NCBI RefSeq assembly: GCF_004796535.1
Contig: NZ_SPHY01000007.1
Location: 1-64,000, forward strand
Length of the DNA: 64,000 nucleotides
From: Sphingomonas flavalba
Lineage (GTDB): Bacteria > Pseudomonadota > Alphaproteobacteria > Sphingomonadales > Sphingomonadaceae
Direction of reading: 5' to 3'
A program made the position numbers and the translations under genes. A model generated the notes under the pieces. That model worked only from the letters and a program-made list of their open reading frames with translations, ran no database searches and was not told where the DNA came from. Shown one piece after another: positions 1 to 64,000 of this stretch (position 1 is the first letter of the stretch; every line of letters starts with the position of its first letter).

Positions 1-302
1 CCGCCACCCCGGCCAGACGGGCGGCGCCGGCCCCGGCGCCCGCCGCCACGCCGGCGGCGACGCGCGGCGGCGGATCGACCGTGCAGCTGGGCGCCTTCGG
101 ATCCGAAGCAATCGCCAACGCCGCGTGGAAGCGGATGGCGGCGCGCTTCGCCTTCCTCGCGCCGCTGACCCCGAACGTCACCCAAGCGACGGTCAACGGC
201 AAGGTCTATTACCGGTTGCAGGCCAGCGCGCCGGGGCAGGCGCGCGACATTTGCGGGCGGCTGAAGGTCGCCGGGGAAAGCTGCATCGTCGTCGGCAATT
301 GA
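1..302 (+). CDS. SPOR-domain protein, C-terminal part (5' end outside window)
   Basis: Only the end of this gene is in the window; the reading frame is open from base 3 to the TGA at 300-302. About 25 residues of Ala/Pro-rich linker lead into a SPOR domain that begins with VQLGAFGS and ends with a VYYRLQ...C...C pattern. SPOR domains bind glycan strands lacking stem peptides at the division septum, so the protein probably acts in the periplasm or is anchored to the inner membrane. Its stop lies 7 bases before nagZ, so the two form a peptidoglycan-related transcription unit. The missing N-terminus prevents naming the exact family (DedD/FtsN-like or a TPR-SPOR protein). Confidence 0.8.
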   Translation, partial: ATPARRAAPAPAPAATPAATRGGGSTVQLGAFGSEAIANAAWKRMAARFAFLAPLTPNVTQATVNGKVYYRLQASAPGQARDICGRLKVAGESCIVVGN

Positions 303-309
303 GCGGGCA

Positions 310-1317
310 ATGACCCCGGCCATCTTCGGCATTGCCGGCGAGGCGCTGTCCGCCGACGAGCGCGCCTTCTTCCGCGATGCCGACCCGGCCGGCTACATCC
401 TGTTCGGGCGCAACACCGTGGCGCGGGACCAGCTGCGCGCGCTGACCGACGACCTGCGCGCGCTGTCCGGCCGCGAGCGCCTGCCGATCCTGATCGACCA
501 GGAAGGGGGGCGGGTGGCGCGGATGAAGCCGCCGGAATGGCCGGCCTTTCCGGCCGCCGGGCGGTTCGACGCGTTGTACGAGGTCGCGCCGATCTCCGCG
601 ATCGAGGCGGCGCGCGCCAACGCCCGTGCGCTGGGCCTGATGCTGGCGGAGGCGGGGATCAGCGTCGACTGCCTGCCGCTGCTCGACGTCCGCCAGCCCG
701 GCGCGTCCGACGTGATCGGCGACCGGGCGTTCGGCGCCGACCCGATGCGGGTGGCGGCACTGGGCCGCGCGACGCTGGACGGGCTGGCCGACGCGGGCAT
801 TGTCGGCGTCGTCAAGCACATGCCGGGGCATGGCCGCGCGCTGGTCGACAGCCATCACCTGCTGCCGGTGGTCGACGCCGATGCCGAGGCGCTTGAGAGC
901 GACCTGGAGCCGTTCATCCGGCTGGCCGACGCGCCGATGGCGATGACCGCGCATGTCGTCTACCGCGCCTGGGACGCCGAGCGGCCGGCGACGCTGTCGC
1001 CGCGCGTGATCGGCGAAATCATCCGCGAGCGGATCGGTTTCGACGGGCTGCTGATGTCCGACGACGTCGACATGAAGGCGCTGTCCGGATCGCCGGCGGA
1101 AAACGGCGCGACGGCGGTGGCGGCCGGATGCGACGTTGTGCTCAATTGCTGGGCGCGGATGGACGACATGATCGCGACGGCCCGGCTGCTGCCGGCGATG
1201 ACGGAAGCCGCCGCCCGGCGGCTGGAGCAAGCGATGGCGGTGCCGGCGCCGTCGGTCGCGCCCGCCGATCGCCCGGCGCTGATCGCCCAGCGCGACGCCC
1301 TGCTGGCGCTGGTCTGA
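310..1317 (+). CDS. nagZ: beta-N-acetylhexosaminidase NagZ (GH3)
   Basis: 335 residues, the normal length for single-domain GH3 NagZ. It removes N-acetylglucosamine from anhydro-muropeptides in the cytoplasm during peptidoglycan recycling. The signature KHMPGHGRALVDSHH lies at about 169-183 and holds the Asp/His acid-base loop typical of NagZ; MSDDVDM near 249-255 contains the nucleophile Asp. LIDQEGGRV near 61-69 is the usual substrate-binding stretch. It starts 7 bases after a SPOR-domain gene, so the pair is probably co-transcribed. In many sphingomonads scpA/scpB follow nagZ; here a type I secretion operon follows instead after a 340-base gap. Confidence 0.95.
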   Translation: MTPAIFGIAGEALSADERAFFRDADPAGYILFGRNTVARDQLRALTDDLRALSGRERLPILIDQEGGRVARMKPPEWPAFPAAGRFDALYEVAPISAIEAARANARALGLMLAEAGISVDCLPLLDVRQPGASDVIGDRAFGADPMRVAALGRATLDGLADAGIVGVVKHMPGHGRALVDSHHLLPVVDADAEALESDLEPFIRLADAPMAMTAHVVYRAWDAERPATLSPRVIGEIIRERIGFDGLLMSDDVDMKALSGSPAENGATAVAAGCDVVLNCWARMDDMIATARLLPAMTEAAARRLEQAMAVPAPSVAPADRPALIAQRDALLALV

Positions 1318-1378
1318 GCGCCGTTTCGGACCGACGCCGCCGCGCGCGTGCCACAAGGCGCGCCGAGATTCGGACGAG

Positions 1379-1403
1379 GCCCGCGCCCGGTGCTGGCGCG
1401 GGC
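1379..1403 (+). terminator. GC-rich hairpin in the nagZ-tolC gap (possible terminator)
   Basis: A perfect 9-bp stem, GCCCGCGCC with GGCGCGGGC, closes a 7-base loop 62 bases after nagZ. No U-run follows, so it is not a classic intrinsic terminator; it could stop or pause transcription or protect the nagZ mRNA end. The rest of 1318-1656 has no convincing gene. A 44-codon open frame at 1425-1559 lacks a good ribosome site and any recognisable motif. Confidence 0.35.
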
Positions 1404-1656
1404 GATGGAATCGGGTTAACCACGATGCCGATCGGGATGCGTTCGACGATGAATCACCAGCAGGTCGCCAGGTTCACCGGACCGCCGAGGGGCGTGAGCA
1501 TGAAGGGCGAGCCTATGGAACCAGCGGGGATCAACGGCGGTCGGGTGGAAGCCCGCTGAGCGCATTGGCGATGGGTGCGATCTTGACGTGTCGGCAAGGG
1601 TTGCCGGCTATGCGGGACCGGTGCCTGGCCGGGCGGCGGGTGATGGAGTTGCGAGT

Positions 1657-3087
1657 GTGGCGAGCGTGATCGGGGCGTTCGGACGGGCCGTGGGCGCGGG
1701 GGGAACCCGGCGCCTGGCCGCCGCATGCTGCCTGGCCGCGATCGTCTGGGCCGGGGCGCCGGCGATGGCGCAGGACGTGCCGGTCGCGCCGGCGCAACCG
1801 TCCGACCCCAAGCCGGCGATGGCGCCGCCGGCGCCGCCGATCCTTTACGGCCCGGTAGTTCCGGGCGAGGAGGGCGTGGCGGCGACGCCGCTGGCGCGGC
1901 CGCCGGCGATCAGCCCGGAGCTGGCCGCCGCTGCCGATGTCGCCGTCGACACCTATCCGTCGATCGCCGCCGCCAAGGCGCAGATCCGCGCCGCGCGCAG
2001 CGACATACGTGGCGCCAAGTGGCTGCAGTTCCCCAGCGTTTCGGTCGAGGTGCTCGGCTTCACCGGCGGGCGGCGGGCGATCACCGGCGACCGCGACATC
2101 ACGTCCAACCTGGTCGTCGACCAGCCGATCTGGGCCGGAGGGCGGATTTCCGGCGGGATCCGCAAGGCGGAGGCGGAAAAGCTGGTTGCCGACGCGCGGC
2201 TGCTGGAGACGGTGCAGGACATCGAGCTGCGCGTGATCGACGCCTATTTCGCGATCGCCGGCGCGGCGCGCGAGGCGGCGATCCTGTCCGACAGCCTGGA
2301 CGAGCATAACCGGCTGGTCGAATCGATCGCGCGGCGGGTGCAACAGGAGGTCAGCCCCAGCGCCGATCTGGACCTGGCCCGGTCACGCACCGCCCAGCTT
2401 GAGCAGGAACTGGCGACGGCGGAGGCGCGGCGGCAGGCGGCGCTGACCCAGTTCCGCGCGCTGGTCAGCGACCCGGGGTTCAACCTGGGCAACGTGCCCG
2501 CATATGACCCGATCGCCCATCACCCGGACCCGGCGCAGGCGGCGGAGCAGGCGCTGACCTGCAGCCCGACGCGGCAGCGCAGGCTGGCCGAGGCGCAGGT
2601 GGCCAAGGCCGACATAGACGTGGCGCGCGGCCAGTTGATGCCGCAGCTTAGCGCCGAATATTCGCGCAACGAGATTACCGGCGACCGCGTCGGCCTGGTG
2701 CTGCGCGCGCAGACCAGCGGCGGCTTTTCCGGCGTGTCCGCGCTGGACAGCGCGCGCCTCCGCCGGGATTCGGCGGACCTGGAGGTCGGCGCCGCCGAGC
2801 GGGCGCTGCGCGACGCGATCGGCGTCGACCTGGTCGAGAACGCATCGACGCGGGGGCGGATCGCCAGCGCCGGCACGGCGGCGCGCAATGCCCGGATCGT
2901 CACCGAATCGTACAAGCGCCAGTTCAACGCCGGGCGCCGTACCTGGCTCGACGTGATGAACGCGGTGCGCGAGGCGTCGTCGCTGGAGCTGGCCGAGGCG
3001 GCGGCGGAAGTCTCGGCGATGCAGACGGCGGCGCGGATATTGCTGCGCACCTGCCGCTGGCAGCCGGACGGCAGCGGCGGGCAATGA
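1657..3087 (+). CDS. TolC-family outer membrane channel of a type I secretion system
   Basis: Outer-membrane/periplasmic duct protein of about 476 residues. The GTG at 1657 is chosen because GGAG sits 8 bases upstream and translation then begins just before a signal peptide ending near AMAQ; an upstream in-frame GTG at 1588 would add 23 residues before the signal. The mature part has the long Ala/Glu/Arg-rich helical repeats of the OEP (TolC) family, for example the block around the SADLDLARSR motif, and a second half ending QFNAGRRTWLDVMNA. TGA overlaps the ATG of the ABC exporter gene (ATGA), so channel, exporter and adaptor are translationally coupled. Confidence 0.88.
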   Translation: MASVIGAFGRAVGAGGTRRLAAACCLAAIVWAGAPAMAQDVPVAPAQPSDPKPAMAPPAPPILYGPVVPGEEGVAATPLARPPAISPELAAAADVAVDTYPSIAAAKAQIRAARSDIRGAKWLQFPSVSVEVLGFTGGRRAITGDRDITSNLVVDQPIWAGGRISGGIRKAEAEKLVADARLLETVQDIELRVIDAYFAIAGAAREAAILSDSLDEHNRLVESIARRVQQEVSPSADLDLARSRTAQLEQELATAEARRQAALTQFRALVSDPGFNLGNVPAYDPIAHHPDPAQAAEQALTCSPTRQRRLAEAQVAKADIDVARGQLMPQLSAEYSRNEITGDRVGLVLRAQTSGGFSGVSALDSARLRRDSADLEVGAAERALRDAIGVDLVENASTRGRIASAGTAARNARIVTESYKRQFNAGRRTWLDVMNAVREASSLELAEAAAEVSAMQTAARILLRTCRWQPDGSGGQ

Positions 3088-5186
3088 GCGGGCTGATCCA
3101 CCTGATCCCGATGCTGGCACGGCAGCGCGGCATCGACCTGGACCCCGACTGGCACGGCGGGCTGGCCGACGAGGAGGGCGGGCTGGACGGCCGCGACGGG
3201 CTGCGCCGGCTGGCGACCCATGCGCGCTGGCCGGCGCCGCGCGCGCTGACCGGCCGGCCGAAGGCGGAGGCGTTTCCGCTGCTCGTCTACACCACCGCGC
3301 TCGGCTGGGCGATTGCCGAGCAGTGGGAGAATGAGGGCGAGATCCGCATCGCCACCGAGCGCGGCAGCGCGACGATGGGCTGGGACGACGACGCGACCTT
3401 CTTCGCCGTAGAGCTGCCCGATCCGGTGCGGCGCGGGGCGACGCCGAAGGCGATCGACATCTTCTGGCGCGCGATCCTGAGCCGCAGGGGGGTGCTGGGC
3501 AGCGCGGCGCTCGCCACCGTCGTCGCCAACATCATCGCGCTCGCCACCTCGCTCTATTCGATGCAGGTCTATGACCGGGTGATCCCGCGCGGCAATTTCG
3601 CGACGCTGTGGGTGCTGACCGTCGGCGTCGTCATCGCGCTGGCGATCGATTTCGCGCTGCGTTCCGTTCGGGCGCTGATGATCGAACGCGAGGCGGCGCT
3701 GATCGACACCGAGGTGTCCGAATTCTTCTTCGCCCGGTCGCAGGCGGTGCGGCTCGACGCGCGGCCGCCCGGCGTCGGCACGATGGCGAGCCAGCTGCGC
3801 GGGCTGGAGCAGGTGCGCGCGCTGATGTCGTCCGGCTCGCTGTTCCTGGTCGCCGACCTGCCGTTCGCGCTGCTGTTCCTGCTGGTCATCGCCGCGATCG
3901 GCGGAGTGATCGTCGTCGTGCCGCTGGTCACCTTCCCGATCGCGCTGCTGCTCGGCTGGCTGTTCGCCTGGGCGATCAAGAACGATACCGACAAGGCGCA
4001 GGTCAGCGGCAACCGCAAGAACGGCCTGCTCGTCGAATCGCTCGATTCCGCCGAGACGGTGAAGGCCAATCGCGGCCAGTGGCAGATGCTGGGGCGGTGG
4101 AACCGGCTGATGGACGAGGTCCATCATTACGAGGACCCGGTGAAGCGCTGGTCGTCGATGGCGGGCACGATCTTCAGCACGATGCAGCAGGGCGCCTATG
4201 TCGCGATCATCGCGTTCGGCGCGGTCGAGGTGGCGGCCGGCAACCTGACGATGGGCGGGCTGATCGCCTGCGCGATCATCGCCGGGCGGGTGAACGGGCC
4301 GCTGGTGACGATGCTGCCGGGCTTCATCGTGCAATGGGGCTACGCGCGGTCGTCGCTGCAGGCACTGGACGGGGTGCTTGCCCTGCCGATGGACGATGCG
4401 GCGGGGACGATCAGCCTGCGGCCGGAGCGGCTGAGCGGGCCGCTTCGGCTGGAGGGAGTGAAGTTCGCCTATCCCGGTACGCGCGACACGATCGACGTGC
4501 CGCGGCTGGAAATCCGCGATGGCGAGAAGCTGGCGATCATCGGCGGTGTCGGGTCCGGCAAGTCGACGCTGCTGCGGCTGATCGCCGGCCTCTATGCGCC
4601 GCAGGACGGGCGGGTGCTGATCGGCGGGCTGGACATGGGCCAGATCGCCACCGACGTCGTGCGCCGCCACATCGGCTATCTGCCGCAGGACTTCCGGCTG
4701 GTGAACGGCACGCTGCGCGACAACCTGCTGCTCGGCCTGTCCAACCCGGGCGACGACCGGGTGATGGAGGTGGCGCGGCAGAGCGGTTTCGCCCGCATGG
4801 TCGCCGCCCATCCACGCGGGCTGGACCTGCCGATATCGGAGGGGGGCAGGGGGCTTTCCGGCGGGCAGCGGGCGCTGACCGGGCTGACCCGGCTGCTGCT
4901 CGCCCAGCCACCGATGATGCTGCTCGACGAGCCGAGCGCCAATCTGGACCAGGCGACCGAAAGCGCGGTGTTCGAAGCGATCAAGGATCAGCTCGGCCAG
5001 CGCGGCACGATGGTGCTGGTCACCCACAAGCTGCAACTGCTGGCGCTGGTCGACCGGGTGGTGGTGATGGCCGGCGGCCGGATCGTCCTCGACGGGACGA
5101 CCAGCGACGTGATCGCCCGGCTGGCGCCGCTGGCGCCGGCGCAGGTCGAGGGCGACGCCGCGCCATCGCTGACGGAGCAGGCCTGA
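3084..5186 (+). CDS. type I secretion system ABC exporter (HlyB/LapB-like permease-ATPase)
   Basis: 700 residues. Residues 1-130 form an N-terminal region without a recognisable catalytic Cys, so it is read as a degenerate C39-like (CLD) domain, as in HlyB-type exporters. About 140-440 is a six-helix ABC exporter membrane domain; 450-690 is the nucleotide-binding domain with Walker A GGVGSGKST (about 488-496), signature LSGGQR (about 591) and Walker B MMLLDEPSA (about 611-619). It overlaps the TolC gene by 4 bases and HlyD follows after 3 bases. Such exporters secrete C-terminally signalled proteins (RTX proteins, adhesins) in one step. No RTX substrate gene is next to it. Confidence 0.92.
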   Translation: MSGLIHLIPMLARQRGIDLDPDWHGGLADEEGGLDGRDGLRRLATHARWPAPRALTGRPKAEAFPLLVYTTALGWAIAEQWENEGEIRIATERGSATMGWDDDATFFAVELPDPVRRGATPKAIDIFWRAILSRRGVLGSAALATVVANIIALATSLYSMQVYDRVIPRGNFATLWVLTVGVVIALAIDFALRSVRALMIEREAALIDTEVSEFFFARSQAVRLDARPPGVGTMASQLRGLEQVRALMSSGSLFLVADLPFALLFLLVIAAIGGVIVVVPLVTFPIALLLGWLFAWAIKNDTDKAQVSGNRKNGLLVESLDSAETVKANRGQWQMLGRWNRLMDEVHHYEDPVKRWSSMAGTIFSTMQQGAYVAIIAFGAVEVAAGNLTMGGLIACAIIAGRVNGPLVTMLPGFIVQWGYARSSLQALDGVLALPMDDAAGTISLRPERLSGPLRLEGVKFAYPGTRDTIDVPRLEIRDGEKLAIIGGVGSGKSTLLRLIAGLYAPQDGRVLIGGLDMGQIATDVVRRHIGYLPQDFRLVNGTLRDNLLLGLSNPGDDRVMEVARQSGFARMVAAHPRGLDLPISEGGRGLSGGQRALTGLTRLLLAQPPMMLLDEPSANLDQATESAVFEAIKDQLGQRGTMVLVTHKLQLLALVDRVVVMAGGRIVLDGTTSDVIARLAPLAPAQVEGDAAPSLTEQA

Positions 5187-5189
5187 GCC

Positions 5190-6350
5190 ATGGATTACGC
5201 GCAGAGCCGCCGGGCCTCCACCTGGATCATCGTCCTCGCCGCGCTGGCGGTCGGCGGGTTCATCCTGTGGTCGCTGTGGGCGGAACTCGACCAGATCGCC
5301 CGCGCCCGTGGCACCGTGATCCCGACCGGCCGGGTGCAGGTGATCCAGAGCGCCGACGGCGGCGTCATCACCCGCATCCGGGTGCGCGAAGGCGACGCGG
5401 TGCGCAAGGGGCAACTGCTCGTTTCGCTCGACAAGGTGAAGCTGGGCGCGTCGGTCGACGAGGCGCGGGCGCGGGTGGCGGCACTGAAAAGCGCGATGGC
5501 GCGCATCCAGGCGGAGCTGTTCGGCCGGCCGCTGGCCTTTCCGGACGACGTGCAGGCCTATCCCGAATTCGTCGCCAACCAGCGCCAGCTCTACGCCCAG
5601 CGGCGGGCGTCGCTGGGCGCCGATATCGCCGCGCTGCAATCGCAGGGGCGGCTGATCCGCGAGGAACTGAACCTCAACATGCCGCTGGTCAGGAGCGGCG
5701 ACGTCGCCCGGTCCGAGATCATCCGCATGCAGCGCAACGCCGCCGATGTCGACGGGCAGGTCGCCAGCCGCCGCGCCCGCTATCTGCAGGACCTGCAGGC
5801 CGAATATGCCAAGACGCAGGAGGACCTGGTCACCGCCGAGCAGTTGCTGACCCAGCGCGCCGACGCGCTGGGCAACGCCGACCTGCTGTCGCCGGCCGAC
5901 GGCGTGGTCAAGAACGTGCGGGTGACGACGGTGGGTGGAGTGCTGCGCCCCGGCGACGAGATGCTGACGATCGTGCCGACCGGCGACGCGCTGATCGTCG
6001 AGGCGAAGGTGGCGCCGGCCGATATCGCCTTCGTCCGCGTCGGCCAGACGGCGTCGGTCAAGTTCGACGCCTATGACAACTCGGTCTACGGCGTCGGCAC
6101 GGGGCGGGTGACCTTTATTTCGCCCGACACGCTGGTCGAGGAGCGGCCGGGCGCGCCCGCCGATACATATTACCGCGTCCATCTGGCCGTCGACACGGCG
6201 GCGATGCGGGCGCGGCGCGCCGGTGAGACGATCGCGATCCAGCCGGGCATGACCGCCACCGTCGAGATAAAGACCGGTGAGAGCACGGTTTTCCGCTACC
6301 TGACCAAGCCGATCACCAAGACGACGGCGGAGGCGCTGGGCGAGCGCTGA
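5190..6350 (+). CDS. HlyD-family periplasmic adaptor of the type I secretion system
   Basis: 386 residues. One N-terminal transmembrane segment (about 12-32) is followed by a lipoyl/barrel-sandwich half with the motif VQVIQSADGGVI, a coiled-coil hairpin (about 90-230), and the returning half SPADGVVKNVRV. The C-terminal beta-barrel contains GMTATVEIKTGE, the usual end of HlyD-type membrane fusion proteins. It links the inner-membrane exporter to the TolC-like channel. The gene lies 3 bases after the exporter gene. A 265-base gap with a separate leader follows, so the small gene downstream may have its own promoter. Confidence 0.92.
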   Translation: MDYAQSRRASTWIIVLAALAVGGFILWSLWAELDQIARARGTVIPTGRVQVIQSADGGVITRIRVREGDAVRKGQLLVSLDKVKLGASVDEARARVAALKSAMARIQAELFGRPLAFPDDVQAYPEFVANQRQLYAQRRASLGADIAALQSQGRLIREELNLNMPLVRSGDVARSEIIRMQRNAADVDGQVASRRARYLQDLQAEYAKTQEDLVTAEQLLTQRADALGNADLLSPADGVVKNVRVTTVGGVLRPGDEMLTIVPTGDALIVEAKVAPADIAFVRVGQTASVKFDAYDNSVYGVGTGRVTFISPDTLVEERPGAPADTYYRVHLAVDTAAMRARRAGETIAIQPGMTATVEIKTGESTVFRYLTKPITKTTAEALGER

Positions 6351-6542
6351 CACTGATGCAGCCGGGCGGAGCGACTCCGGTGCCGCCGGGCGGACCGGGC
6401 GGCTGGCGCGTCAATCATTCGTTCACGATTTTCGGTGCATGGATGAAGTACCGCATTTTCCATGTGTCGCATCGGGGATACAGTTCGTCCCTAAACAGCG
6501 GCGCGGATACTATGCCGGTGGCAGAGTGGGCTCTTAAGGGGG

Positions 6543-6598
6543 TTGAATCGACGAGGATTCAATGCCACAGGCGGCCCGAAGTATTTTTGGATCGGGCC
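6543..6598 (+). promoter_or_regulatory. two-hairpin mRNA leader before the small exported protein
   Basis: Two perfect 7-bp inverted repeats lie one after the other directly upstream of the ribosome site: TTGAATC/GATTCAA (6543-6549 and 6556-6562) and GGCCCGA/TCGGGCC (6573-6579 and 6592-6598, with a U-rich loop). GGGAG at 6604-6608 and ATG 6616 follow. The arrangement could form a structured 5' UTR controlling translation or stability. No known riboswitch class is recognised. Confidence 0.45.
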
Positions 6599-6615
6599 AA
6601 AAAGGGAGTTGTGTG

Positions 6616-6864
6616 ATGATCAAGAAGACTGTGATGGCCACCGCGGCCATTCTGTCGATGGCGGTGATGCCGGCGTCGGCGATCGCCCAGTCGGCCTCGG
6701 CCGCTCGTCTTTCGGTTTCCAACGCGCGCGTCGCGGCGGCCACTGAGAACAAGAGCGAGCTGGCTGGCGGCGGCATCCTGATCGCTGCCATCGCGGCCGC
6801 CGCCGTGATCGCCGCGATCGTCATCGCCGCGGACAACAAGGATGACAAGCCCGCGAGCGCCTGA
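6616..6864 (+). CDS. small exported hypothetical protein with a C-terminal hydrophobic segment
   Basis: 82 residues from ATG 6616, preceded by GGGAG with 7-base spacing. A Sec-type signal peptide (MIKKTVMATAAILSMAVMP, cleavage probably after ASAIAQ) is followed by about 25 polar residues, then a strongly hydrophobic Gly/Ala/Ile stretch (GGGILIAAIAAAAVIAAIVI) and a short charged tail DNKDDKPASA. Small proteins of this build recur in sphingomonads but have no known function. It lies 265 bases downstream of the secretion operon with its own structured leader and an intrinsic terminator, so it looks like an independent, possibly abundant transcript. Whether it relates to the secretion system is unknown. 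Confidence 0.75.
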   Translation: MIKKTVMATAAILSMAVMPASAIAQSASAARLSVSNARVAAATENKSELAGGGILIAAIAAAAVIAAIVIAADNKDDKPASA

Positions 6865-6894
6865 GCGCCCGGCTTCTCGTTTCAAACGAGATCA

Positions 6895-6930
6895 GGGAGT
6901 CGCCCATGCGGGGCGGCTCCCTTTTCTTTT
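6895..6930 (+). terminator. intrinsic terminator after the small exported protein
   Basis: GGGAGTCGCCC (6895-6905) pairs with GGGCGGCTCCC (6911-6921), with one G-U pair and a 5-base loop, followed by TTTTCTTTT. It starts 30 bases after the stop at 6864. The stretch 6931-7384 that follows has lower GC than its surroundings and no supportable gene. Confidence 0.85.
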
Positions 6931-7384
6931 GGGCGGTGGTCTTAGGCGGAGCGGTCGGCGGGCGTGAATGGCCGAGGGCGATCTCGATCACGATAACATA
7001 GCCTTGACCATCATCGACCGCCCTCTGTCCTCCATAACCACATTCTCGGTACCGAGTTGGCTCGCACACCACGGAACCTATGTGCAGAGAGCCAGTCCGC
7101 TCTTGAAAAATATTCCAGAGATGAATGAGGCGATCGTCCTGCCATAGCTTCGCGATCTTAGTCGTTGAGCATACGGGAAACCTCAGTGCGCTTTCAAAGC
7201 GACCGCGAGCTCCATACGTACGTGGCACCTGCCGACGCTTAATTCCAACAATGCGAGTCCGAGTAGCTGGTTTCTCATCCTGCATCCACAAGATGCGACG
7301 TATGTCCGTATTTGCGCAAACTGAAACCGTCGTTGGACATAAAAACCATTCCCAGCCAACCCGCCTTCGCACTATCAGTCTCGC

Positions 7385-8284
7385 ATGGCGTTCGGCATTT
7401 TCATCCACCGGTCTGACTCGATTTACGACGATACGCCAGCCGAGCGTTATCAGTTTCCAAAGCAGTATCTTGAGCGAGCGCGGACGTGTGTCGGCGACTG
7501 GATTGTCTATTACGAACCGCGGAAGATTGCGGCCACTAAAGGCTATTACGCGATGGCTAAGGTGGAGCGCGTTATTACCGATCCATCAACTCCGCACATG
7601 TACCTCGCGCTGATTGAGCCTGGCAGTTACCTTGATTTCGTAACACCGGTCCCATTTTCTGATGTGAATGGGCCGATCGAGCGAGGTGTGCTCAACGAGG
7701 CTGGGCGTATTTCTGGGCGGGCCCAGGCGGCCGTTCGAGGTTTATCACCGAGTGACTTCGCCCGGATTGTTGCAGCCGGTTTGGCGGACGAAAATCCGCT
7801 TCTGCCACGAACGGACTTCGCGGTCGTCGAACCAGTTCTTCGTGAAGAGCAAGCTCCCTTTGTTTTCGATGAAGCGCGGGAGCGGGTTTCCGCGATTGTG
7901 TCGCGCGTTGTGCGCGATCGCGTGTTCCGACGGGTTATTTTGCGGGCCTATGATGAGCGCTGTGCGGTTACCGGGTTGAAGCTCATCAATGGTGGCGGGA
8001 GGGCTGAAGTAGAGGCGGCTCACATCCGTCCCGTCGAAGCTAACGGACCCGACATCGTGAGCAACGGCTTAGCACTTTCTGGAACTGCGCATTGGATGTT
8101 CGATCGCGGTTTGATTGGGTTGGAGGACGACATGCGAATCATTATTTCGCGGCAGGCCAATGACCCCGGCAGCATCCGATCGGTCATCAATGCCAGCGGC
8201 CGGATATTGATGCCGCAGAGAGAGGCGGATCGGCCGCATCCGCAGTTCGTTCGGTGGCATCGTGAGCATTGCTTCAAACATTGA
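7385..8284 (+). CDS. HNH endonuclease with a PUA/EVE-like N-terminal region
   Basis: 299 residues. The C-terminal third is an HNH_2-type nuclease domain: CAVTGLKLINGG, then EAAHIRPVEANGPD, then NGLALSGTAHWMFDRGLIGL, giving the Cys/His and H-N-H pattern of the family. The N-terminal part (about 1-115) has the pattern GDWIVYYEPRK...GYYAMAKVERVI, reminiscent of PUA-like/EVE modified-base readers. If so, this is a modification-dependent restriction nuclease; that reading is inference from pattern alone. Base composition is clearly more AT-rich than the neighbours and no methyltransferase lies beside it, which suggests horizontal acquisition. A start at 7385 gives the full domain; no strong ribosome site is visible. 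Confidence 0.82.
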   Translation: MAFGIFIHRSDSIYDDTPAERYQFPKQYLERARTCVGDWIVYYEPRKIAATKGYYAMAKVERVITDPSTPHMYLALIEPGSYLDFVTPVPFSDVNGPIERGVLNEAGRISGRAQAAVRGLSPSDFARIVAAGLADENPLLPRTDFAVVEPVLREEQAPFVFDEARERVSAIVSRVVRDRVFRRVILRAYDERCAVTGLKLINGGGRAEVEAAHIRPVEANGPDIVSNGLALSGTAHWMFDRGLIGLEDDMRIIISRQANDPGSIRSVINASGRILMPQREADRPHPQFVRWHREHCFKH

Positions 8285-8339
8285 GTTGGCCGTTTTTTGG
8301 CGGGAGTTATTATTAACCATTCGGTTTCGTAAGCGGCGG

Positions 8340-8612
8340 TTATTTTACCGGTAACCCCCTATGCCTGTCGGGCAAGCGTTCCGCGTGTCGGATGTGCGTG
8401 TTTCCGAGGACAGATTCAGCGATGGGCCGCCGGGCTGCGGTGTTGTCGGTGGCCGGCGTCGCGGTCTGTTCGTCGAGGGCGGCGGCGGCTTCGTCGAGGG
8501 CGCGGGCTTCGCCTACGGTGACGCCGCCGGGGCCGGGGGCGTTGTCCTGCTGTCCGCAGGCAGCGAGGCAGAGCGGCGCGAGGATGGCGAGCAGCGGCGG
8601 ATGGCGGATCAT
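8340..8612 (-). CDS. small putative lipoprotein
   Basis: 90 residues, read leftwards from ATG 8612 with GGAG 7 bases upstream. A signal sequence ending in the lipobox LAACG places the lipid-modified Cys at residue 19. The mature part is short, Ala/Glu-rich and of no known family. It follows another small lipoprotein gene on the same strand, separated by an intrinsic terminator. The last 20 residues run into AT-richer sequence and are less typical, so the C-terminus could be frayed. Function unknown. Confidence 0.6.
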   Translation of the reverse strand: MIRHPPLLAILAPLCLAACGQQDNAPGPGGVTVGEARALDEAAAALDEQTATPATDNTAARRPIAESVLGNTHIRHAERLPDRHRGLPVK

Positions 8613-8632
8613 CGCCGGTCTCCGGCAAAGGA

Positions 8633-8664
8633 AAGGGCCGCGACCCGGGTGGATCGCGGCCCTT
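8633..8664 (-). terminator. intrinsic terminator between the two small lipoprotein genes
   Basis: An 11-bp perfect inverted repeat, AAGGGCCGCGA with TCGCGGCCCTT, and a T-rich tail in leftward reading lie 21 bases beyond the stop of the 92-residue lipoprotein gene. Confidence 0.8.
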
Positions 8665-8685
8665 ATGAAATAAGGCGCTTGGCGC

Positions 8686-8964
8686 TTACTTCTTCAGCGC
8701 CTCACCGGCGTTGACCAGCGCGTTGCCGGCCGCATCGGCGGTCGCGTCGGCGGCGGCGCCGGCGTTGTCAGCCGCGTTGTCGATCGCCGAGAGGGCGTTG
8801 TCGGTCGCATTGTCGATGCTGCCCAGCGCGGCGTCGGTGGTGTTGGCGACATCGCTCGCGATGGCGTTGGCGGCTTCGGCGCTTTCGTTCTGCGCGCTGT
8901 TGGTGCAGGCGGCGAGGCCGAAGGTGGCGGCAGCGATCAGCGACGCGATAGCAATCTTCTTCAT
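8686..8964 (-). CDS. small lipoprotein with degenerate Asn/Ala/Asp repeats
   Basis: 92 residues from ATG 8964, with GGAGGGAA as ribosome site. Signal peptide with lipobox LAACT (lipid-modified Cys at about 20). The mature part is a string of degenerate repeats of the type NATDNAL, NAADNAG, DATADAAGNAL, predicted to be helical and low in complexity, ending GEALKK. It resembles entericidin-like or Lpp-like small envelope lipoproteins in build only. It has its own terminator, so it is probably monocistronic. Role unknown; a structural or stress-related envelope role is a guess. Confidence 0.75.
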   Translation of the reverse strand: MKKIAIASLIAAATFGLAACTNSAQNESAEAANAIASDVANTTDAALGSIDNATDNALSAIDNAADNAGAAADATADAAGNALVNAGEALKK

Positions 8965-9103
8965 GGGCGAGTTCCCTCCCTGTTCAAAATCCTGCCCCTC
9001 GGAAGGCTCCCCGAGATAGCCTCATTTCTCTAGCGTCGTGGTTGTGCATTCGCAATCCCCCAGTTTCATTGCTTCCGCAGCCGAATTTCAGCTTCGTTGA
9101 CGA

Positions 9104-9125
9104 CATATAAAGAATTCTTTATATG
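9104..9125 (+). promoter_or_regulatory. perfect 22-bp palindrome, likely operator of the ArsR-type methionine regulator
   Basis: CATATAAAGAA (9104-9114) is followed immediately by its exact reverse complement TTCTTTATATG (9115-9125). It overlaps the first possible ATG (9123) of the ArsR-family regulator that heads the metF-metH operon. AT-rich perfect palindromes are typical ArsR-family operators, and ArsR-type SahR/SamR methionine regulators of Proteobacteria are described as binding AT-rich palindromes. Autoregulation is inferred. Confidence 0.75.
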
Positions 9126-10088
9126 ATGGCCGCGATGGTTCCGCTGCTCGACATATTCCGCGCGATCGCCGATCCGACCCGCCTGCGCATCTTCGCGCTG
9201 CTGCGGGCGATGGACCTGTCTGTCGGCGAGCTGGCGCAAGTGCTGGGCCAGAGCCAGCCGCGCGTGTCGCGCCACGTCCGCATCCTGGCGGATGCCGGGC
9301 TGATCGTGCGGCGCAAGGAGGGTAGCTGGGTGTTCCTGAGCCTGGCGGAAGGGGCGGCGATGGCGCCGCTCGCCGCGCTGCTCGACAGCGACGCCGAGCG
9401 CGCGGGCGATGGGGCGGCGGCACAGGACGCCGAGCGGCTGGCCGCGGTCAAGGCCGATCGGGCGGCGGCGGCGGAGCGGTATTTCGCCGCCCATGCCGAC
9501 GACTGGGACGCGATCCGGTCGCTGCATGTCGCCGAAAGCGCGGTCGAGGCGGCGATGGTCGCGCTGATCGGCCAGCGGCCGATCGGCCGGCTGGTCGACG
9601 TCGGCACCGGCACCGGGCGGATGCTGGAGCTGTTCGCCGGGCGGGCGAGTCGCGCGCTGGGCGTCGACCGCAGCCCGGAGATGCTGCGCCTGGCGCGTGC
9701 CAAGCTGAGCGAGCGGGCGATCGCCGGCGCCGAACTGCGCCAGGGCGACATGTATGCGCTGCCGCTGGACGACGGCAGCGCCGACACTGTCATTCTGCAT
9801 CAGGTGCTGCATTACGCCCACCAGCCGGGCGTCGCGATCGCCGAGGCGGCGCGGCTGCTGGCGGCCGGCGGACGGGTGCTGATCGTCGATTTCGCCAGCC
9901 ATGACCGCGAGGAGCTGCGCGCCCGCGACGCGCATGTCCGGCTGGGCTTCGACGACGCGCAGGTCGGCGGCTGGTTCACCGCCGCCGGGCTGGCGCCGGT
10001 ACGAACGGAAACGCTGGAGGGTGGCGAGTTGACGGTGAAATTGTGGCTGGGCGAGCGCCCCGGCCGGTTGGAGGAGAAGGCGGCGTGA
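9123..10088 (+). CDS. ArsR-family regulator fused to a SAM-dependent methyltransferase domain (SahR/SamR-like)
   Basis: 321 residues. Residues 4-85 are an ArsR winged helix (FRAIADPTRLRIFALL, then the recognition helix SQPRVSRHVRILADAG). Residues 130-300 are a class I methyltransferase fold with the SAM-binding motif VDVGTGTGRMLEL and the second strand LGVDRSPEML. No metal-binding Cys pair of arsenic sensors is present. In Proteobacteria such fusions next to metF/metH regulate the methionine cycle, probably sensing SAM or S-adenosylhomocysteine. The GTGA overlap with metF shows tight coupling. The start is uncertain: ATG 9123 lies inside the operator palindrome, and ATG 9126 and 9135 are alternatives. 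Confidence 0.88.
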   Translation: MMAAMVPLLDIFRAIADPTRLRIFALLRAMDLSVGELAQVLGQSQPRVSRHVRILADAGLIVRRKEGSWVFLSLAEGAAMAPLAALLDSDAERAGDGAAAQDAERLAAVKADRAAAAERYFAAHADDWDAIRSLHVAESAVEAAMVALIGQRPIGRLVDVGTGTGRMLELFAGRASRALGVDRSPEMLRLARAKLSERAIAGAELRQGDMYALPLDDGSADTVILHQVLHYAHQPGVAIAEAARLLAAGGRVLIVDFASHDREELRARDAHVRLGFDDAQVGGWFTAAGLAPVRTETLEGGELTVKLWLGERPGRLEEKAA

Positions 10089-11026
10089 CCCTGTCGATCG
10101 AGCAGCTTGCCGAGGCGCGGCGCGCGCTGGACGGCCCGCTCTTCGCCGATCTTTCCGGCGACGCGCAGGTGTCGTTCGAATTCTTCCCACCCAAGAGCGA
10201 GAAGATGGAGCAGCAACTGTGGGAGGCGATCGAGACGCTGGCGCCGCTGGCGCCGCGCTTCGTGTCCGTCACCTATGGCGCCGGCGGGTCGACGCGCGAG
10301 CGGACCCACGCGACGGTGGCGCGGATCGCCCGCGAGACCGGGCTGGCCGCCGCCGCGCACCTGACCTGCGTAGAGGCGTCGAAGGCGGAGATCGCCGAGG
10401 TGGCCGAGGCTTACTGGGCGGCGGGGGTGCGCCATATCGTCGCGCTGCGCGGCGACCCGCCGGTGATGGGCAGCCGTTTCGCCCCGCACCCGGAAGGCTA
10501 TGAGAGTGCGGCGGCGCTGGTCGAGGGGCTGCGGCGGCTGCATCCGTTCGAGATTTCGGTTGCGGCCTATCCCGAATGCCACCCGGAGGCGACCAGCCTC
10601 GCGAGCGACATCGACAATCTGAAGCGCAAGCTGGATGCCGGCGCCGTTCGCGCGATCAGCCAGTTCTTCTTTTCCGCCGACGCCTTCTTCCGCTTCCGCG
10701 ACGCGGCGGCGGCGGCGGGGATCGACACGGAGATCGTGCCCGGTATCCTGCCAGTGTCGAACGTCGCCCAGACCCGCAAATTCGCGGCGATGTGCGGCGC
10801 CAGCATCCCGCCGTGGATGGACCGGCTGTTCGAGGGGCTGGACGACCGCCCGGCGGCGCGCCAGCTTGTCGCGGCGACGCTGGCGGCGGAACTGGCCCGG
10901 CGGCTCTATGCCGGCGGGGTCAGGCATTTCCATTTCTATACGCTGAACCGCGCCGAGCTCGGCTACGCGATCTGCCACCTGCTTGGGCTGCGGCCGAAGC
11001 CGGCGGCGCGGGTCAAGGCGGCGTGA
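10085..11026 (+). CDS. metF: methylenetetrahydrofolate reductase
   Basis: 313 residues from GTG 10085, which overlaps the regulator's TGA; GGAGGAG lies about 9 bases upstream. The MetF TIM barrel begins with the conserved SFEFFPPKSE; ALRGDPP and the end FYTLNRAELGYAI are also typical. It reduces 5,10-methylene-THF to 5-methyl-THF in the cytoplasm with FAD, feeding MetH encoded immediately downstream. Length matches the bacterial enzyme. Co-transcription with the ArsR-type regulator implies control by the methylation state of the cell. Confidence 0.95.
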   Translation: MTLSIEQLAEARRALDGPLFADLSGDAQVSFEFFPPKSEKMEQQLWEAIETLAPLAPRFVSVTYGAGGSTRERTHATVARIARETGLAAAAHLTCVEASKAEIAEVAEAYWAAGVRHIVALRGDPPVMGSRFAPHPEGYESAAALVEGLRRLHPFEISVAAYPECHPEATSLASDIDNLKRKLDAGAVRAISQFFFSADAFFRFRDAAAAAGIDTEIVPGILPVSNVAQTRKFAAMCGASIPPWMDRLFEGLDDRPAARQLVAATLAAELARRLYAGGVRHFHFYTLNRAELGYAICHLLGLRPKPAARVKAA

Positions 11027-11060
11027 GGCCGCGGTACAGCCAGTCACCGGAGAGAAGAGC

Positions 11061-12119
11061 ATGACCGAGACATCCGCCGCAGCCGCCCGGCTGCGCGCCG
11101 AAGCCGCCAAGCGCGTGCTGGTCACCGACGGCGCGTTCGGGACGATGATCCAGGGCTATCGCCTGACCGAGGCCGATTATCGCGGCGGCATCGACCTGAG
11201 CCGTGACCAGAAGGGCAACAACGACCTGCTGGCGATCAGCCGGCCGCATGTGATTGCCGAGATCACCGAAGCCTATCTGGCGGCGGGTTCCGACATCGTG
11301 TCGACCAACACGTTCAACGCCAACACGATCAGCCAGGCCGATTACGGCGCTGAACACCTCGTCCGCGACATCAACCTGGCCGCCGCGCAGATCGCCTGCA
11401 ACGCGGCGCGCAACGCCGAGGCGGCGGACGGGCGGCCGCGCTTCGTCGCCGGGGCGATCGGCCCGACCAACAAGACGCTGTCGCTGTCGCCCGATGTCAA
11501 CGACCCCGGCTATCGCGCGATCAGCTTCGACGAACTGCGCGACGTCTATCGCGAGCAGATGGACGCGTTGCTCGACGGCGGTGTCGACTTCATCCTGATC
11601 GAGACGATCTTCGACACGCTCAATTGCAAGGCGGGGATCGTCGCGGCGATCGAGGCCGGGCAGGCGCGCGGCGTCGAAGTGCCGCTGATGATCAGCTTCA
11701 CCGTCACCGACATGTCCGGGCGCAATCTGTCCGGCCATACCGTCGACAGTTTCTGGGCGAGCATCCGCCACGCCAAACCGCTGACCGTCGGGCTGAACTG
11801 CTCGTTCGGGGCGCCGCAATTGCGGCCGCATGTCGTCTCGCTGGCGGCGATCGCCGACACGCTGATCATGGTCTACCCCAATGCCGGTCTGCCCAACGAG
11901 CTGGGCCAGTATGACGAGGCGCCGGAGACGACGGGCGGCTTCATCGGCCAGTGGGCGGACCAGGGGTTGGTCAACGTCGTCGGCGGCTGCTGCGGCACGA
12001 CGCCCGAGCACATTCGCGAGATCGCCAAGGCGGTGACCGGCAAGCCGCCGCGCGCGGTGCCGAAGCCGCCGGTCCGTACTCTGCTGTCCGGGCTGGACCC
12101 GATGACCATCGCCGCTTGA
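11061..12119 (+). CDS. methionine synthase, N-terminal homocysteine-binding component of a split MetH
   Basis: 352 residues from ATG 11061, with GGAGAGAAG upstream. This is only the homocysteine S-methyltransferase module of cobalamin-dependent Met[13 protein letters not shown] at the start, NTFNAN, and the zinc ligands in GLNCSFGAP and [10 protein letters not shown]. The folate, cobalamin and reactivation modules are in the next gene, 37 bases downstream. A split MetH is common in Alphaproteobacteria, and nothing here suggests a recent frameshift: the stop is followed by a spacer and a new start. Both parts must act together to transfer the methyl group to homocysteine. Confidence 0.93.
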
Positions 12120-12156
12120 CCTTTTCTATCCCCGCATTGCCCGCAAGAAAGCCAAA

Positions 12157-14775
12157 ATGACCCAGTCGACCGCCTCCTTCGTCAATATCGGTGAACGCAC
12201 CAACGTGACCGGCTCCGCCGCGTTCAAGCGGCTGATCATGGCCGGTGATTACGTGAAGGCGGTGGAGGTCGCGCGCCAGCAGGTGGAAAACGGCGCCCAG
12301 ATCATCGACGTCAACATGGACGAAGGGCTGCTCGATTCCGAGCTGGCGATGACCACGTTCCTGAAACTGATCGCTGCCGAGCCGGATATCGCCCGGGTGC
12401 CGGTGATGATCGACAGTTCGAAATGGAGCGTGATCGAGGCCGGGCTGAAATGCGTGTCGGGCAAGCCGATCGTCAACTCGATCAGCATGAAGGAGGGCGA
12501 GGAAGCCTTTCTGGAGCAGGCGCGCAAGGTAAGGGCCTATGGCGCCGCCGTCGTCGTCATGGCGTTCGACACCATCGGCCAGGCGGACACCAAGGCGCGC
12601 AAGGTCGAGATCTGCGGCCGCGCCTACGACCTGCTGACCGGCATCGGCTTTCCGCCGGAAGACATTATCTTCGACCCCAACATCTTCGCGATCGCGACCG
12701 GGATCGACGAGCACCGCCGCTATGCGATCGACTTCATCGAGGCGGTGAGCGAGATCAAGGCGCGCTGCCCGCACTGCCACATCTCCGGCGGCGTATCGAA
12801 CCTGTCCTTCTCGTTCCGTGGCAACGAGCCGGTGCGCAGGGCGATGCACAGCGTGTTCCTGTACCACGCGATCAGCGCCGGCATGGACATGGGCATCGTC
12901 AACGCCGGGCAGCTTGACGTCTACGACACGATCGACGCCGAGCTGCGCGAGGCGTGCGAGGACGTGATCTGGGACAAGCGCGAGGACGCGACGGAGCGGA
13001 TGATCGCGCTTGCCGAGCGCTATCGCGGCACCGACGCGGCGGCCGAGAAGCAGGCCGAGGAATGGCGCGGCTGGGAGGTCGCCAAGCGGCTGGAATATGC
13101 GCTGGTCAAGGGGCTGGACCAGCATGTCGTCGCCGACACCGAGGAGGCACGGCAGAACTACGCGCGGCCGATCGAGGTGATCGAGGGGCCGCTGATGGAC
13201 GGGATGAACGTCGTCGGCGACCTGTTCGGATCCGGCAAGATGTTCCTGCCGCAGGTCGTCAAGTCGGCGCGAGTGATGAAGAAGGCGGTCGCCCACCTGC
13301 TGCCGTTCATCGAGGCGGAGAAGGACGAGAACCAGCGCGCGAAGGGCCGGATCGTGATGGCGACGGTCAAGGGCGACGTCCACGATATCGGCAAGAATAT
13401 CGTCGGCGTCGTGTTGCAGTGCAACGGCTTCGAGGTGATCGACCTGGGCGTGATGGTGCCGTGGAACGAGATCCTGAAGACCGCCAACGAGAATGACGCC
13501 GACATGATCGGGCTGAGCGGCCTGATCACCCCGTCGCTGGACGAGATGGTGACCGTCGCCGAGGAGATGAAGCAGGCCGGCTTCACCATGCCGCTGCTGA
13601 TCGGCGGGGCGACGACGTCGCGCGTCCACACCGCGCTGCGCATCGCCCCCGCCTATGACGGGCCGGTGATCCACGTCCTCGACGCCAGTCGCGCGGTCGG
13701 CGTCGCGTCGACGCTGGTCAGCGACACCAACAAGACGAAGTTCGTCACCGACACCGCCGCCGAATATGAGGCGATCCGGGTGTCGCGCGAGAACAAGGGG
13801 CAGAACGCGCTGATGGCGCTGGAGGACGCGCGCGCCAACCGCTTCGTCGCCGACTTCGCACTGAAGCCGCCGGCGCCGAAGCGGCCGGGCACCCATGTCT
13901 TCGACGACTGGGACCTGAACGACCTGCGCGACTATATCGACTGGACGCCGTTCTTTCGTGCCTGGGAACTGGCGGGCACCTATCCGGCCATCCTCGACGA
14001 CGAGATCGTCGGGGAGAGCGCGCGCAACCTGTTTGCCGACGCGCAGGCGATGCTCGACACGGTCATCGCCGAGAAATGGCTGACCGCACGCGGCATCGCG
14101 GCGCTGTGGCCCTGCCGGGCCGAGGGCGACGACGTGCTGATCCGCACCGGGCCGGGCGGCGAGGGGCCGGAGGTACGCGTGCCGTTCCTGCGCCAGCAGA
14201 TCGCCAAGCGGGAAGGCCGGGCGTCGATGTGCCTGGCGGACTTCATCGATCCCGAAGGCGACTGGATCGGCGGCTTCGCGGTCGCCGCCGGCCATGGCAT
14301 CGAGCCGCATCTGGCGCGGTTCAAGGCGGAGAACGACGATTATTCGGCGATCCTGCTGAAGGCGCTGGCCGACCGCTTCGCCGAGGCGTTCGCCGAGCGG
14401 CTGCACGCTCATGTCCGCACCGAGTTGTGGGGCTATGCGGCGGGCGAGCAGCTCACCAACGAGGCGCTGATCCGCGAGCAATATCGCGGCATCCGCCCGG
14501 CGCCCGGCTACCCCGCCTGCCCGGACCACAGCCAGAAGGCGCTGCTGTTCCCGATGCTGGGCGGCACCGAGCGCGGCGGCCCGGCCGGGATCACCGTGAC
14601 CGACCATTTTGCGATGGTGCCGACCGCCGCCGTTTCCGGCTTCTATTTCGGGCATGAGCAATGCGCCTATTTCGGCGTCGCCCGGATCGGCCAGGACCAG
14701 CTGGAGGATTACGCCCCCCGGCGCGGCGTCAGCCTGGAGCAGGCGGAGAAGTGGCTGCGGCCGAACCTGCGCTGA
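12157..14775 (+). CDS. metH: methionine synthase, folate/cobalamin/activation component of a split MetH
   Basis: 872 residues. Order of modules: pterin-binding TIM barrel ([13 protein letters not shown] at 10-22), cobalamin cap and Rossmann domain with the B12 motif [12 protein letters not shown] (about 406-417) and the partner GLSGLI, then the SAM-dependent reactivation domain (about 570-870) ending ISGF/FGH-type motifs and [13 protein letters not shown]. It methylates cobalamin from 5-methyl-THF and hands the methyl group to homocysteine bound on the preceding gene product. Length fits full MetH minus its first 350 residues. Last gene of the regulator-metF-metH operon. Confidence 0.96.
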
Positions 14776-14862
14776 GCGGGCGGGGGCGCATTAACCCCGA
14801 TTGTCCGGGGCGTTAGCCATATTGGCGCTCGACCGGTGCCGGTGGCGGGCGCAGAGCGGGCC

Positions 14863-15816
14863 ATGGCCATTCGCTACCCACCGCTTGCCGTGGTCGTCCT
14901 GGGCGTTACCGTCGCCTTCCTCGGATCGCCGCTGGTCGCGCAGCGGAGCGGGCCGTTCACTATAGTCGAGAGCGGGCAGGGCTTCGCCCGGCTGGCCGAT
15001 GCGGTGGCGGCGATCGGCGCGGGGACCGGCACGATCCTGATCGCGCCGGGCAGCTACCGCCAATGCGCGGTGCAGGAGGCGGGGCGGATCACCTATCGCG
15101 CGGCGACGTCCGGCACGGCGGTGTTCGAACGGACGGCGTGCGAGGACAAGGCGGCGCTGGTGCTGCGCGGCCGGGCGGCGACGGTCGACGGCATCGTGTT
15201 TCGCGGCATCCGCGTGCCCGATGCCAACGGCGCCGGCATCCGCATCGAAACCGGCGCGCTGAGCGTCGTCAACAGCATGTTCCTGGACAGCGAGCAGGGC
15301 ATATTGTCCGCCGACGACCCGGCGGCGGCGATCAGCGTCGACCGATCGACCTTTGCCGGCCTGGGCCGCTGCGACCGGGGGCTGAGCTGCGCGCACGGCA
15401 TCTATGTCGGCCATTACGGCGCGCTGAGCGTCACCCGGTCCCGCTTCGAGCGCGGCAATGGCGGCCATTACGTCAAGAGCCGCGCGCCGCGCATCGCCGT
15501 CACCGACAGCAGCTTCGACGACAGCGCCGGGCATGCGACCAACTACATGATCGACCTGCCGGCCGGCGCGACCGGTACGATCACCGGCAACACCTTCGTC
15601 CAGGGGCGGGACAAGGAGAATTACTCTGCGTTCATCGCGGTGGCGGCGGAAGCGCGCGAGCAGGTGTCTGCCGGGCTACTGATCGTCGGAAACAGCGCGT
15701 CGATCGTCCCTGGCGTCGCCCGGCGGACGACCTTCGTCGTCGATTGGAGCCATGAGGCGCTGCGGATCGAGGACAATCGGCTGGGCGCCGGGGTGGCAGC
15801 GTTCGCGACGCGGTAG
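14863..15816 (+). CDS. exported right-handed beta-helix repeat protein
   Basis: 317 residues from ATG 14863 (an upstream GTG at 14836 would add 9). A signal peptide (LAVVVLGVTVAFLG, cleavage near LVAQ) is followed by a motif-poor repetitive domain with parallel beta-helix rungs such as AAISVDRSTFAG, GALSVTRSRFERG and RIAVTDSSFDDS. The fold resembles pectate lyases and related proteins, but no catalytic signature can be assigned. It stands alone between metH and a DsbD-like gene. Function unknown; carbohydrate binding or cleavage at the cell surface is possible. Confidence 0.75.
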   Translation: MAIRYPPLAVVVLGVTVAFLGSPLVAQRSGPFTIVESGQGFARLADAVAAIGAGTGTILIAPGSYRQCAVQEAGRITYRAATSGTAVFERTACEDKAALVLRGRAATVDGIVFRGIRVPDANGAGIRIETGALSVVNSMFLDSEQGILSADDPAAAISVDRSTFAGLGRCDRGLSCAHGIYVGHYGALSVTRSRFERGNGGHYVKSRAPRIAVTDSSFDDSAGHATNYMIDLPAGATGTITGNTFVQGRDKENYSAFIAVAAEAREQVSAGLLIVGNSASIVPGVARRTTFVVDWSHEALRIEDNRLGAGVAAFATR

Positions 15817-15913
15817 GCGTGGCTGGGAGGATGGCGCCGGAAGCGCGGATTTGCGGCCTTTCATCCGGTTTGTGGGATTGACCTGCCGGCGGATTCGCGA
15901 CACTCGGGGATGG

Positions 15914-17977
15914 ATGCGGACAGGCTGCCCCCCCGGACCGTTGGCGATGTTGCTCGCCCTGCTCTTCGCGCTGATGCCGGCATCGCTGGCGGCGCAGGCC
16001 GACGGCCCGCACATTGCCGCGTCGCTGATCGCCGAGAGCGACACGCCCGCCGCCGGCCAGCCGGTGACGCTGGCGCTGGCGATGAAGCCGGAGCCGGGCT
16101 GGCATGGGTATTGGAAGAACCCGGGCGATGCCGGGGTGGAGACCAGGCTGGACTGGACCCTGCCGGCCGGGGTGACGGCGGGAGAATTGCGCTATCCCGT
16201 GCCGGGGCAACTGCTGCTCGCCGGGCTGATGCAGTATGTCTACGAGGCCGACTATGCCCAGCTCGTCGAGCTGACTATTCCGGCCGGGCTGGCGGCGGGG
16301 ACGAAACTGCCGGTCAAGGTCGCGGTCGACTGGCTGGAATGCACCAACGAAGTCTGCGTGCCGGCGCGCGCCGACCTGGCGCTGACCCTGACCGTCGGCG
16401 ACGGGCGGGTCGACCCGGCGCGGCAGACGCAGTTCGACGGCTGGCGCGCCAGGTTGCCGCGTCCGCTGGGCGCCGAAGCGCATTTCGCCCGTGTCGGCGA
16501 CACGGTGCGGATCGCGGTGCCGCTGCCGGCGGCGGCGGGGGCCGACAAGCCCTATTTCTACCCGCTGACCGCCGACGCGATCGACTATGCCGCGCCGCAG
16601 ACGGTGACGCGGTCCGGCGACACGCTGATCGTCGAGGCGAAGGCGGCGGCAGGCGCCGCCCACCCGGAACGGATCGCCGGGGTGCTGGCGATCGGCGACG
16701 GGCAGGGACTGGCGCTGGAGGCGACGCCGGGGGCGGTGCCTGCATCGGGCGAGGCGATAGGCGCGGAACGCCGGGCGACGGGCGGATTGGCGACGATCCT
16801 GCTGGCGCTGGGCGGGGCGCTGCTCGGCGGGTTGCTGCTCAACATCATGCCGTGCGTGTTCCCGATCCTGAGCCTGAAGGCGCTGTCGCTGGCCAAGGCC
16901 GGGGTCGATGAGGGCGCGGCGAAGCGCGAAGGGCTGGCCTATACCGCCGGCGTCGTCCTCGTCTGCCTGGCGCTGGGCGGGATATTGCTTGGCCTGCGGG
17001 CGGGCGGGGTCGCCGCCGGCTGGGCGTTCCAGTTGCAGGACCCGCGCGTCATCACCCTGCTGCTGCTGCTGGTCGCGGCGATCGCGTTCAACCTGGCCGG
17101 GCTGTTCGAACTGGGGACGATCGGCGTCGGCGGCGGGTTGGCCGAAAAAGGCGGTGCCGTCGGGGCGTTCTGGACCGGGGCGCTGGCTGCGTTCATCGCG
17201 ACGCCGTGCACCGGGCCGTTCATGGGCGCCGCGCTGGGCGCCGCGCTGGTGCTGCCGACCGCCGCCGCGCTGGCGATCTTCGCCGGCCTCGGCCTTGGCC
17301 TCGCGCTGCCGTTCCTGCTGCTCGGCTTCGTGCCGGCGCTGCGCCGGATGCTGCCGAAGCCGGGGGCGTGGATGGGCACGTTCCGCCACATACTCGCGGT
17401 GCCGATGTTCCTGACCGCGCTTGGCCTGGCATGGATATTGGGGCGGCAGGCGGGCGTGAACGCGATGACCGTCGGGCTGCTCGCGGTGCTGGTCGCCGGG
17501 CTTGGCCTGTGGGCGGCCGGGCGGCGGCAGGCACGGGGCAGGGCGGTGTGGCCGGTGCTGGTGCCGGTGCTGGCGATCGGCGTCGCGATCGCCGCGTTCG
17601 TGCCGCGCGACGCGCCGGCGGCGGCGCAGGCCGCCAGCGCGGAGGGCGTCGAGCCGTTCAGCGAGGCGCGGCTGGCGGCGCTGACCGGCGAGGGGCGGCC
17701 GGTGTTCGTCTATTTCACCGCCGATTGGTGCCTGACCTGCAAGGTCAACGAGAAGGCGGCGATCGAGCGCGACGAGGTGCGCCGCGCCTTTGCCGGCGGC
17801 AAGGTGGCGGTGCTGGTCGGCGACTGGACCGACGGCGATCCGGCGATCGGCCGCTTCCTGGAACGGCACGGCCGCTCCGGCGTACCGCTCTATCTGTTCT
17901 ACCGGCCGGGCACGGCGGCGCCGGAAGTGCTGCCGCAGGTGCTGACGCCGGAACGGCTGACCGGGTTGGTCGGTTAG
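15914..17977 (+). CDS. DsbD/ScsB-type protein-disulfide reductase
   Basis: About 687 residues. A signal peptide (LALLFALMPASLAAQ) precedes a periplasmic N-terminal domain with the Cys pair of CTNEVCVPARADL. A membrane domain with eight predicted helices carries the two redox cysteines in MPCVFPILSLKAL and TPCTGPFMGAAL. A C-terminal periplasmic thioredoxin domain has the active site ADWCLTCKVNE. The protein passes electrons from cytoplasmic thioredoxin to periplasmic acceptors. The layout is that of ScsB-like relatives of DsbD. Start 15914 follows GGGG closely; ATG 15947 is an alternative. The redoxin gene 35 bases downstream is a likely electron acceptor. Confidence 0.9.
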   Translation: MRTGCPPGPLAMLLALLFALMPASLAAQADGPHIAASLIAESDTPAAGQPVTLALAMKPEPGWHGYWKNPGDAGVETRLDWTLPAGVTAGELRYPVPGQLLLAGLMQYVYEADYAQLVELTIPAGLAAGTKLPVKVAVDWLECTNEVCVPARADLALTLTVGDGRVDPARQTQFDGWRARLPRPLGAEAHFARVGDTVRIAVPLPAAAGADKPYFYPLTADAIDYAAPQTVTRSGDTLIVEAKAAAGAAHPERIAGVLAIGDGQGLALEATPGAVPASGEAIGAERRATGGLATILLALGGALLGGLLLNIMPCVFPILSLKALSLAKAGVDEGAAKREGLAYTAGVVLVCLALGGILLGLRAGGVAAGWAFQLQDPRVITLLLLLVAAIAFNLAGLFELGTIGVGGGLAEKGGAVGAFWTGALAAFIATPCTGPFMGAALGAALVLPTAAALAIFAGLGLGLALPFLLLGFVPALRRMLPKPGAWMGTFRHILAVPMFLTALGLAWILGRQAGVNAMTVGLLAVLVAGLGLWAAGRRQARGRAVWPVLVPVLAIGVAIAAFVPRDAPAAAQAASAEGVEPFSEARLAALTGEGRPVFVYFTADWCLTCKVNEKAAIERDEVRRAFAGGKVAVLVGDWTDGDPAIGRFLERHGRSGVPLYLFYRPGTAAPEVLPQVLTPERLTGLVG

Positions 17978-18012
17978 ACCATGGTTTGATGTCCCCAGCG
18001 GAGGAGAGGACT

Positions 18013-18627
18013 ATGCGGATCGGGATGAGTGTTGCGGCGGTGGCCGCATTCATGATGGCGGTGCCGCTTGCGGCGCAGCAGACCACGGGCGCCCCTGCGC
18101 GCGATTTCAAGCTGACCAACGCCAACGGGCAGGTCGTGCAGCTTTCCAACTATCGCGGCAAGACGGTGGTGCTGGAATGGCACAACCCCGGCTGCCCGTT
18201 CGTGCAGAAGCACTATGACGCCGGCAATATGCAGAAAACGCAGGCGGCCGCGCATCGCGACGGGGCGGTGTGGCTGACGATCAATTCCGGCGCACCGGGC
18301 AAGCAGGGCCATATGACCGGGGCGGCAGCGAAGGCGCTAATCGCCAAGGAGAAGGCGCAGCCGACCGAATATCTGATCGACGAGCGCGGCGTGGTCGGCA
18401 AGACCTATGCCGCCAAGACCACGCCGCACATGTACATCATCGATGGCGACGGCAAGCTGGTCTACCAGGGCGGGATCGACGACAAGCCGACGACCGACAA
18501 GGCCGACATCGCCACCGCGCGGAACCATGTGCTGGCGGCGCTGGGCGAAATGAAGGCCGGCAAGGCGATCTCCGTCGCGGAGAGCCGCCCCTATGGCTGC
18601 GCGGTCAAGTATCCGGACGCCGACTGA
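18013..18627 (+). CDS. exported thioredoxin-like redoxin (AhpC/TSA fold)
   Basis: 204 residues from ATG 18013, preceded by GGAGAGGA. Signal peptide ending near LAAQ, then a peroxiredoxin/redoxin fold with the active-site segment HNPGCPFVQKHY, which has a single Cys rather than CXXC, and a second Cys near the end (RPYGCAVKY). TTPHMYIIDGDG is the conserved cis-Pro segment. Proteins of this type often lie beside DsbD/ScsB genes and are thought to be periplasmic peroxide or thiol reductases fed by them; here the two genes are 35 bases apart. Substrate unknown. Confidence 0.85.
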   Translation: MRIGMSVAAVAAFMMAVPLAAQQTTGAPARDFKLTNANGQVVQLSNYRGKTVVLEWHNPGCPFVQKHYDAGNMQKTQAAAHRDGAVWLTINSGAPGKQGHMTGAAAKALIAKEKAQPTEYLIDERGVVGKTYAAKTTPHMYIIDGDGKLVYQGGIDDKPTTDKADIATARNHVLAALGEMKAGKAISVAESRPYGCAVKYPDAD

Positions 18628-18678
18628 GGACCGGAACGGGCCGGGTTCCGAGCGGGTGCCTGGCCCCGGCCCTGACTT

Positions 18679-19527
18679 TCAGGGCTGGCGGCTGAGCGGA
18701 TAGGCGCGCAGCGTGTCGCTGGGCTTGTTGTCGCTGGTGCGGAACGCCCATTCGTCGGCGCCGGCCTGCTCGATGTAGAGGACAGGCGCGTCGGCGGCGT
18801 CGGGCTGCAGGCGCAGGACCCGGCCGGTGGCATCGGTGACCGTCGCCAGCCCGTCCGTCGTCGACGAACCGCGGCCGCGAAAGGCCTGGATCAGCCGGTA
18901 GCGGCCGGGGCCGGGCTCTGCCGCAAACGTCAGGGTGACGTCGATCGCCTCGCAATCGGGACAGGGGGTGCTGCCCGCGAAGGTCGCGCCGGCGGGAATG
19001 GGCGCCTGCGGCCCGCGGCAGGCATCGAGCACACGGCGGATCGCATGGCCACCCGGGGCTTCGACCGCGTCGCCGCCGGCGGAGACGGTGACGCGCGCGC
19101 CGGGCGCCGCGATCCGGTCGAGCAGCGGGTCGGCGAGCGGAATGCGTGCTTCCGCCCGGCCGCCGGCATTGCGGCCGGCATAGGTCTGGCCGGCGCCGCC
19201 GCTATCGATGCGAACGGCGTTGCCGGGCCCCTGCCGCAGGACGATAAGCGCGGCGCCGCGTGCATCGCATCGCACGGCAAGCGCGACATCCTTGTCGGAT
19301 GCACCGTAGAGTGCGGCGGCGGCGGTGCCGTCGACCCGCGTCGTCCACGCCATCGGCGCTGGCGCCGGTTCGGCAGCATTGCCGTAATCGATCTCGACGA
19401 CCGCATTGCCGCCGATCGTCTTGACCGCGCCGGCCCGCGCTTCCGGCGTCGCCTGCGGCTCGCGGTCGCAGCCGGCGAGCAGGGCGAGCGGCAGCGTGGC
19501 CAGCGCTGCCAGTCTATTTGCGGACAT
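18679..19527 (-). CDS. lipoprotein with an NlpE-like C-terminal domain
   Basis: 282 residues from ATG 19527, overlapping the end of the amidohydrolase gene by 14 bases. Lipobox LLAGC with lipid-modified Cys near residue 20. Residues 30-180 are not recognised; 190-280 resemble the NlpE N-terminal fold: STPCPDCEAIDVTLTF (the CXXC of the family), YRLIQAFRG, GRVLRLQP. NlpE is an outer-membrane lipoprotein that signals surface or copper stress to Cpx in enterobacteria. Whether this remote relative signals is unknown. Last gene of a three-gene leftward operon with amidohydrolase and dehydrogenase. Confidence 0.78.
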   Translation of the reverse strand: MSANRLAALATLPLALLAGCDREPQATPEARAGAVKTIGGNAVVEIDYGNAAEPAPAPMAWTTRVDGTAAAALYGASDKDVALAVRCDARGAALIVLRQGPGNAVRIDSGGAGQTYAGRNAGGRAEARIPLADPLLDRIAAPGARVTVSAGGDAVEAPGGHAIRRVLDACRGPQAPIPAGATFAGSTPCPDCEAIDVTLTFAAEPGPGRYRLIQAFRGRGSSTTDGLATVTDATGRVLRLQPDAADAPVLYIEQAGADEWAFRTSDNKPSDTLRAYPLSRQP

Positions 19528-21166
19528 AGACACGCTGCCCTCCGATCCAGGTTTCGTCGACGCGCAGCGCCCGCAATTTTGCCGGCGGCAGGTCGAGCGG
19601 GTTGGCGTCGAGCAGCAGGAAGTCGGCGCGCTTGCCCGGCTCCAGACTGCCCAGCCGGTCGTCGGCGAAGCCGGCATAGGCGGCCTCGATGGTGAATCCG
19701 GCCAGCGCCGTTTCGCGGCTGACTCGTTCCTGCGGCTGCCAGCCGCCGATCGGTTCGCCGTTCGCGTCCTCGCGGGTGATCGCCACCGCCAGGCCGGGGA
19801 AGGGGTTGGCGGATTCAACCGGCGTATCCGAGCCGAAAGCAAGATGGGCACCGGTCTTGCGGATCGACGCCCAGGCATAGGCGCCGGAGAGGCGCGCCGG
19901 CCCCAGCCGTGCTTCCGCCATCAGCCGGTCCGACGTCTGGTGCACCGGCTGCATCGACGCGACGATGCCGTGCCGGCCGAAACGGGCAATGTCGGCGGGG
20001 TCGACGATCTGGGCATGTTCGATCCGCCAGCGCCGGTCGCCCTTGTAGGTTTCGGACAGCTCATCGATCGCATCGAGCAGTTGCGCGTTGGCGGCGTCGC
20101 CGATCGCGTGGACCGCGACCTGGAAATGGTCCATCGCCGCCCGGCTCATCAGGTTGCGTAGCCGCGCGTCGTCGAGAAAGCCAAGGCCGCGTTCGCCAGG
20201 CGCATCGGCATAGGGTTGTTTCAGCCAGGCGCCGCGCGAACCGAGCGCGCCGTCGGAGTAGAGTTTCACCCCGACCAGCCGCAGCCGATCGTCATAGAGC
20301 CAAGGCGTCGGTTCCGGCCCGGCGATGGTCTGCATCGTGTCGGTGCCATGGGCGTAGGCGATGATCCTGACCTTCAGCCGGCCGACGTCGCCGGCGCGGC
20401 GATAGGTCATCCAGTCGTCGAGCGTGGTGCCCATGTCGGCGATGCCGGTGATGCCGAAGCCGAGCAGGATCTCCTGCGCCTTGACGAGCGCCAGATCGCG
20501 GTCGCGCGGGTTTGGCGGCGGCACGACCTTGTCGACAAGCGCGCGGGCGGAGTCGACGAAAACGCCGGACGGCATAGCGCCGGCCTTTTCGATGCGGCCG
20601 CCGGCCGGCGAAACGGTTTTGGCGGTGATGCCGGCGGCTTTCATCGCCGCGCTGTTCGCCCAGCCGGCATGGCCGTCGACCCGGGCGAGCCACACCGGCC
20701 TGTCGGCGATGACCGCGTCGATGTCGGCGGCGGTCGGGAAGCGGCCGAGGCCCCATTTCTCCTGGTTCCAGCCGGTGCCGAGAATCCACGGCCGCGCCGG
20801 ATTGGCGGCGGCGTAGGCGGCGATCTTCGCCTTCGCCTCGTCCAGCGAGCGGGTGTCAGACAGGTCGAGGGTCAGCGCGCTGAACCCGAGGTCCATGACA
20901 TGGCCGTGCGCGTCAATCAGCCCGGGGATCAACGCCTTGCCCTTGCCGTCAAGGCGGAAATCCAGCTTGTCGGGTCGCTTGTCGTAGCGGTCGAGCAGCT
21001 TTGCGACCTTGCCGTCGGCGGTGATGAGCAGGCCGTTGAAGCGGACGAGCTTGCCTTCGGCGGTCAGCGTCGCGCCGTCGACATTGTCGATCAGGCCGTC
21101 GGCCAGCGCCGGCGCGGCGAACGCCGCCAGCGCCAGCAGCAGCGCCGCCTTCACGCCGGCGTTCAT
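19514..21166 (-). CDS. exported amidohydrolase (YtcJ-like, amidohydrolase family 3)
   Basis: 550 residues. A signal peptide (ALLLALAAFAAPALA) is followed by the metal-binding HxH in LIPGLIDAHGHVMDLG (87-89), WRIEHAQIVDP with a further His ligand, and FGSDTPVESANPF with the catalytic Asp. The C-terminus returns to the small beta domain typical of the superfamily. Such enzymes hydrolyse amide or related C-N bonds; the substrate cannot be inferred. It overlaps the dehydrogenase gene by 4 bases and the lipoprotein gene by 14, so the three are co-translated. Confidence 0.88.
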   Translation of the reverse strand: MNAGVKAALLLALAAFAAPALADGLIDNVDGATLTAEGKLVRFNGLLITADGKVAKLLDRYDKRPDKLDFRLDGKGKALIPGLIDAHGHVMDLGFSALTLDLSDTRSLDEAKAKIAAYAAANPARPWILGTGWNQEKWGLGRFPTAADIDAVIADRPVWLARVDGHAGWANSAAMKAAGITAKTVSPAGGRIEKAGAMPSGVFVDSARALVDKVVPPPNPRDRDLALVKAQEILLGFGITGIADMGTTLDDWMTYRRAGDVGRLKVRIIAYAHGTDTMQTIAGPEPTPWLYDDRLRLVGVKLYSDGALGSRGAWLKQPYADAPGERGLGFLDDARLRNLMSRAAMDHFQVAVHAIGDAANAQLLDAIDELSETYKGDRRWRIEHAQIVDPADIARFGRHGIVASMQPVHQTSDRLMAEARLGPARLSGAYAWASIRKTGAHLAFGSDTPVESANPFPGLAVAITREDANGEPIGGWQPQERVSRETALAGFTIEAAYAGFADDRLGSLEPGKRADFLLLDANPLDLPPAKLRALRVDETWIGGQRVYVRK

Positions 21167-22029
21167 CCGCCGAGTCGCCGGATCAGCGCGCTGGTATCCT
21201 GCCGTCCGCCGCCCATCTTCTGCACTTCGGCATAGAACTGGTCGACCAGCGCGGCGACGGGGAGGGTGGCGCCGTTGGCCCGCGCCTCTTCCAGCGCCAG
21301 GCCGAGATCCTTGCGCATCCAGTCGATCGCGAAGCCGAAGTCGAAGCGATCCTCCGCCATGGTTTCCCAGCGGTTGACCATCTGCCAGCTCGACGCGGCG
21401 CCGCCGGAGACAGCCTCAAACACCCGGTCGAGGGCGAGGTTGGATGCCTGCGCGAAGCGCAGCGCTTCCGCCAGCCCCTGGATGACCCCGGCGATCGCGA
21501 TCTGGTTGACCATCTTGGTGGTCTGGCCGGCCCCGGCCGGGCCGACATGGACGAGCCGCGCGGCATAGGCGGCGATCAGCGGGCGGGCGGCGTCGAGCGC
21601 GGCGTCGCTGCCGCCGCACATCACCGACAGCGCGCCCTTTTCGGCGCCCGCCTGCCCGCCGGAGACCGGCGCGTCGACGCAGAGCAGGCCGCGCGCCTCA
21701 CCTTCCTTCGCCAGCCGCCGGGCGATGTGGGCGGAAACCGTGGTGTGGTCGACGAACAGCGCGCCGGCCCGCATCGCGCCGAACGCGCCGTCCGGCCCCA
21801 GCGTCACCGCCGCCAGATCATCATCGTTGCCGACGCAGGTGAACACCGCCGCCGCACCGGTCGCCGCCGCCGCCGGGGTCGGCGCCGCCCGGCCGCCGTG
21901 ACGCGCGACCCACGCCGCCGCCTTTTCGGCGGTGCGGTTATAGACGGTGACGGAATGGCCCTTTGCGGCCAGATGCCCGGCCATGGGCGCGCCCATGACG
22001 CCGAGGCCGATGAATGCGATGTCGGTCAT
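21163..22029 (-). CDS. NAD(P)-dependent beta-hydroxyacid dehydrogenase (3-hydroxyisobutyrate dehydrogenase family)
   Basis: 288 residues. The N-terminal Rossmann fold begins FIGLGVMGAPMAGHLAAKG; DAPVSGGQAGAEKG is the substrate-binding loop and TTKMVNQ holds the catalytic Lys of the family. The C-terminal all-helical domain is complete. Members reduce or oxidise small beta-hydroxyacids (3-hydroxyisobutyrate, tartronate semialdehyde and others); the sequence does not settle which. First gene of the operon with the amidohydrolase and the NlpE-like lipoprotein, and divergent from ilvA. Confidence 0.9.
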   Translation of the reverse strand: MTDIAFIGLGVMGAPMAGHLAAKGHSVTVYNRTAEKAAAWVARHGGRAAPTPAAAATGAAAVFTCVGNDDDLAAVTLGPDGAFGAMRAGALFVDHTTVSAHIARRLAKEGEARGLLCVDAPVSGGQAGAEKGALSVMCGGSDAALDAARPLIAAYAARLVHVGPAGAGQTTKMVNQIAIAGVIQGLAEALRFAQASNLALDRVFEAVSGGAASSWQMVNRWETMAEDRFDFGFAIDWMRKDLGLALEEARANGATLPVAALVDQFYAEVQKMGGGRQDTSALIRRLGG

Positions 22030-22065
22030 GAAAGGCGATTAACCCGTGTTTCCCCGGAGCGCCAG

Positions 22066-23325
22066 ATGCGCTACGCGCGCCGCATGGCTACTGCATTAGA
22101 AACCCGCGAAACCCTTCCCGTGACCCTCGACGACGTGCATGGTGCGGCGGAGCGGATTATGGGCGCGGTGGTCCGCACCCCGACATTGCACAGCCAGACC
22201 CTGTCGCAGCTGACCGGCGCCGAAGTGTGGGTCAAGTTCGAAAACCACCAGTTTACCGCCGCGTACAAGGAACGTGGCGCGCTGAACACGCTGCTCCAGA
22301 TGCCGGCGGAGCGGCGCGCCCATGGCGTGATCGCCGCATCGGCCGGCAACCATGCCCAGGGCCTGGCCTATCACGGCAGCCGGCTGGGCATTCCGGTGAC
22401 GATCGTCATGCCGCGCCCGACTCCGACGGTGAAGGTGACCCAGACCGAGGGCCATGGCGCGACCGTCATCCTCCACGGCGAGACGTTCGACGCCGCCAAT
22501 GCCCATGCCCGCGAGCTGGAGGTGGAACGCGGCCTGACCTTCGTGCCGCCGTTCGACCACCCGCACATCATCGCCGGGCAGGGGACGGTGGCGTTGGAGA
22601 TGATGGCCGATGCGCCGGGCCTCGATACGCTGATCATCCCGATCGGCGGCGGCGGCCTGTTTTCCGGCATGGGCACGGCGGCGCGCGGGCTGAACCCCGC
22701 GATCGGCCTGATCGGCGTTCAGGCGGAGCTTTATCCGTCGATGTATGCGCGGGTGAAGCATGTCGACCTGCCGTGCGAGGGCGACACGCTGGCCGAGGGC
22801 ATCGCCGTAAAGCAGCCGGGAGCAATAACCTCCCGCTTCGTCGAGCAATTAGCCGACGACATCGTGCTGGTCGGCGAACGCCATCTGGAAAAGGCGGTCG
22901 CGCTACTCCTGCAGATCGAGAAGACGGTGGTCGAGGGCGCCGGCGCCGCCGGGCTGGCCGCGCTACTCGCCTATCCGGACCGCTTTGCCGGGCAGAAGGT
23001 CGGCATCGTGCTGTGCGGCGGCAATATCGACACGCGGCTGCTCGCCAACGTGCTGCTGCGCGACCTGGCCCGTTCCGGCCGGCTGGCCCGGCTGCGGGTG
23101 CGGTTGCAGGACCGCCCCGGCGCGCTGTTTCACGTCGCCCGCATTTTCGACGAACAGCAGGTCAACATCATCGAGGTCTACCATCAGCGGGTGTTCACCA
23201 CCCTGCCGGCGAAAGGGCTGATCACCGACATCGAATGCGAAACCCGCGACCGGGCGCATCTGGAACGGCTGATGGCCGCGCTCGGCACCGCCGGCTACGA
23301 GGTGAGCCAGGTCGAGCTGGCGTGA
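22066..23325 (+). CDS. ilvA: threonine ammonia-lyase
   Basis: 419 residues from ATG 22066, with GGAG 6 bases upstream; ATG 22084 is an alternative. PLP-dependent fold type II: the lysine is K68 in FTAAYKERGAL, and the phosphate-binding glycine loop is IPIGGGGLFSG near 190-200. A single C-terminal ACT domain (about 330-419, LQDRPGALFHVARIF) marks the short form of the enzyme. It converts threonine to 2-oxobutyrate and ammonia for isoleucine synthesis or threonine breakdown. An intrinsic terminator follows directly. Confidence 0.93.
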   Translation: MRYARRMATALETRETLPVTLDDVHGAAERIMGAVVRTPTLHSQTLSQLTGAEVWVKFENHQFTAAYKERGALNTLLQMPAERRAHGVIAASAGNHAQGLAYHGSRLGIPVTIVMPRPTPTVKVTQTEGHGATVILHGETFDAANAHARELEVERGLTFVPPFDHPHIIAGQGTVALEMMADAPGLDTLIIPIGGGGLFSGMGTAARGLNPAIGLIGVQAELYPSMYARVKHVDLPCEGDTLAEGIAVKQPGAITSRFVEQLADDIVLVGERHLEKAVALLLQIEKTVVEGAGAAGLAALLAYPDRFAGQKVGIVLCGGNIDTRLLANVLLRDLARSGRLARLRVRLQDRPGALFHVARIFDEQQVNIIEVYHQRVFTTLPAKGLITDIECETRDRAHLERLMAALGTAGYEVSQVELA

Positions 23326-23332
23326 GCGGCGG

Positions 23333-23374
23333 AAGCCGGTTCTTAACCGTCTTTGATGGTAAACCGGCTTTTCA
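23333..23374 (+). terminator. intrinsic terminator after ilvA
   Basis: AAGCCGGTT (23333-23341) pairs with AACCGGCTT (23362-23370), and a short T-rich tail follows, 8 bases after the ilvA stop. The 20-base loop holds a second weak repeat. Confidence 0.65.
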
Positions 23375-23444
23375 ACTTTACGGGCGGTAAGGCATAGCGC
23401 AGCCAGATAGCGCGTATCACATTGCCCAGGGGTCGATCAGTCCG

Positions 23445-24188
23445 GTGACCGCACCGTTCCGCTTTCCGCGATTCTTCGTGACCAGCCCGGCGCCGTGCCC
23501 GTACCTGCCCGGGCGCAGCGAGCGCAAGGTGTTCACCGAGCTGAGCGGGCCGCATGCGGCGGAGATGAACGATGCGCTGAGCCGCATCGGCTTCCGCCGC
23601 AGCCAGGGGGTCGCCTACCGTCCGAGCTGCATCGACTGCCAGGCCTGCGTGTCCGTCAGGGTGGTTGTCGACGAGTTCCGCCCGAACGCGACCCAGCGCA
23701 AGCTGCTGCGCCGCGACGCCGACCTGGAAGTTACCGCCTGCCGCCCCTGGTCGACAGAGGAGCAGTTCGCGCTGCTCCGCCGCTACCTGACCGCGCGCCA
23801 CCCCGGCGGCGGCATGGCCGGGATGGATGAGGCGGATTACGCCGACATGGTCGAGCAGACGCCGGTCGATTCCTATGTGATGGAGTATCGGGCGCCGGGG
23901 ACGGACGGGAAACCGGGCCGGCTGGTCGGCGCCTGCCTGACCGACTATCAGGCTGACGGACTGTCGATGGTCTACAGCTTCTTCGAGCCGGAGGACGGTG
24001 TTTATCCCGGTCTCGGCAACCTGATCATCATGGACCATATCTTCCGCGCCCGCCGTGCCGGGCTGCCCTATGTCTATCTGGGCTACTGGGTCGCGGGAGC
24101 CAGGCAGATGCGCTACAAGACGCGGTTCCAGCCGATCGAGCGGCTTGGTCCGGCCGGCTGGGAACGCTTCACCCCGCCCCAGGACTGA
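23445..24188 (+). CDS. bpt: aspartate/glutamate leucyltransferase Bpt (arginyltransferase family)
   Basis: 247 residues from GTG 23445. The N-terminal ATE domain has [17 protein letters not shown] and [16 protein letters not shown], the Cys-containing motifs of the family; the C-terminal domain has [16 protein letters not shown] and YVYLGYWV. Bacterial Bpt transfers leucine from Leu-tRNA to N-terminal Asp or Glu and so marks proteins for ClpS/ClpAP degradation. It lies between ilvA and a glycosyltransferase, each with separate spacing, so it is probably its own transcript. Confidence 0.93.
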
Positions 24189-24262
24189 GCCGACCGGCGG
24201 AACTTTCCGCCCGATCCGGCACTTACCCTTCGGGGGTGGCTGTCGGCTTGGGATCGGACTCT

Positions 24263-26584
24263 ATGAAGATGGATTGGACGCACGACCAGTCGGTTGTGGT
24301 CGCGCAGCGCGCCATCGCGCGGGTTGCGCTGATCGGCAATTTCCCGCCGCGCAAATGCGGGATCGCGACCTTCACCGAGGGCGTGTACGATGCGCTGACC
24401 GCGGCGTTCCCGGATTGTGCGGTCGACGTGGTGGCGATGGTCGACCCCGGCGCCGCCTATGCCTTTCCCGACGCCGTCGGCATGACGGTCGCGCAGGACG
24501 ATCCGGACGCCTATCGCCGCGCCGCCGACTGGCTGCGCGGGCGCGGGCCCGACGTCGTCTGCGTCCAGCATGAATTCGGCATCTACGGCGGGCCGGCTGG
24601 CGCCTGGCTGCTCGACCTGCTCGAGCGGATCGACGCGCCGGTCGTCACCACCCTCCACACCGTGCTGACCGACCCGAGCGCCGACCAGCGGCGGGTGATG
24701 ATGGCGCTGGCTCGCCGCTCCGCCCGGCTGGTAGTGATGGCGGAGCGCGGGCTGGCGATCCTGCGCGACGTCTATGGCGTGCCGATCCACAAGATCATGG
24801 TCGTGCCGCACGGCGTGCCGGACGTGCCGCTCAGCCCGCCGGATGCGTTCAAGGCGGAGTTCGGGCTGGCGGGTAGGGAGGTGCTGTTCACCTTCGGCCT
24901 GCTGTCGCCCAACAAGGGGATCGAGCACATGATCGCCGCGATGCCGCGGATCGTCGCGGCGCGGCCTGATGCCGTCTACGTTGTGCTGGGCGCCACCCAT
25001 CCGCACCTCATCGCGCGCGAGGGCGAGGCCTATCGCGAGCGGCTGGCCGCGCTGGCTGCGGCGCGGGGCGTCGGCGACCACGTGCGGCTGATCAACCGCT
25101 ATGCCGACGACGCGGCACTGCTGCGCTATCTGGCCGCCGCCGACATCTATGTGACGCCCTACCTGAACATCGCGCAGATCACGTCGGGCACGCTCAGCTA
25201 CGCGGTCGCGCTGGGCAAGCCGGTGGTATCGACGCCCTATTGGCATGCGGAGGAACTGCTCGGTGACGGCTGCGGTGTGCTTGTTCCCGTCGGCGATGCC
25301 GATGCGCTGGCCGATGCGGCGATCACCCTGTTGTCCGACGATGCGCGGCGCGCCGCGATCGGCCGCCGCGCCTATGCGGCCGGGCGGACGATGCTGTGGA
25401 GCCGCTTCGCCCATCGCTATATGCGGATGTTCCGCATGGTCGCGCACAAGCCGGACACGCTGGTGAAGCTGCGCCACGCGCCGGCGCCCGACCTGCCGCG
25501 CCCGGCGCTGGACGGGATGCTGCGGCTGACCGACGACTGCGGTATCGCCCAGCACGGCGTCTTCGCGCTGCCGGACCGCAACCACGGCTACTGCCTGGAC
25601 GACAACGCCCGGGCGCTGATGGCGGTGGCGGATCTGTCGGTGCTGCCAGCGCCGGACGAGCGGTTGCCGCGGCTGGCGCGGACCTACGCCGCCTTCATCC
25701 ATCATGCGTGGAACGAGGCGGCGGGGACGTATCGCAACTTCATGGGCTATGATCGCCGTTGGCTGGAGGCGGAAGGGTCCGAGGATTCGATCGGCCGTGG
25801 CTTCTGGGCGGTGGCGACGGCGGCCGGGGCGCGGTTGCCCGCCGATGTCACGCAATGGGCGAGATGGCAGACCCGCCGCGCCTTGCCCCGTGCCGCGCGG
25901 CTCGGCGCGCCACGCGCGCGCGCCTTCGCCCTGCTTGGGCTGAGCGCGCTGATCGCCGGGGGTGGTGGCGACGAGGCGGTGGTCGCCGCCGCCCGCGCGC
26001 ACGCGGACGCGCTGGCGGCGCTGCTGCCTGCCGGCGGCGCTGAATGGCGGTGGTTCGAGGACGGTTTGAGTTACGACAACGCCCGGCTGGCGGAGGCTTT
26101 GATCCGGGCCGGGCTGGCGTTGTCGGCGCCGGGCTATGGCGATGCCGGGCTGGCGGCGCTCGACTGGCTCTGCCGGGTGCAGACCGGGCGTGACGGCGTG
26201 TTCCGCCCGGCCGGGTCTGACGGGTTCGGGCGCCGGCGGGAGATGCCGCTGCCGTTCGACCAGCAACCGCTGGAGGCGGCGGCGACCGTCGACGCCTGCG
26301 TCGCCGGCTTCTCCGCCAGCGGCGCCTGGCAATGGGTGGTCGAGGCGCGGCGGGCCTATGACTGGTTTCTGGGTGCCAATGACCACGACCTGGCGGTGGC
26401 GATCCCGTCGGAAGGCGATTGCCATGACGGGCTGACGCCGGACGGGCTCAACCTGAACCGGGGCGCGGAATCGGTGCTCGCATTCGTCCGCGCCACCTGC
26501 GCGATGCACGGCTTGCGCCATGTCGAGCGGCCGGCGCCGCCGGCGCATGCCAACGAGGAGAGAGAGCGGCTGGGGGTCGCCTGA
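24263..26584 (+). CDS. GT4-family glycosyltransferase fused to a C-terminal alpha-toroid-like domain
   Basis: 773 residues from ATG 24263 (a GTG at 24236 would add 9). Residues 20-400 are a GT-B glycosyltransferase: IGNFPPRKCGIATFTEG at the start, VCVQHEFGIYGG, VVPHGVPDVPL, FGLLSPNKGIEHMI, and the GT4 segment near TSGTLSYAVALGKPVV. Residues 410-770 are helical and repetitive with motifs such as HGYCLDDNARALMAVADL and GEAAA/ALDWL-like pairs, resembling an (alpha/alpha)6 toroid. It overlaps the GH130 gene by one base, so the two act together, probably in making or recycling a mannose-containing glycan. Substrate not determinable. Confidence 0.85.
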   Translation: MKMDWTHDQSVVVAQRAIARVALIGNFPPRKCGIATFTEGVYDALTAAFPDCAVDVVAMVDPGAAYAFPDAVGMTVAQDDPDAYRRAADWLRGRGPDVVCVQHEFGIYGGPAGAWLLDLLERIDAPVVTTLHTVLTDPSADQRRVMMALARRSARLVVMAERGLAILRDVYGVPIHKIMVVPHGVPDVPLSPPDAFKAEFGLAGREVLFTFGLLSPNKGIEHMIAAMPRIVAARPDAVYVVLGATHPHLIAREGEAYRERLAALAAARGVGDHVRLINRYADDAALLRYLAAADIYVTPYLNIAQITSGTLSYAVALGKPVVSTPYWHAEELLGDGCGVLVPVGDADALADAAITLLSDDARRAAIGRRAYAAGRTMLWSRFAHRYMRMFRMVAHKPDTLVKLRHAPAPDLPRPALDGMLRLTDDCGIAQHGVFALPDRNHGYCLDDNARALMAVADLSVLPAPDERLPRLARTYAAFIHHAWNEAAGTYRNFMGYDRRWLEAEGSEDSIGRGFWAVATAAGARLPADVTQWARWQTRRALPRAARLGAPRARAFALLGLSALIAGGGGDEAVVAAARAHADALAALLPAGGAEWRWFEDGLSYDNARLAEALIRAGLALSAPGYGDAGLAALDWLCRVQTGRDGVFRPAGSDGFGRRREMPLPFDQQPLEAAATVDACVAGFSASGAWQWVVEARRAYDWFLGANDHDLAVAIPSEGDCHDGLTPDGLNLNRGAESVLAFVRATCAMHGLRHVERPAPPAHANEERERLGVA

Positions 26585-27858
26585 TGCCGCAGTTGCGCTA
26601 CCTGCCGTTGCGGCTGCAGCCGGATGCGGCCCGCGTGGTCATCCGCCCGTTCCACGTCGCTGTCGAGCCGCGCGGGCTGAACCCGTCGCAGCGCGGCCGC
26701 GCGCAGCGGATCGTGGACAGCGTGCTGGCGATGGACGCGCGCAGTTGCCTTGCCGAACTGGGGCTGGTCTACCAGGACTTCGGCGAGCGGCACCGCGACA
26801 TCACCGAGATATTCGAGCGGCGCTACCGCCAGATGGCGGCGGAACTGGACATGCCGGCGACGCTGCACGCGCCGTGCCGGGCGCTGATCGGCGCCTATTT
26901 CTGCCACGAATACTCCTATGCTGCCGCCGCGCTGATGAACCCGAGCATCGTGCCGCACCCCAACCAGTCCGGGCTGGCGGAGGGGGCGATGCGCTTCGTC
27001 CTGTCGCTGCGCGCGGTGGGGGAGGGGCATATCTCCTCGGTCGAGTTCCGCGAGGGTGTCGTCCACGCCGACGGCAATTTCGAGCTGGTGCCGCTGCCGC
27101 TGGTCGCGATGGCGGTGGAAGGCCAGGTGGAGCAGGACGTGGCGAGGCTGATGCGGGAACGCCGGACCGCGTTGTCGGGAACGGTGCTGTTCCCGGTGAC
27201 CGCCGCCCAGCGCAACGGGCTGGAGGACCTGCGGCTGGTCCGCTTCGTCGAGGAGGACGGGCAGGCGACCTATTACGGCACCTATACCGCCTATTCCGGC
27301 ACGGCGATTGCGTCGGAGCTGCTGACCACGGCGGATTTCAACATGCTGTCGCTGCGGCCGTTGAGCGGCGATGCCGCGCGCAACAAGGGCATGGCGCTGT
27401 TTCCGCGACGGATCGATGGGCGCTATGCGATGATCGGCCGGCAGGACGGCGAAAGCCTGTATTTCCTCCAGTCCGACGACCTGCTGCGCTGGGACGGCGG
27501 CGACTGGTTCGCCGGGCCGCTGCATCCGTGGGAACTGGTCCAGATCGGCAATTGCGGGTCGCCGATCGAACTGGACGAAGGCTGGCTGCTGCTGACCCAC
27601 GGCGTCGGCCCGGTCCGCAAATACGCGATCGGCGCGATGCTGTTGGCCAAGGACGACCCGCGCAAGGTGCTGGCGCGCAGCGCGGTGCCGATCCTGTCCC
27701 CCGCCGACGACGACCGCGAGGGTTATGTGCCCAATGTCGTCTACACCTGCGGCGCAATGGCGCTGGGGCGGCGGCTGTTCCTGCCCTATGGCATCGCCGA
27801 TTCGATGGTCGGATTCTGCTGGCTCGACATCGACGAACTGCTCGCCGAGCTGGTCTGA
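26584..27858 (+). CDS. GH130-family glycoside phosphorylase/hydrolase
   Basis: 424 residues, starting in the TGATG overlap with the glycosyltransferase gene. A five-bladed beta-propeller of the GH130 type: NGLEDLRLVRF (about 211-221) holds the Asp that acts as acid in this family, and NKGMALFPRR, QIGNCGSPIELDEGWLLLTHGVG and LFLPYGIADSMVGF are other family segments. Known GH130 enzymes phosphorolyse or hydrolyse beta-mannosides. Residues 1-110 form a helical N-terminal extension. The coupling to a glycosyltransferase suggests a build-and-trim pair for one mannoside. Confidence 0.88.
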   Translation: MPQLRYLPLRLQPDAARVVIRPFHVAVEPRGLNPSQRGRAQRIVDSVLAMDARSCLAELGLVYQDFGERHRDITEIFERRYRQMAAELDMPATLHAPCRALIGAYFCHEYSYAAAALMNPSIVPHPNQSGLAEGAMRFVLSLRAVGEGHISSVEFREGVVHADGNFELVPLPLVAMAVEGQVEQDVARLMRERRTALSGTVLFPVTAAQRNGLEDLRLVRFVEEDGQATYYGTYTAYSGTAIASELLTTADFNMLSLRPLSGDAARNKGMALFPRRIDGRYAMIGRQDGESLYFLQSDDLLRWDGGDWFAGPLHPWELVQIGNCGSPIELDEGWLLLTHGVGPVRKYAIGAMLLAKDDPRKVLARSAVPILSPADDDREGYVPNVVYTCGAMALGRRLFLPYGIADSMVGFCWLDIDELLAELV

Positions 27859-27862
27859 GCCG

Positions 27863-28825
27863 TCACATCTCGCCGCGGGCGCGGCGCAGCGCGTACCATT
27901 TGCGCACGTTCGCCTCGTGCTGGGCAAGCGTATCGGCAAAGACGTGGCCGCCGCTGCCGTCGGCGACGAAATAGAGCGCCGAGGTCTGCGCCGGATCGAG
28001 CACCGCGGCGATCGAGGCGCGGCCGGGATTGGCGATCGGCCCTTTTGGCAGCCCCGGTTCGGCATAGGTGTTGTAGCCGTTCTTCGCCGCCAGTTCCGAA
28101 CGCAGGATGCGCCGGCCGAGCGGGCGGCCGAGGGTGACCGGGTAGATGACCGTCGGGTCGGCCTGCAGCGGCATGCCACGTTTCAGCCGGTTGGTGTAGA
28201 CGCCGGCGACCATCCGCCGTTCCGACGGCTTGCTGGTTTCCTTTTCGACGATCGAGGCGAGGATCACCGTTTCCTCCAGCGTCGCGACGGCGATGCCGGG
28301 CTTGCGCGTGGCCCACAGCTCCTTCAGCGTCCGGTCCATCGCCGCCTGCATGCGCTTCATGACCGTCGCGCGCGCCTCACCGCGCTGGAAGCCGTAGCTG
28401 TCGGGTAGGATCGACCCTTCGGCCGGGATCGCGACCGGGCCGGTCAGCAGTTTCTGGTCGCGCAACCGCTCCGCCACCAGCACCGACGGCATGCCTTCGG
28501 GAATGGTGATCAGGCGCAGCACCGGCTTGCCGTGCTGGAGAATGTCGAGCGCGCCGGCGCCGCTGATCCCGGCGGGGAAGGCGAAGTCGCCAGCCTGGAT
28601 CGGATCGTTTGAGCCGAGCAGCCGCGCCATCCGGTAGAATCCGTCGGCGGAGCGGACGATGCCGGCCTTTTCCAGCGCAGCGGCGGCGGTACGCAGCCGC
28701 GCGCCTTCGACAATCGTCACCTCCGCCGGCTTTGCCGAAGGGCCCGGCCCAAGCCAGCCGCGCCAGACGATGCCCCCGCCCGCCAGCAGCACCAGCAGGG
28801 CGGCGATCAGGATCAGGCGGCGCAT
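27863..28825 (-). CDS. mltG: endolytic peptidoglycan transglycosylase MltG
   Basis: 320 residues. One N-terminal transmembrane segment (LILIAALLVLLAGGGIVW), a LysM-like region, then the YceG domain with the catalytic Glu in ASIVEKET (E194 by position). PLQADPTVIYPV and YNTYAEPGLPKGPIANPG are conserved blocks. MltG cuts nascent glycan strands in the periplasm and sets their length. It follows fabF with a short gap on the same strand, a linkage common in Proteobacteria. It converges with the GH130 gene, the stops being 4 bases apart. Confidence 0.95.
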   Translation of the reverse strand: MRRLILIAALLVLLAGGGIVWRGWLGPGPSAKPAEVTIVEGARLRTAAAALEKAGIVRSADGFYRMARLLGSNDPIQAGDFAFPAGISGAGALDILQHGKPVLRLITIPEGMPSVLVAERLRDQKLLTGPVAIPAEGSILPDSYGFQRGEARATVMKRMQAAMDRTLKELWATRKPGIAVATLEETVILASIVEKETSKPSERRMVAGVYTNRLKRGMPLQADPTVIYPVTLGRPLGRRILRSELAAKNGYNTYAEPGLPKGPIANPGRASIAAVLDPAQTSALYFVADGSGGHVFADTLAQHEANVRKWYALRRARGEM

Positions 28826-28842
28826 GGCACCCCGCAGGTCGG

Positions 28843-30102
28843 CTAGAGCGCCTTCAGCACCAGGCTGGCATTGGTGCCGCCGAAGCCGAAGCTGTTGTTG
28901 AGGATCGCCTTGACCGACCGCTGCCTGGCAACGTGCGGAACGAGGTCAACGCCGGCGACGCCCTCGCTCGGATTGTCGAGATTGAGGGTCGGCGGCACGA
29001 TCTGGTCGCGCATCGCCAGGATGCAGAAGATCGTCTCCACCGCGCCGGCGCCGCCGAGCAGATGGCCGATCGCCGATTTGGTCGACGACATCGACAGGCC
29101 GCCGATGTCGTTGCCGAACAGGCGGCGGACGGCGCCCAGTTCCAGCTCGTCGCCCAGCGGGGTCGAAGTGCCGTGGGCGTTGATATAGTCGATGTCGGAC
29201 AAGGCGAGGCCGGATTTACGCATCGCCATTTCCATCGACCGGTAGGCGCCGGAGCCTTCCGGGTGGGGGGCGGTGACGTGATAGGCGTCGCCCGAAAGGC
29301 CGTAGCCGACGACCTCTGCATAGATTTTCGCGCCGCGCGCCTTGGCCCGCTCGTATTCCTCGAGCACGACGACGCCGGCGCCTTCGCCCATGACGAAGCC
29401 GTCGCGGTCACGGTCATAGGGGCGGCTGGCCTTTTCCGGTGTGTCGTTGAAGCCGGTGGACAGCGCGCGCGCCTGGGCGAAGCCGGCGATGCCGATCGGG
29501 CAGATCGCCCCTTCGGCGCCGCCCGCCAGCATCACGTCGGCATCGTCGAGCGCGATCATCCGCGCCGCGTCGCCGATCGAGTGGGCGCCGGTGGAGCAGG
29601 CGGTGACGACCGCGTGATTCGGCCCCATCAGCCCGTATTTGATGCTGACCTGACCGGAGATCAGGTTGATCAGCCGGCCGTGGACGAAGTGCGGCGAGAC
29701 GCGGCGCGGTCCTTTCTCGGCGAGGACGAGCGATTCGCTCTCTATCCCCGGCAGGCCGCCGATGCCGGCGCCGATCGAGCAGCCGGCGCGCAGCCGGTCG
29801 GCCTCCGCCATGTCGGTCAGCCCGGCATCTTCGATCGCCTGGCCGGCGGCGTCGATGCCGTAGATGATGAACGGATCGACCTGGCGCTGGACTTTGTGGT
29901 CGACTCGCAGATTCGGGTCGAATCCATAGGGGTGGTCGGCTGGCTTCACCTCGCAGGCGATGCGGCAGGCATAGTCGCTGGCATCGAAGCGGGTGATGGT
30001 GCCCGCGCCGGATTTCGACGCGAGGATGTTCTTCCACGCGGTCTCGACATCGGCGCCGAGCGGCGTGACGAGACCGAGTCCAGTGACGACGACACGACGC
30101 AT
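28843..30102 (-). CDS. fabF: beta-ketoacyl-ACP synthase II
   Basis: 419 residues from ATG 30102; GGAGAG lies about 9 bases upstream, which decides against the GTG at 30111. Thiolase fold with the catalytic triad Cys169 (VVTACSTGAHSIGDA), His in NAHGTSTPLGD and His in SAIGHLLGGAGA. It elongates acyl chains by condensing acyl groups with malonyl-ACP in the cytoplasm. It lies between acpP and mltG in the order fabD-fabG-acpP-fabF-mltG read leftwards. A strong hairpin terminator in the acpP-fabF gap probably lets only part of transcription through. Confidence 0.97.
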   Translation of the reverse strand: MRRVVVTGLGLVTPLGADVETAWKNILASKSGAGTITRFDASDYACRIACEVKPADHPYGFDPNLRVDHKVQRQVDPFIIYGIDAAGQAIEDAGLTDMAEADRLRAGCSIGAGIGGLPGIESESLVLAEKGPRRVSPHFVHGRLINLISGQVSIKYGLMGPNHAVVTACSTGAHSIGDAARMIALDDADVMLAGGAEGAICPIGIAGFAQARALSTGFNDTPEKASRPYDRDRDGFVMGEGAGVVVLEEYERAKARGAKIYAEVVGYGLSGDAYHVTAPHPEGSGAYRSMEMAMRKSGLALSDIDYINAHGTSTPLGDELELGAVRRLFGNDIGGLSMSSTKSAIGHLLGGAGAVETIFCILAMRDQIVPPTLNLDNPSEGVAGVDLVPHVARQRSVKAILNNSFGFGGTNASLVLKAL

Positions 30103-30134
30103 GGCTGGCACTCTCTCCGGTTTGACCTAAAGCG

Positions 30135-30179
30135 AAACGGCTCCCCGGCCCTGTGTTGTCCCGGGTCGGGGAGCCGTTT
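30135..30179 (-). terminator. strong hairpin terminator between acpP and fabF
   Basis: AAACGGCTCCCCG (30135-30147) and CGGGGAGCCGTTT (30167-30179) form a perfect 13-bp stem; in leftward reading it ends in a T-rich run. It lies 48 bases beyond the acpP stop, so it would attenuate fabF-mltG relative to the highly expressed acpP. Confidence 0.88.
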
Positions 30180-30226
30180 CTCGCGGGTTTCAGCGCGATC
30201 CGCGCGGTCGGCGGATGCCGCCGCGC

Positions 30227-30463
30227 TTAGCCCTTGTTGCTGTCGATATAGTTGATCGCGTCCTTGACGGTCGCGATCTTTTCGGCGGCATCATCGGGAA
30301 TCTCGACCCCGAATTCCTCCTCGAACGCCATCACCAGTTCGACGATGTCGAGGCTGTCCGCACCCAGATCGTCGATGAAGCTCGCGTCCTCGGTGACCTT
30401 GTCCGCTTCGACGCCGAGATGCTCGACGACGATCTTCTTCACCCGGTCGGCGGTCTCGCTCAT
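30227..30463 (-). CDS. acpP: acyl carrier protein
   Basis: 78 residues, acidic and helical, the usual AcpP length. The phosphopantetheine serine is S37 in [10 protein letters not shown]. It carries growing acyl chains for FabD, FabG and FabF encoded around it. A terminator follows, and a 95-base gap separates it from fabG upstream, so it may also have its own promoter. Confidence 0.98.
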
Positions 30464-30558
30464 GGGAAGTCCTTCTGCTTGAAATGTCGTGTGTCGACCT
30501 AGTGCCGGGTCAGGACGCTGGCAAGCCCCGCTGCGTTCATCCGGCGTTCAGCGGCGGG

Positions 30559-31299
30559 TCAAAGCATTGCCATCCCGCCGTTTACGTGAAGAGTCTGGCC
30601 GGTGACATAGGCCGCCTCACGGCTGGCGACATAGGCGACGGCTGCCGCCACGTCCAGACCCTCGCCGAGTCTCCCCGCCGGAATCCGGCCGAGCAGCGCC
30701 TCTTTCTGGGCTTCCGGCAGCACGTCGGTCATCGCCGAATGGATGAAACCGGGGGCGACGCAGTTGACGGTGATTCCACGGCTCGCCAGTTCCTGCGCCA
30801 GCGCCTTGGTCATCGCGGTGAGCCCGCCCTTCGACGCGGCGTAGTTGGCCTGGCCGGGATTGCCGGTGGCGCCGACGACCGAGGTGATCGAGATGATTCG
30901 GCCGAAACGCGCCTTCATCATCGGCCGCGCGGCGGCGCGGGCGAGGCGGAAAGCCGCTTCCAGGTTGACGCGGATCACCTGATCCCATTCCTCGTCCTTC
31001 ATCCGCAGAATCAGGTTGTCGCGGGTGACGCCGGCATTGTTGACCAGAATGTCGAGCGTGCCGCCGAGCGCCTCGATCGCGCGCGGCACCAGCCCGTCGA
31101 CGGCGGCGCCGTCGGCCAGGTTGCAGGGCAGGATCGGCATGTTGCCGCCGCTGCCGGCCGCCACCGCGTTCAGCGCGTCCTCACGGGTGCCGGACAGCGC
31201 GACGCGGGCGCCCTGCGTGGCAAGCGCGGCGGCGATCGCCGAGCCTATGCCGCCCGATGCGCCGGTGACCAGCGCGGTCATGCCTGAGAGATCGAACAT
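30559..31299 (-). CDS. fabG: 3-oxoacyl-ACP reductase
   Basis: 246 residues, classic short-chain dehydrogenase. NADPH-binding TGASGGIGSAIA at 12-23, NNAG at 87-90, catalytic Ser140, Tyr153 and Lys157 (SVVGATGNPGQANYAASKGG region). It reduces beta-ketoacyl-ACP in the fatty acid cycle. It lies 24 bases downstream of fabD, with acpP and fabF following on the same strand. Confidence 0.97.
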   Translation of the reverse strand: MFDLSGMTALVTGASGGIGSAIAAALATQGARVALSGTREDALNAVAAGSGGNMPILPCNLADGAAVDGLVPRAIEALGGTLDILVNNAGVTRDNLILRMKDEEWDQVIRVNLEAAFRLARAAARPMMKARFGRIISITSVVGATGNPGQANYAASKGGLTAMTKALAQELASRGITVNCVAPGFIHSAMTDVLPEAQKEALLGRIPAGRLGEGLDVAAAVAYVASREAAYVTGQTLHVNGGMAML

Positions 31300-31323
31300 G
31301 CTGATTCCTTTCGTCCGCGTCGT

Positions 31324-32262
31324 TTACAGCGCCTTCGCCAGCGATTCGATGTCGTCCATGGTGATGATGCTGGCGGTCTCGACCTCTCCGGCCGCACTGC
31401 GCTTGACCATCGGGCCGAGCACCTTGCCGCCGAATTCGACGAAACGGGCGACGCCGGCCATCTCCATCGCCTGGACCGATTCGCGCCAGCGGACGAGCCC
31501 GGTCACCTGCTCGACCAGCAGCGCGCGGATGGCGTCGGCATCCGCGACCGGCGCGGCGGTGACGTTGGCGTAAAGCGGTACCAGCGGCGCGCGCAGCGCG
31601 ACATCGGCCAGCGCCGCCGCCATCGCGTCCGCTGCCGGCTGCATCAGCGGGCAGTGGAACGGGGCGGAGACCGGCAGCAGGATAGCGCGCTTGGCGCCCA
31701 TCTCCTTCGCCAGCGGCACCGCGCGCTCGACCGCGCTCTTGTGGCCCGAAATCACGACCTGCGACGGATCGTTGTCGTTGGCGACGCAGCAGACCTCGCC
31801 CTCGGCCGCGGCCTCGGCGATGGCCTTCGCCTTGGCGAGATCGGCGCCGAGCAGCGCCGCCATGCCGCCGACGCCGACCGGCACCGCCGCCTGCATCGCC
31901 TGACCGCGCAGCCGGAGGAGGCTGGCGGTCGTCGCCAGATCGAGTGCCCCGGCGGCGCACAGCGCGCTGTATTCACCGAGCGAGTGGCCGGCGACGAAAT
32001 CCGCCTTGTCGACCAGGCGGATGCCGCCTTCCTGCTCCAGCACGCGCAGGGTGGCGATGGCATTGGCCATGATCGCCGGCTGGGCGTTCTCGGTCAGGGT
32101 CAGAGCGTCGTCCGGCCCCTCGGTCATCAGCCGGAACAGGTTCTGGCCGAGGGCATCGTCGACCTCCTGGAACACCGCCCGGGCGGCGGCGCTGGCCTCG
32201 GCTAGGGCCTTGCCCATGCCAACCGCCTGGCTGCCCTGCCCGGGAAAGATGAAAGCGCGCAT
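31324..32262 (-). CDS. fabD: malonyl-CoA:ACP transacylase
   Basis: 312 residues. The motif FIFPGQGSQAVGMG at the start and the nucleophile Ser94 in AGHSLGEYSA define FabD. It loads malonyl groups onto AcpP. It is the first gene of the leftward fab operon and diverges from the phosphatase-like gene, with 80 bases between the starts. Confidence 0.97.
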   Translation of the reverse strand: MRAFIFPGQGSQAVGMGKALAEASAAARAVFQEVDDALGQNLFRLMTEGPDDALTLTENAQPAIMANAIATLRVLEQEGGIRLVDKADFVAGHSLGEYSALCAAGALDLATTASLLRLRGQAMQAAVPVGVGGMAALLGADLAKAKAIAEAAAEGEVCCVANDNDPSQVVISGHKSAVERAVPLAKEMGAKRAILLPVSAPFHCPLMQPAADAMAAALADVALRAPLVPLYANVTAAPVADADAIRALLVEQVTGLVRWRESVQAMEMAGVARFVEFGGKVLGPMVKRSAAGEVETASIITMDDIESLAKAL

Positions 32263-32342
32263 TGAAAATCCTCTGGCTTGGAGGCACTCCGGGTAGAAAG
32301 CGGCGCGGATGCTGGCAAGGGGCGACCGCGAAGGAGGCAGGG

Positions 32343-33125
32343 ATGAAACGATCGATTGCGGTGGTCATGGTGTTGGGCGCGATGGTGCTGCCGGCGGCGG
32401 CGGTGGTCGGCCAGGCGGCGCAGTCCGGCTACCTGCCGTCGGGCGCGTTCGACATATTGGCCGTGCTGCCGCCGGCGCCGGTGAAGGGCGAGGTCCGGTA
32501 CGACGCCGACCGTCGGATTTTCAAGCGCACCCGTGCATTGCTCAATACGCCGCGCGGGGCGCTGGCGACCAATGACGTCGATTATTCGCCGCCGGCCATG
32601 CTGCGCGATTTCAGTTGCGCGGTCGGGGTGGCGCTGACCCCGGAAAATGCGCCGAAGACCACGGCGCTGATCGCCAGGGCCGGCGTCGATACGGCGAATC
32701 AGTCGCGTGTCGCCAAGGATTATTACAAGCGTCTGCGCCCCTACCAGATCGACAGGGGCCGCACCTGCCAGAACCCGGAAGAGCTGAAGCACAGCTTCGA
32801 CTATCCGTCCGGCCACACCACCCGGGGCTGGACCTGGGCGGCAATCCTTGCCCAGGTCGCGCCGGACCGGGCGACACCGATCATGGCACGCGGCCGCGCC
32901 TATGGTGAAAGCCGGATCATCTGCGGCGTCCATAACGCCAGCGCGGTCGAGGCGGGGCGGGTGACGTCTGCCGCGACGCTGACGGCGGTGGCGACGCAAC
33001 CGGCCTTCCAGGCCGACCTGGCGGCGGCACGGGCGGAAATGGATGCGCTGCGCGCCGACCCGGCGACCCCGCGCCCGGCCGCGTGCGAGGAAGAGGCGAA
33101 GCTGGTCGCGCAGTTCGTGCGCTAA
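32343..33125 (+). CDS. exported class A acid phosphatase-like protein (PAP2 superfamily)
   Basis: 260 residues from ATG 32343, preceded by GGAGGCAGGG. Signal peptide with cleavage near VVGQ. PhoN/PhoC-type layout with the three PAP2 motifs: KRLRPYQ, YPSGHTTRGW and GESRIICGVHNASAVEAG. The nucleophile His in motif 3 is present, but the Asp that normally follows it by four residues (HxxSD) is Ala (HNASA). Class A enzymes are periplasmic non-specific phosphatases; loss of the relay Asp may lower or change activity. It is monocistronic, between fabD and the ribosomal protein operon. Confidence 0.85.
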   Translation: MKRSIAVVMVLGAMVLPAAAVVGQAAQSGYLPSGAFDILAVLPPAPVKGEVRYDADRRIFKRTRALLNTPRGALATNDVDYSPPAMLRDFSCAVGVALTPENAPKTTALIARAGVDTANQSRVAKDYYKRLRPYQIDRGRTCQNPEELKHSFDYPSGHTTRGWTWAAILAQVAPDRATPIMARGRAYGESRIICGVHNASAVEAGRVTSAATLTAVATQPAFQADLAAARAEMDALRADPATPRPAACEEEAKLVAQFVR

Positions 33126-33310
33126 GGCGTAGCGGCTGAGGCGGGACGCCGTCGCGCGGCCCCCTTGCATTTGCGGCCGGTTTCGGCCATTGGCGCCCGG
33201 TCCGGGCGGGAGGCGCTGCTTTTCCGCCCCGACTGTTTTGAACGACAGCCGGAGGGGCGCTCGTGATGGTCACGGCGTCAGCGATCGGCCAAGATAGGGA
33301 ATATGCGAGC

Positions 33311-33703
33311 ATGGCTCTTTACGAGCATGTGTTTCTCGCGCGGCAGGACCTGGCCCAGGCCCAGGTCGACGCGCTGGCGGAAGCCGCCACCAAGATCGTC
33401 GAGGACAATGCCGGCAAGGTGCTGAAGGTCGAGACGTGGGGCCTGCGCGGCCTTGCCTATCGCATCGCCCGCAACCGCAAGGCGCATTACGTGATGCTCG
33501 ACATCGACGCCCCCGCCGGCGTCGTCGCCGAACTGGAGCGCCAGACCGCGATCAACGAGGACGTGATCCGCTACATGACGATCCGCGTCGACGCGCATGA
33601 GGCCGGTCCGTCGGTGATGATGCGCAAGAGCGACCGCGACAGCCGCCGCGGCGACCGTGGCGACCGGGGTGATCGCCCCCGCCGTGACCGCGACGACGCC
33701 TGA
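33311..33703 (+). CDS. rpsF: 30S ribosomal protein S6
   Basis: 130 residues from ATG 33311. The S6 fold starts with [13 protein letters not shown] and contains [19 protein letters not shown]. The C-terminal tail is long, highly charged and repetitive ([16 protein letters not shown]), as often seen in alphaproteobacterial S6. First gene of rpsF-rpsR-rplI. In many bacteria the S6:S18 complex represses this operon through its leader. A GGGCGG/CCGCCC pair near 33206-33231 may be part of such a leader, but I cannot confirm the motif. Confidence 0.97.
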
Positions 33704-33717
33704 GGGAGTAGAGACAC

Positions 33718-33942
33718 ATGGCACGCCCGTTTTTCCGCCGTCGCAAGAGCTGCCCCTTCTCCGCGAAGGATGCGCCCAGAATCGACTATAAGGATGTCCG
33801 TCTGCTCCAGGGCTTCGTGTCCGAGCGCGGCAAGATCGTCCCGTCCCGCATCACCGCGGTGTCGGCCAAGAAGCAGCGCGAGCTCGCCAAGGCGATCAAG
33901 CGCGCCCGGCATATCGGGCTTCTCCCCTATATCGTGAAGTAA
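33718..33942 (+). CDS. rpsR: 30S ribosomal protein S18
   Basis: 74 residues, normal length. [26 protein letters not shown] and [34 protein letters not shown] are typical S18 blocks (shown here as conserved stretches near the start and end). It binds S6 in the 30S platform. It lies 14 bases after rpsF and 12 before rplI. Confidence 0.98.
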
Positions 33943-33954
33943 GGAGGGCCGGAG

Positions 33955-34569
33955 ATGGAAGTCATTCTGCTCGAGCGCGTCGACAAGCTTGGCGCGATTG
34001 GCGATGTCGTCAACGTCAAGGCCGGCTTCGCGCGCAACTACCTGCTGCCGCGCAAGAAGGCGCTGCGTGCCAACGAAGCCAACCGTAAGGTATTCGAGGC
34101 CAACCGCACCCAGATCGAGGCGGACAATGCCGCGCGGCGGACCTCCGCCGAGGCCGATTCGAAGCATGTCGACGGCGCGTCGGTGACGCTGATCCGGCAG
34201 GCGTCGAACACCGGCCAGCTCTACGGATCGGTTTCGGTGCGCGACATCGCCGAGGCGCTGGTTGCCGACGGCAAGAAGGTTGCCAAGAACCAGATCGTCC
34301 TCGATCGCCCGATCAAAGCGATCGGCGTGACCACGGTTCGCGTCGTCCTCCACCCGGAGGTGGCGGTGTCGGTCCAGGTTAACGTCGCCCGCTCGCCGGA
34401 AGAGGCGGACCTGCAGGCGCAGGGCATCGACGTGATGGCCGAGATGTTCGAAAAGGATCAGAGCGGCTTCACCGAAGCCTTTGATCCCAACGCCGAACCG
34501 GGCACGATCGCGGCGGAGCCGGAAGCCGGCGCCGAGCCGGTGGAAGGCGGGGCGACGGCCGAGGCCTGA
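33955..34569 (+). CDS. rplI: 50S ribosomal protein L9
   Basis: 204 residues. The N-terminal rRNA-binding domain starts [17 protein letters not shown] and has [13 protein letters not shown]; the C-terminal domain reaches about residue 150. A 40-residue acidic Ala/Glu-rich tail beyond the core is longer than in E. coli L9 (149 residues) and is common in sphingomonads. Last gene of the operon, followed by a strong terminator. Confidence 0.97.
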
Positions 34570-34596
34570 TCGCCCCAGTTCACGTCGTGACGAAAG

Positions 34597-34630
34597 GCCG
34601 CGCGGTCCCGGTGGACCGCGCGGCTTTTTC
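34597..34630 (+). terminator. intrinsic terminator of the rpsF-rpsR-rplI operon
   Basis: A perfect 11-bp stem, GCCGCGCGGTC (34597-34607) with GACCGCGCGGC (34614-34624), and a 6-base loop, followed by TTTTTC, 28 bases after the rplI stop. Confidence 0.95.
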
Positions 34631-34716
34631 GTTGCGGGCGCGTCATCGCTTGCGGATTGACCGGGGTTCAGAAAAACTTGCTCTCCAGCCGGCGCCGGGG
34701 CGTGTAGCGGGGGAAT

Positions 34717-35616
34717 ATGAGCCTGACCCATCTTGAGCGGCTGGAAGCCGAATCGATCCACATCCTGCGCGAGGTGGCGGCGGAGGCCGAGCGCCCGGTG
34801 ATGCTCTACAGCATCGGCAAGGATTCGGCGGTGATGCTGCATCTGGCGCGCAAGGCGTTCTTCCCCGGCCCGCCGCCCTTTCCGCTGCTGCACGTTGACA
34901 CGACCTGGAAGTTCCGGGCGATGTACGCGCTGCGCGACAAGGCGGCGGCCGAGGCGGGGGTGGAGTTGATCGTCCACCGCAATCCGGAGGCGGAGGCGCG
35001 CGGTATCAACCCGTTCGACCACGGGCCATTGCACACCGACATGTGGAAGACCGAAGGGCTGAAGCAGGCGCTGGACAAGCACAGCTTCGACGTCGCCTTC
35101 GGCGGCGCGCGGCGCGACGAGGAAAAGAGCCGGGCGAAGGAGCGGATCTTCTCGTTCCGCTCCGCCAACCACCGCTGGGACCCGAAGGCGCAGCGGCCGG
35201 AGCTTTGGAACCTCTACAATGCGCGCAAGGCCAAGGGCGAGAGCATCCGTGTGTTCCCGATCTCCAACTGGACCGAGCTGGACATCTGGCAATATATCCA
35301 CCGTGAGGGTATCGAGATCGTCCCCCTTTATTTCGCCGCGCCGCGCCCGACGGTGGTGCGCGACGGGCTGATCCTGATGGTTGACGACGAGCGTTTCCGG
35401 TTTCGGCCGGGCGAGACGCCGGTCGATCGCTCGATCCGCTTCCGTACGCTCGGTTGCTACCCGCTGACCGGCGCGGTCGAGAGCAGGGCGGCGACGCTGC
35501 CCGCCGTCATCCAGGAAATGCTGCTGGCGACGACCAGCGAACGGCAGGGGCGGGCGATCGACCGCGACGGCGGCGATGCCAGCATGGAGAAGAAGAAGCA
35601 GGAGGGCTATTTCTGA
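34717..35616 (+). CDS. cysD: sulfate adenylyltransferase subunit 2
   Basis: 299 residues. The PP-loop ATP pyrophosphatase motif is [34 protein letters not shown] and the end KKKQEGYF are hallmarks of CysD. With CysN it forms APS from sulfate and ATP in assimilatory sulfate reduction. TGATG overlap with cysNC ensures coupled translation. A separate promoter after the rplI terminator is required; none was pinned down in 34631-34716. Confidence 0.97.
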
Positions 35617-37532
35617 TGGCCGCGCAGCAGGACAGTTCCTACGCGCCCGACGCGCTGATCGCCGCGGACATCGACGCCTATCTGGAAGCGCACTGCAACA
35701 AGACGCTGCTGCGCTTCATCACCTGCGGCAGCGTCGACGACGGCAAGTCGACGCTGATCGGCCGGCTGCTCTACGACAGCAAGCAGATCTTCGAGGATCA
35801 GCTTTCGGCGCTGGAGGCGGACAGCAAGCGGGTTGGCACCCAGGGGCAGGAAATAGATTTCGCCCTGCTCGTCGACGGGCTGGCGGCGGAGCGCGAGCAG
35901 GGCATCACCATCGACGTCGCCTACCGCTTCTTCGCGACGCCGAAGCGCAAATTCATCGTCGCCGATACGCCCGGCCACGAACAATATACCCGCAACATGG
36001 TGACCGGCGCATCGACCGCCGACCTGGCGGTGATCCTGATCGACGCGCGCAAGGGTGTGCTGACCCAGACACGGCGGCACAGCTACCTGGCCCAACTGAT
36101 CGGCATCCGCTCGGTCGTGCTGGCGGTCAACAAGATGGACCTGGTCGGCTACGACCGGGCGGTGTTCGACGCGATCGTTGCCGATTATCGCGCCTTTGCC
36201 GCCGGGATCGGCATCGACGATTTCGTCGCCATCCCGATTTCAGGACTGGCCGGCGACAATATCGCGGCCCGCTCGGCGGCGACGGCCTGGTATGACGGGC
36301 CGACGCTGGTCGATCATCTGGAAACCGTGCCGGTCGATGCCGAGGCGGATCGCGCCGGGCCGTTCCGGTTGCCGGTGCAATGGGTCAACCGGCCGAACCT
36401 GGACTTTCGCGGCTTTGCCGGGTTGATCGCCGGCGGCACGGTCAAGCCCGGCGACGCGGTGCGGGTGCTGCCCTCCGGCCGGACGTCGACGGTGACGCGG
36501 ATCGTGACGATGGACGGCGACCTGGCGGAGGCGGGCGCCGGCCAGTCGGTGACGCTGACCCTGGCCGACGAGATCGACTGTTCGCGCGGCGACGTGATCG
36601 CCGCCGCCGGCGCGCCGCCGGAGGTGGCCGACCAGTTCGAGGCGACGATCGTCTGGATGGCCGACGAGGCGCTGCTGCCCGGCCGGCCCTACTGGCTGAA
36701 GCTGGGCACCCAGACGGTGACCGCCACCGTCCAGCCGCCGAAATACCAGATTAACGTCAACACGCTGGAGCACCTGGCGGCCAAGACGCTGGAGTTGAAT
36801 GCGATCGGCGTCGCCAACCTGTCGACCGACCGGCCGATCGTGTTCGCGCCCTACAGGGACAGCCGGGCGCTGGGCGGGTTCATCCTGATCGACAAGCTGA
36901 CCAACGCGACGGTCGCCGCCGGGATGCTGCATTTCGCGCTGAGGCGCAGCCAGAACGTCCACTGGCAGGCGATCGACGTCACCCGCGAGCGGCGCGCCGC
37001 GCTGAAGAACCAGAAGGCGAGCGTACTGTGGCTGACCGGGCTGAGCGGCGCCGGCAAGTCGACGATCGCCAATCTGGTCGATCGCAAGCTGACGCGGATG
37101 AACCGCCATGCCTTCCTGCTCGACGGCGACAATGTCCGCCACGGGCTGAACCGCGATCTGGGCTTCACCGACGCCGACCGGATCGAGAATATCCGCCGGG
37201 TCGGCGAGGTCGCGAAGCTGATGACCGACGCCGGGCTGATCGTCATCACCGCGTTCATCAGCCCGTTCCGCGCCGAACGGCAGATGGTGCGCGACATGAT
37301 GGCGCCGGGCAGTTTCATCGAGGTGCATATCGATACGCCGCTGGCCGAGGCGGAGAAGCGTGACGTCAAGGGCCTCTACGCCAAGGCGCGCAGCGGCCAG
37401 CTTAAGAACTTCACCGGCATCGATTCGCCCTATGAGCCGCCGGAGGCGCCGGACATCCGCATCGACACGACCGGGATGAGCGCCGAGGAGGCGTCCGACC
37501 TGATCGTGGATTATCTGCTCGTCCACGAATAG
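35616..37532 (+). CDS. cysNC: bifunctional sulfate adenylyltransferase subunit 1/adenylylsulfate kinase
   Basis: 638 residues from the ATG overlapping cysD. Residues 30-450 are the CysN GTPase (P-loop GSVDDGKST near 38-46, [18 protein letters not shown]). Residues 460-638 are APS kinase CysC with its own P-loop [12 protein letters not shown] (about 474-485) and [10 protein letters not shown]. The fused protein drives APS formation by GTP hydrolysis and then phosphorylates APS to PAPS. The NC fusion is the usual form in Alphaproteobacteria. It ends 63 bases before the converging lipoprotein gene. Confidence 0.97.
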
Positions 37533-37553
37533 CGGGTGTCGCGCAGCCGAGGG

Positions 37554-37589
37554 TGGATTGCCGCGGCGCTGCGCGTCTCGCAATGACGG
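37554..37589. repeat. REP-like interspersed palindromic element
   Basis: In the cysNC/lipoprotein gap, TGGATTGCCG (37554-37563) and CTCGCAATGACGG (37577-37589) flank a GC-rich dyad (CGGCGCTGCGCG). Read leftwards it has the form GTCATTGCGAG-...-CGGCAATCCA, the layout of short intergenic palindromic repeats scattered through many bacterial genomes. Only this copy is in the window, so the repeat status rests on its familiar form. Confidence 0.55.
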
Positions 37590-37595
37590 GGAGGG

Positions 37596-38192
37596 CTATT
37601 GGGCAAGGGTGGCGCCGGTGATCCAGTCGGAGGCTTCGGCGGCGACCTGGTTCGCGGCCCGGTTGAGCGCGGCGCTGACCGCGCGGGCCTCGATCGCGGC
37701 GACTGGCACGCGCGCTTCGAAGCGGCGGGTTTCGACGCTGTCCTCGCGGGCGATGCTTGCCTCGTAGCGGACAATCGCCGTCTGGCTGTCCTCGTCGATG
37801 TCGAAACGGCTGAGCTCACCCGAAACGCGGAGGCCGGGGTCGAGCGCGAACTGGCGCGGACTGAGCACGCTGCGGCCGCTGCGCGCCTCGATCGTCTCGG
37901 ACAGCAGGCGCTGGAACAGGCGGTTTGGCGCCTCCACCCATTGCGCGTCCTTGACGAAGGCGATGGCGGTGGCGCCGGACTGGACCGGGATGCGGCCGGT
38001 CGCCAGCGCCTGCGGCAGGGACGGGGTGAGGATGGTGATCGTCTCGCCCGACTTCGCGGTCAGGGTGCGGCCGGGCTCCGGGCTGGCGCTGGCGGTCAGG
38101 GTCAGCAACTCCTTTGGCGGCTCGCTGCCCAAGCTGATGCAGCCGGCGAGCGGGAGGCTGAGGAGCAGCAGGGCGGGGAGGATGGGCTTCAT
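37596..38192 (-). CDS. ABC-type transport auxiliary lipoprotein (PqiC/MlaC-position component)
   Basis: 198 residues. Signal sequence with lipobox LAGCISLG (Cys at about 18). The mature domain fits the ABC_trans_aux family (PF03886): PQALATGRIPV, AQWVEAPNRLFQRLLSETIE and SGELSRFDIDE. Such lipoproteins sit in the outer membrane and receive lipid from the MCE protein. It overlaps the mlaD-like gene by 4 bases and closes the four-gene operon. Confidence 0.88.
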   Translation of the reverse strand: MKPILPALLLLSLPLAGCISLGSEPPKELLTLTASASPEPGRTLTAKSGETITILTPSLPQALATGRIPVQSGATAIAFVKDAQWVEAPNRLFQRLLSETIEARSGRSVLSPRQFALDPGLRVSGELSRFDIDEDSQTAIVRYEASIAREDSVETRRFEARVPVAAIEARAVSAALNRAANQVAAEASDWITGATLAQ

Positions 38193-39139
38193 TTCTTCGG
38201 TCCCTTGTAATCGGGGAGCTTGCGGCTGCCGACCAGCGAGCCGGCGCCACCGTGATTGACCCGTTCGGCGACCGCGTTCAGCGATTCCGCCATTTCGCGC
38301 AGGTCGCGGATCAGCAGCCCGGCCTCCGGGATCGTCTGGTTGGAGAAGGCGCGGACGCCGGGCTGCGCCTGCTTGATCGTCGCGTCGAGCGTCTCCATGC
38401 TCTGCCCGGCGGCCTTCACCGTGCGGCGCAGCTCGGCGAGCAGCGGCTTCGCGTCGTTGGCGATCAGCGCGTTGGAGGTGCCGGCCAGCTTGCCGATCTC
38501 TTCCGCCGCGTCGCCGGCCTGCTGGATGGCGATGCGGGTCTGAGCGAGGGTGGCGGCGATTTCCGGTCCGCGATCGGCCAGCGCATCGGACAGGCGCTCG
38601 ACATTGGCGAGGATACCGGCGATCGACGCCTGGTTCTTGTCGCCGAGCAGCTCGGTCAGCCGCTCAGTCAGCGTCGTCAGCCGCTCCAGTAGCTTCGGCG
38701 CGCTGTTCAGCAATTCGCCGAGTGCGCCCGGCTTGGTCGGGATGACCGGCACGCCGCCGGGGCCGAGATCGGTGATCGGCGGCGCGCCCTTGATCGCGCC
38801 GTCGAGCTGGATCTGCGACACGCCGGTGAAGCCGACGCCTTCGATCGTCGCGGTCGTTCCCTGGAGGATCGGGGTCTCCTCCTTCACCGATATGCGGACG
38901 CGGACGAATTGCGGGTCGTTGCGCCACAGCGCGATTTCCTTGACCTGGCCGGACGGCACGCCGGAGAAGGTGACCGACGAGCCCTTGGCGATGCCGTCGA
39001 CCGCCTGCTTGAAGAACACGTCATATTCCTTTTCCGACCCGCCGGAGACGCGGGCGAGCCAGACGGTGAACACCAGCAACGCCGCAAGCAAAGCCAGTAC
39101 AACGACACCGACGAGAACATGGTTCGAACGGGTTTCCAT
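38189..39139 (-). CDS. MlaD-like MCE-domain lipid transport protein
   Basis: 316 residues. N-terminal transmembrane anchor (VLVGVVVLALLAALLVFTVWL), then one MCE domain (about 40-115: VSGGSEKEYDVFF, GLxxGSSVTFSGVPSGQV), followed by a long helical region (about 140-290) ending in a basic tail. MCE proteins form periplasmic hexamers that move phospholipids between membranes. It lies 7 bases after the ATPase gene and overlaps the lipoprotein gene. Confidence 0.92.
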   Translation of the reverse strand: METRSNHVLVGVVVLALLAALLVFTVWLARVSGGSEKEYDVFFKQAVDGIAKGSSVTFSGVPSGQVKEIALWRNDPQFVRVRISVKEETPILQGTTATIEGVGFTGVSQIQLDGAIKGAPPITDLGPGGVPVIPTKPGALGELLNSAPKLLERLTTLTERLTELLGDKNQASIAGILANVERLSDALADRGPEIAATLAQTRIAIQQAGDAAEEIGKLAGTSNALIANDAKPLLAELRRTVKAAGQSMETLDATIKQAQPGVRAFSNQTIPEAGLLIRDLREMAESLNAVAERVNHGGAGSLVGSRKLPDYKGPKK

Positions 39140-39146
39140 CAGCGCC

Positions 39147-39959
39147 TCATGTCCTGTCCGTCGCCGCCGGCCGGGCCGACTTCATCGCCGTCCGCCCGCG
39201 CGGGCCGTTGAAATATTCCTGTATCCACGGATGATCCAATGCGAGCAGCTCGTCGATCGTTCCGACCGCGATCACCTTGCGGTCTGCGAGCACCGCCACC
39301 CGGTCGCACAGCGCGTAGAGCGTATCGAGGTCGTGGGTGATGAGAAAGACCGTCAGCCCCATCGTCCGCTGCAATTCTCGGGTCAGCGTGTCGAAATTGG
39401 CCGCGCTGATCGGGTCCAGCCCGGCAGTCGGCTCGTCGAGGAACACCAGATCCGGATCAAGCGCCAGCGCCCGCGCCAGTGCCGCGCGCTTGGTCATGCC
39501 GCCGGACAGTTCCGCCGGGTATTTGGGGCCGGCATCGGCGGGCAGGCCGGCCATCACCACCTTGTAGGCGGCGATCTCGTCGAGCAGCGGCGGGCGGATG
39601 TCCGGGTAGTATTCGCGTAGCGGCACCTGGATGTTCTCGGCGACCGTCAGGGTAGAGAACAGCGCGCCGCCCTGGAACAGGATGCCCCAGCGCTTGCGGA
39701 TGTCGAGCGCATCGGTGACGTCACGGCCGACCATCGATTCGCCGAACACTTCCACCGACCCCTCGACCGGGGTCTGCAGCCCGATGATCGCGCGCATAAG
39801 CACCGATTTGCCGGTGCCGGAGCCGCCGACGACGCCCAGTATCTCGCCGCGCCGGACGTCCAGGTCCAGCCCTTCGTGAACGACCTGTTCGCCGAACGCA
39901 GTCTTCAGGTCGCGCACCCGGATGACGACGTCCGCGTCGTCGGGGAGGACCGGGCTCAT
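39147..39959 (-). CDS. MlaF-like lipid transport ATPase
   Basis: 270 residues from ATG 39959. ABC ATPase with Walker A GGSGTGKSV, Q-loop FQGGALFSTLTV, signature ELSGGMTKRAALARAL and Walker B LVFLDEPTAGLDP; this is the MlaF/Ttg2A subtype. It overlaps the permease gene by 4 bases. It energises lipid transfer through the MlaE-like permease and the MCE protein. Confidence 0.94.
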   Translation of the reverse strand: MSPVLPDDADVVIRVRDLKTAFGEQVVHEGLDLDVRRGEILGVVGGSGTGKSVLMRAIIGLQTPVEGSVEVFGESMVGRDVTDALDIRKRWGILFQGGALFSTLTVAENIQVPLREYYPDIRPPLLDEIAAYKVVMAGLPADAGPKYPAELSGGMTKRAALARALALDPDLVFLDEPTAGLDPISAANFDTLTRELQRTMGLTVFLITHDLDTLYALCDRVAVLADRKVIAVGTIDELLALDHPWIQEYFNGPRGRTAMKSARPAATDRT

Positions 39960-41065
39960 GTCCAGCCGACCCAGGTGAAGAACACGGCGAAGAAGGCGTC
40001 GAGGACGATGACGAGGAAGATCGCCTGGACGACGGCGGCGGTGGTCCTGAGGCCGACTTCCTCCGCGTCCGCCTTGACCTGCATGCCCTGGTAGCAGCCC
40101 GAGAGCGCGATGATGAAGCCGAACACCGGCGCCTTGATCAGCCCGACATAGAGGTCGGTGATCGGCGTCACCTCGCGGATGCGCTGGATGAAGGTGACGG
40201 GGGGAATATCGAGCGACGCCCAGCATAATATGCCGCCGCCGATAATCGCGACGATCGACGCATAGAAGCCGAGCAGCGGCATCATCACCACCGAGGCGAG
40301 GGTGCGCGGCAGCACCAGCGCCTCCATCGGCGATACGCCGATCGTCCGCATCGCGTCGATTTCCTCGGTCAGCTTCATCGTGCCGAGCTGGGCGGCGAAG
40401 GCGGAGCCGGAACGGCCGGCGATCATGATCGCGGTCATCAGCACGCCCAGTTCGCGCAGCGTCAGCCGCCCGATCAGGTTGATCGTGTAGATCTCCGCGC
40501 CGAACTGGCGAAGCTGGACGGCGCCCTGCTGGGCGATGACGATGCCGATCAGGAAGCTCATCAACCCGATGATGCCGAGAGCGGAGACGCCGACCACCTC
40601 GAAACGCTGGATCACCGCGTTGATGCGGAAGCGGGACGGGTGCGCCATGACATGGCCGATGGACAGGACCAGCGCGCCAAAGAAGCCGAGCAAGCCGAGC
40701 ATCGTCCGCCCGGCGGTGGCGGTGGCGGCGCCGATTTCGTTCAGCACCTTGAACAGCGTCGGCGTCCGGTCCGGGCGCATGCGGACCGGTTGGTCGGCGC
40801 GGTCGACCTGCTCGATCAGCTTGCTCGCCTGATCGTTGGCGCCGATGATGGTCGCGGCGTGATCGGCGGCGAGCCGATGGACGATCCACGCGCCGATCGT
40901 GTCCATCCGTTCGACCTGCGACAGATCCAGCCGCGCCAGAGGGCCGGGTACCTGGCGCACCCGTTCGGGCAGGTCGCCGAGCTGCGACACGGTCAGCGCG
41001 CCGGTGAAACGCAGCGTGCGCTCCCCGTCCTGCTGGTCCTCCGTGAAGTCGGCGGTGGCAGCCAT
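39956..41065 (-). CDS. MlaE-like permease with an N-terminal STAS-like domain
   Basis: 369 residues from ATG 41065, with AGGAG 7 bases upstream. Residues 1-100 look like a STAS domain (LRFTGALTVSQLG, ARLDLSQVERMDTIGAWIV), the part supplied by MlaB in E. coli. The rest is the MlaE membrane domain with FLIGIVIAQQGAVQLRQFG, TAIMIAGRSGSAFAAQLG and the EEIDAM segment. First gene of the E-F-D-lipoprotein operon; the MlaB function is therefore fused. A 114-base gap separates it from the divergent HAD gene. Confidence 0.94.
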   Translation of the reverse strand: MAATADFTEDQQDGERTLRFTGALTVSQLGDLPERVRQVPGPLARLDLSQVERMDTIGAWIVHRLAADHAATIIGANDQASKLIEQVDRADQPVRMRPDRTPTLFKVLNEIGAATATAGRTMLGLLGFFGALVLSIGHVMAHPSRFRINAVIQRFEVVGVSALGIIGLMSFLIGIVIAQQGAVQLRQFGAEIYTINLIGRLTLRELGVLMTAIMIAGRSGSAFAAQLGTMKLTEEIDAMRTIGVSPMEALVLPRTLASVVMMPLLGFYASIVAIIGGGILCWASLDIPPVTFIQRIREVTPITDLYVGLIKAPVFGFIIALSGCYQGMQVKADAEEVGLRTTAAVVQAIFLVIVLDAFFAVFFTWVGWT

Positions 41066-41179
41066 AAGGTTGCTCCTGCGGCATATTCGCTGGATCGGCA
41101 AGCGAACAAAAGGTTAGAAACGGCTTGACCCCTGCCGGGCTGCTGACGCGCCCCGCCCATAAACCACCGAGAGCCGTCG

Positions 41180-41851
41180 ATGATCCGCCTCGCCATTTAC
41201 GACATGGACAAGACGCTGACGCGGCGGGCGACGTTCAATCCGTTCCTGTGTCACGCGGTGGCACGGTTGGCGCCGTGGCGGGCGGTGTTCCTGCCCATCG
41301 TCGGCGTGGCGCTGGCCGCCTATGCGTTGAAGCGGATCGACCGCGGCCGGCTGAAGGAACTGAGCCAGCGCTGGTTGCTCGGACCGCATATCGCCCCGGC
41401 GAAGCTGGCCCCGCTCGCCGACGGCTTTGCCGAACGGACGCTCGCCACCAACATCTATCCGCAGGCGCTGGACCAGCTCGCCGCCGACCGGGCCGATGGC
41501 TATCGGCTGGTCCTCGCCACCGCGTCCAACCGCCATTACGTCGAGGCGATCGCCCGTCGGCTGGGGTTCGACGCGGTGATCGCCACCGACAGCATGATCG
41601 GCCTCGATTCCCGGGTCAGCGCGATGATCGACGGCGAGAACTGCTACGGCCCGGCCAAGCTGCGGATGATCCAGGCATGGATGGCGGGGCAAGGCATCGC
41701 CCGCGATGAGGCGACCATTCGATTCTATTCCGACCACGCCTCCGACGAGCCGGCGTTGGCGTGGGCGGACGAGGCGTTCGCCGTCAACGCGCATGATCGG
41801 CTGCGCCGGCTGGCCGCGGCGCAGGGCTGGCAGCGGATAGACTGGCGCTGA
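41180..41851 (+). CDS. HAD-IB family phosphatase
   Basis: 223 residues. HAD motif I is YDMDKTLT (nucleophile Asp8), motif II ATAS with the lysine further on in YGPAKLRM, and motif III YSDHASDEPAL. A hydrophobic cap segment (AVFLPIVGVALAAYAL) suggests contact with the membrane. SerB/PgpC-like relatives act on phosphoserine or phosphatidylglycerol-phosphate; the true substrate is unresolved. Divergent from the Mla operon. Confidence 0.88.
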   Translation: MIRLAIYDMDKTLTRRATFNPFLCHAVARLAPWRAVFLPIVGVALAAYALKRIDRGRLKELSQRWLLGPHIAPAKLAPLADGFAERTLATNIYPQALDQLAADRADGYRLVLATASNRHYVEAIARRLGFDAVIATDSMIGLDSRVSAMIDGENCYGPAKLRMIQAWMAGQGIARDEATIRFYSDHASDEPALAWADEAFAVNAHDRLRRLAAAQGWQRIDWR

Positions 41852-41866
41852 ATCATTGAACGCGAT

Positions 41867-41895
41867 ATTGGTCTTGCCAAAGATGTAAGACCATG
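41867..41895 (+). promoter_or_regulatory. GntR-type operator A, upstream of the MHS-family permease
   Basis: Two inverted half-sites, ATTGGTCTTGCC (41867-41878) and TGTAAGACCATG (41884-41895), lie 68 bases before the permease start. They match the motif at four other promoters in the island (44676, 51631, 55323-55359, 56946-56987). Confidence 0.65.
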
Positions 41896-41963
41896 TTGTC
41901 CATCATAACGGACGATAAGTTGAAACCTAAAACATATTGATGATGCCGCGGAAGGGAATTTGA

Positions 41964-43238
41964 ATGGCGGGCGCGATCGATCCGAAAGTTCAGTTGCGCC
42001 GGGCCGTCCTGGCCTCCGTGGTCGGCAATACGTTGGAATGGTATGATTTTTTTCTGTACGGCACTGCCGCGGCACTGATTTTTGGCCAGCTTTTCTTTCC
42101 CGTCGGCGATTCGCTGGCCAGCACGTTGGCGGCGTTCGGCAGTTTCGCCGTGGGTTTCGCGGCCCGTCCGCTGGGCGGGTTCATCTTCGGCCATGTCGGC
42201 GACCGGCACGGGCGCAAGGCGTCGCTGATCTGGACGCTGTCGATCATGGGGGTCGCGACCTTCCTGATCGGCATGCTTCCGACCTACGAGCAAATCGGCC
42301 TGCTTGCCCCGGCGGCGCTGCTGTTCCTGCGCATCCTGCAGGGGATTGCGGCCGGCGGGGAGTGGGGCGGCGGCGTGCTGATGATCACCGAGAACGCCCC
42401 TGCGCATCGCCGCGGCTTTTTCGGCGCGTGGAGCCAGGTGGGCGTCGGCATGGGATTCGTGCTGTCCTCCCTTGCCTTTTTCGGGGCGCAGCAGTTGCCG
42501 CAGGAGGATTTCATTGCGTGGGGCTGGCGCGTGCCGTTCCTGATCAGCATCGTCATCTTCTCGGTCGGCGTGTTCATCCGCTACCGGGTCAACGAGAGCG
42601 CCGAGTTCGGCAAGGTCGCAAGCGCGGAGCAGACCGCCGCGATGCCGTTCGTGACGCTGCTGCGCCGCCACCCGCGCGAGATGCTGGTGGGCATCGGTGC
42701 CCGGCTGGCGGAGAATTGCGGCTCGCACCTGCTGATCACTTTCTCGCTGTTCTACGCCAAGGCGATGGGGGCGCCGACCGACGTGATGCTGCTGGGCGTC
42801 GCCGTGGCGATGCTGGCCGACAGCATGATGATGCCGGTGTTCGGCGCGCTGTCCGACCGGCTGGGGCGCCGGCCGGTCTACATGTTCGGCGCCGTGTCGA
42901 TGGCGCTGTTCGGCTATCCGTTCTTTCTGATGATCGGGTCCGGTGACCCGACGCTGATGATCGCGGCGCTGGTCATCGGCAACGGCATATGTCACGCGGC
43001 GATGGTCGGTGTGCAGCCAGCGCTGTTCAGCGAGATGTTCAGCACCGAGGTGCGCTATTCCGGCCTGGCGATGGCGCACGAGATATCGTCGCTGATCGTC
43101 GGCGTCGCACCGATGATCGCGACCGCGCTGTTCGCCTATTATCAGTCGGCAGTGCCGGTCGCGCTCTATCTGGCGGCGGTGTGCTTCGTTACCTTCGTCG
43201 CACTGTGTTTCGCCCGGCCGGCGGCGCCCGCCGCCTGA
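41964..43238 (+). CDS. MFS permease, metabolite:H+ symporter (ShiA/ProP-like) type
   Basis: 424 residues, 12 predicted helices. The MHS family start GNTLEWYDFFLYGTAAALIFG and the loop GHVGDRHGRKASL between helices 2 and 3 are clear, and the second-half loop is GALSDRLGRRPVYMFG. MHS members take up organic acids and similar anions, so a sugar acid such as a hexuronate fits. Operator A upstream places it in the GntR regulon. It converges with the second MFS gene, one base separating the stop codons. Confidence 0.9.
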   Translation: MAGAIDPKVQLRRAVLASVVGNTLEWYDFFLYGTAAALIFGQLFFPVGDSLASTLAAFGSFAVGFAARPLGGFIFGHVGDRHGRKASLIWTLSIMGVATFLIGMLPTYEQIGLLAPAALLFLRILQGIAAGGEWGGGVLMITENAPAHRRGFFGAWSQVGVGMGFVLSSLAFFGAQQLPQEDFIAWGWRVPFLISIVIFSVGVFIRYRVNESAEFGKVASAEQTAAMPFVTLLRRHPREMLVGIGARLAENCGSHLLITFSLFYAKAMGAPTDVMLLGVAVAMLADSMMMPVFGALSDRLGRRPVYMFGAVSMALFGYPFFLMIGSGDPTLMIAALVIGNGICHAAMVGVQPALFSEMFSTEVRYSGLAMAHEISSLIVGVAPMIATALFAYYQSAVPVALYLAAVCFVTFVALCFARPAAPAA

Positions 43239-43239
43239 A

Positions 43240-44553
43240 TCAGGCGGCTTCGCGCGCCATGAACCGGCGCATCGGCGCCATGCCGAGGCTGAGCAGCAGC
43301 ACGCCGAAGATGCCGGCCCCTGCCGTCACCAGCGCGATCGAGGAGCCGATTGCCGCCTGCGAGCCGAATACCCGGTCGTTGAGCAGGCCGACCAGCGCCG
43401 AGCCGACCGCGAGGCCGAGCAGCGAGTTGACGCACAGGAACAGTGCCGAGACGCGCGAGCGCATCAGCGGCGGCGGCACGATCTGCATCACCGCGGCCGA
43501 CGGCGGCATCGGGAAGGAGGCGAAGAACTGCGCGACGAGCAGCAGGCCGAGCGCAACCGGCAGCGACGGCGCGAACGGCAGCAGCGCGGCAGGCAGGATG
43601 ACACCGCCGATACCGGCCATGCCGGCGCGAAACGGCGCGTCGCTGTGCCCCATGCGGTTCAACCGGTCGTTCAGCCAACCGCTGGTCAGTACGCCGCCGC
43701 CGCCGCCGATGATCGCGATGACGCCGAGATACAGGCCGCAGCTGGCCGGGGTCAGCCCGAAATTGCGCATCAGATAGGCCGGGGACCAGCCGAGCAGCGT
43801 GAACAGCGCCATCGCCGCCAGCGTGAAGCCGGCAAAGTGCGGCAGGAAGATGCCGCGTTCCGCCGACAGGAAGCGAAGGACGGCGGAGAAGGGCGGGGAT
43901 GGCTCCACCGTCCGCCGGCCGCCGGCCGGCTCGTGTACGGTCAGCCCGATCACCAGCGCGAGCAGCAGGCCGGGCAGGCCGACGATCAGGAAAACCAGCT
44001 GCCACGGCTTGAATTCCATGCCGGCGATCATCCGCGGTCCGTCGCCGCTGACCATCGCGATCACCGATCCGCCGACGAGGAAGGCGATGCCGGCGCCAAG
44101 GAAGGAGCCGAGGGAGTAGAGCGCGACGGCGCGGCCCAGCTTCTCGCGCGGCATCAGGTCGCTGATCAGCGAATAGGTCGCCGGCGAAAGTGCCGCTTCC
44201 CCCGCGCCGACGCAGATGCGGGCGATGAACATCTGGGTAAAGCCGCGCGCCACGCCGCAGGCCGCTGTCGCCAGGCTCCAGAAGGCGACGCCGGCGGCGA
44301 TGATCAGCGGTCGCGACGTCCGGTCGGACAAGGTGGCGATCGGGATACCCATCGTCGCGTAGAAGATCGAGAAGGCAAGGCCGTGGAGCAGGCCGAACTG
44401 GGTGTCGGTGATGCCAAGGTCTGCCTGGATCGGCCCGATCAGCAGCGCCAGGATCTGCCGGTCGATGAACGAGAAGATATACGCGACCATGCATAGCCAG
44501 ACGACATACCAGGCGTGACGTTCCGAGACCGGGCTGCCGGTGGCTGTGGTCAT
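43240..44553 (-). CDS. MFS permease of the island, divergent from the GMC oxidoreductase
   Basis: 437 residues from ATG 44553, with GGGGAGGA upstream. 12 predicted helices, starting HAWYVVWLCMVAYIFSFIDRQILALL, with the A-loop ATLSDRTSRPLII. This type of start (YIFSFIDRQI) is seen in spinster-like and anion/sugar-acid MFS carriers often found in sphingomonad catabolic clusters. It shares a 218-base divergent promoter region, holding operator B, with the GMC gene. Confidence 0.9.
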   Translation of the reverse strand: MTTATGSPVSERHAWYVVWLCMVAYIFSFIDRQILALLIGPIQADLGITDTQFGLLHGLAFSIFYATMGIPIATLSDRTSRPLIIAAGVAFWSLATAACGVARGFTQMFIARICVGAGEAALSPATYSLISDLMPREKLGRAVALYSLGSFLGAGIAFLVGGSVIAMVSGDGPRMIAGMEFKPWQLVFLIVGLPGLLLALVIGLTVHEPAGGRRTVEPSPPFSAVLRFLSAERGIFLPHFAGFTLAAMALFTLLGWSPAYLMRNFGLTPASCGLYLGVIAIIGGGGGVLTSGWLNDRLNRMGHSDAPFRAGMAGIGGVILPAALLPFAPSLPVALGLLLVAQFFASFPMPPSAAVMQIVPPPLMRSRVSALFLCVNSLLGLAVGSALVGLLNDRVFGSQAAIGSSIALVTAGAGIFGVLLLSLGMAPMRRFMAREAA

Positions 44554-44675
44554 ATTTATCCTCCCCAATGACAGCGATTGACGCCTGTCATTACCGATGT
44601 TTGCCGATCGCGCGTGAAACGCAAGGTGCGAGATATCAAGAGTCAGGCCAGATTCTGAAATCTGCATGACATTAG

Positions 44676-44687
44676 TGGTAGACCAAT
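44676..44687 (+). promoter_or_regulatory. GntR-type operator B in the divergent MFS/GMC promoter region
   Basis: TGGTAGACCAAT, with a TGGT/ACCA dyad, differs by one base from the half-site TGTTAGACCAAT at 55323-55334 (reverse strand). TTGACA follows at 44689-44694 and could be the -35 box of the GMC operon. Confidence 0.65.
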
Positions 44688-44772
44688 ATTGACAAGCCGG
44701 CGTCCGAAACACAAGGTTCCGTTTGGCGCCGGCGCAATGGTGCGGCGCCCTTCGTGCGGTTGGGAGGGATGC

Positions 44773-46461
44773 TTGAGCGACGCAACCATGTTCGACGCGA
44801 TCGTCGTCGGATCGGGCATTTCCGGCGGCTGGGCGGCCAAGGAGCTGACCGAGGGCGGCGCGAAAGTGCTGATGATCGAGCGCGGCCGCAATGTCCGCCA
44901 TGGCGAGGACTACACTTACGAACATGTGCCGCCGTGGGAGATGCCGTTTCGCGGCCTGGGCGACCGGCGACGGATCGCGCGCGACTACCCGATCCAGAGC
45001 CGCAGTCGCTCGTTCGACGAGGCGAGCGCGCAATTTTACGCCAATGACCGGGACCATCCCTATCAGGTCGAGCAGGGATCGGCCTTTTCCTGGCTGCGCG
45101 GCCAGCAGACCGGCGGCCGCTCGCTGATCTGGGGCCGGGTGGCGATGCGGCTGAGCGAGTTGAACTTTAGCGAGAACCGGCTGGACGGCCACGGCGTCGA
45201 CTGGCCGATCCGCTATGCAGACGTCGCCAGATGGTATGACTATGTCGAACGGTTCATCGGCGTCAGCGGCAACAGGGACGGGATCGACAGCCTGCCGGAC
45301 GGCCAGTTCCTGCCGCCCTTCGCGATGAACTGCATCGAGGAGCATGCCAGCAAGGCGATCAAGACCAACTTCCCGGGCCGCCGCTTGATCCATGCGCGCA
45401 CCGCGGTGTTGAGTGAGGACCATGGCGGCCGCGCCAAGTGCCATTTCTGCGGGCCGTGCCACCACGGCTGCTCGACAGGCTCGTTCTTCAGCACCCAGAG
45501 CTCGACGTTGCCGGCGGCCGAGGCGACCGGTCGGCTAACCCTGCTCAACGACACGATCGTCGCCGGCATCGACTATGACCCGAAAAGCAAGCGCGCTACC
45601 GGCGTGCGGACGATCGACAGCAAGACCGGCGAGCAGCGCACGTTCACCGCCCGGTTGATCTTCGTCAACGCCTCGACGCTGGGCACGCTGCACATCCTGC
45701 TCAATTCGGTGAGCGAGGCGTTTCCGCGCGGGCTGGCGAACAGCAGCGGCGTGCTGGGCCACGGCATCATGGACACGATGAAGGGACCGGTGGTGACCGG
45801 AACCTTCGACGGTTATGACGGGTTCCAGCCAGTCGGCAACCGGCCGGCGGGCATCTATATCCCGCGTTTCCGCAACGTTGGTGCGAAGGACGCCGATTTC
45901 CTGCGCGGCTACGGCTTCCAGGGCGGTGCCTCACGAGCGCTGTGGACGCGCGGTGTCGACATGCCGCTGTTTGGTGCTGAGTTGAAGCAGGCGCTTCGCA
46001 AGCCGGGGCCGTGGCGGCTGATGCTGGCCGGCATGGCGGAGCCGTTGCCCAATCCCCGCAATCAGGTGTCGCTCGACCCGAAGGAAAAGGACAAGTGGGG
46101 CCTGCCGCAGCTTCGGGTGCGCTTTGCCTGGTCGGATAACGAACGCCGCATGGTCGACGATATTCTGACACAGGGCGAAGCGATGCTGCGCGCCGCCGGC
46201 GCGGTTCACATCGATAAGGTCAACGAGATCAAACCGGGCGGCGAGACCAATCACGAGATGGGCGGCGCGCCGATGGGGCATGACCCGGCGGGATCGGTGC
46301 TCAACCGGTTCAACCAGGCACACGACGTGCCGAACCTGTTCGTCACCGACGGTGCATGCATGTCGTCCTCGCCCTGCCAGAACCCGTCGCTGACCTACAT
46401 GGCGCTGACCGCGCGCGCGGCCGATTATGCGCTGACCCGGATGAAGCAGGGGGCGTTGTGA
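44773..46461 (+). CDS. GMC-family FAD oxidoreductase (sugar 3-dehydrogenase-like catalytic subunit)
   Basis: 562 residues from TTG 44773, chosen because GGGAGG lies 5 bases upstream; ATG 44788 is the alternative. FAD motif VGSGISGGWAAKELTEGG near the start; catalytic region NHEMGGAPMG and NPSLTYMALTARAADY at the end. A cysteine cluster CHFCGPCHHGC (about 222-232) may hold an Fe-S centre as in FAD-glucose dehydrogenases. It has no signal peptide of its own. The small subunit gene overlaps its stop. This pairing is that of glucoside 3-dehydrogenase and gluconate 2-dehydrogenase complexes working on the periplasmic side. The substrate is inferred to be a glycoside or sugar acid. Confidence 0.88.
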   Translation: MSDATMFDAIVVGSGISGGWAAKELTEGGAKVLMIERGRNVRHGEDYTYEHVPPWEMPFRGLGDRRRIARDYPIQSRSRSFDEASAQFYANDRDHPYQVEQGSAFSWLRGQQTGGRSLIWGRVAMRLSELNFSENRLDGHGVDWPIRYADVARWYDYVERFIGVSGNRDGIDSLPDGQFLPPFAMNCIEEHASKAIKTNFPGRRLIHARTAVLSEDHGGRAKCHFCGPCHHGCSTGSFFSTQSSTLPAAEATGRLTLLNDTIVAGIDYDPKSKRATGVRTIDSKTGEQRTFTARLIFVNASTLGTLHILLNSVSEAFPRGLANSSGVLGHGIMDTMKGPVVTGTFDGYDGFQPVGNRPAGIYIPRFRNVGAKDADFLRGYGFQGGASRALWTRGVDMPLFGAELKQALRKPGPWRLMLAGMAEPLPNPRNQVSLDPKEKDKWGLPQLRVRFAWSDNERRMVDDILTQGEAMLRAAGAVHIDKVNEIKPGGETNHEMGGAPMGHDPAGSVLNRFNQAHDVPNLFVTDGACMSSSPCQNPSLTYMALTARAADYALTRMKQGAL

Positions 46462-47081
46462 TGACAGATTCGATGGCAGCAGGCGAAAGGATCACGCTGA
46501 CTCGCCGCGACATGGTGGCGGCCTTCACCGCGCTTGGCCTGGGCGGCATTGCGTCGGTGCTTGTCAGCGGGTGTACACCGCGTGGTGGCGACGAGGGGAT
46601 CGGCGCGGCGCAGAAGGTGCTGCTTGGCGCGGTGGCGGAAACCATCATCCCGGCAACCGATACCCCCGGGGCCGACGCGGCCGGCGTTGTCGCGTTCATC
46701 GAGAAGATGGTCGATACGTGGCTGCATCCCGATGAGCGGACCCGCTTCCTTGCGGGCATGAAGCGGTTCGATGCCGATGTGCGACGGATCGCCGGCAAGG
46801 ACTATGTGGAACTGCCGGCGCCGGAAAAGCTGCGCGTGCTGACGATGATCGCCGAAAAGGAAGCCCCGCCCGCACCGAAAGGGTCGGTGCCGGCCGATGG
46901 GCCGTTCGTCGCGCAGATGAAGGCGCTGACCATCTTCGGCTATTACACGTCGGAAGCCGGCGCGTCCGAGGAGCTGTCGCTGGATCTGGTGCCTGGCACG
47001 TACGACGCCTGCCACCCGATCGCGCCGGGCGATCATGCGCCGGCGCTGGGTGGCGGCAGCGTGTCGCTGCGCTTCCCCTGA
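46461..47081 (+). CDS. gluconate 2-dehydrogenase subunit 3-family protein (partner of the GMC enzyme)
   Basis: 206 residues from the ATG in the TGATG overlap with the GMC gene. An N-terminal twin-arginine signal (LTRRDMVAAFTALGLGG) is combined with a lipobox-like LVSGC. The core AETIIPATDTPGADAAGV and the end TYDACHPI fit the family (PF13618). Such subunits carry the cofactor-loaded GMC partner through the Tat system and help electron transfer. It converges with the tandem TIM-barrel genes, leaving 7 bases between. Confidence 0.9.
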   Translation: MTDSMAAGERITLTRRDMVAAFTALGLGGIASVLVSGCTPRGGDEGIGAAQKVLLGAVAETIIPATDTPGADAAGVVAFIEKMVDTWLHPDERTRFLAGMKRFDADVRRIAGKDYVELPAPEKLRVLTMIAEKEAPPAPKGSVPADGPFVAQMKALTIFGYYTSEAGASEELSLDLVPGTYDACHPIAPGDHAPALGGGSVSLRFP

Positions 47082-47088
47082 GCCGGCG

Positions 47089-48009
47089 TCAGCCGATGGT
47101 ACGGTGGAGATAGTCGATCGAGGTACGGATCGCCGCCATCGGGTCGTCGGCGCGGTCGATCTCGACCAGAATGTGCTCGATGCCGGCATCGTCGCAGGTC
47201 TTGATCAGCGCCGGCACGTCGAGTGTGCCCTGGCCGACCGGCGCGAAGTCGCCGTCGGCGGTGATGTCCTTCAGATGGCAGAGCTTGGTGCGGCCGGCAT
47301 AGCGTTCCAGATAGGCGATCGGGTCGGCGCCGGCCTTGGTCGTCCAGTAGAAGTCGAGCTCGAACTTGACCTTATCGGGATCGGTGTTCTGCAGGAACAG
47401 GTCGAGGATGACGTCGTTGCCAACCTTGGCAAATTCGCGGTCATGGTTGTGGAAGGCGAAGACCTTGCCCTCCTTCGCACACATGTCGCCCAGCTCGTTG
47501 AACAGCTTGATGTAGGCGTCGATGGTCGGCCGGTCGGCCAGCTGACCGTCGAGCAGGATCGCCCACATCACATAGGTTTGGCCGAGAATCTTCGAGGTCT
47601 CGATCCCGTCCTCGAACGCCGCGCGGGCGTTCTTCAGCGAGAAGGTGTCGGCATAGACCTGCCGGTTGACCGCGGTGTCGACCTCTCGCTTCACCCAGCC
47701 GGCAAAAGACTTGTAGGTGGGGTTGGTGGGCGAGACGTGGTTGTTCGGTGAGGTCAGGCCGTAGCGGTCGAGGACGGAGCGGACATAGGCCGGATCGCGG
47801 CCGAAGCTGCCGGTGGTGCCGATTTCCTTGTAGCCCATCGCCGCGACTTCGCGCAGCGTGCCTTCGAAGTCCGTCTCCAGTGCCTTGATGATCGTCCCGC
47901 CCTGGAGACCCCAGCGGCGGGGCTTCTTGTCGGCGGCGAGCAGCGGGCTGAGGCCGGTGGCGGCGAGGGGGGCGAGGGCGGAATATTTGAGCAGGTCGCG
48001 GCGGTTCAT
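47089..48009 (-). CDS. Tat-exported sugar phosphate isomerase/epimerase-like TIM-barrel protein, copy 1
   Basis: 306 residues. MNRRDLLKYSALAP is a Tat signal. The xylose-isomerase-like TIM barrel (AP_endonuc_2 family) has metal-ligand segments VFAFHNHDREF, KFELDFYWTTKAG and LCHLKDI. The export signal speaks against a phosphosugar substrate; family members in such clusters act as 3-keto-glycoside lyases or epimerases. It is nearly identical to the gene at 48050-48967: outside residues 93-121 only four substitutions are seen. It is last in the leftward MFS-Gfo/Idh-TIM-TIM unit. Confidence 0.9.
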   Translation of the reverse strand: MNRRDLLKYSALAPLAATGLSPLLAADKKPRRWGLQGGTIIKALETDFEGTLREVAAMGYKEIGTTGSFGRDPAYVRSVLDRYGLTSPNNHVSPTNPTYKSFAGWVKREVDTAVNRQVYADTFSLKNARAAFEDGIETSKILGQTYVMWAILLDGQLADRPTIDAYIKLFNELGDMCAKEGKVFAFHNHDREFAKVGNDVILDLFLQNTDPDKVKFELDFYWTTKAGADPIAYLERYAGRTKLCHLKDITADGDFAPVGQGTLDVPALIKTCDDAGIEHILVEIDRADDPMAAIRTSIDYLHRTIG

Positions 48010-48049
48010 TGAGACGGCCTTTCAGGCAAGGTGGGACGGTAAGGACGCG

Positions 48050-48967
48050 TCAGCCGATGGTGCGGTGGAGATAGTCGATCGAGGTGCGGATCGCCGCCAT
48101 CGGGTCGTCGGCGCGGTCGATCTCGACCAGGATATGCTCGATGCCGGCATCGTCGCAGGTCTTGATCAGCGCCGGCACGTCGAGCGTGCCCTGGCCGACC
48201 GGCGCGAAGTCGCCGTCGGCGGTGATGTCCTTCAGGTGGCAGAGCTTGGTGCGGCCGGCATAGCGTTCCAGATAGGCGATCGGGTCGGCGCCGGCCTTGG
48301 TCGTCCAGTAGAAGTCCAGCTCGAACTTGACCTTGTCCGGATCGGTGTTCTGCAGGAACAGGTCGAGGATCACGTCGTTGCCGACCTTGGCGAATTCGCG
48401 GGCATGGTTGTGGAAGGCGAAGACCTTGCCCTCCTTCGCGCACATGTCGCCGATCTCGTTGAACAGCTTGATGTAGGCGTCGATCGTCGGGCGATCGGCG
48501 ATCTGGCCGTCGAGCAGGATCGCCCACATCACATAGGTCTGGCCGAGGATCTTCGAGGTCTCGATCCCATCCTCGAACGCGGCGCGGGCATTTTTCAGCG
48601 AGAAGGTATCGGCGTAGAAGGTCATCACGTCGTTGTCGGGCGCCGCGCGGGTCACCCAGTTGGCGAAAGCCTTGTAGGTGGGGTTGGGCGCGACGTGGTT
48701 GTTCGGCGAGGTCAGGCCGTAGCGGTCGAGGACGGAGCGGACATAGGCCGGATCGCGGCCGAAGCTGCCGGTGGTGCCGATTTCCTTGTAGCCCATGGCC
48801 GCGACTTCGCGCAGCGTGCCTTCGAAATCCGCTTCCAGCGCCTTGATGATCGTACCGCCCTGGAGACCCCAGCGGCGGGGCTTCTTGTCGGCGGCGAGCA
48901 GCGGGCTGAGGCCGGTGGCGGCGAGGGGGGCGAGGGCGGAATATTTGAGCAGGTCGCGGCGGTTCAT
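48050..48967 (-). CDS. Tat-exported sugar phosphate isomerase/epimerase-like TIM-barrel protein, copy 2
   Basis: 305 residues, a tandem duplicate of the following gene, with the same Tat signal and barrel. Differences are concentrated in one patch (about 93-121: APNPTYKAFANWV then RAAPDNDVMTFYAD in place of SPTNPTYKSFAGWV then REVDTAVNRQVYAD); elsewhere T46A, L/I changes and HNHAREF for HNHDREF. The patch may sit by the active site and change specificity. It lies 36 bases after the Gfo/Idh gene in the same leftward unit. Confidence 0.9.
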   Translation of the reverse strand: MNRRDLLKYSALAPLAATGLSPLLAADKKPRRWGLQGGTIIKALEADFEGTLREVAAMGYKEIGTTGSFGRDPAYVRSVLDRYGLTSPNNHVAPNPTYKAFANWVTRAAPDNDVMTFYADTFSLKNARAAFEDGIETSKILGQTYVMWAILLDGQIADRPTIDAYIKLFNEIGDMCAKEGKVFAFHNHAREFAKVGNDVILDLFLQNTDPDKVKFELDFYWTTKAGADPIAYLERYAGRTKLCHLKDITADGDFAPVGQGTLDVPALIKTCDDAGIEHILVEIDRADDPMAAIRTSIDYLHRTIG

Positions 48968-49003
48968 GGGAATGGCCTTTCGTACCGGGTTATCAGGTGA
49001 ACA

Positions 49004-50212
49004 TCAGCGTTGCAGATAGGGAAGGACGTCGACGACGCGGCGTTCGGCGGCGCTGAGATAACCGGCGTAGATGACCAGCATCACGTCCATCGCGAGCAGC
49101 AGGTCGCTGCGCGGGGGGCGGTTGTTGGCGACGGCGCCGATGAAGTCGCGCAGCTCGTCCGGGTATCCGGTTACCATGTCCTCGTCCGGCGCGGGGAAGG
49201 ACCAGCCTTCCTTGGTCTCGGTCTTTTCGACCAGATATTCGCTGTCGAAATAGGCGCCGTCGGGGGTGTAGGCCTGGCAGGTGGTGTTGGGATTGATGTT
49301 CGCTGTCACCACCGCCTTCGAGCCGTGGGCGGCGATGTAATTGCGGATGCCGCCCATCCGGGTGTCGGTGGAGGTGAGCTGGGCGACCGAGCCGTCCTCG
49401 AAGGCGAGGGTAATCGTCGCCCAGTCCTCGACATCTTCCCAGCCGGTGACGATGTGCTTGCGCGCCTCCGCCTCGAAGGACGGGATCGCGGTCAGCTTCG
49501 CCACCTGGGCGCTGACCGAGACCGGGCGGATCGGCTTGCCGTCGCGGCGGCGGCCTTCCTCGTGCTTCAGGTGGAGGGCGGCGCCGATCGGATGGGCGCA
49601 GAGCCGGAGCAGCGAGCCGCCGCCCGCCGTCCGCCAGCGCCGCGAATAGGCGGCGTGCGAGCCGGAGTGCGATTCCTCGCCCTGGATGCGCAGCAGCGTC
49701 GAGCCGCTGGCCGCCATCAGCCGGTTGAGCTTGACGATCGGCGGGGCGTAGACCCAGTTTTCAGCGTAGCAGAAGGTGATGCCGGCGCGGGCGACGGCTT
49801 CCTCGACCGCGCGGGTCTGCTCCATCACCGCGTCGAGCATCGCCGCGCGCGAATAGCCGTCCGCCGTCCAGTCCGCCCCGGCGCCGTCGGGGCCGAAGAA
49901 GCCGCCCAGCGGCTTTTCGCAGATCACATGCTTGCCGCGCTCCGCCGCCTGCAGGACCAGCGGCACGTGCAGGTTGTTGGGCACGCACAGGTCGACGATG
50001 TCGATCGTCGGGTCGGCGAGCAGCTCGTCGGCGCTCGCGTACTGGCGGGGGATGCCGAACTGGGCGGCGAGCGCCGCCGCCTTCGTCGGATCGCGCCCGG
50101 CGATCGCCGCCACCTCGAACGCCTCGCCATAGACCTTCCGGTAGCTGGCAAGGTGGAAGTGTGCCGAAAATCCGGCCCCGATGATACCGATACGCACCGG
50201 CCTGGTCGTCAT
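49004..50212 (-). CDS. Gfo/Idh/MocA-family NAD(P)-dependent oxidoreductase
   Basis: 402 residues from ATG 50212. Rossmann fold IGIIGAGFSAHFHLASY, the family motif HVICEKPLGGFFGP with its catalytic Lys, and a C-terminal alpha/beta domain with GGGSLLRLCAHPIGAAL. No signal peptide, so cytoplasmic. Members oxidise or reduce sugar hydroxyls, often at C3 (glucoside 3-oxidation, DgpA-type) or C2 (inositol). The position between an MFS carrier and two TIM-barrel proteins fits reduction or oxidation of a 3-keto sugar. It starts 29 bases after the MFS gene. Confidence 0.9.
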   Translation of the reverse strand: MTTRPVRIGIIGAGFSAHFHLASYRKVYGEAFEVAAIAGRDPTKAAALAAQFGIPRQYASADELLADPTIDIVDLCVPNNLHVPLVLQAAERGKHVICEKPLGGFFGPDGAGADWTADGYSRAAMLDAVMEQTRAVEEAVARAGITFCYAENWVYAPPIVKLNRLMAASGSTLLRIQGEESHSGSHAAYSRRWRTAGGGSLLRLCAHPIGAALHLKHEEGRRRDGKPIRPVSVSAQVAKLTAIPSFEAEARKHIVTGWEDVEDWATITLAFEDGSVAQLTSTDTRMGGIRNYIAAHGSKAVVTANINPNTTCQAYTPDGAYFDSEYLVEKTETKEGWSFPAPDEDMVTGYPDELRDFIGAVANNRPPRSDLLLAMDVMLVIYAGYLSAAERRVVDVLPYLQR

Positions 50213-50241
50213 GTCATTCCTTTCCCGGGCGCGAAGCGCCG

Positions 50242-51627
50242 TTAGTCCCGCAGGGCGCGGCCGCGCGTTTCGGGCGCGAACAGCGCCGTCACGATGCCGA
50301 TCAGGAACACCGCGCACATCGTCATCGCCGAGAAGCGCAGCGGGTCCGGCGCCGGCAGGCCGCCATAGAGGTGAGTGGTGAGATAAGCCGAACCGAAGCT
50401 GCCGATGGCGGCGGCGAAGCGGCCGAGATTATAGGCGAAGGAGACGCCGGTGCCCCGTGTCCGCGCGCCGAACAGTTCCGGCAGGTAGATCGAGAAGCCG
50501 GCGAACACGCTGAACTGCGCGGCGCCCATCAGCGGCATCATCCAATAGGCGTCCGCCGGGCTTTCCAGCCGCCAGTAGACGAACAGGGTGACGATGAGCG
50601 CCGCGCTGAACCCGGCGACGAAGGCGGGCCGCCGGCCGAAGCGCGCGGCGATCCACGAGAAGATCCACATGCCGATCGCGCCGCCCGCCATTTGCAGCAT
50701 GAACGACCAGTTCTTGGCGCTGGCGACCGCCGCGGCGACCTGATCGGCCGGCAGGCGGGCGGAGAACCAGCCGGTGAACACCGCATGCTGCAGGTCGACG
50801 GCATATTCGCCGATCGCCCACAAGCCGACGACGCCGGCGACTGCGAGCAGCGTGCCGATCAGCAGGTTGTGCCGTTCATCCTGCTGGCGCAGCAATTCGC
50901 CGTAGGAGCCGAAAATTCCCTTGGGTAGTTGCCCTTCCGCCTTCAGTTTCAGCCAGGCGTCGGATTCGCGCAGACGCAGCGCCGACAGGATCGCGAGCAG
51001 GGCGGGGAGGGCGCCGATCGCGAACAGCCAGCGCCAGCCGTGAGCGGAGTCGATCCAGCCATGCGCGCCGAGCGTGTCGACGCCCATCTTGACGAAGGCG
51101 GCGCCGACATTGCCGAAGGTCGACAGGACCTGCAGCCCGGCGAGCATCGCCAGCCGCGCCGCGCCCGACATGGTTTCGGCGAGGATCGCGACCGCGAGGC
51201 CGAAGATGCCGCCGATGCCGAGGCCGGTGACGAAGCGCAGGATCGCGAATTCCTCGTGCGTGCGGCACAGCGCGGTCAGGCCGGTGCAGATCGAGTAGAG
51301 CAGGATCGAGATGGTCAGCAATCGGACCCGGCCGAAGCGGTCGCCGAGCGCGCCGAAGGTCAGCCCGCCGATGCCCCAGCCGACCAGGAACAGCGCGGTC
51401 GATGTCTTGGCGAACGCCTGCACCTCAAGGCTGCTCGCCGGCAGGCCCATCAGGTCGGCGAGGGCGGGGATCCGCGCCAGCGAAAACAGCCGCTGATCCA
51501 TCGTGTCGAACAGCCACGCGCCGGAGACGACGGCGAAGACGAACCACTGGTAACGGGTGACCGTTCTCCACCAGGGCAGATCAGGATGCTGGGTGATCGT
51601 CTCTCTCCGGCCTGTGCGGTTTGCCAC
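50242..51627 (-). CDS. MFS permease (sugar/acid symporter type), first gene of the Gfo/Idh-TIM unit
   Basis: 461 residues from GTG 51627; the ribosome site is weak. 12 predicted helices, with WLFDTMDQRLFSLARIPAL early, the A-loop ALGDRFGRVRLLTIS, and the second-half loop ARFGRRPAFVAGF. The start resembles carriers for aromatic or sugar acids. Operator C lies directly upstream, in the 38-base gap after uxuB and across the uxuB stop, so it may be induced together with, or read through from, the GntR-uxaC-uxuB unit. Confidence 0.88.
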   Translation of the reverse strand: MANRTGRRETITQHPDLPWWRTVTRYQWFVFAVVSGAWLFDTMDQRLFSLARIPALADLMGLPASSLEVQAFAKTSTALFLVGWGIGGLTFGALGDRFGRVRLLTISILLYSICTGLTALCRTHEEFAILRFVTGLGIGGIFGLAVAILAETMSGAARLAMLAGLQVLSTFGNVGAAFVKMGVDTLGAHGWIDSAHGWRWLFAIGALPALLAILSALRLRESDAWLKLKAEGQLPKGIFGSYGELLRQQDERHNLLIGTLLAVAGVVGLWAIGEYAVDLQHAVFTGWFSARLPADQVAAAVASAKNWSFMLQMAGGAIGMWIFSWIAARFGRRPAFVAGFSAALIVTLFVYWRLESPADAYWMMPLMGAAQFSVFAGFSIYLPELFGARTRGTGVSFAYNLGRFAAAIGSFGSAYLTTHLYGGLPAPDPLRFSAMTMCAVFLIGIVTALFAPETRGRALRD

Positions 51628-51630
51628 ACA

Positions 51631-51672
51631 TGTATGACCAAAAAACCCTAATCACTGCAAATTGGTCAGTCA
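51631..51672 (-). promoter_or_regulatory. GntR-type operator C, before the MFS-Gfo/Idh-TIM unit and over the uxuB stop
   Basis: Half-sites TGTATGACCAAA (51631-51642) and ATTGGTCAGTCA (51661-51672) face away from each other. The second contains the uxuB stop codon (51666-51668). Same motif as at the other four promoters. Confidence 0.6.
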
Positions 51673-53114
51673 ATAGGAGCCGGGGCAGTTATTGCCGCGA
51701 TCAGCCCGCGCGGATCACCGTCCATCAGCCGGGTCAGCGTGGCGGCGAGCGCTGCCGGCAGCGTCGCGCTGTTGCGGAAAGCGTCGGGGAACACACCGGA
51801 TTCGCTGACCATGGCGGCGGCGACGGCGCGGGGATCGCCCGACATGACGCGCCAGATGGCGGCCAGGCGGCCGGCGAGCGGATCGTCGACCGGACGGCCG
51901 GCGGCGCCGCCGACGTGGACGATCCATGCGGCGAGGGCGAGAAGATAGGCGGGGCTGGCAAGGCCGCGCGCGTCGCGCTCGACCATCGCCGCCAGCCAGC
52001 GTTGCGGGATCTTCTGCGAGCCGTCGCTGGCGATCTGATCCAGCCGGTGGGGCAGGGCCGGGTTGTCGAAGCGGCGGAGCAGCGCGTCGGCATAGGCGCC
52101 GTAGTCAAGCCCGGCGGCCGGCGCCAGCGTCGGCATCGCCTCATCCTCGATCTGGCGGCGGAGCAGCGCGGCGAGGGCGGGGTCGGCGACCGCCTGGTGC
52201 ACATAGGTGTGGCCGAGGAGCAGGCCGACATAGGCGAGCGTCGAATGGCTGCCGTTCAGCAGGCGCAGCTTCGCCAGCTCGAACGGGTGGACGTCTGCAA
52301 CGATCTGGGCGCCGCCAACCTCCCAGCGCGGGCGGGGACCGGCGAAGCGGTCCTCGATCACCCACTGGCGAAACGGTTCGGTGACGACCAGGCCGTGATC
52401 GTCGACCGGCGCGCCGTCGCGGTCGGCGGCGGTGGTGCGCGGGACGATGCGGTCGACCATCGTGTTCGGGCAGGTCCAGCGCCGCTCGACGGGGCGGCCA
52501 CGCCGGGCGAGGAAGGCGCCGAGCAGCCGGTCGAGCAGGTCACCGTTGCCCGACAGATTGTCGCAGGACAGCAGGGTCAGCGGCCCGGCGCCCTCCGCCT
52601 GCCGCCTGTCGAGCGCGGCGGCGAGATAGCCGAAGATGGTGCGCGGCGCCGCGCCGGACAGGTCGTGGACGATCGCCGGATCGTCGAACAGCAGGCCGTC
52701 GCCGGCCGGCTCGCGGTAATAGCCCTTTTCGGTGACGGTCAGGGTGACGATGTGGACGGCGGGGTCGGCGAGCGCGGCGATCACCCGTTCCGGCGCCTCC
52801 GGGGCGACCAGCACGGTGTTGATCGCGCCGATCAGCCGCCGCGCCGGGCCGGCGGCGCTGCGTTCTTCCACCATGTAGAGGCAGTCCTGCGGCATCAGCG
52901 CGTCGCGGGTCGATGGCGAGCGCAGCGACACGGCGGTGATCCCCCAGCCGGCATCGCCGGCGGCGAGCGCGTCATCGGTGTAGACCGCCTGGTGGGCGCG
53001 GTGGAACGCGCCGATGCCGAGGTGGACGATGCCGCTTGTCGCGCGATCGCGGGCATAGCCGAGCGGGGCGACGCCGGCGGGAACGCTGCCCGGCGACAGG
53101 CGCGGGCGGTTCAC
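51666..53114 (-). CDS. uxuB: fructuronate reductase / mannonate 5-dehydrogenase (mannitol dehydrogenase family)
   Basis: 482 residues from GTG 53114, overlapping the uxaC stop (GTGA). The polyol-specific long-chain dehydrogenase fold has IVHLGIGAFHRAHQAVYTDD at the NAD-binding start, TEKGYY, SCDNLSGNG and KLRLLNGSHSTLAY with the catalytic Lys. In this operon it is expected to reduce D-fructuronate to D-mannonate, the step between UxaC and ManD. A mannitol or tagaturonate substrate is less likely given the neighbours. Length matches UxuB. Confidence 0.92.
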   Translation of the reverse strand: MNRPRLSPGSVPAGVAPLGYARDRATSGIVHLGIGAFHRAHQAVYTDDALAAGDAGWGITAVSLRSPSTRDALMPQDCLYMVEERSAAGPARRLIGAINTVLVAPEAPERVIAALADPAVHIVTLTVTEKGYYREPAGDGLLFDDPAIVHDLSGAAPRTIFGYLAAALDRRQAEGAGPLTLLSCDNLSGNGDLLDRLLGAFLARRGRPVERRWTCPNTMVDRIVPRTTAADRDGAPVDDHGLVVTEPFRQWVIEDRFAGPRPRWEVGGAQIVADVHPFELAKLRLLNGSHSTLAYVGLLLGHTYVHQAVADPALAALLRRQIEDEAMPTLAPAAGLDYGAYADALLRRFDNPALPHRLDQIASDGSQKIPQRWLAAMVERDARGLASPAYLLALAAWIVHVGGAAGRPVDDPLAGRLAAIWRVMSGDPRAVAAAMVSESGVFPDAFRNSATLPAALAATLTRLMDGDPRGLIAAITAPAPID

Positions 53115-54514
53115 AGCCGGTAGGCCGATGTGACCAGCGTGCTGGTCAGGGCGAGGGCCAGCTCCGCCGCCTCGCCCTCGTCGATCTGATGTTCCGCGAC
53201 CAGTTCGGCCAGGAAGCCGCAATCGATCCGCCGGGCGACGTCGTGCCGCGCCGGGATCGACAGGAAGGCACGGGTGTCGTCGTTGAAGCCGACGAGATTG
53301 TAGAAGCCGGCGGTCTCCGTCATCTGGCGGCGGAAGCGACGCATGCCGTCCGGGCTGTCGTGGAACCACCAGGCCGGGCCGAGGCGCAGCGCCGGGTAAT
53401 GGCCGGCGAGCGGCGCCAGCTCGCGCGCGTAGGTCGTCTCGTCCAGGGTGAACAGGATGATCGTCTGGGCCGGATCATTGCCGTGCCGGTCGAGCAGCGG
53501 GCGGAGCGCGCCGACGAAATCGGTGCGGGTCGGGATGTCGGCGCCCTTGTCGCGGCCGAAGCGGGCGAACAGCGCGCTGTTGTGGTTGCGGAACGAGCCG
53601 GGGTGGATCTGCATGACCAGCCGGTCGTCGCGGCTCATGTCGGCCATCACCGTCAGCATATGGGCACGGAACAGCTCGGCGCGCTCCGGGGCGGGCGGGG
53701 TGGCGCCAGTCACCTCCGCGAACAGCGCCTCCGCCTCCTGCGGCGTCAGCACGGCGGTGGCGGCGGTCGGGTGGCCGTGATCGCTGGCGGTGGCGCCGGC
53801 GGCGATGAAGGCGGCCCGGCGCTGGCGCAGCGCGGCGAGGTAGCCGGGGTAGGACAGACAGTCCTCTCCGGTCATCTCCGACAGGCGGGCGAGGTTGGCG
53901 GTGAAGCCTTCGTAATCCGGGTCGACCACCGGATCGGGGCGGAAGGTGGTGATGACCCGGCCGGGCCAGCCGGAGGCGCGGATCTTCGCATGATGCGCGA
54001 GCGGGTCGAGCGGCGATTCGGTCGTTGCCAGCGCGGCGATGTTGAACCGGTCGAACAGCGCGCGGGGGTGGAAGGCGGGCTCCGCCAGCCGCTCGGCGAT
54101 CCGGTCGTAATAGAGGTCGGCGGTGTCGGGCTCCAGCCGGACGGCGAGGCCGAACACCTCGCTGAACACCCAGTCCAGCCACAGCCGCGACGGGGTGCCG
54201 CGGAACAGCGGGTAATGCCGGGCGAAGATGTGCCAGGCGGCGCGCGAATCGACCGGCGCGCCGCCGATGCCCAGATCCTCCAGCCGAACGCCCTGGCTGT
54301 AGAGCATGCGGAAGACATAGTGGTCGGGCGTGATCAGCAGCGCGGTCGGGTCGGCGAACGGCGCGTCGTCTGCGAACCACGCTGGATCGGTGTGGCCGTG
54401 CGGGCTGACGATCGGCAGGGTGGCGACGGCTTCGTACAGCCGGCGCGCGATCGCGCGCACGCCGGGGTCGACCGGAAACAGGCGGTCCGGGTGGAGGACG
54501 AGGGGCGTGGCCAT
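53111..54514 (-). CDS. uxaC: glucuronate isomerase
   Basis: 467 residues, the usual length. Amidohydrolase-like barrel starting LPIVSPHGHTDPAWFADD with the metal His pair, TTESPLDPL, MQIHPGSFRNHN and WWFHDSPDGMRRF, and GFNDDTRAFLSIPARHD near the end. It interconverts D-glucuronate and D-fructuronate (also galacturonate and tagaturonate). The start ATG abuts the TAG of the GntR gene, and uxuB overlaps its stop. Cytoplasmic. Confidence 0.96.
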   Translation of the reverse strand: MATPLVLHPDRLFPVDPGVRAIARRLYEAVATLPIVSPHGHTDPAWFADDAPFADPTALLITPDHYVFRMLYSQGVRLEDLGIGGAPVDSRAAWHIFARHYPLFRGTPSRLWLDWVFSEVFGLAVRLEPDTADLYYDRIAERLAEPAFHPRALFDRFNIAALATTESPLDPLAHHAKIRASGWPGRVITTFRPDPVVDPDYEGFTANLARLSEMTGEDCLSYPGYLAALRQRRAAFIAAGATASDHGHPTAATAVLTPQEAEALFAEVTGATPPAPERAELFRAHMLTVMADMSRDDRLVMQIHPGSFRNHNSALFARFGRDKGADIPTRTDFVGALRPLLDRHGNDPAQTIILFTLDETTYARELAPLAGHYPALRLGPAWWFHDSPDGMRRFRRQMTETAGFYNLVGFNDDTRAFLSIPARHDVARRIDCGFLAELVAEHQIDEGEAAELALALTSTLVTSAYRL

Positions 54515-55297
54515 CTAGATCGAGACGACGCGCACGAACCGGTCGCGGGTGCTGCGCGCTTCCCGCCGGGCGCGCTCGATCGCTTCTTCCTCGGTGGCGA
54601 ACAGCAGATGCTCGATCACCGCGCCGAGATGCTCGCGCATCGCGGTGCGGGCGCGGGCCGGGTCGCGCGCCTGCAGCGCCTCGACGATGCCCATATGCTC
54701 CTGCATCACCGGCTTGACCTGGGCGCTGCGCGCCTTTTCGTGGAGCAGCGCGCATTCCGGCGCGGTCTGCCGCATTTCCCAGAAGGTCTCGATCGTCTTG
54801 GCGATCGCGGCGTTGCGGGTGGCGCGGGCGATCAGCGTGTGGAAATCGCGGTCCGCCTCCTCCGCCGCGGCGGGGTCGCCGGCCGCGTCCATCCGCGCGA
54901 CGAGCAGCGGCAGCTCGGCCAGTTCCTCGTCGGTGATGTTGGTGGCGGCGAGGGCGGCCGCCTCCCCCTCGAACAGCAGGCGGGCCTCGGTCAGCTCGAA
55001 GGCGGTGACGCCGAAGCCGGGGGCCTCGCGCTTGCCGGTCTGGCGGCGGACATAGGCGCCGGAGCCGACCCGCACCTCGACGACGCCCTGCACCTCCAGC
55101 GCAATGATCGCTTCGCGCACCGTCGGGCGGCTGACGTTGAATTCGGCCGATATCTCCCGCTCCGCCGGCATCCGCCCGCCGACCGGGTATGTGCCGTCGT
55201 TGATGCGGTCCATCAGCTTGTGCGCGATCTCCCGATAGAGGCGCTGCGAATCCGCCGGGGACTCAACGTCGCTTTTCTCGCTCAGAACCTGGTGCAC
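54515..55297 (-). CDS. GntR/FadR-family regulator of hexuronate catabolism (UxuR/ExuR-like)
   Basis: 260 residues from GTG 55297, with AGGAGG 4 bases upstream. An N-terminal GntR winged helix (MPAEREISAEFNVSRPTVREAIIALEVQG, split here as recognition helix region) and a C-terminal FCD ligand domain of the FadR subfamily (RDFHTLIARATRN, QEHMGIVEAL, HLGAVIEHL). First gene of the leftward regulator-uxaC-uxuB unit, divergent from manD. An inverted repeat in the shared promoter (operator D) and copies at four further promoters suggest that it represses the whole island and is released by a hexuronate intermediate; this is inference. Confidence 0.92.
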   Translation of the reverse strand: MHQVLSEKSDVESPADSQRLYREIAHKLMDRINDGTYPVGGRMPAEREISAEFNVSRPTVREAIIALEVQGVVEVRVGSGAYVRRQTGKREAPGFGVTAFELTEARLLFEGEAAALAATNITDEELAELPLLVARMDAAGDPAAAEEADRDFHTLIARATRNAAIAKTIETFWEMRQTAPECALLHEKARSAQVKPVMQEHMGIVEALQARDPARARTAMREHLGAVIEHLLFATEEEAIERARREARSTRDRFVRVVSI

Positions 55298-55322
55298 GGG
55301 GCCTCCTTCGGGTGTTAGGATT

Positions 55323-55359
55323 ATTGGTCTAACACGATGCATAAACTTGACAGACCAAT
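55323..55359. promoter_or_regulatory. GntR-type operator D in the divergent GntR/manD promoter
   Basis: Inverted half-sites ATTGGTCTAACA (55323-55334) and TGACAGACCAAT (55348-55359) match at 10 of 12 positions. TTGACA at 55347-55352 overlaps the second half and could be the -35 box for manD. The cleanest copy of the shared motif. Confidence 0.78.
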
Positions 55360-55408
55360 ATTGTCAGGTCAAGACGCATGACCATAACCGACTTCGCGGG
55401 GAAGAGCC

Positions 55409-56617
55409 ATGAGAATTGATGCTGCGAGGGTAATCGTCACCTCGCCGGGCCGGAATTTCGTTTCGGTAAAGATCGAGACGGATCAAGGCGTTCACGGCGT
55501 GGGCGACGCGACCCTGAACGGCCGTGAGCTGGCGGTGGCATCCTATCTGCAGGATCACGTGCTGCCGTGCGTCGTCGGGCGCGATCCGCGCCGGATCGAG
55601 GATATCTGGCAATATCTGTATCGCGGCGCCTATTGGCGGCGCGGGCCGGTCACCATGTCGGCGATCGCCGCGGTCGACATGGCGCTGTGGGACATCAAGG
55701 CCAAGATGGCCGGCATGCCGCTCTACGACCTGCTGGGCGGCAAGAGCCGCGACGGCGTGCTGGTCTATGGTCATGCCAATGGCGCCGACATCGCCGAGAC
55801 GGTCGACGAGGTCGGCCGCTATCTGGGGCTGGGCTACAAGGCGGTGCGCGCCCAGTCCGGCATCCCCGGCCTCGCCGCCGCTTACGGCGTCGGGCGCGGC
55901 AAGGATTATTACGAGCCGGCCGACGCCAGCCTGCCGTCCGAGACGGTGTGGGACACGCGCAAATACATGCAGTTCGTGCCCAGCCTGTTCGACAAGCTGC
56001 GCGAAACCTACGGGCAGGGGCCGCAGCTGCTGCACGACGTCCACCACCGGTTGACGCCCATGGAGGCGGCGCGGCTGGGCCGGGCGCTGGAACCGTACGA
56101 CCTGTTCTGGCTGGAGGACGCGACCCCGGCGGAGAATCAGGAGGCGTTCCGCTTGATCCGCGAAAACACGGTGATCCCGCTGGCGGTGGGCGAGGTGTTC
56201 AACAGCATCTGGGACTGCAAGGACCTGATCCAGAACCAGCTGATCGACTATATCCGGGTGCCGGTGGTGCGTGCCGGCGGCATCACCCACCTGCGCCGGA
56301 TCGCCGACCTCGCCGCGCTGTACCAGGTGCGGACCGGCTTCCACGGCGCCACCGACCTGTCGCCGGTGACGATGGGCGCGGCGCTGCATTTCAACGCCTG
56401 GGTGCCGAATTTCGGCATCCAGGAATATATGCGCCACACGCCGGAAACCGACGCCGTCTTCCCCCATGCCTATCATTTCGAGGACGGGCTGCTCCACCCC
56501 GGCGACACGCCCGGCCACGGCGTCGACATCGACGAGAAGGAAGCGGCGCGCTTCCCCTACAAGCCCGCCTACCTACCGGTCACCCGGCTGGAAGACGGCA
56601 CGATGTGGAACTGGTGA
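55409..56617 (+). CDS. manD: D-mannonate dehydratase (enolase superfamily)
   Basis: 402 residues, the same length as Novosphingobium aromaticivorans ManD, and colinear with it. Metal ligands Asp210 (LLHDVHH), Glu236 (LEDATPAE) and Glu262 (GEVFN); catalytic Tyr159, Arg147 and His212 fall at the same numbers as in the characterised enzyme, and the protein ends with the family's LEDGTMWNW. It dehydrates D-mannonate to 2-keto-3-deoxygluconate, completing the UxaC-UxuB-ManD route. The gene overlaps the cytochrome gene and diverges from the GntR regulator. Confidence 0.97.
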
Positions 56618-56919
56618 TGCGGGCCGCCCGGCCGGTGTTGCGCGGCGCGGTGCCGGTCGCGGTGCTGCTGGCCGGCGCGGCTATCCCGGCCGCGGTGCCG
56701 GCGGGCGGACCGGCGCCGGCCGACATGGCGGGGCGGCAGGCGTTCGAGCGCGGCTGTTCCGGCTGCCACGCGCTGGATGTCGCCGTCGCGCAGCCGCACA
56801 GCGCGGGCGAATGGGCGGCGATCGTCGACATGATGGTCGCCCGCGGCGCGGCGCTGTCGGACGCCGATCAGGACGTGATCATTGCCTATCTGGCCCGGCA
56901 CCATGCACCAGGCCGATAA
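56617..56919 (+). CDS. small monoheme cytochrome c
   Basis: 100 residues from the ATG in the overlap with the manD TGA. Signal peptide (VAVLLAGAAIPAAVPA), then one haem site CSGCH and a short class I-like domain in which ALSDADQDVIIAYLARHH supplies the last helix; the Met ligand may be MMVARG. Periplasmic. It is a plausible electron acceptor for the GMC enzyme or the PQQ dehydrogenase of the island. Co-translation with a cytoplasmic dehydratase is unusual and ties the periplasmic oxidation to the mannonate route. Confidence 0.85.
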   Translation: MRAARPVLRGAVPVAVLLAGAAIPAAVPAGGPAPADMAGRQAFERGCSGCHALDVAVAQPHSAGEWAAIVDMMVARGAALSDADQDVIIAYLARHHAPGR

Positions 56920-56944
56920 ACAGGACTTACCACTCCATCAAATA

Positions 56945-56987
56945 TTGACAGGCCAATTATTCCACTATAGGCAGATCAGGTCTTACA
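56945..56987 (+). promoter_or_regulatory. promoter and GntR-type operator E of the TonB receptor unit
   Basis: TGACAGGCCAAT (56946-56957), one mismatch from the half-site in operator D, overlaps TTGACA (56945-56950). TATAGG (56966-56971) could be the -10 box, although the 15-base spacer is short. A second half-site AGGTCTTACA lies at 56978-56987. The receptor starts at 57041. Confidence 0.6.
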
Positions 56988-57040
56988 CGTAGGTTAGGCC
57001 GACTTATTCGATCGGCAAGAAATCCAAGGGAGGGGCTATC

Positions 57041-59242
57041 ATGCGGAAATTCCTATCGACCAGTGCGCTGTGCTCCGCAGCGGCCTGTCTTCTGGTGCCG
57101 GCGGTGCCGGCCTGGGCGCAGGCTAGCGCGAGCGGCGACGACGGCCTGGCCGACATCATCGTCACCGCCGAGAAGCGCCCGAGCATCGCGCAGCGCACCT
57201 CGATCGCGCTGACCGTGGTCGATGCCGAGGCGCTGAAGCGCCAGGGTGTCGGCAACGTCGCCGACCTGACGACGCTGACGCCGAGCGTCAATTTCGCGAC
57301 CAACGGCCCCTCGTCGATCGTCACGATCCGCGGCGTGTCGAGCCGCGACACCAACCAGCTTGGCGACCCGGCGGTTTCGATCAGCATCGACGGTTTCTAC
57401 CTGCAGCGCGCGCTGGGCCTGAACGCCGCGCTGTTCGATCTGGAGCGGGTGGAAGCGCTGCGCGGGCCGCAGGGCACGCTGCTCGGCCGCAACGCCACCG
57501 GCGGCGCGCTCAGCATCGTCTCCGCCAAGCCGCTCGACCATTTCGCCGCGTCGGCGACGGTCGAATACGGCAATTACGACACGTTCAACACCCAGGGCTT
57601 CGTCAACATTCCGCTGGCCGAGGGCGTCAAGATGCGCGCGTCGTTCCAGACCCGCGACCGTGACGGCTACCGCAACAACGCGCCGGGCCGGGATGCCGAC
57701 GACGAGCACAGCAAGGCCGCCCGCATCCACGTCCAGTTCGACCCGACACCGGAGTGGACGCTGCTGATAACCGGCGAATATGCGCAGACCGACGGCACCG
57801 GCCCGGGGCTCCAGGCGATTCCGTGGCGCTACATCGCCGGTACGACCAATGTCGACTATTCCAAGCCGCCGATCCCCAATGACGGCAAGACTTTCCCGTC
57901 CCCGCCGGGGCAGTTCCTGCGGACCCAGACGGTCAATTTCCGCTGGAACACCAGCTATGATTTCGGCCCGGCGTCGATCACCTATCTGGGCGGTTACCGC
58001 GAGTTCAAGCTGGACAGGCTGAATGGGCTGGGTGCGCCGTTCGGCACGGCACGCCAGAATTTCTCGTTCGACCAGTCGGAGCGCCCGAATTCGTGGAACC
58101 ACGAATTGCGGATCACCTCCGCGCAGGACCAGCCGCTGCTGTGGCAGGCCGGCCTCTATCACTTCAGCGAGAAGAACAGCACCCAGTCGCTGTTCGCCGA
58201 TTTTCCGGGCAGCCCGGGCCTGTTCGGGCCGGCGAACTACCTGCAGATCTTCGTCAAGCCGGACCTGTTGCTGAAATCGTCGGCGGCGTTCGGCCAGGCA
58301 TCCTACGCCGTCACCGATACGCTGCGGCTGGAGGCGGGCCTGCGCTATTCCAAGGACAACAAGCATAACCTGAGTGCGACCAACCTGGCGACCAACGTCG
58401 GTAATTACATCGCCACCGGTGTTATGACCCCCTATGTTTCGAACCCGCCGACGGCGACCGAGATTGCATCGAGCAAGGTGACCTACCACGCGGCGGCGAA
58501 CCTGCAGTGGACGCCGCAGAACCTGCTCTATGTGAAATACGACACCGGCTACAAGGCGGGCGGGTTCACCGACCTGAACCCCTATGGCCCGGAATCGCTG
58601 ACCGCCTATGAGATCGGGTCGAAGAACCGCTTCCTCGGCAACACGCTGCAGATCAACGCTTCGGCGTTCCTGTACGACTACAAGAACCAGCAGGTGCAGC
58701 AGCAGATCCAGCTGCCGTCGGGTGGCGTCGGCACCGGCACGGTCAACGCCGGCAAGTCGAAGATCTACGGCGCTGACCTCGACCTGATCTGGCAGCCGAG
58801 CTCGGCCGACCGGTTCGACTTCTACATCGCCTACCTCCATGCCCGCTTCAAGGATTTCGTCGTGTTCAGCGGCGGCAACCAGCAGCTGGCCGGAAACCGG
58901 CTGCAGCAGGCGCCGGACTGGACGATGAACATCGGCTACGAGCACACCTGGGATGTTGGCGACGGCACGCTGACCGCGCGCGCCCAGACCCATTACGAAA
59001 GCAAGAGCTACTTCACCTTCTTCAACTTCGATGCCGACAAGCAGTCGGGATACCACCGGTCTGACGTCACGCTGACCTACCGGGCGCCGGACGACCGCTG
59101 GGCGCTGGAAGCCTATGTCCGTAACCTCGAGGACAAGCTGATCCTCGCCTATGCGGACGTGACGGGCTCGACCTGGGGAACCTATCGCTACACCTACCAG
59201 GCGCCGCGTACGTTCGGTGCGCGCCTGACGGTGAACTTCTGA
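57041..59242 (+). CDS. TonB-dependent outer membrane receptor
   Basis: 733 residues from ATG 57041, with GGGAGGGG upstream. Signal peptide ending near PAWAQ, a TonB box-like stretch DIIVTAEKR, a plug domain (VTIRGVSSRDTNQ, ALRGPQGTLLGRNATGG) and a 22-strand barrel ending in YQAPRTFGARLTVNF with the terminal aromatic. In this context it probably imports an oligosaccharide or glycoside rather than iron. First gene of a five-gene rightward unit; the TIM-barrel gene overlaps its stop. Confidence 0.93.
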   Translation: MRKFLSTSALCSAAACLLVPAVPAWAQASASGDDGLADIIVTAEKRPSIAQRTSIALTVVDAEALKRQGVGNVADLTTLTPSVNFATNGPSSIVTIRGVSSRDTNQLGDPAVSISIDGFYLQRALGLNAALFDLERVEALRGPQGTLLGRNATGGALSIVSAKPLDHFAASATVEYGNYDTFNTQGFVNIPLAEGVKMRASFQTRDRDGYRNNAPGRDADDEHSKAARIHVQFDPTPEWTLLITGEYAQTDGTGPGLQAIPWRYIAGTTNVDYSKPPIPNDGKTFPSPPGQFLRTQTVNFRWNTSYDFGPASITYLGGYREFKLDRLNGLGAPFGTARQNFSFDQSERPNSWNHELRITSAQDQPLLWQAGLYHFSEKNSTQSLFADFPGSPGLFGPANYLQIFVKPDLLLKSSAAFGQASYAVTDTLRLEAGLRYSKDNKHNLSATNLATNVGNYIATGVMTPYVSNPPTATEIASSKVTYHAAANLQWTPQNLLYVKYDTGYKAGGFTDLNPYGPESLTAYEIGSKNRFLGNTLQINASAFLYDYKNQQVQQQIQLPSGGVGTGTVNAGKSKIYGADLDLIWQPSSADRFDFYIAYLHARFKDFVVFSGGNQQLAGNRLQQAPDWTMNIGYEHTWDVGDGTLTARAQTHYESKSYFTFFNFDADKQSGYHRSDVTLTYRAPDDRWALEAYVRNLEDKLILAYADVTGSTWGTYRYTYQAPRTFGARLTVNF

Positions 59243-60141
59243 TGGGCGGCGCGGGGATGGTCGGCCGCCGCGGGTTCCTCCACGGAGCCGGCGCGGCCGC
59301 GGTCCTCGCCGCCGGCTTCCCGGCGCGGCTGGAGGCACGCCGGGCGTTTTCGCCGCTGCTCGGCGCGTGGACGTCGCTCGACAATGCCGGGCTACTCGCC
59401 GGTGCCGGCTACGGCTTCGTCGAGGAGGAGGTCGACCGCTTCCTCGCGCCCGGCCAGGACGAGGCGGCGTTCGAGCGGATACTGGCCGGGGCGGCGCAGC
59501 AGCCGCTGCCGGTGCTGTCCTGCGTTCGTTTCCTGCCGCCGGACCTGCAGAGCGTCGGCCCCGACGCCAATCACGACGGGATCGCCGCCTTTTCCGAAAT
59601 CGTCTTTCGCCGGGCGAAGCGGGCCGGAGTGCGCTACATCGTGTTCGGAAGCCCGCGCTCGCGCAGGGTGCCGGACGGTTTCTCGCGCGATGCGGCGAAG
59701 GCGCAGCTTGCCGCGCTGGGCAGGATATTGGGGCCGATCGCCCAGGCGAACGACGTCACCGTCGTTCTGGAGCCGCTGAACCAGAGCGAGACCAACTTCA
59801 TCAACCGGGTCAGCGAGGGGGCGGAGATCGTCCGCGCCGTCCGCCACCCGCATTTCCGCTTGATGGCCGACCTGTTCCACATGAAGACCGAGAACGAGGG
59901 GCCGGAAAGCATTCTCGCCAACGGCGACCTGCTGCATCACGCGCAAATCGCCGAGAAGCAGGGGCGGCGGGCGCCCGGCGTCGGCAATGAGGATTTCATC
60001 CCCTATTTCAAGGCATTGTGGGATGTGGGCTATGCCGGACCGCTGTCCGTCGAGTGCATCTGGTCCGACATCAATGCCGAGGCGCCGCTGGCCAGCCGGA
60101 CGATAACGGCGCAGATCGCGCAACTCGTGAAGGCCGGGTAG
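59242..60141 (+). CDS. Tat-exported sugar phosphate isomerase/epimerase-like TIM-barrel protein
   Basis: 299 residues from the TGATG overlap with the receptor gene. Tat signal GRRGFLHGAGAAAVLAAG. Barrel segments VVLEPLNQSETNF, RLMADLFHMKTENEGPE and GPLSVECIW supply the Glu/Asp/His metal site of the AP_endonuc_2 family. It is only distantly like the tandem pair at 47089-48967. Export implies that it acts on an unphosphorylated sugar, possibly a 3-keto glycoside. The secreted ASCH gene follows 4 bases later. Confidence 0.88.
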   Translation: MGGAGMVGRRGFLHGAGAAAVLAAGFPARLEARRAFSPLLGAWTSLDNAGLLAGAGYGFVEEEVDRFLAPGQDEAAFERILAGAAQQPLPVLSCVRFLPPDLQSVGPDANHDGIAAFSEIVFRRAKRAGVRYIVFGSPRSRRVPDGFSRDAAKAQLAALGRILGPIAQANDVTVVLEPLNQSETNFINRVSEGAEIVRAVRHPHFRLMADLFHMKTENEGPESILANGDLLHHAQIAEKQGRRAPGVGNEDFIPYFKALWDVGYAGPLSVECIWSDINAEAPLASRTITAQIAQLVKAG

Positions 60142-60145
60142 GGCG

Positions 60146-60643
60146 ATGCTGGCGGCCCTTTTGCTGCTCGCCGCGGGCAGCGCCCCGATCGGCACCGTCG
60201 ACGCGTTCCTGGCGAAGGCGCGGGCCGAGGCCAGCCTCGATCGCGTCAGCACGGTGCGGACGATGGGGCGCAACGCCGATATTTCCCGCCGGATCACCGA
60301 GCAGGTGCTGGCCGGCGAGAAGACGATGACCGTCGCCCGGCTGGCCGAGTTCGCCGAGCGCGGCTGGAAGGTGCCGAAGGCGGGCGATGTCGTCCTCGTC
60401 GTCGACTTCGACGGCCAGCCGGCCTTCCTCTACCGCGTCATCGCCGCTGAAACCGTGCCGTTCGCGGCGATCAGCGCGATGCATGTCGTCGGCGAGAGCC
60501 CCGGCCTGCGCGACGTCGAAAGCTGGCGCGCGGCGCACCGCAAGGCCTGGCAGGCCGCGCTCGACGGGCTGACCCCGGCCGAGGCCGACGCGCTGCCGGT
60601 CGTCTGGCAGCAAATCGCGCCGATCTACCCGGTGGCGCGGTGA
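60146..60643 (+). CDS. apparently exported ASCH-domain protein
   Basis: 165 residues. Residues 1-15 look like a Sec signal (MLAALLLLAAGSA). The rest fits the ASCH fold: the motif GEKTMT at 57-62, PKAGDVVLVVDFDGQPAFLYRV at 77-98 (read as two strands), a Glu in VVGES, and WRAAHRKAW at 127-135. ASCH domains are PUA-like and normally cytoplasmic, acting on RNA or nucleoside derivatives. An exported copy in a sugar oxidation unit is odd. It overlaps the PQQ dehydrogenase gene (GTGA). Function not assignable; ligand binding in the periplasm is a guess. Confidence 0.75.
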   Translation: MLAALLLLAAGSAPIGTVDAFLAKARAEASLDRVSTVRTMGRNADISRRITEQVLAGEKTMTVARLAEFAERGWKVPKAGDVVLVVDFDGQPAFLYRVIAAETVPFAAISAMHVVGESPGLRDVESWRAAHRKAWQAALDGLTPAEADALPVVWQQIAPIYPVAR

Positions 60644-62544
60644 GGCGAGCTGCGCGCATGGCGGCGGTGCTGCTCGCCGCCGCGCCGTGCGCCCTGTTTG
60701 CCGCGCCGCCCGGCGACTGGCCGACCTACGGCCACGACAAGGGCGGCCAGCGCTTCTCGCCGCTCGACCAGATAACCCCGGCCAATGTCGGCTCGCTGGC
60801 GGTCGCCTGGACCTATCACATGAAAACCGGCGGCGAGGGCACGCGCTTTCGCGGGTCGCAGGCGACGCCGATCGTCGTCGACGGGCGGATGTTCGTATCC
60901 ACCCCCTATGGCCGGGTGGTGGCGCTGGACCCGACGAGCGGGCGCGAGCTGTGGGTGGCCGAGATCGCCGGCGCCCCGCCGTCGCTGCGCGGCGTGGAAT
61001 ATTGGGCGGGCGATGCCGCGACGGCGCCGCGCCTGTTCTTCGGCACCCGCGACGGGCGGCTGCTGGCGCTCGACGCCGCGACCGGCAAGCCGGCGGCCGG
61101 CTTTGGCGACGGTGGCGCCATCGACCTGAAAACGCCGGAGATATTGGGACATGAATCGCTGGAGGCGCTGAGCGGCAAGGCCGCCGGGCCGGCCGGCGTC
61201 TACGGCATGACATCCCCGCCGATCGTGTGGGGCGACCTGGTCATCACCGGCGGCGCGACGCAGGAGGTGCCCGTCCACGGCGCGTCCGGCGACGTGCGGG
61301 CGTGGGACGCGCGCACCGGCAAGCTGCGCTGGACCTTCCACGCGATCCCGAAGCCGGGGGAGCCGGGCCACGACAGCTGGGCGCCGGGCAGCGCCGAGGG
61401 GCGGTCCGGCGTCAACGTCTGGGGCTTCATGACCGTCGATGCCGAGCGCGGCATCGTCTACATGCCGTTCGGCGCGCCGGCGTGGGACCGCTATGGCGGC
61501 GACCGGCCGGGCGATAATCTCTACGGCAGCTCGCTGGTCGCCGCGGATGCGCGGACCGGGCGCTATCTGTGGCATTTCCAGGCCGTCCACCACGATATCT
61601 GGGACGTCGACCTGCAGGCGCCGCCGCTGCTGTTCGACGCGCGCGTCGGCGGCAGGACGATCCCGGCGGTGGCGATCACCACCAAGAGCGGGCTGCTGTT
61701 CATGCTCGACCGGACGACCGGCGAGCCGGTCCACCCGATCGAGGAGCGGCCGGTGCCGGCGAGCACGGTGCCGGGCGAGAAAGCGGCGCCGACCCAGCCC
61801 TTTCCGGTCAACACGCCGCCACTGGCGCGCAACAGCTTCGCGCTCGACGACATTGCCGACCTGACGCCGGAGCACCGCGCCTTCTGCACCGACCTGGTCG
61901 TCGGCAAGGGGGCGGTGTTCGGCGGGCCTTACCTGCCGCTGGCGCTCGACCGGCCGACGATTTCCTTTCCAGGATTGCAGGGCGGCTCCAACTGGGGCGG
62001 CGCGGCGTTCGACCCGACATCGGGCCTGCTGTTCCTCAACACGTCCGACCTGGGGCAGGTCAGCTCTCTGGTCGCGGCCGAGCCGGGCAGTCCGCTGCCC
62101 TACAAGCTGGGGCCGCTGAACAGCCGCTTCCAGCAGGGCGAGACCCGGCTGATGTGCCAGAAGCCGCCGTGGGGGCGGCTGAGCGCCGTCGACACCGCGA
62201 CCGGCAAGGTCGCCTGGCAGGTCAGCCTGGGGGTCAGCGACACCCTGCCGGAGGGGCTGCGCGACACCGGGCGGCCGAGCGCGGGCGGGGCGATCGCCAC
62301 CGCCGGCGGGCTGGTGTTCATCGGCGCGACCGACGACAGCCGCTTCCGCGCCTTTTCGTCGCGGACCGGCGAGGCGTTGTGGACATGGCGGCTGCCCGCG
62401 TCGGCGCATGCCACCCCGGTCAGCTATCGCGGCGCCGACGGGCGGCAATATGTCGCCGTCGTCGCCACCGGCGGCAGCCTGCTGTTCAGCGCGATCGACA
62501 GCGACGCGATCGTCGCGTTCGCCTTGCCGGCGGACAAGCAATGA
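60640..62544 (+). CDS. periplasmic PQQ-dependent dehydrogenase (glucose dehydrogenase-like)
   Basis: 634 residues from GTG 60640; ATG 60658 is an alternative. A signal peptide is followed by the eight-bladed quinoprotein propeller: DWPTYGHDKGGQRFSPLDQI at the start, repeated W-docking motifs such as DVRAWDARTGKLRWTFH, and WGRLSAVDTATGKVAWQV. It lacks the membrane domain of mGDH (about 800 residues), so it is soluble or peripheral. It would oxidise a sugar or alditol and pass electrons to ubiquinone or cytochrome c. PQQ synthesis genes are not in the window. Confidence 0.93.
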   Translation: MRRAARMAAVLLAAAPCALFAAPPGDWPTYGHDKGGQRFSPLDQITPANVGSLAVAWTYHMKTGGEGTRFRGSQATPIVVDGRMFVSTPYGRVVALDPTSGRELWVAEIAGAPPSLRGVEYWAGDAATAPRLFFGTRDGRLLALDAATGKPAAGFGDGGAIDLKTPEILGHESLEALSGKAAGPAGVYGMTSPPIVWGDLVITGGATQEVPVHGASGDVRAWDARTGKLRWTFHAIPKPGEPGHDSWAPGSAEGRSGVNVWGFMTVDAERGIVYMPFGAPAWDRYGGDRPGDNLYGSSLVAADARTGRYLWHFQAVHHDIWDVDLQAPPLLFDARVGGRTIPAVAITTKSGLLFMLDRTTGEPVHPIEERPVPASTVPGEKAAPTQPFPVNTPPLARNSFALDDIADLTPEHRAFCTDLVVGKGAVFGGPYLPLALDRPTISFPGLQGGSNWGGAAFDPTSGLLFLNTSDLGQVSSLVAAEPGSPLPYKLGPLNSRFQQGETRLMCQKPPWGRLSAVDTATGKVAWQVSLGVSDTLPEGLRDTGRPSAGGAIATAGGLVFIGATDDSRFRAFSSRTGEALWTWRLPASAHATPVSYRGADGRQYVAVVATGGSLLFSAIDSDAIVAFALPADKQ

Positions 62545-62569
62545 CCATCTTGGAGAGGAAGGAACGGGC

Positions 62570-63643
62570 ATGACCGTATCGCGTCGGGATTTCGGGCGCT
62601 TCCTGCTGGCGGCGCCGGCGGCCGGGTTGTTGCTGCAGCCGTCTGCGCTGATGGCCGGCGCGGCGCGGCGCGGCGGCAAGGCGAAGGCGCGCAAGCCCAA
62701 TTCGAAATGGGCCGGCGTGCAGGTCGGCCTGAACGTGCCTTACAGTTTCGGCACGCGCACCGCGATGAACGCCGAGACCATCCTCGAGCGCTGCGTCGCG
62801 CTGGGGGTGAGCGCGGTCGAACTGCGCGGGCAGGCGATCGAGCTGTCGCTTGGCCTGCCGCAGGACCTGGTGCTCGGCCCGGCGCCCACCGACTATACCG
62901 CCGTCTACGAGACCGGATCCGGCCTGCCGGAGGCGCCGGGCAACGCGATGGCCGCGAACGCGCCGACGCGCACCCGGCTGACCGAAGCGCAGATCGCCAC
63001 CTATCGCGAGGCGGCGACGCGGCTCAGGGCGTGGCGGATGACGGTGCCGATGGAGCGGGCAGCGGCGATCCGCGCCGAATACGAGAAGGCCGGCGTCCAG
63101 ATCGGCGTCGTCAAGTTCGACGGCATCAGCGAGATGGTGCCGGAGGAATACGACTACATCTTCCGCCTGGCGAAGGCGCTGGGCGCGCGCACCGTATCGG
63201 GCGAATTCTCGATGCGGGCGGCGGAGCAGATGGCGGCGCCGGCCGAAAGGCACGGCATCTGGGCCGGACTGCACAACCACCTGGCGGTGACGCCGGAAAT
63301 CTGGGAGGCGGCCTTCGCCAAGGGGCGCTACATCGGCGCCAATGTCGACATCGGCCATTATTTCGCCGGCAACGGGGAATCGCCGTTGCCGTTCATCGCG
63401 CGCTACCCGGAGCGGATCACCCACCTGCACGTGAAGGACAAGACGCGCGACAACCGCAACGTCCATTTCGGCGAGGGCGACACGCCGGTGAAGGAGATCC
63501 TGCAGGCGATCCGCGACAACAAATGGTTCCATATCCAGGCGACGATCGAATACGAGATCCCGCTGCCGGCGGAGGCCGACCGCGACACCGAATTGCGCCG
63601 GGCCATCGATTACTGCCGGCGCTGCCTGCTGAACGAGGTTTGA
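62570..63643 (+). CDS. Tat-exported sugar phosphate isomerase/epimerase-like TIM-barrel protein (long form)
   Basis: 357 residues from ATG 62570, with GGAAGGAA upstream. Tat signal SRRDFGRFLLAAPAAGLLL, then a basic linker. Barrel motifs ERCVALGVSAVELRG, LHNHLAVTPE, NVDIGHYFAG and THLHVKDKTRDNRNVHFGEGDTP supply the divalent-metal site. An insert of about 40 residues (about 100-145) distinguishes it from the other three exported barrels. Last gene of the TonB-TIM-ASCH-PQQ-TIM unit; a terminator follows about 90 bases downstream. Confidence 0.88.
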   Translation: MTVSRRDFGRFLLAAPAAGLLLQPSALMAGAARRGGKAKARKPNSKWAGVQVGLNVPYSFGTRTAMNAETILERCVALGVSAVELRGQAIELSLGLPQDLVLGPAPTDYTAVYETGSGLPEAPGNAMAANAPTRTRLTEAQIATYREAATRLRAWRMTVPMERAAAIRAEYEKAGVQIGVVKFDGISEMVPEEYDYIFRLAKALGARTVSGEFSMRAAEQMAAPAERHGIWAGLHNHLAVTPEIWEAAFAKGRYIGANVDIGHYFAGNGESPLPFIARYPERITHLHVKDKTRDNRNVHFGEGDTPVKEILQAIRDNKWFHIQATIEYEIPLPAEADRDTELRRAIDYCRRCLLNEV

Positions 63644-63733
63644 GGGCGCGGGGGCGGGCGGCCGGGGCGGCCGCGCGGACCCGACCCTTGAACACGCCGT
63701 GCCGTTTCGCCCGGCGTCATCTGTCCCCATACT

Positions 63734-63766
63734 GGGCGGCTGCCGAAAGGCGGCCGCCCTTCTTTT
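63734..63766 (+). terminator. intrinsic terminator closing the TonB-PQQ unit
   Basis: GGGCGGCTGCC (63734-63744), loop GAAA and GGCGGCCGCCC (63749-63759) pair with one G-U; TTCTTTT follows. It lies between the last TIM-barrel gene and the converging regulator gene. Confidence 0.85.
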
Positions 63767-63796
63767 CGTATAGGACGGGAAAAGGTCACGGGGCCG

Positions 63797-64000
63797 TCAG
63801 CGCATCAGGCCGGACGCCAGCTTTTCGAGCAGGCGGTTGAGGGTGGCGATCTCGCTTTTCTTCATGTGGCGGAACGCTTCCTCGTAGAGGCGGTTGGCGG
63901 CGGCCCAGGCCTTGGCCCCGGCGTCCTTGCCGGCGTCGGTCAGCATCACTTCAGTGACGCGGCCGTCGCTTGGCCGCTGACGGCAGACGACCAGCCCGTC
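63797..64000 (-). CDS. MarR-family transcriptional regulator, C-terminal part (5' end outside window)
   Basis: 67 codons are visible, read leftwards, ending at the TGA at 63797-63799. The frame has the MarR wing and following helix: DGLVVCRQRPSDGRV, then EVMLTDAGKDAGAKAW, then a dimerisation helix ending LNRLLEKLASGLMR. The DNA-recognition helix lies beyond the window edge. It converges with the catabolic island; no regulatory link can be shown. Confidence 0.82.
   Translation of the reverse strand, partial: DGLVVCRQRPSDGRVTEVMLTDAGKDAGAKAWAAANRLYEEAFRHMKKSEIATLNRLLEKLASGLMR

Follow-up and report, generated by a model that had tools for sequence, protein, structure and literature searches.

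Why do two adjacent genes of Sphingomonas flavalba encode proteins that are almost identical except in one short patch? The earlier note had seen here a recent tandem duplication of an exported TIM-barrel gene, followed by local diversifying selection or gene conversion, probably at a substrate loop. Having analysed the window (the whole stretch of 64,000 nucleotides), we read the pair as paralogous lyases that have been homogenised by conversion while a substrate-facing patch was kept different, and we give this reading a probability slightly above one half (about 0.52). The earlier reading is half right: conversion and a substrate-side loop are plausible, but the data are better explained otherwise than by a young duplicate that simply diversified in one place.

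Tandem pair and predicted active site

The two open reading frames described before, with their lengths of 305 and 306 residues, are borne out. Both are on the minus strand and lie head to tail, B first and then A, and GAAAGGCC forms a leader ahead of the start codons of both. The features of the pair are as follows.

47089..48009, minus strand: copy A, 306 aa, downstream member and paralogue of B
47647-47733, minus strand: divergent block of A, enclosing its patch core
47656..47700, minus strand: patch core of A, residues 104-118 (coordinates from residue numbers)
48010..48049, no strand: 40-bp spacer between A and B
48050..48967, minus strand: copy B, 305 aa, upstream member, predicted 3-keto-glycoside lyase (PF01261) with the derived patch
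48608-48691, minus strand: divergent block of B, enclosing its patch core
48617..48661, minus strand: patch core of B, residues 103-117 (coordinates from residue numbers)

The two proteins are unlike in 19 of 306 aligned columns. Four of these lie outside the patch (T46A, L157I, L173I and D190A, from A to B in A numbering), and the other 15 fall within residues 93-121 as 14 substitutions and one codon indel, with 12 of the 15 residues of the patch core (104-118) changed. The alignment therefore agrees with the near-identity, the four substitutions and the block with a one-residue length change that had been noticed at the outset. A third close copy was not found in the genome itself (3.07 Mb, 35 contigs). 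It is hardly credible that the pair is a chimeric joining of near-identical tandem genes in a draft genome: the 35 contigs and a longest identical stretch of 113 bases would allow such an artefact, but A and B differ at sites scattered over most of their length, and the arrangement recurs in another genome, where the divergent block occupies the same residues.

Both A and B score above the cut-off for PF01261 and are predicted to adopt a xylose-isomerase-like TIM barrel, a fold that the AF2 models bear out as well (mean pLDDT 90.6 for B and 90.7 for A). The N-terminus contains NRRDLLK followed by a hydrophobic stretch, with residues 7-27 of B at low pLDDT; this is a twin-arginine-type N-terminus, in keeping with the label 'exported' in the earlier note, and both proteins are probably Tat-exported. 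In structural comparisons the B model came closest to two Parabacteroides proteins without stated function, together with AL1 and BT1 (Z 28-30), and the Agrobacterium O-glycoside beta-eliminase AtOGE stood lower in the Foldseek list. AL1 (8tcd, 8tcr) and BT1 (8tct), which come from Alistipes and Bacteroides and are called 3-keto-beta-glucopyranoside-1,2-lyases in their PDB titles, share the fold at 26-28% identity (VIA-align Z 28-29, with about 242 residues aligned at rmsd 1.8-2.0). They have in common with A and B the motifs HNH, (E/Q)(L/M)D-YW and HIKD and a barrel-end Glu, but are without most of a two-helix insertion between β3 and α3.

We know of no enzyme of the A/B subfamily with a tested activity. 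AtOGE (8bvk) is a shorter protein with about 20% identity; it is described as a Mn-dependent TIM barrel whose metal is bound by His132, Asp163, His189 and, weakly, Glu233, with His134 as the catalytic residue (PMC10628242). By motif and strand, the same five residues appear to be present here as H187, D219, H245, E283 and H189 (A numbering). The putative ligands are thus placed on β5, β6, β7 and β8 (His, Asp, His, Glu), with the catalytic-type His two residues after the β5 ligand, and neither the active-site His nor the Asp columns vary in alignments A1 and A2. The myo-inosose-2 dehydratase IolE (TIGR04379) was rejected as an identity, at 58.7 bits against a cut-off of 290. Judged by motifs and models, A and B are probably metal-dependent 3-keto-glycoside 1,2-lyases (β-eliminases).

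In the B model, β3 (residues 89-91) is followed by two helices (95-105 and 111-121) before α3 (127-141), and the patch runs from the last part of the first extra helix through the turn to the middle of the second; over residues 101-120 the block means of pLDDT are 91 and 93. The β-to-α loops of TIM barrels sit on the catalytic face. By this topology the modelled patch is on the catalytic face of the barrel, the side with the active site, which supports the substrate-side position first supposed for it. In AtOGE-related enzymes, metal-flanking loops are reported to shape the binding pocket (PMC10628242). The two-helix insertion is mostly absent in many distant relatives and is kept in homologues of about 40% identity (L012-L014, L024). 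Two distant homologues, L025 and L036, show by eye additional segments at other points of the barrel, so the position of cap insertions is not fixed in the family.

Depth of divergence in the patch and its flanks

The comparison of rates inside and outside residues 93-121 revealed a non-synonymous excess inside, with dS raised there as well. The ratio of non-synonymous to synonymous codons is 14:4 inside the patch and 4:29 outside (Fisher p = 4.7e-6, a value that is optimistic because the limits 93-121 were set after the data had been seen), and 12:1 in the core compared to 6:32 elsewhere (p 1.3e-6). Nei-Gojobori values of dN/dS between A and B are 0.005/0.089 for residues 1-92, 0.009/0.216 for residues 122-306, 0.47/0.52 for residues 93-121 and 1.20/0.60 for the core, where they are rough because the core holds just 10.5 synonymous sites. 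The rest of the two genes, beyond the block, is strongly constrained, with dN/dS of about 0.04-0.06.

The third codon positions follow the same division, differing at 9/28 in the patch versus 31/277 elsewhere (p 0.005) and at 6/15 in the core versus 34/260 (p 0.012). Between genera, 6-7 of the 15 core third positions and 67-93 of 260 flanking ones differ; the A/B core is as diverged as between genera, whereas the A/B flanks have reached roughly half of that distance at most. In addition, 9/15 core codons have changed at more than one base, three of them at all three. As the core has diverged like that of different genera and the flanks less so, the block is either old or was replaced as a block, next to flanks that look young. 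Point mutations that changed amino acids are unlikely to have produced the block by themselves if the duplicate were recent.

These data bear on two parts of the earlier note. A tandem duplication stands, but 'recent' is not supported: 33 of the 278 degenerate codons for the same residue carry synonymous differences (patch included), which are not rare, so the pair is not very recent; its overall synonymous divergence is about that between two Rhizorhabdus species, and the third positions of the patch are as diverged as between genera. Diversifying selection by point mutation alone is not supported either, since third positions have changed too and so many core codons differ at several bases. 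The main idea of the earlier note, taken as a moderately recent duplication followed by intense positive selection for point mutations confined to the B loop, strikes us as rather improbable. It would account for the 12:1 excess in the core and for derived states that are mostly those of B (6 versus 1 in the patch), but selection on amino acids alone does not easily explain the raised synonymous and third-position divergence in the block, which recurs in a second pair (below), or the three core codons changed at every base.

The direction of change was judged from relatives. The patch of A carries the motif R-E/Q-x-x-T-x-x-N-R-x-x-Y, which is common to most close relatives: it is found in copy 1 of a tandem pair in Rhizorhabdus genome G219, both copies of Rhizorhabdus histidinilytica, Sphingomonas sp. 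Root720, L022 and L023, in full or in part in homologues of 50-52% identity, and in part in Caulobacter L005. B and G219 copy 2 lack it, each in its own way. Counted over seven close sequences (A, B, two from G219, two from R. histidinilytica and one from Root720), the 14 patch substitutions comprise 6 derived in B, 1 derived in A, 1 seen both ways and 6 undecided; L022, L023, Caulobacter L005, L012-L014 and L024 served for alignment or motif only, and L006-L009, L017 and L025-L054 were uncounted, with L006-L008 included in alignments A1 and A2 and L009 left out of them. By this polarity, A is the copy that keeps the ancestral patch and B has a derived one. Outside the patch, T46 and L157 are derived in A, and I173 and A190 (A numbering) in B; the D190A change comes directly after the catalytic-type histidine, where Ala also occurs in BT1, AL1 and L023.

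A sudden origin of the B patch was considered in two forms. A frameshift was rejected: over the inner residues 107-118 the alignment does not beat shuffled codons (p 0.19 with A and 0.08-0.38 with relatives), and the B patch is present in no other reading frame of A. A gapped DNA alignment of 104-119 did exceed base shuffles (p 0.002), over a stretch that included conserved edges. The other form is a younger duplication in which the B block was imported by recombination from a divergent homologue, the flanks having undergone no conversion. The third positions and multi-base codons of the core, set against 34/260 in the flanks, are what such an import would leave, and no conversion tracts were seen among the synonymous differences of A and B. 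Against it, no convincing donor was found in the genome besides A, and a search with the 54-residue block region of B at E <= 1e-4 in 397 family genomes returned only this genome and the two pair-bearing Rhizorhabdus; moreover, the B core matches each of the close relatives at the same low number of residues (3/15). We regard this import as unlikely, though less so than intense selection on the B loop.

Related pairs and gene conversion

Close homologues of A and B are rare. At E <= 1e-60 they occur in 6/397 family genomes, this one included, and a close tandem pair (73-76% identity) is present in two others of the 397, G219 and R. histidinilytica. The comparison of copy number among relatives covered 14 genomes of the genus Rhizorhabdus (E <= 1e-40), with two copies in 2 of them, one close copy in 1 and no match in 11; the one close copy is that of Root720, which also has a homologue of 52% identity. 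In a class-wide sample (n=385, E <= 1e-50) this genome alone was found, and an order-wide one (n=396, E <= 1e-30) gave 20 including this one, the others at <=52% identity. The genus itself was represented by one genome. Viral contigs contained only a short 52% match (E 2e-4), plasmids contained only homologues of <60% identity, and no long near match to region 46356-50212 was found among plasmids. Five genomes of genus g385 have two PF01261 homologues on one contig, whose starts are separated by about 0.9 to 2.6 kb (L030/L043, L033/L042, L032/L045, L029/L044 and L039/L046); by eye, these look far more divergent than A and B.

The G219 pair has its divergent block at the same residues as A/B, with third positions differing at 13/34 in 97-130 versus 24/270 elsewhere (p 2.5e-5), and the block is in copy 2. 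In R. histidinilytica, copy 2 carries the block of copy 1 (15/15 codons identical over 104-118) and has kept its own 5' part. Copy 1 of this species is frame shifted within the signal-peptide region (L004 2988-3080), as a pseudogene or through a sequencing error; its first ~27 codons are out of frame, and a comparison of its residues 1-30 is meaningless. Such a copy, if truly broken, would favour an unconstrained loop in a redundant or decaying B, but we find this very unlikely given the strong constraint outside the block, the retention of all catalytic residues and the high AF2 confidence over the block itself.

Gene conversion, which the earlier note had named as one possibility, is a good explanation because the process can be followed in the Rhizorhabdus relatives. 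Over residues 31-96, 5' of the block, G219 and R. histidinilytica have 6 copy-specific sites shared by both species versus 1 genome-specific site, while residues 136-306, 3' of it, have 22 genome-specific sites versus 1 copy-specific (1:6 versus 22:1, Fisher 8e-5). The site patterns in these pairs are those of gene conversion of the flanks after an older duplication. A single ancient duplication shared between A/B and Rhizorhabdus found no supporting site pattern: no copy-specific sites are clearly common to the A/B and G219 pairs (pattern counts 0:1, 2:4 and 1:1), so one ancient event is unsupported and there may have been two duplications. Three genomes among those searched hold a close pair, and the recurrence of the block therefore rests on two pairs with distinct patches.

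In A/B themselves, no conversion tract reached significance, whether judged by the longest identical run (p 0.28) or by the sum of squared runs (p 0.16), and synonymous differences were not significantly enriched around the patch (p 0.12), so we infer conversion there from the contrast in depth between block and flanks and by analogy with the process in the relatives. In our preferred reading, conversion between the tandem genes together with strong purifying selection would hold A and B near-identical, and the exempt block would be the loop and half-helix in the two-helix cap between β3 and α3. Most likely the two copies would serve two substrate specificities, for aglycone or linkage; conversion tracts crossing the block would then be selected against, with specificity as the selected trait.

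Homogenisation that spares a specificity block is known in principle. Our literature search returned no report of block-sparing conversion for this enzyme family. The pattern resembles the concerted evolution of bacterial paralogues in that, outside the block, the Rhizorhabdus paralogues within a genome are closer than orthologues between genomes; prokaryote cases of such evolution by conversion are reported in PMC6053082. It differs in that homogenisation stops at a block that includes the likely specificity loop. The available text on AtOGE mentions no tandem pair with a changed loop (PMC10628242).

Genomic setting and putative substrates

The pair is flanked by genes for predicted sugar oxidation and hexuronate catabolism.

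44689..46461, plus strand: GMC oxidoreductase, putative glycoside 3-dehydrogenase (ORF probably over-long at the N-terminus)
46356..47081, plus strand: gluconate 2-dehydrogenase subunit 3 family (PF13618), convergent; the true start may be further in
49004..50212, minus strand: Gfo/Idh/MocA oxidoreductase, directly upstream of B, probably in the same operon
50242..51627, minus strand: MFS transporter
51666..53168, minus strand: mannitol dehydrogenase family, best NCBIfam match fructuronate reductase, below cut-off
53111..54514, minus strand: glucuronate isomerase UxaC, above the NCBIfam equivalog cut-off
54515..55342, minus strand: GntR/FCD regulator, nearest ExuR/UxuR models, below cut-off

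Genes for the GMC and gluconate_2-dh3 subunits adjoin the lyase genes both here and in Root720, and this type of enzyme would oxidise the glycoside at C3, whereupon A and B would carry out the elimination. In Root720 the lyase, GMC and subunit genes lie beside those for a mannonate dehydratase (ManD), a KDG-kinase-like protein and an ExuR-like regulator, and G219 has, by eye, ORFs like those of Root720 together with UxaC- and fructuronate-reductase-like ones. The recurrence of hexuronate-catabolism neighbours suggests uronic-acid-containing substrates. The literature search found nothing relevant on a glucuronide version of the pathway, and no RNA family was found in 40000-60000. A broader proposal combines these elements: the block would be a β3-α3 specificity cassette, kept or swapped at the same place in the tandem pairs of at least two genera, with conversion polishing the rest and selection rejecting conversion across it, so that two lyases for different uronic-acid 3-keto-glycosides feed hexuronate catabolism. 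In this full form we hold it to be doubtful.

The cleavage of glycosides by 3-keto-glycoside lyases, which involves no hydrolysis, has been recognised only recently, and to our knowledge little is established about the determinants of their substrate range. A and B constitute a natural experiment on this point, as enzymes set apart by a single loop and four isolated substitutions; should the loop determine specificity, this would be directly visible when A and B are compared with forms in which their blocks are exchanged. R. histidinilytica provides the matching natural control, with the difference apparently erased by conversion and one copy apparently broken. The value of the pair is as a test case; the system is not new in kind.

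Other features of the surroundings were noted. An MFS transporter-like ORF (43240-45465, minus strand) resembles by eye one beside the Caulobacter homologue (L005 5090-6586). Rhizorhabdus-type loci have a longer protein downstream of the GMC gene (L003 7293-8354, L019 11878-12903), which belongs to PF01261 in L003, with no NCBIfam match there, and was recognised by eye in L019. Finally, a further PF01261 protein in the window (59242-60141, plus strand) lies between a TonB-dependent receptor (57041-59242) and a PQQ beta-propeller dehydrogenase (60640-62544), and the region 57041-62544 is perhaps a second sugar-oxidation locus.
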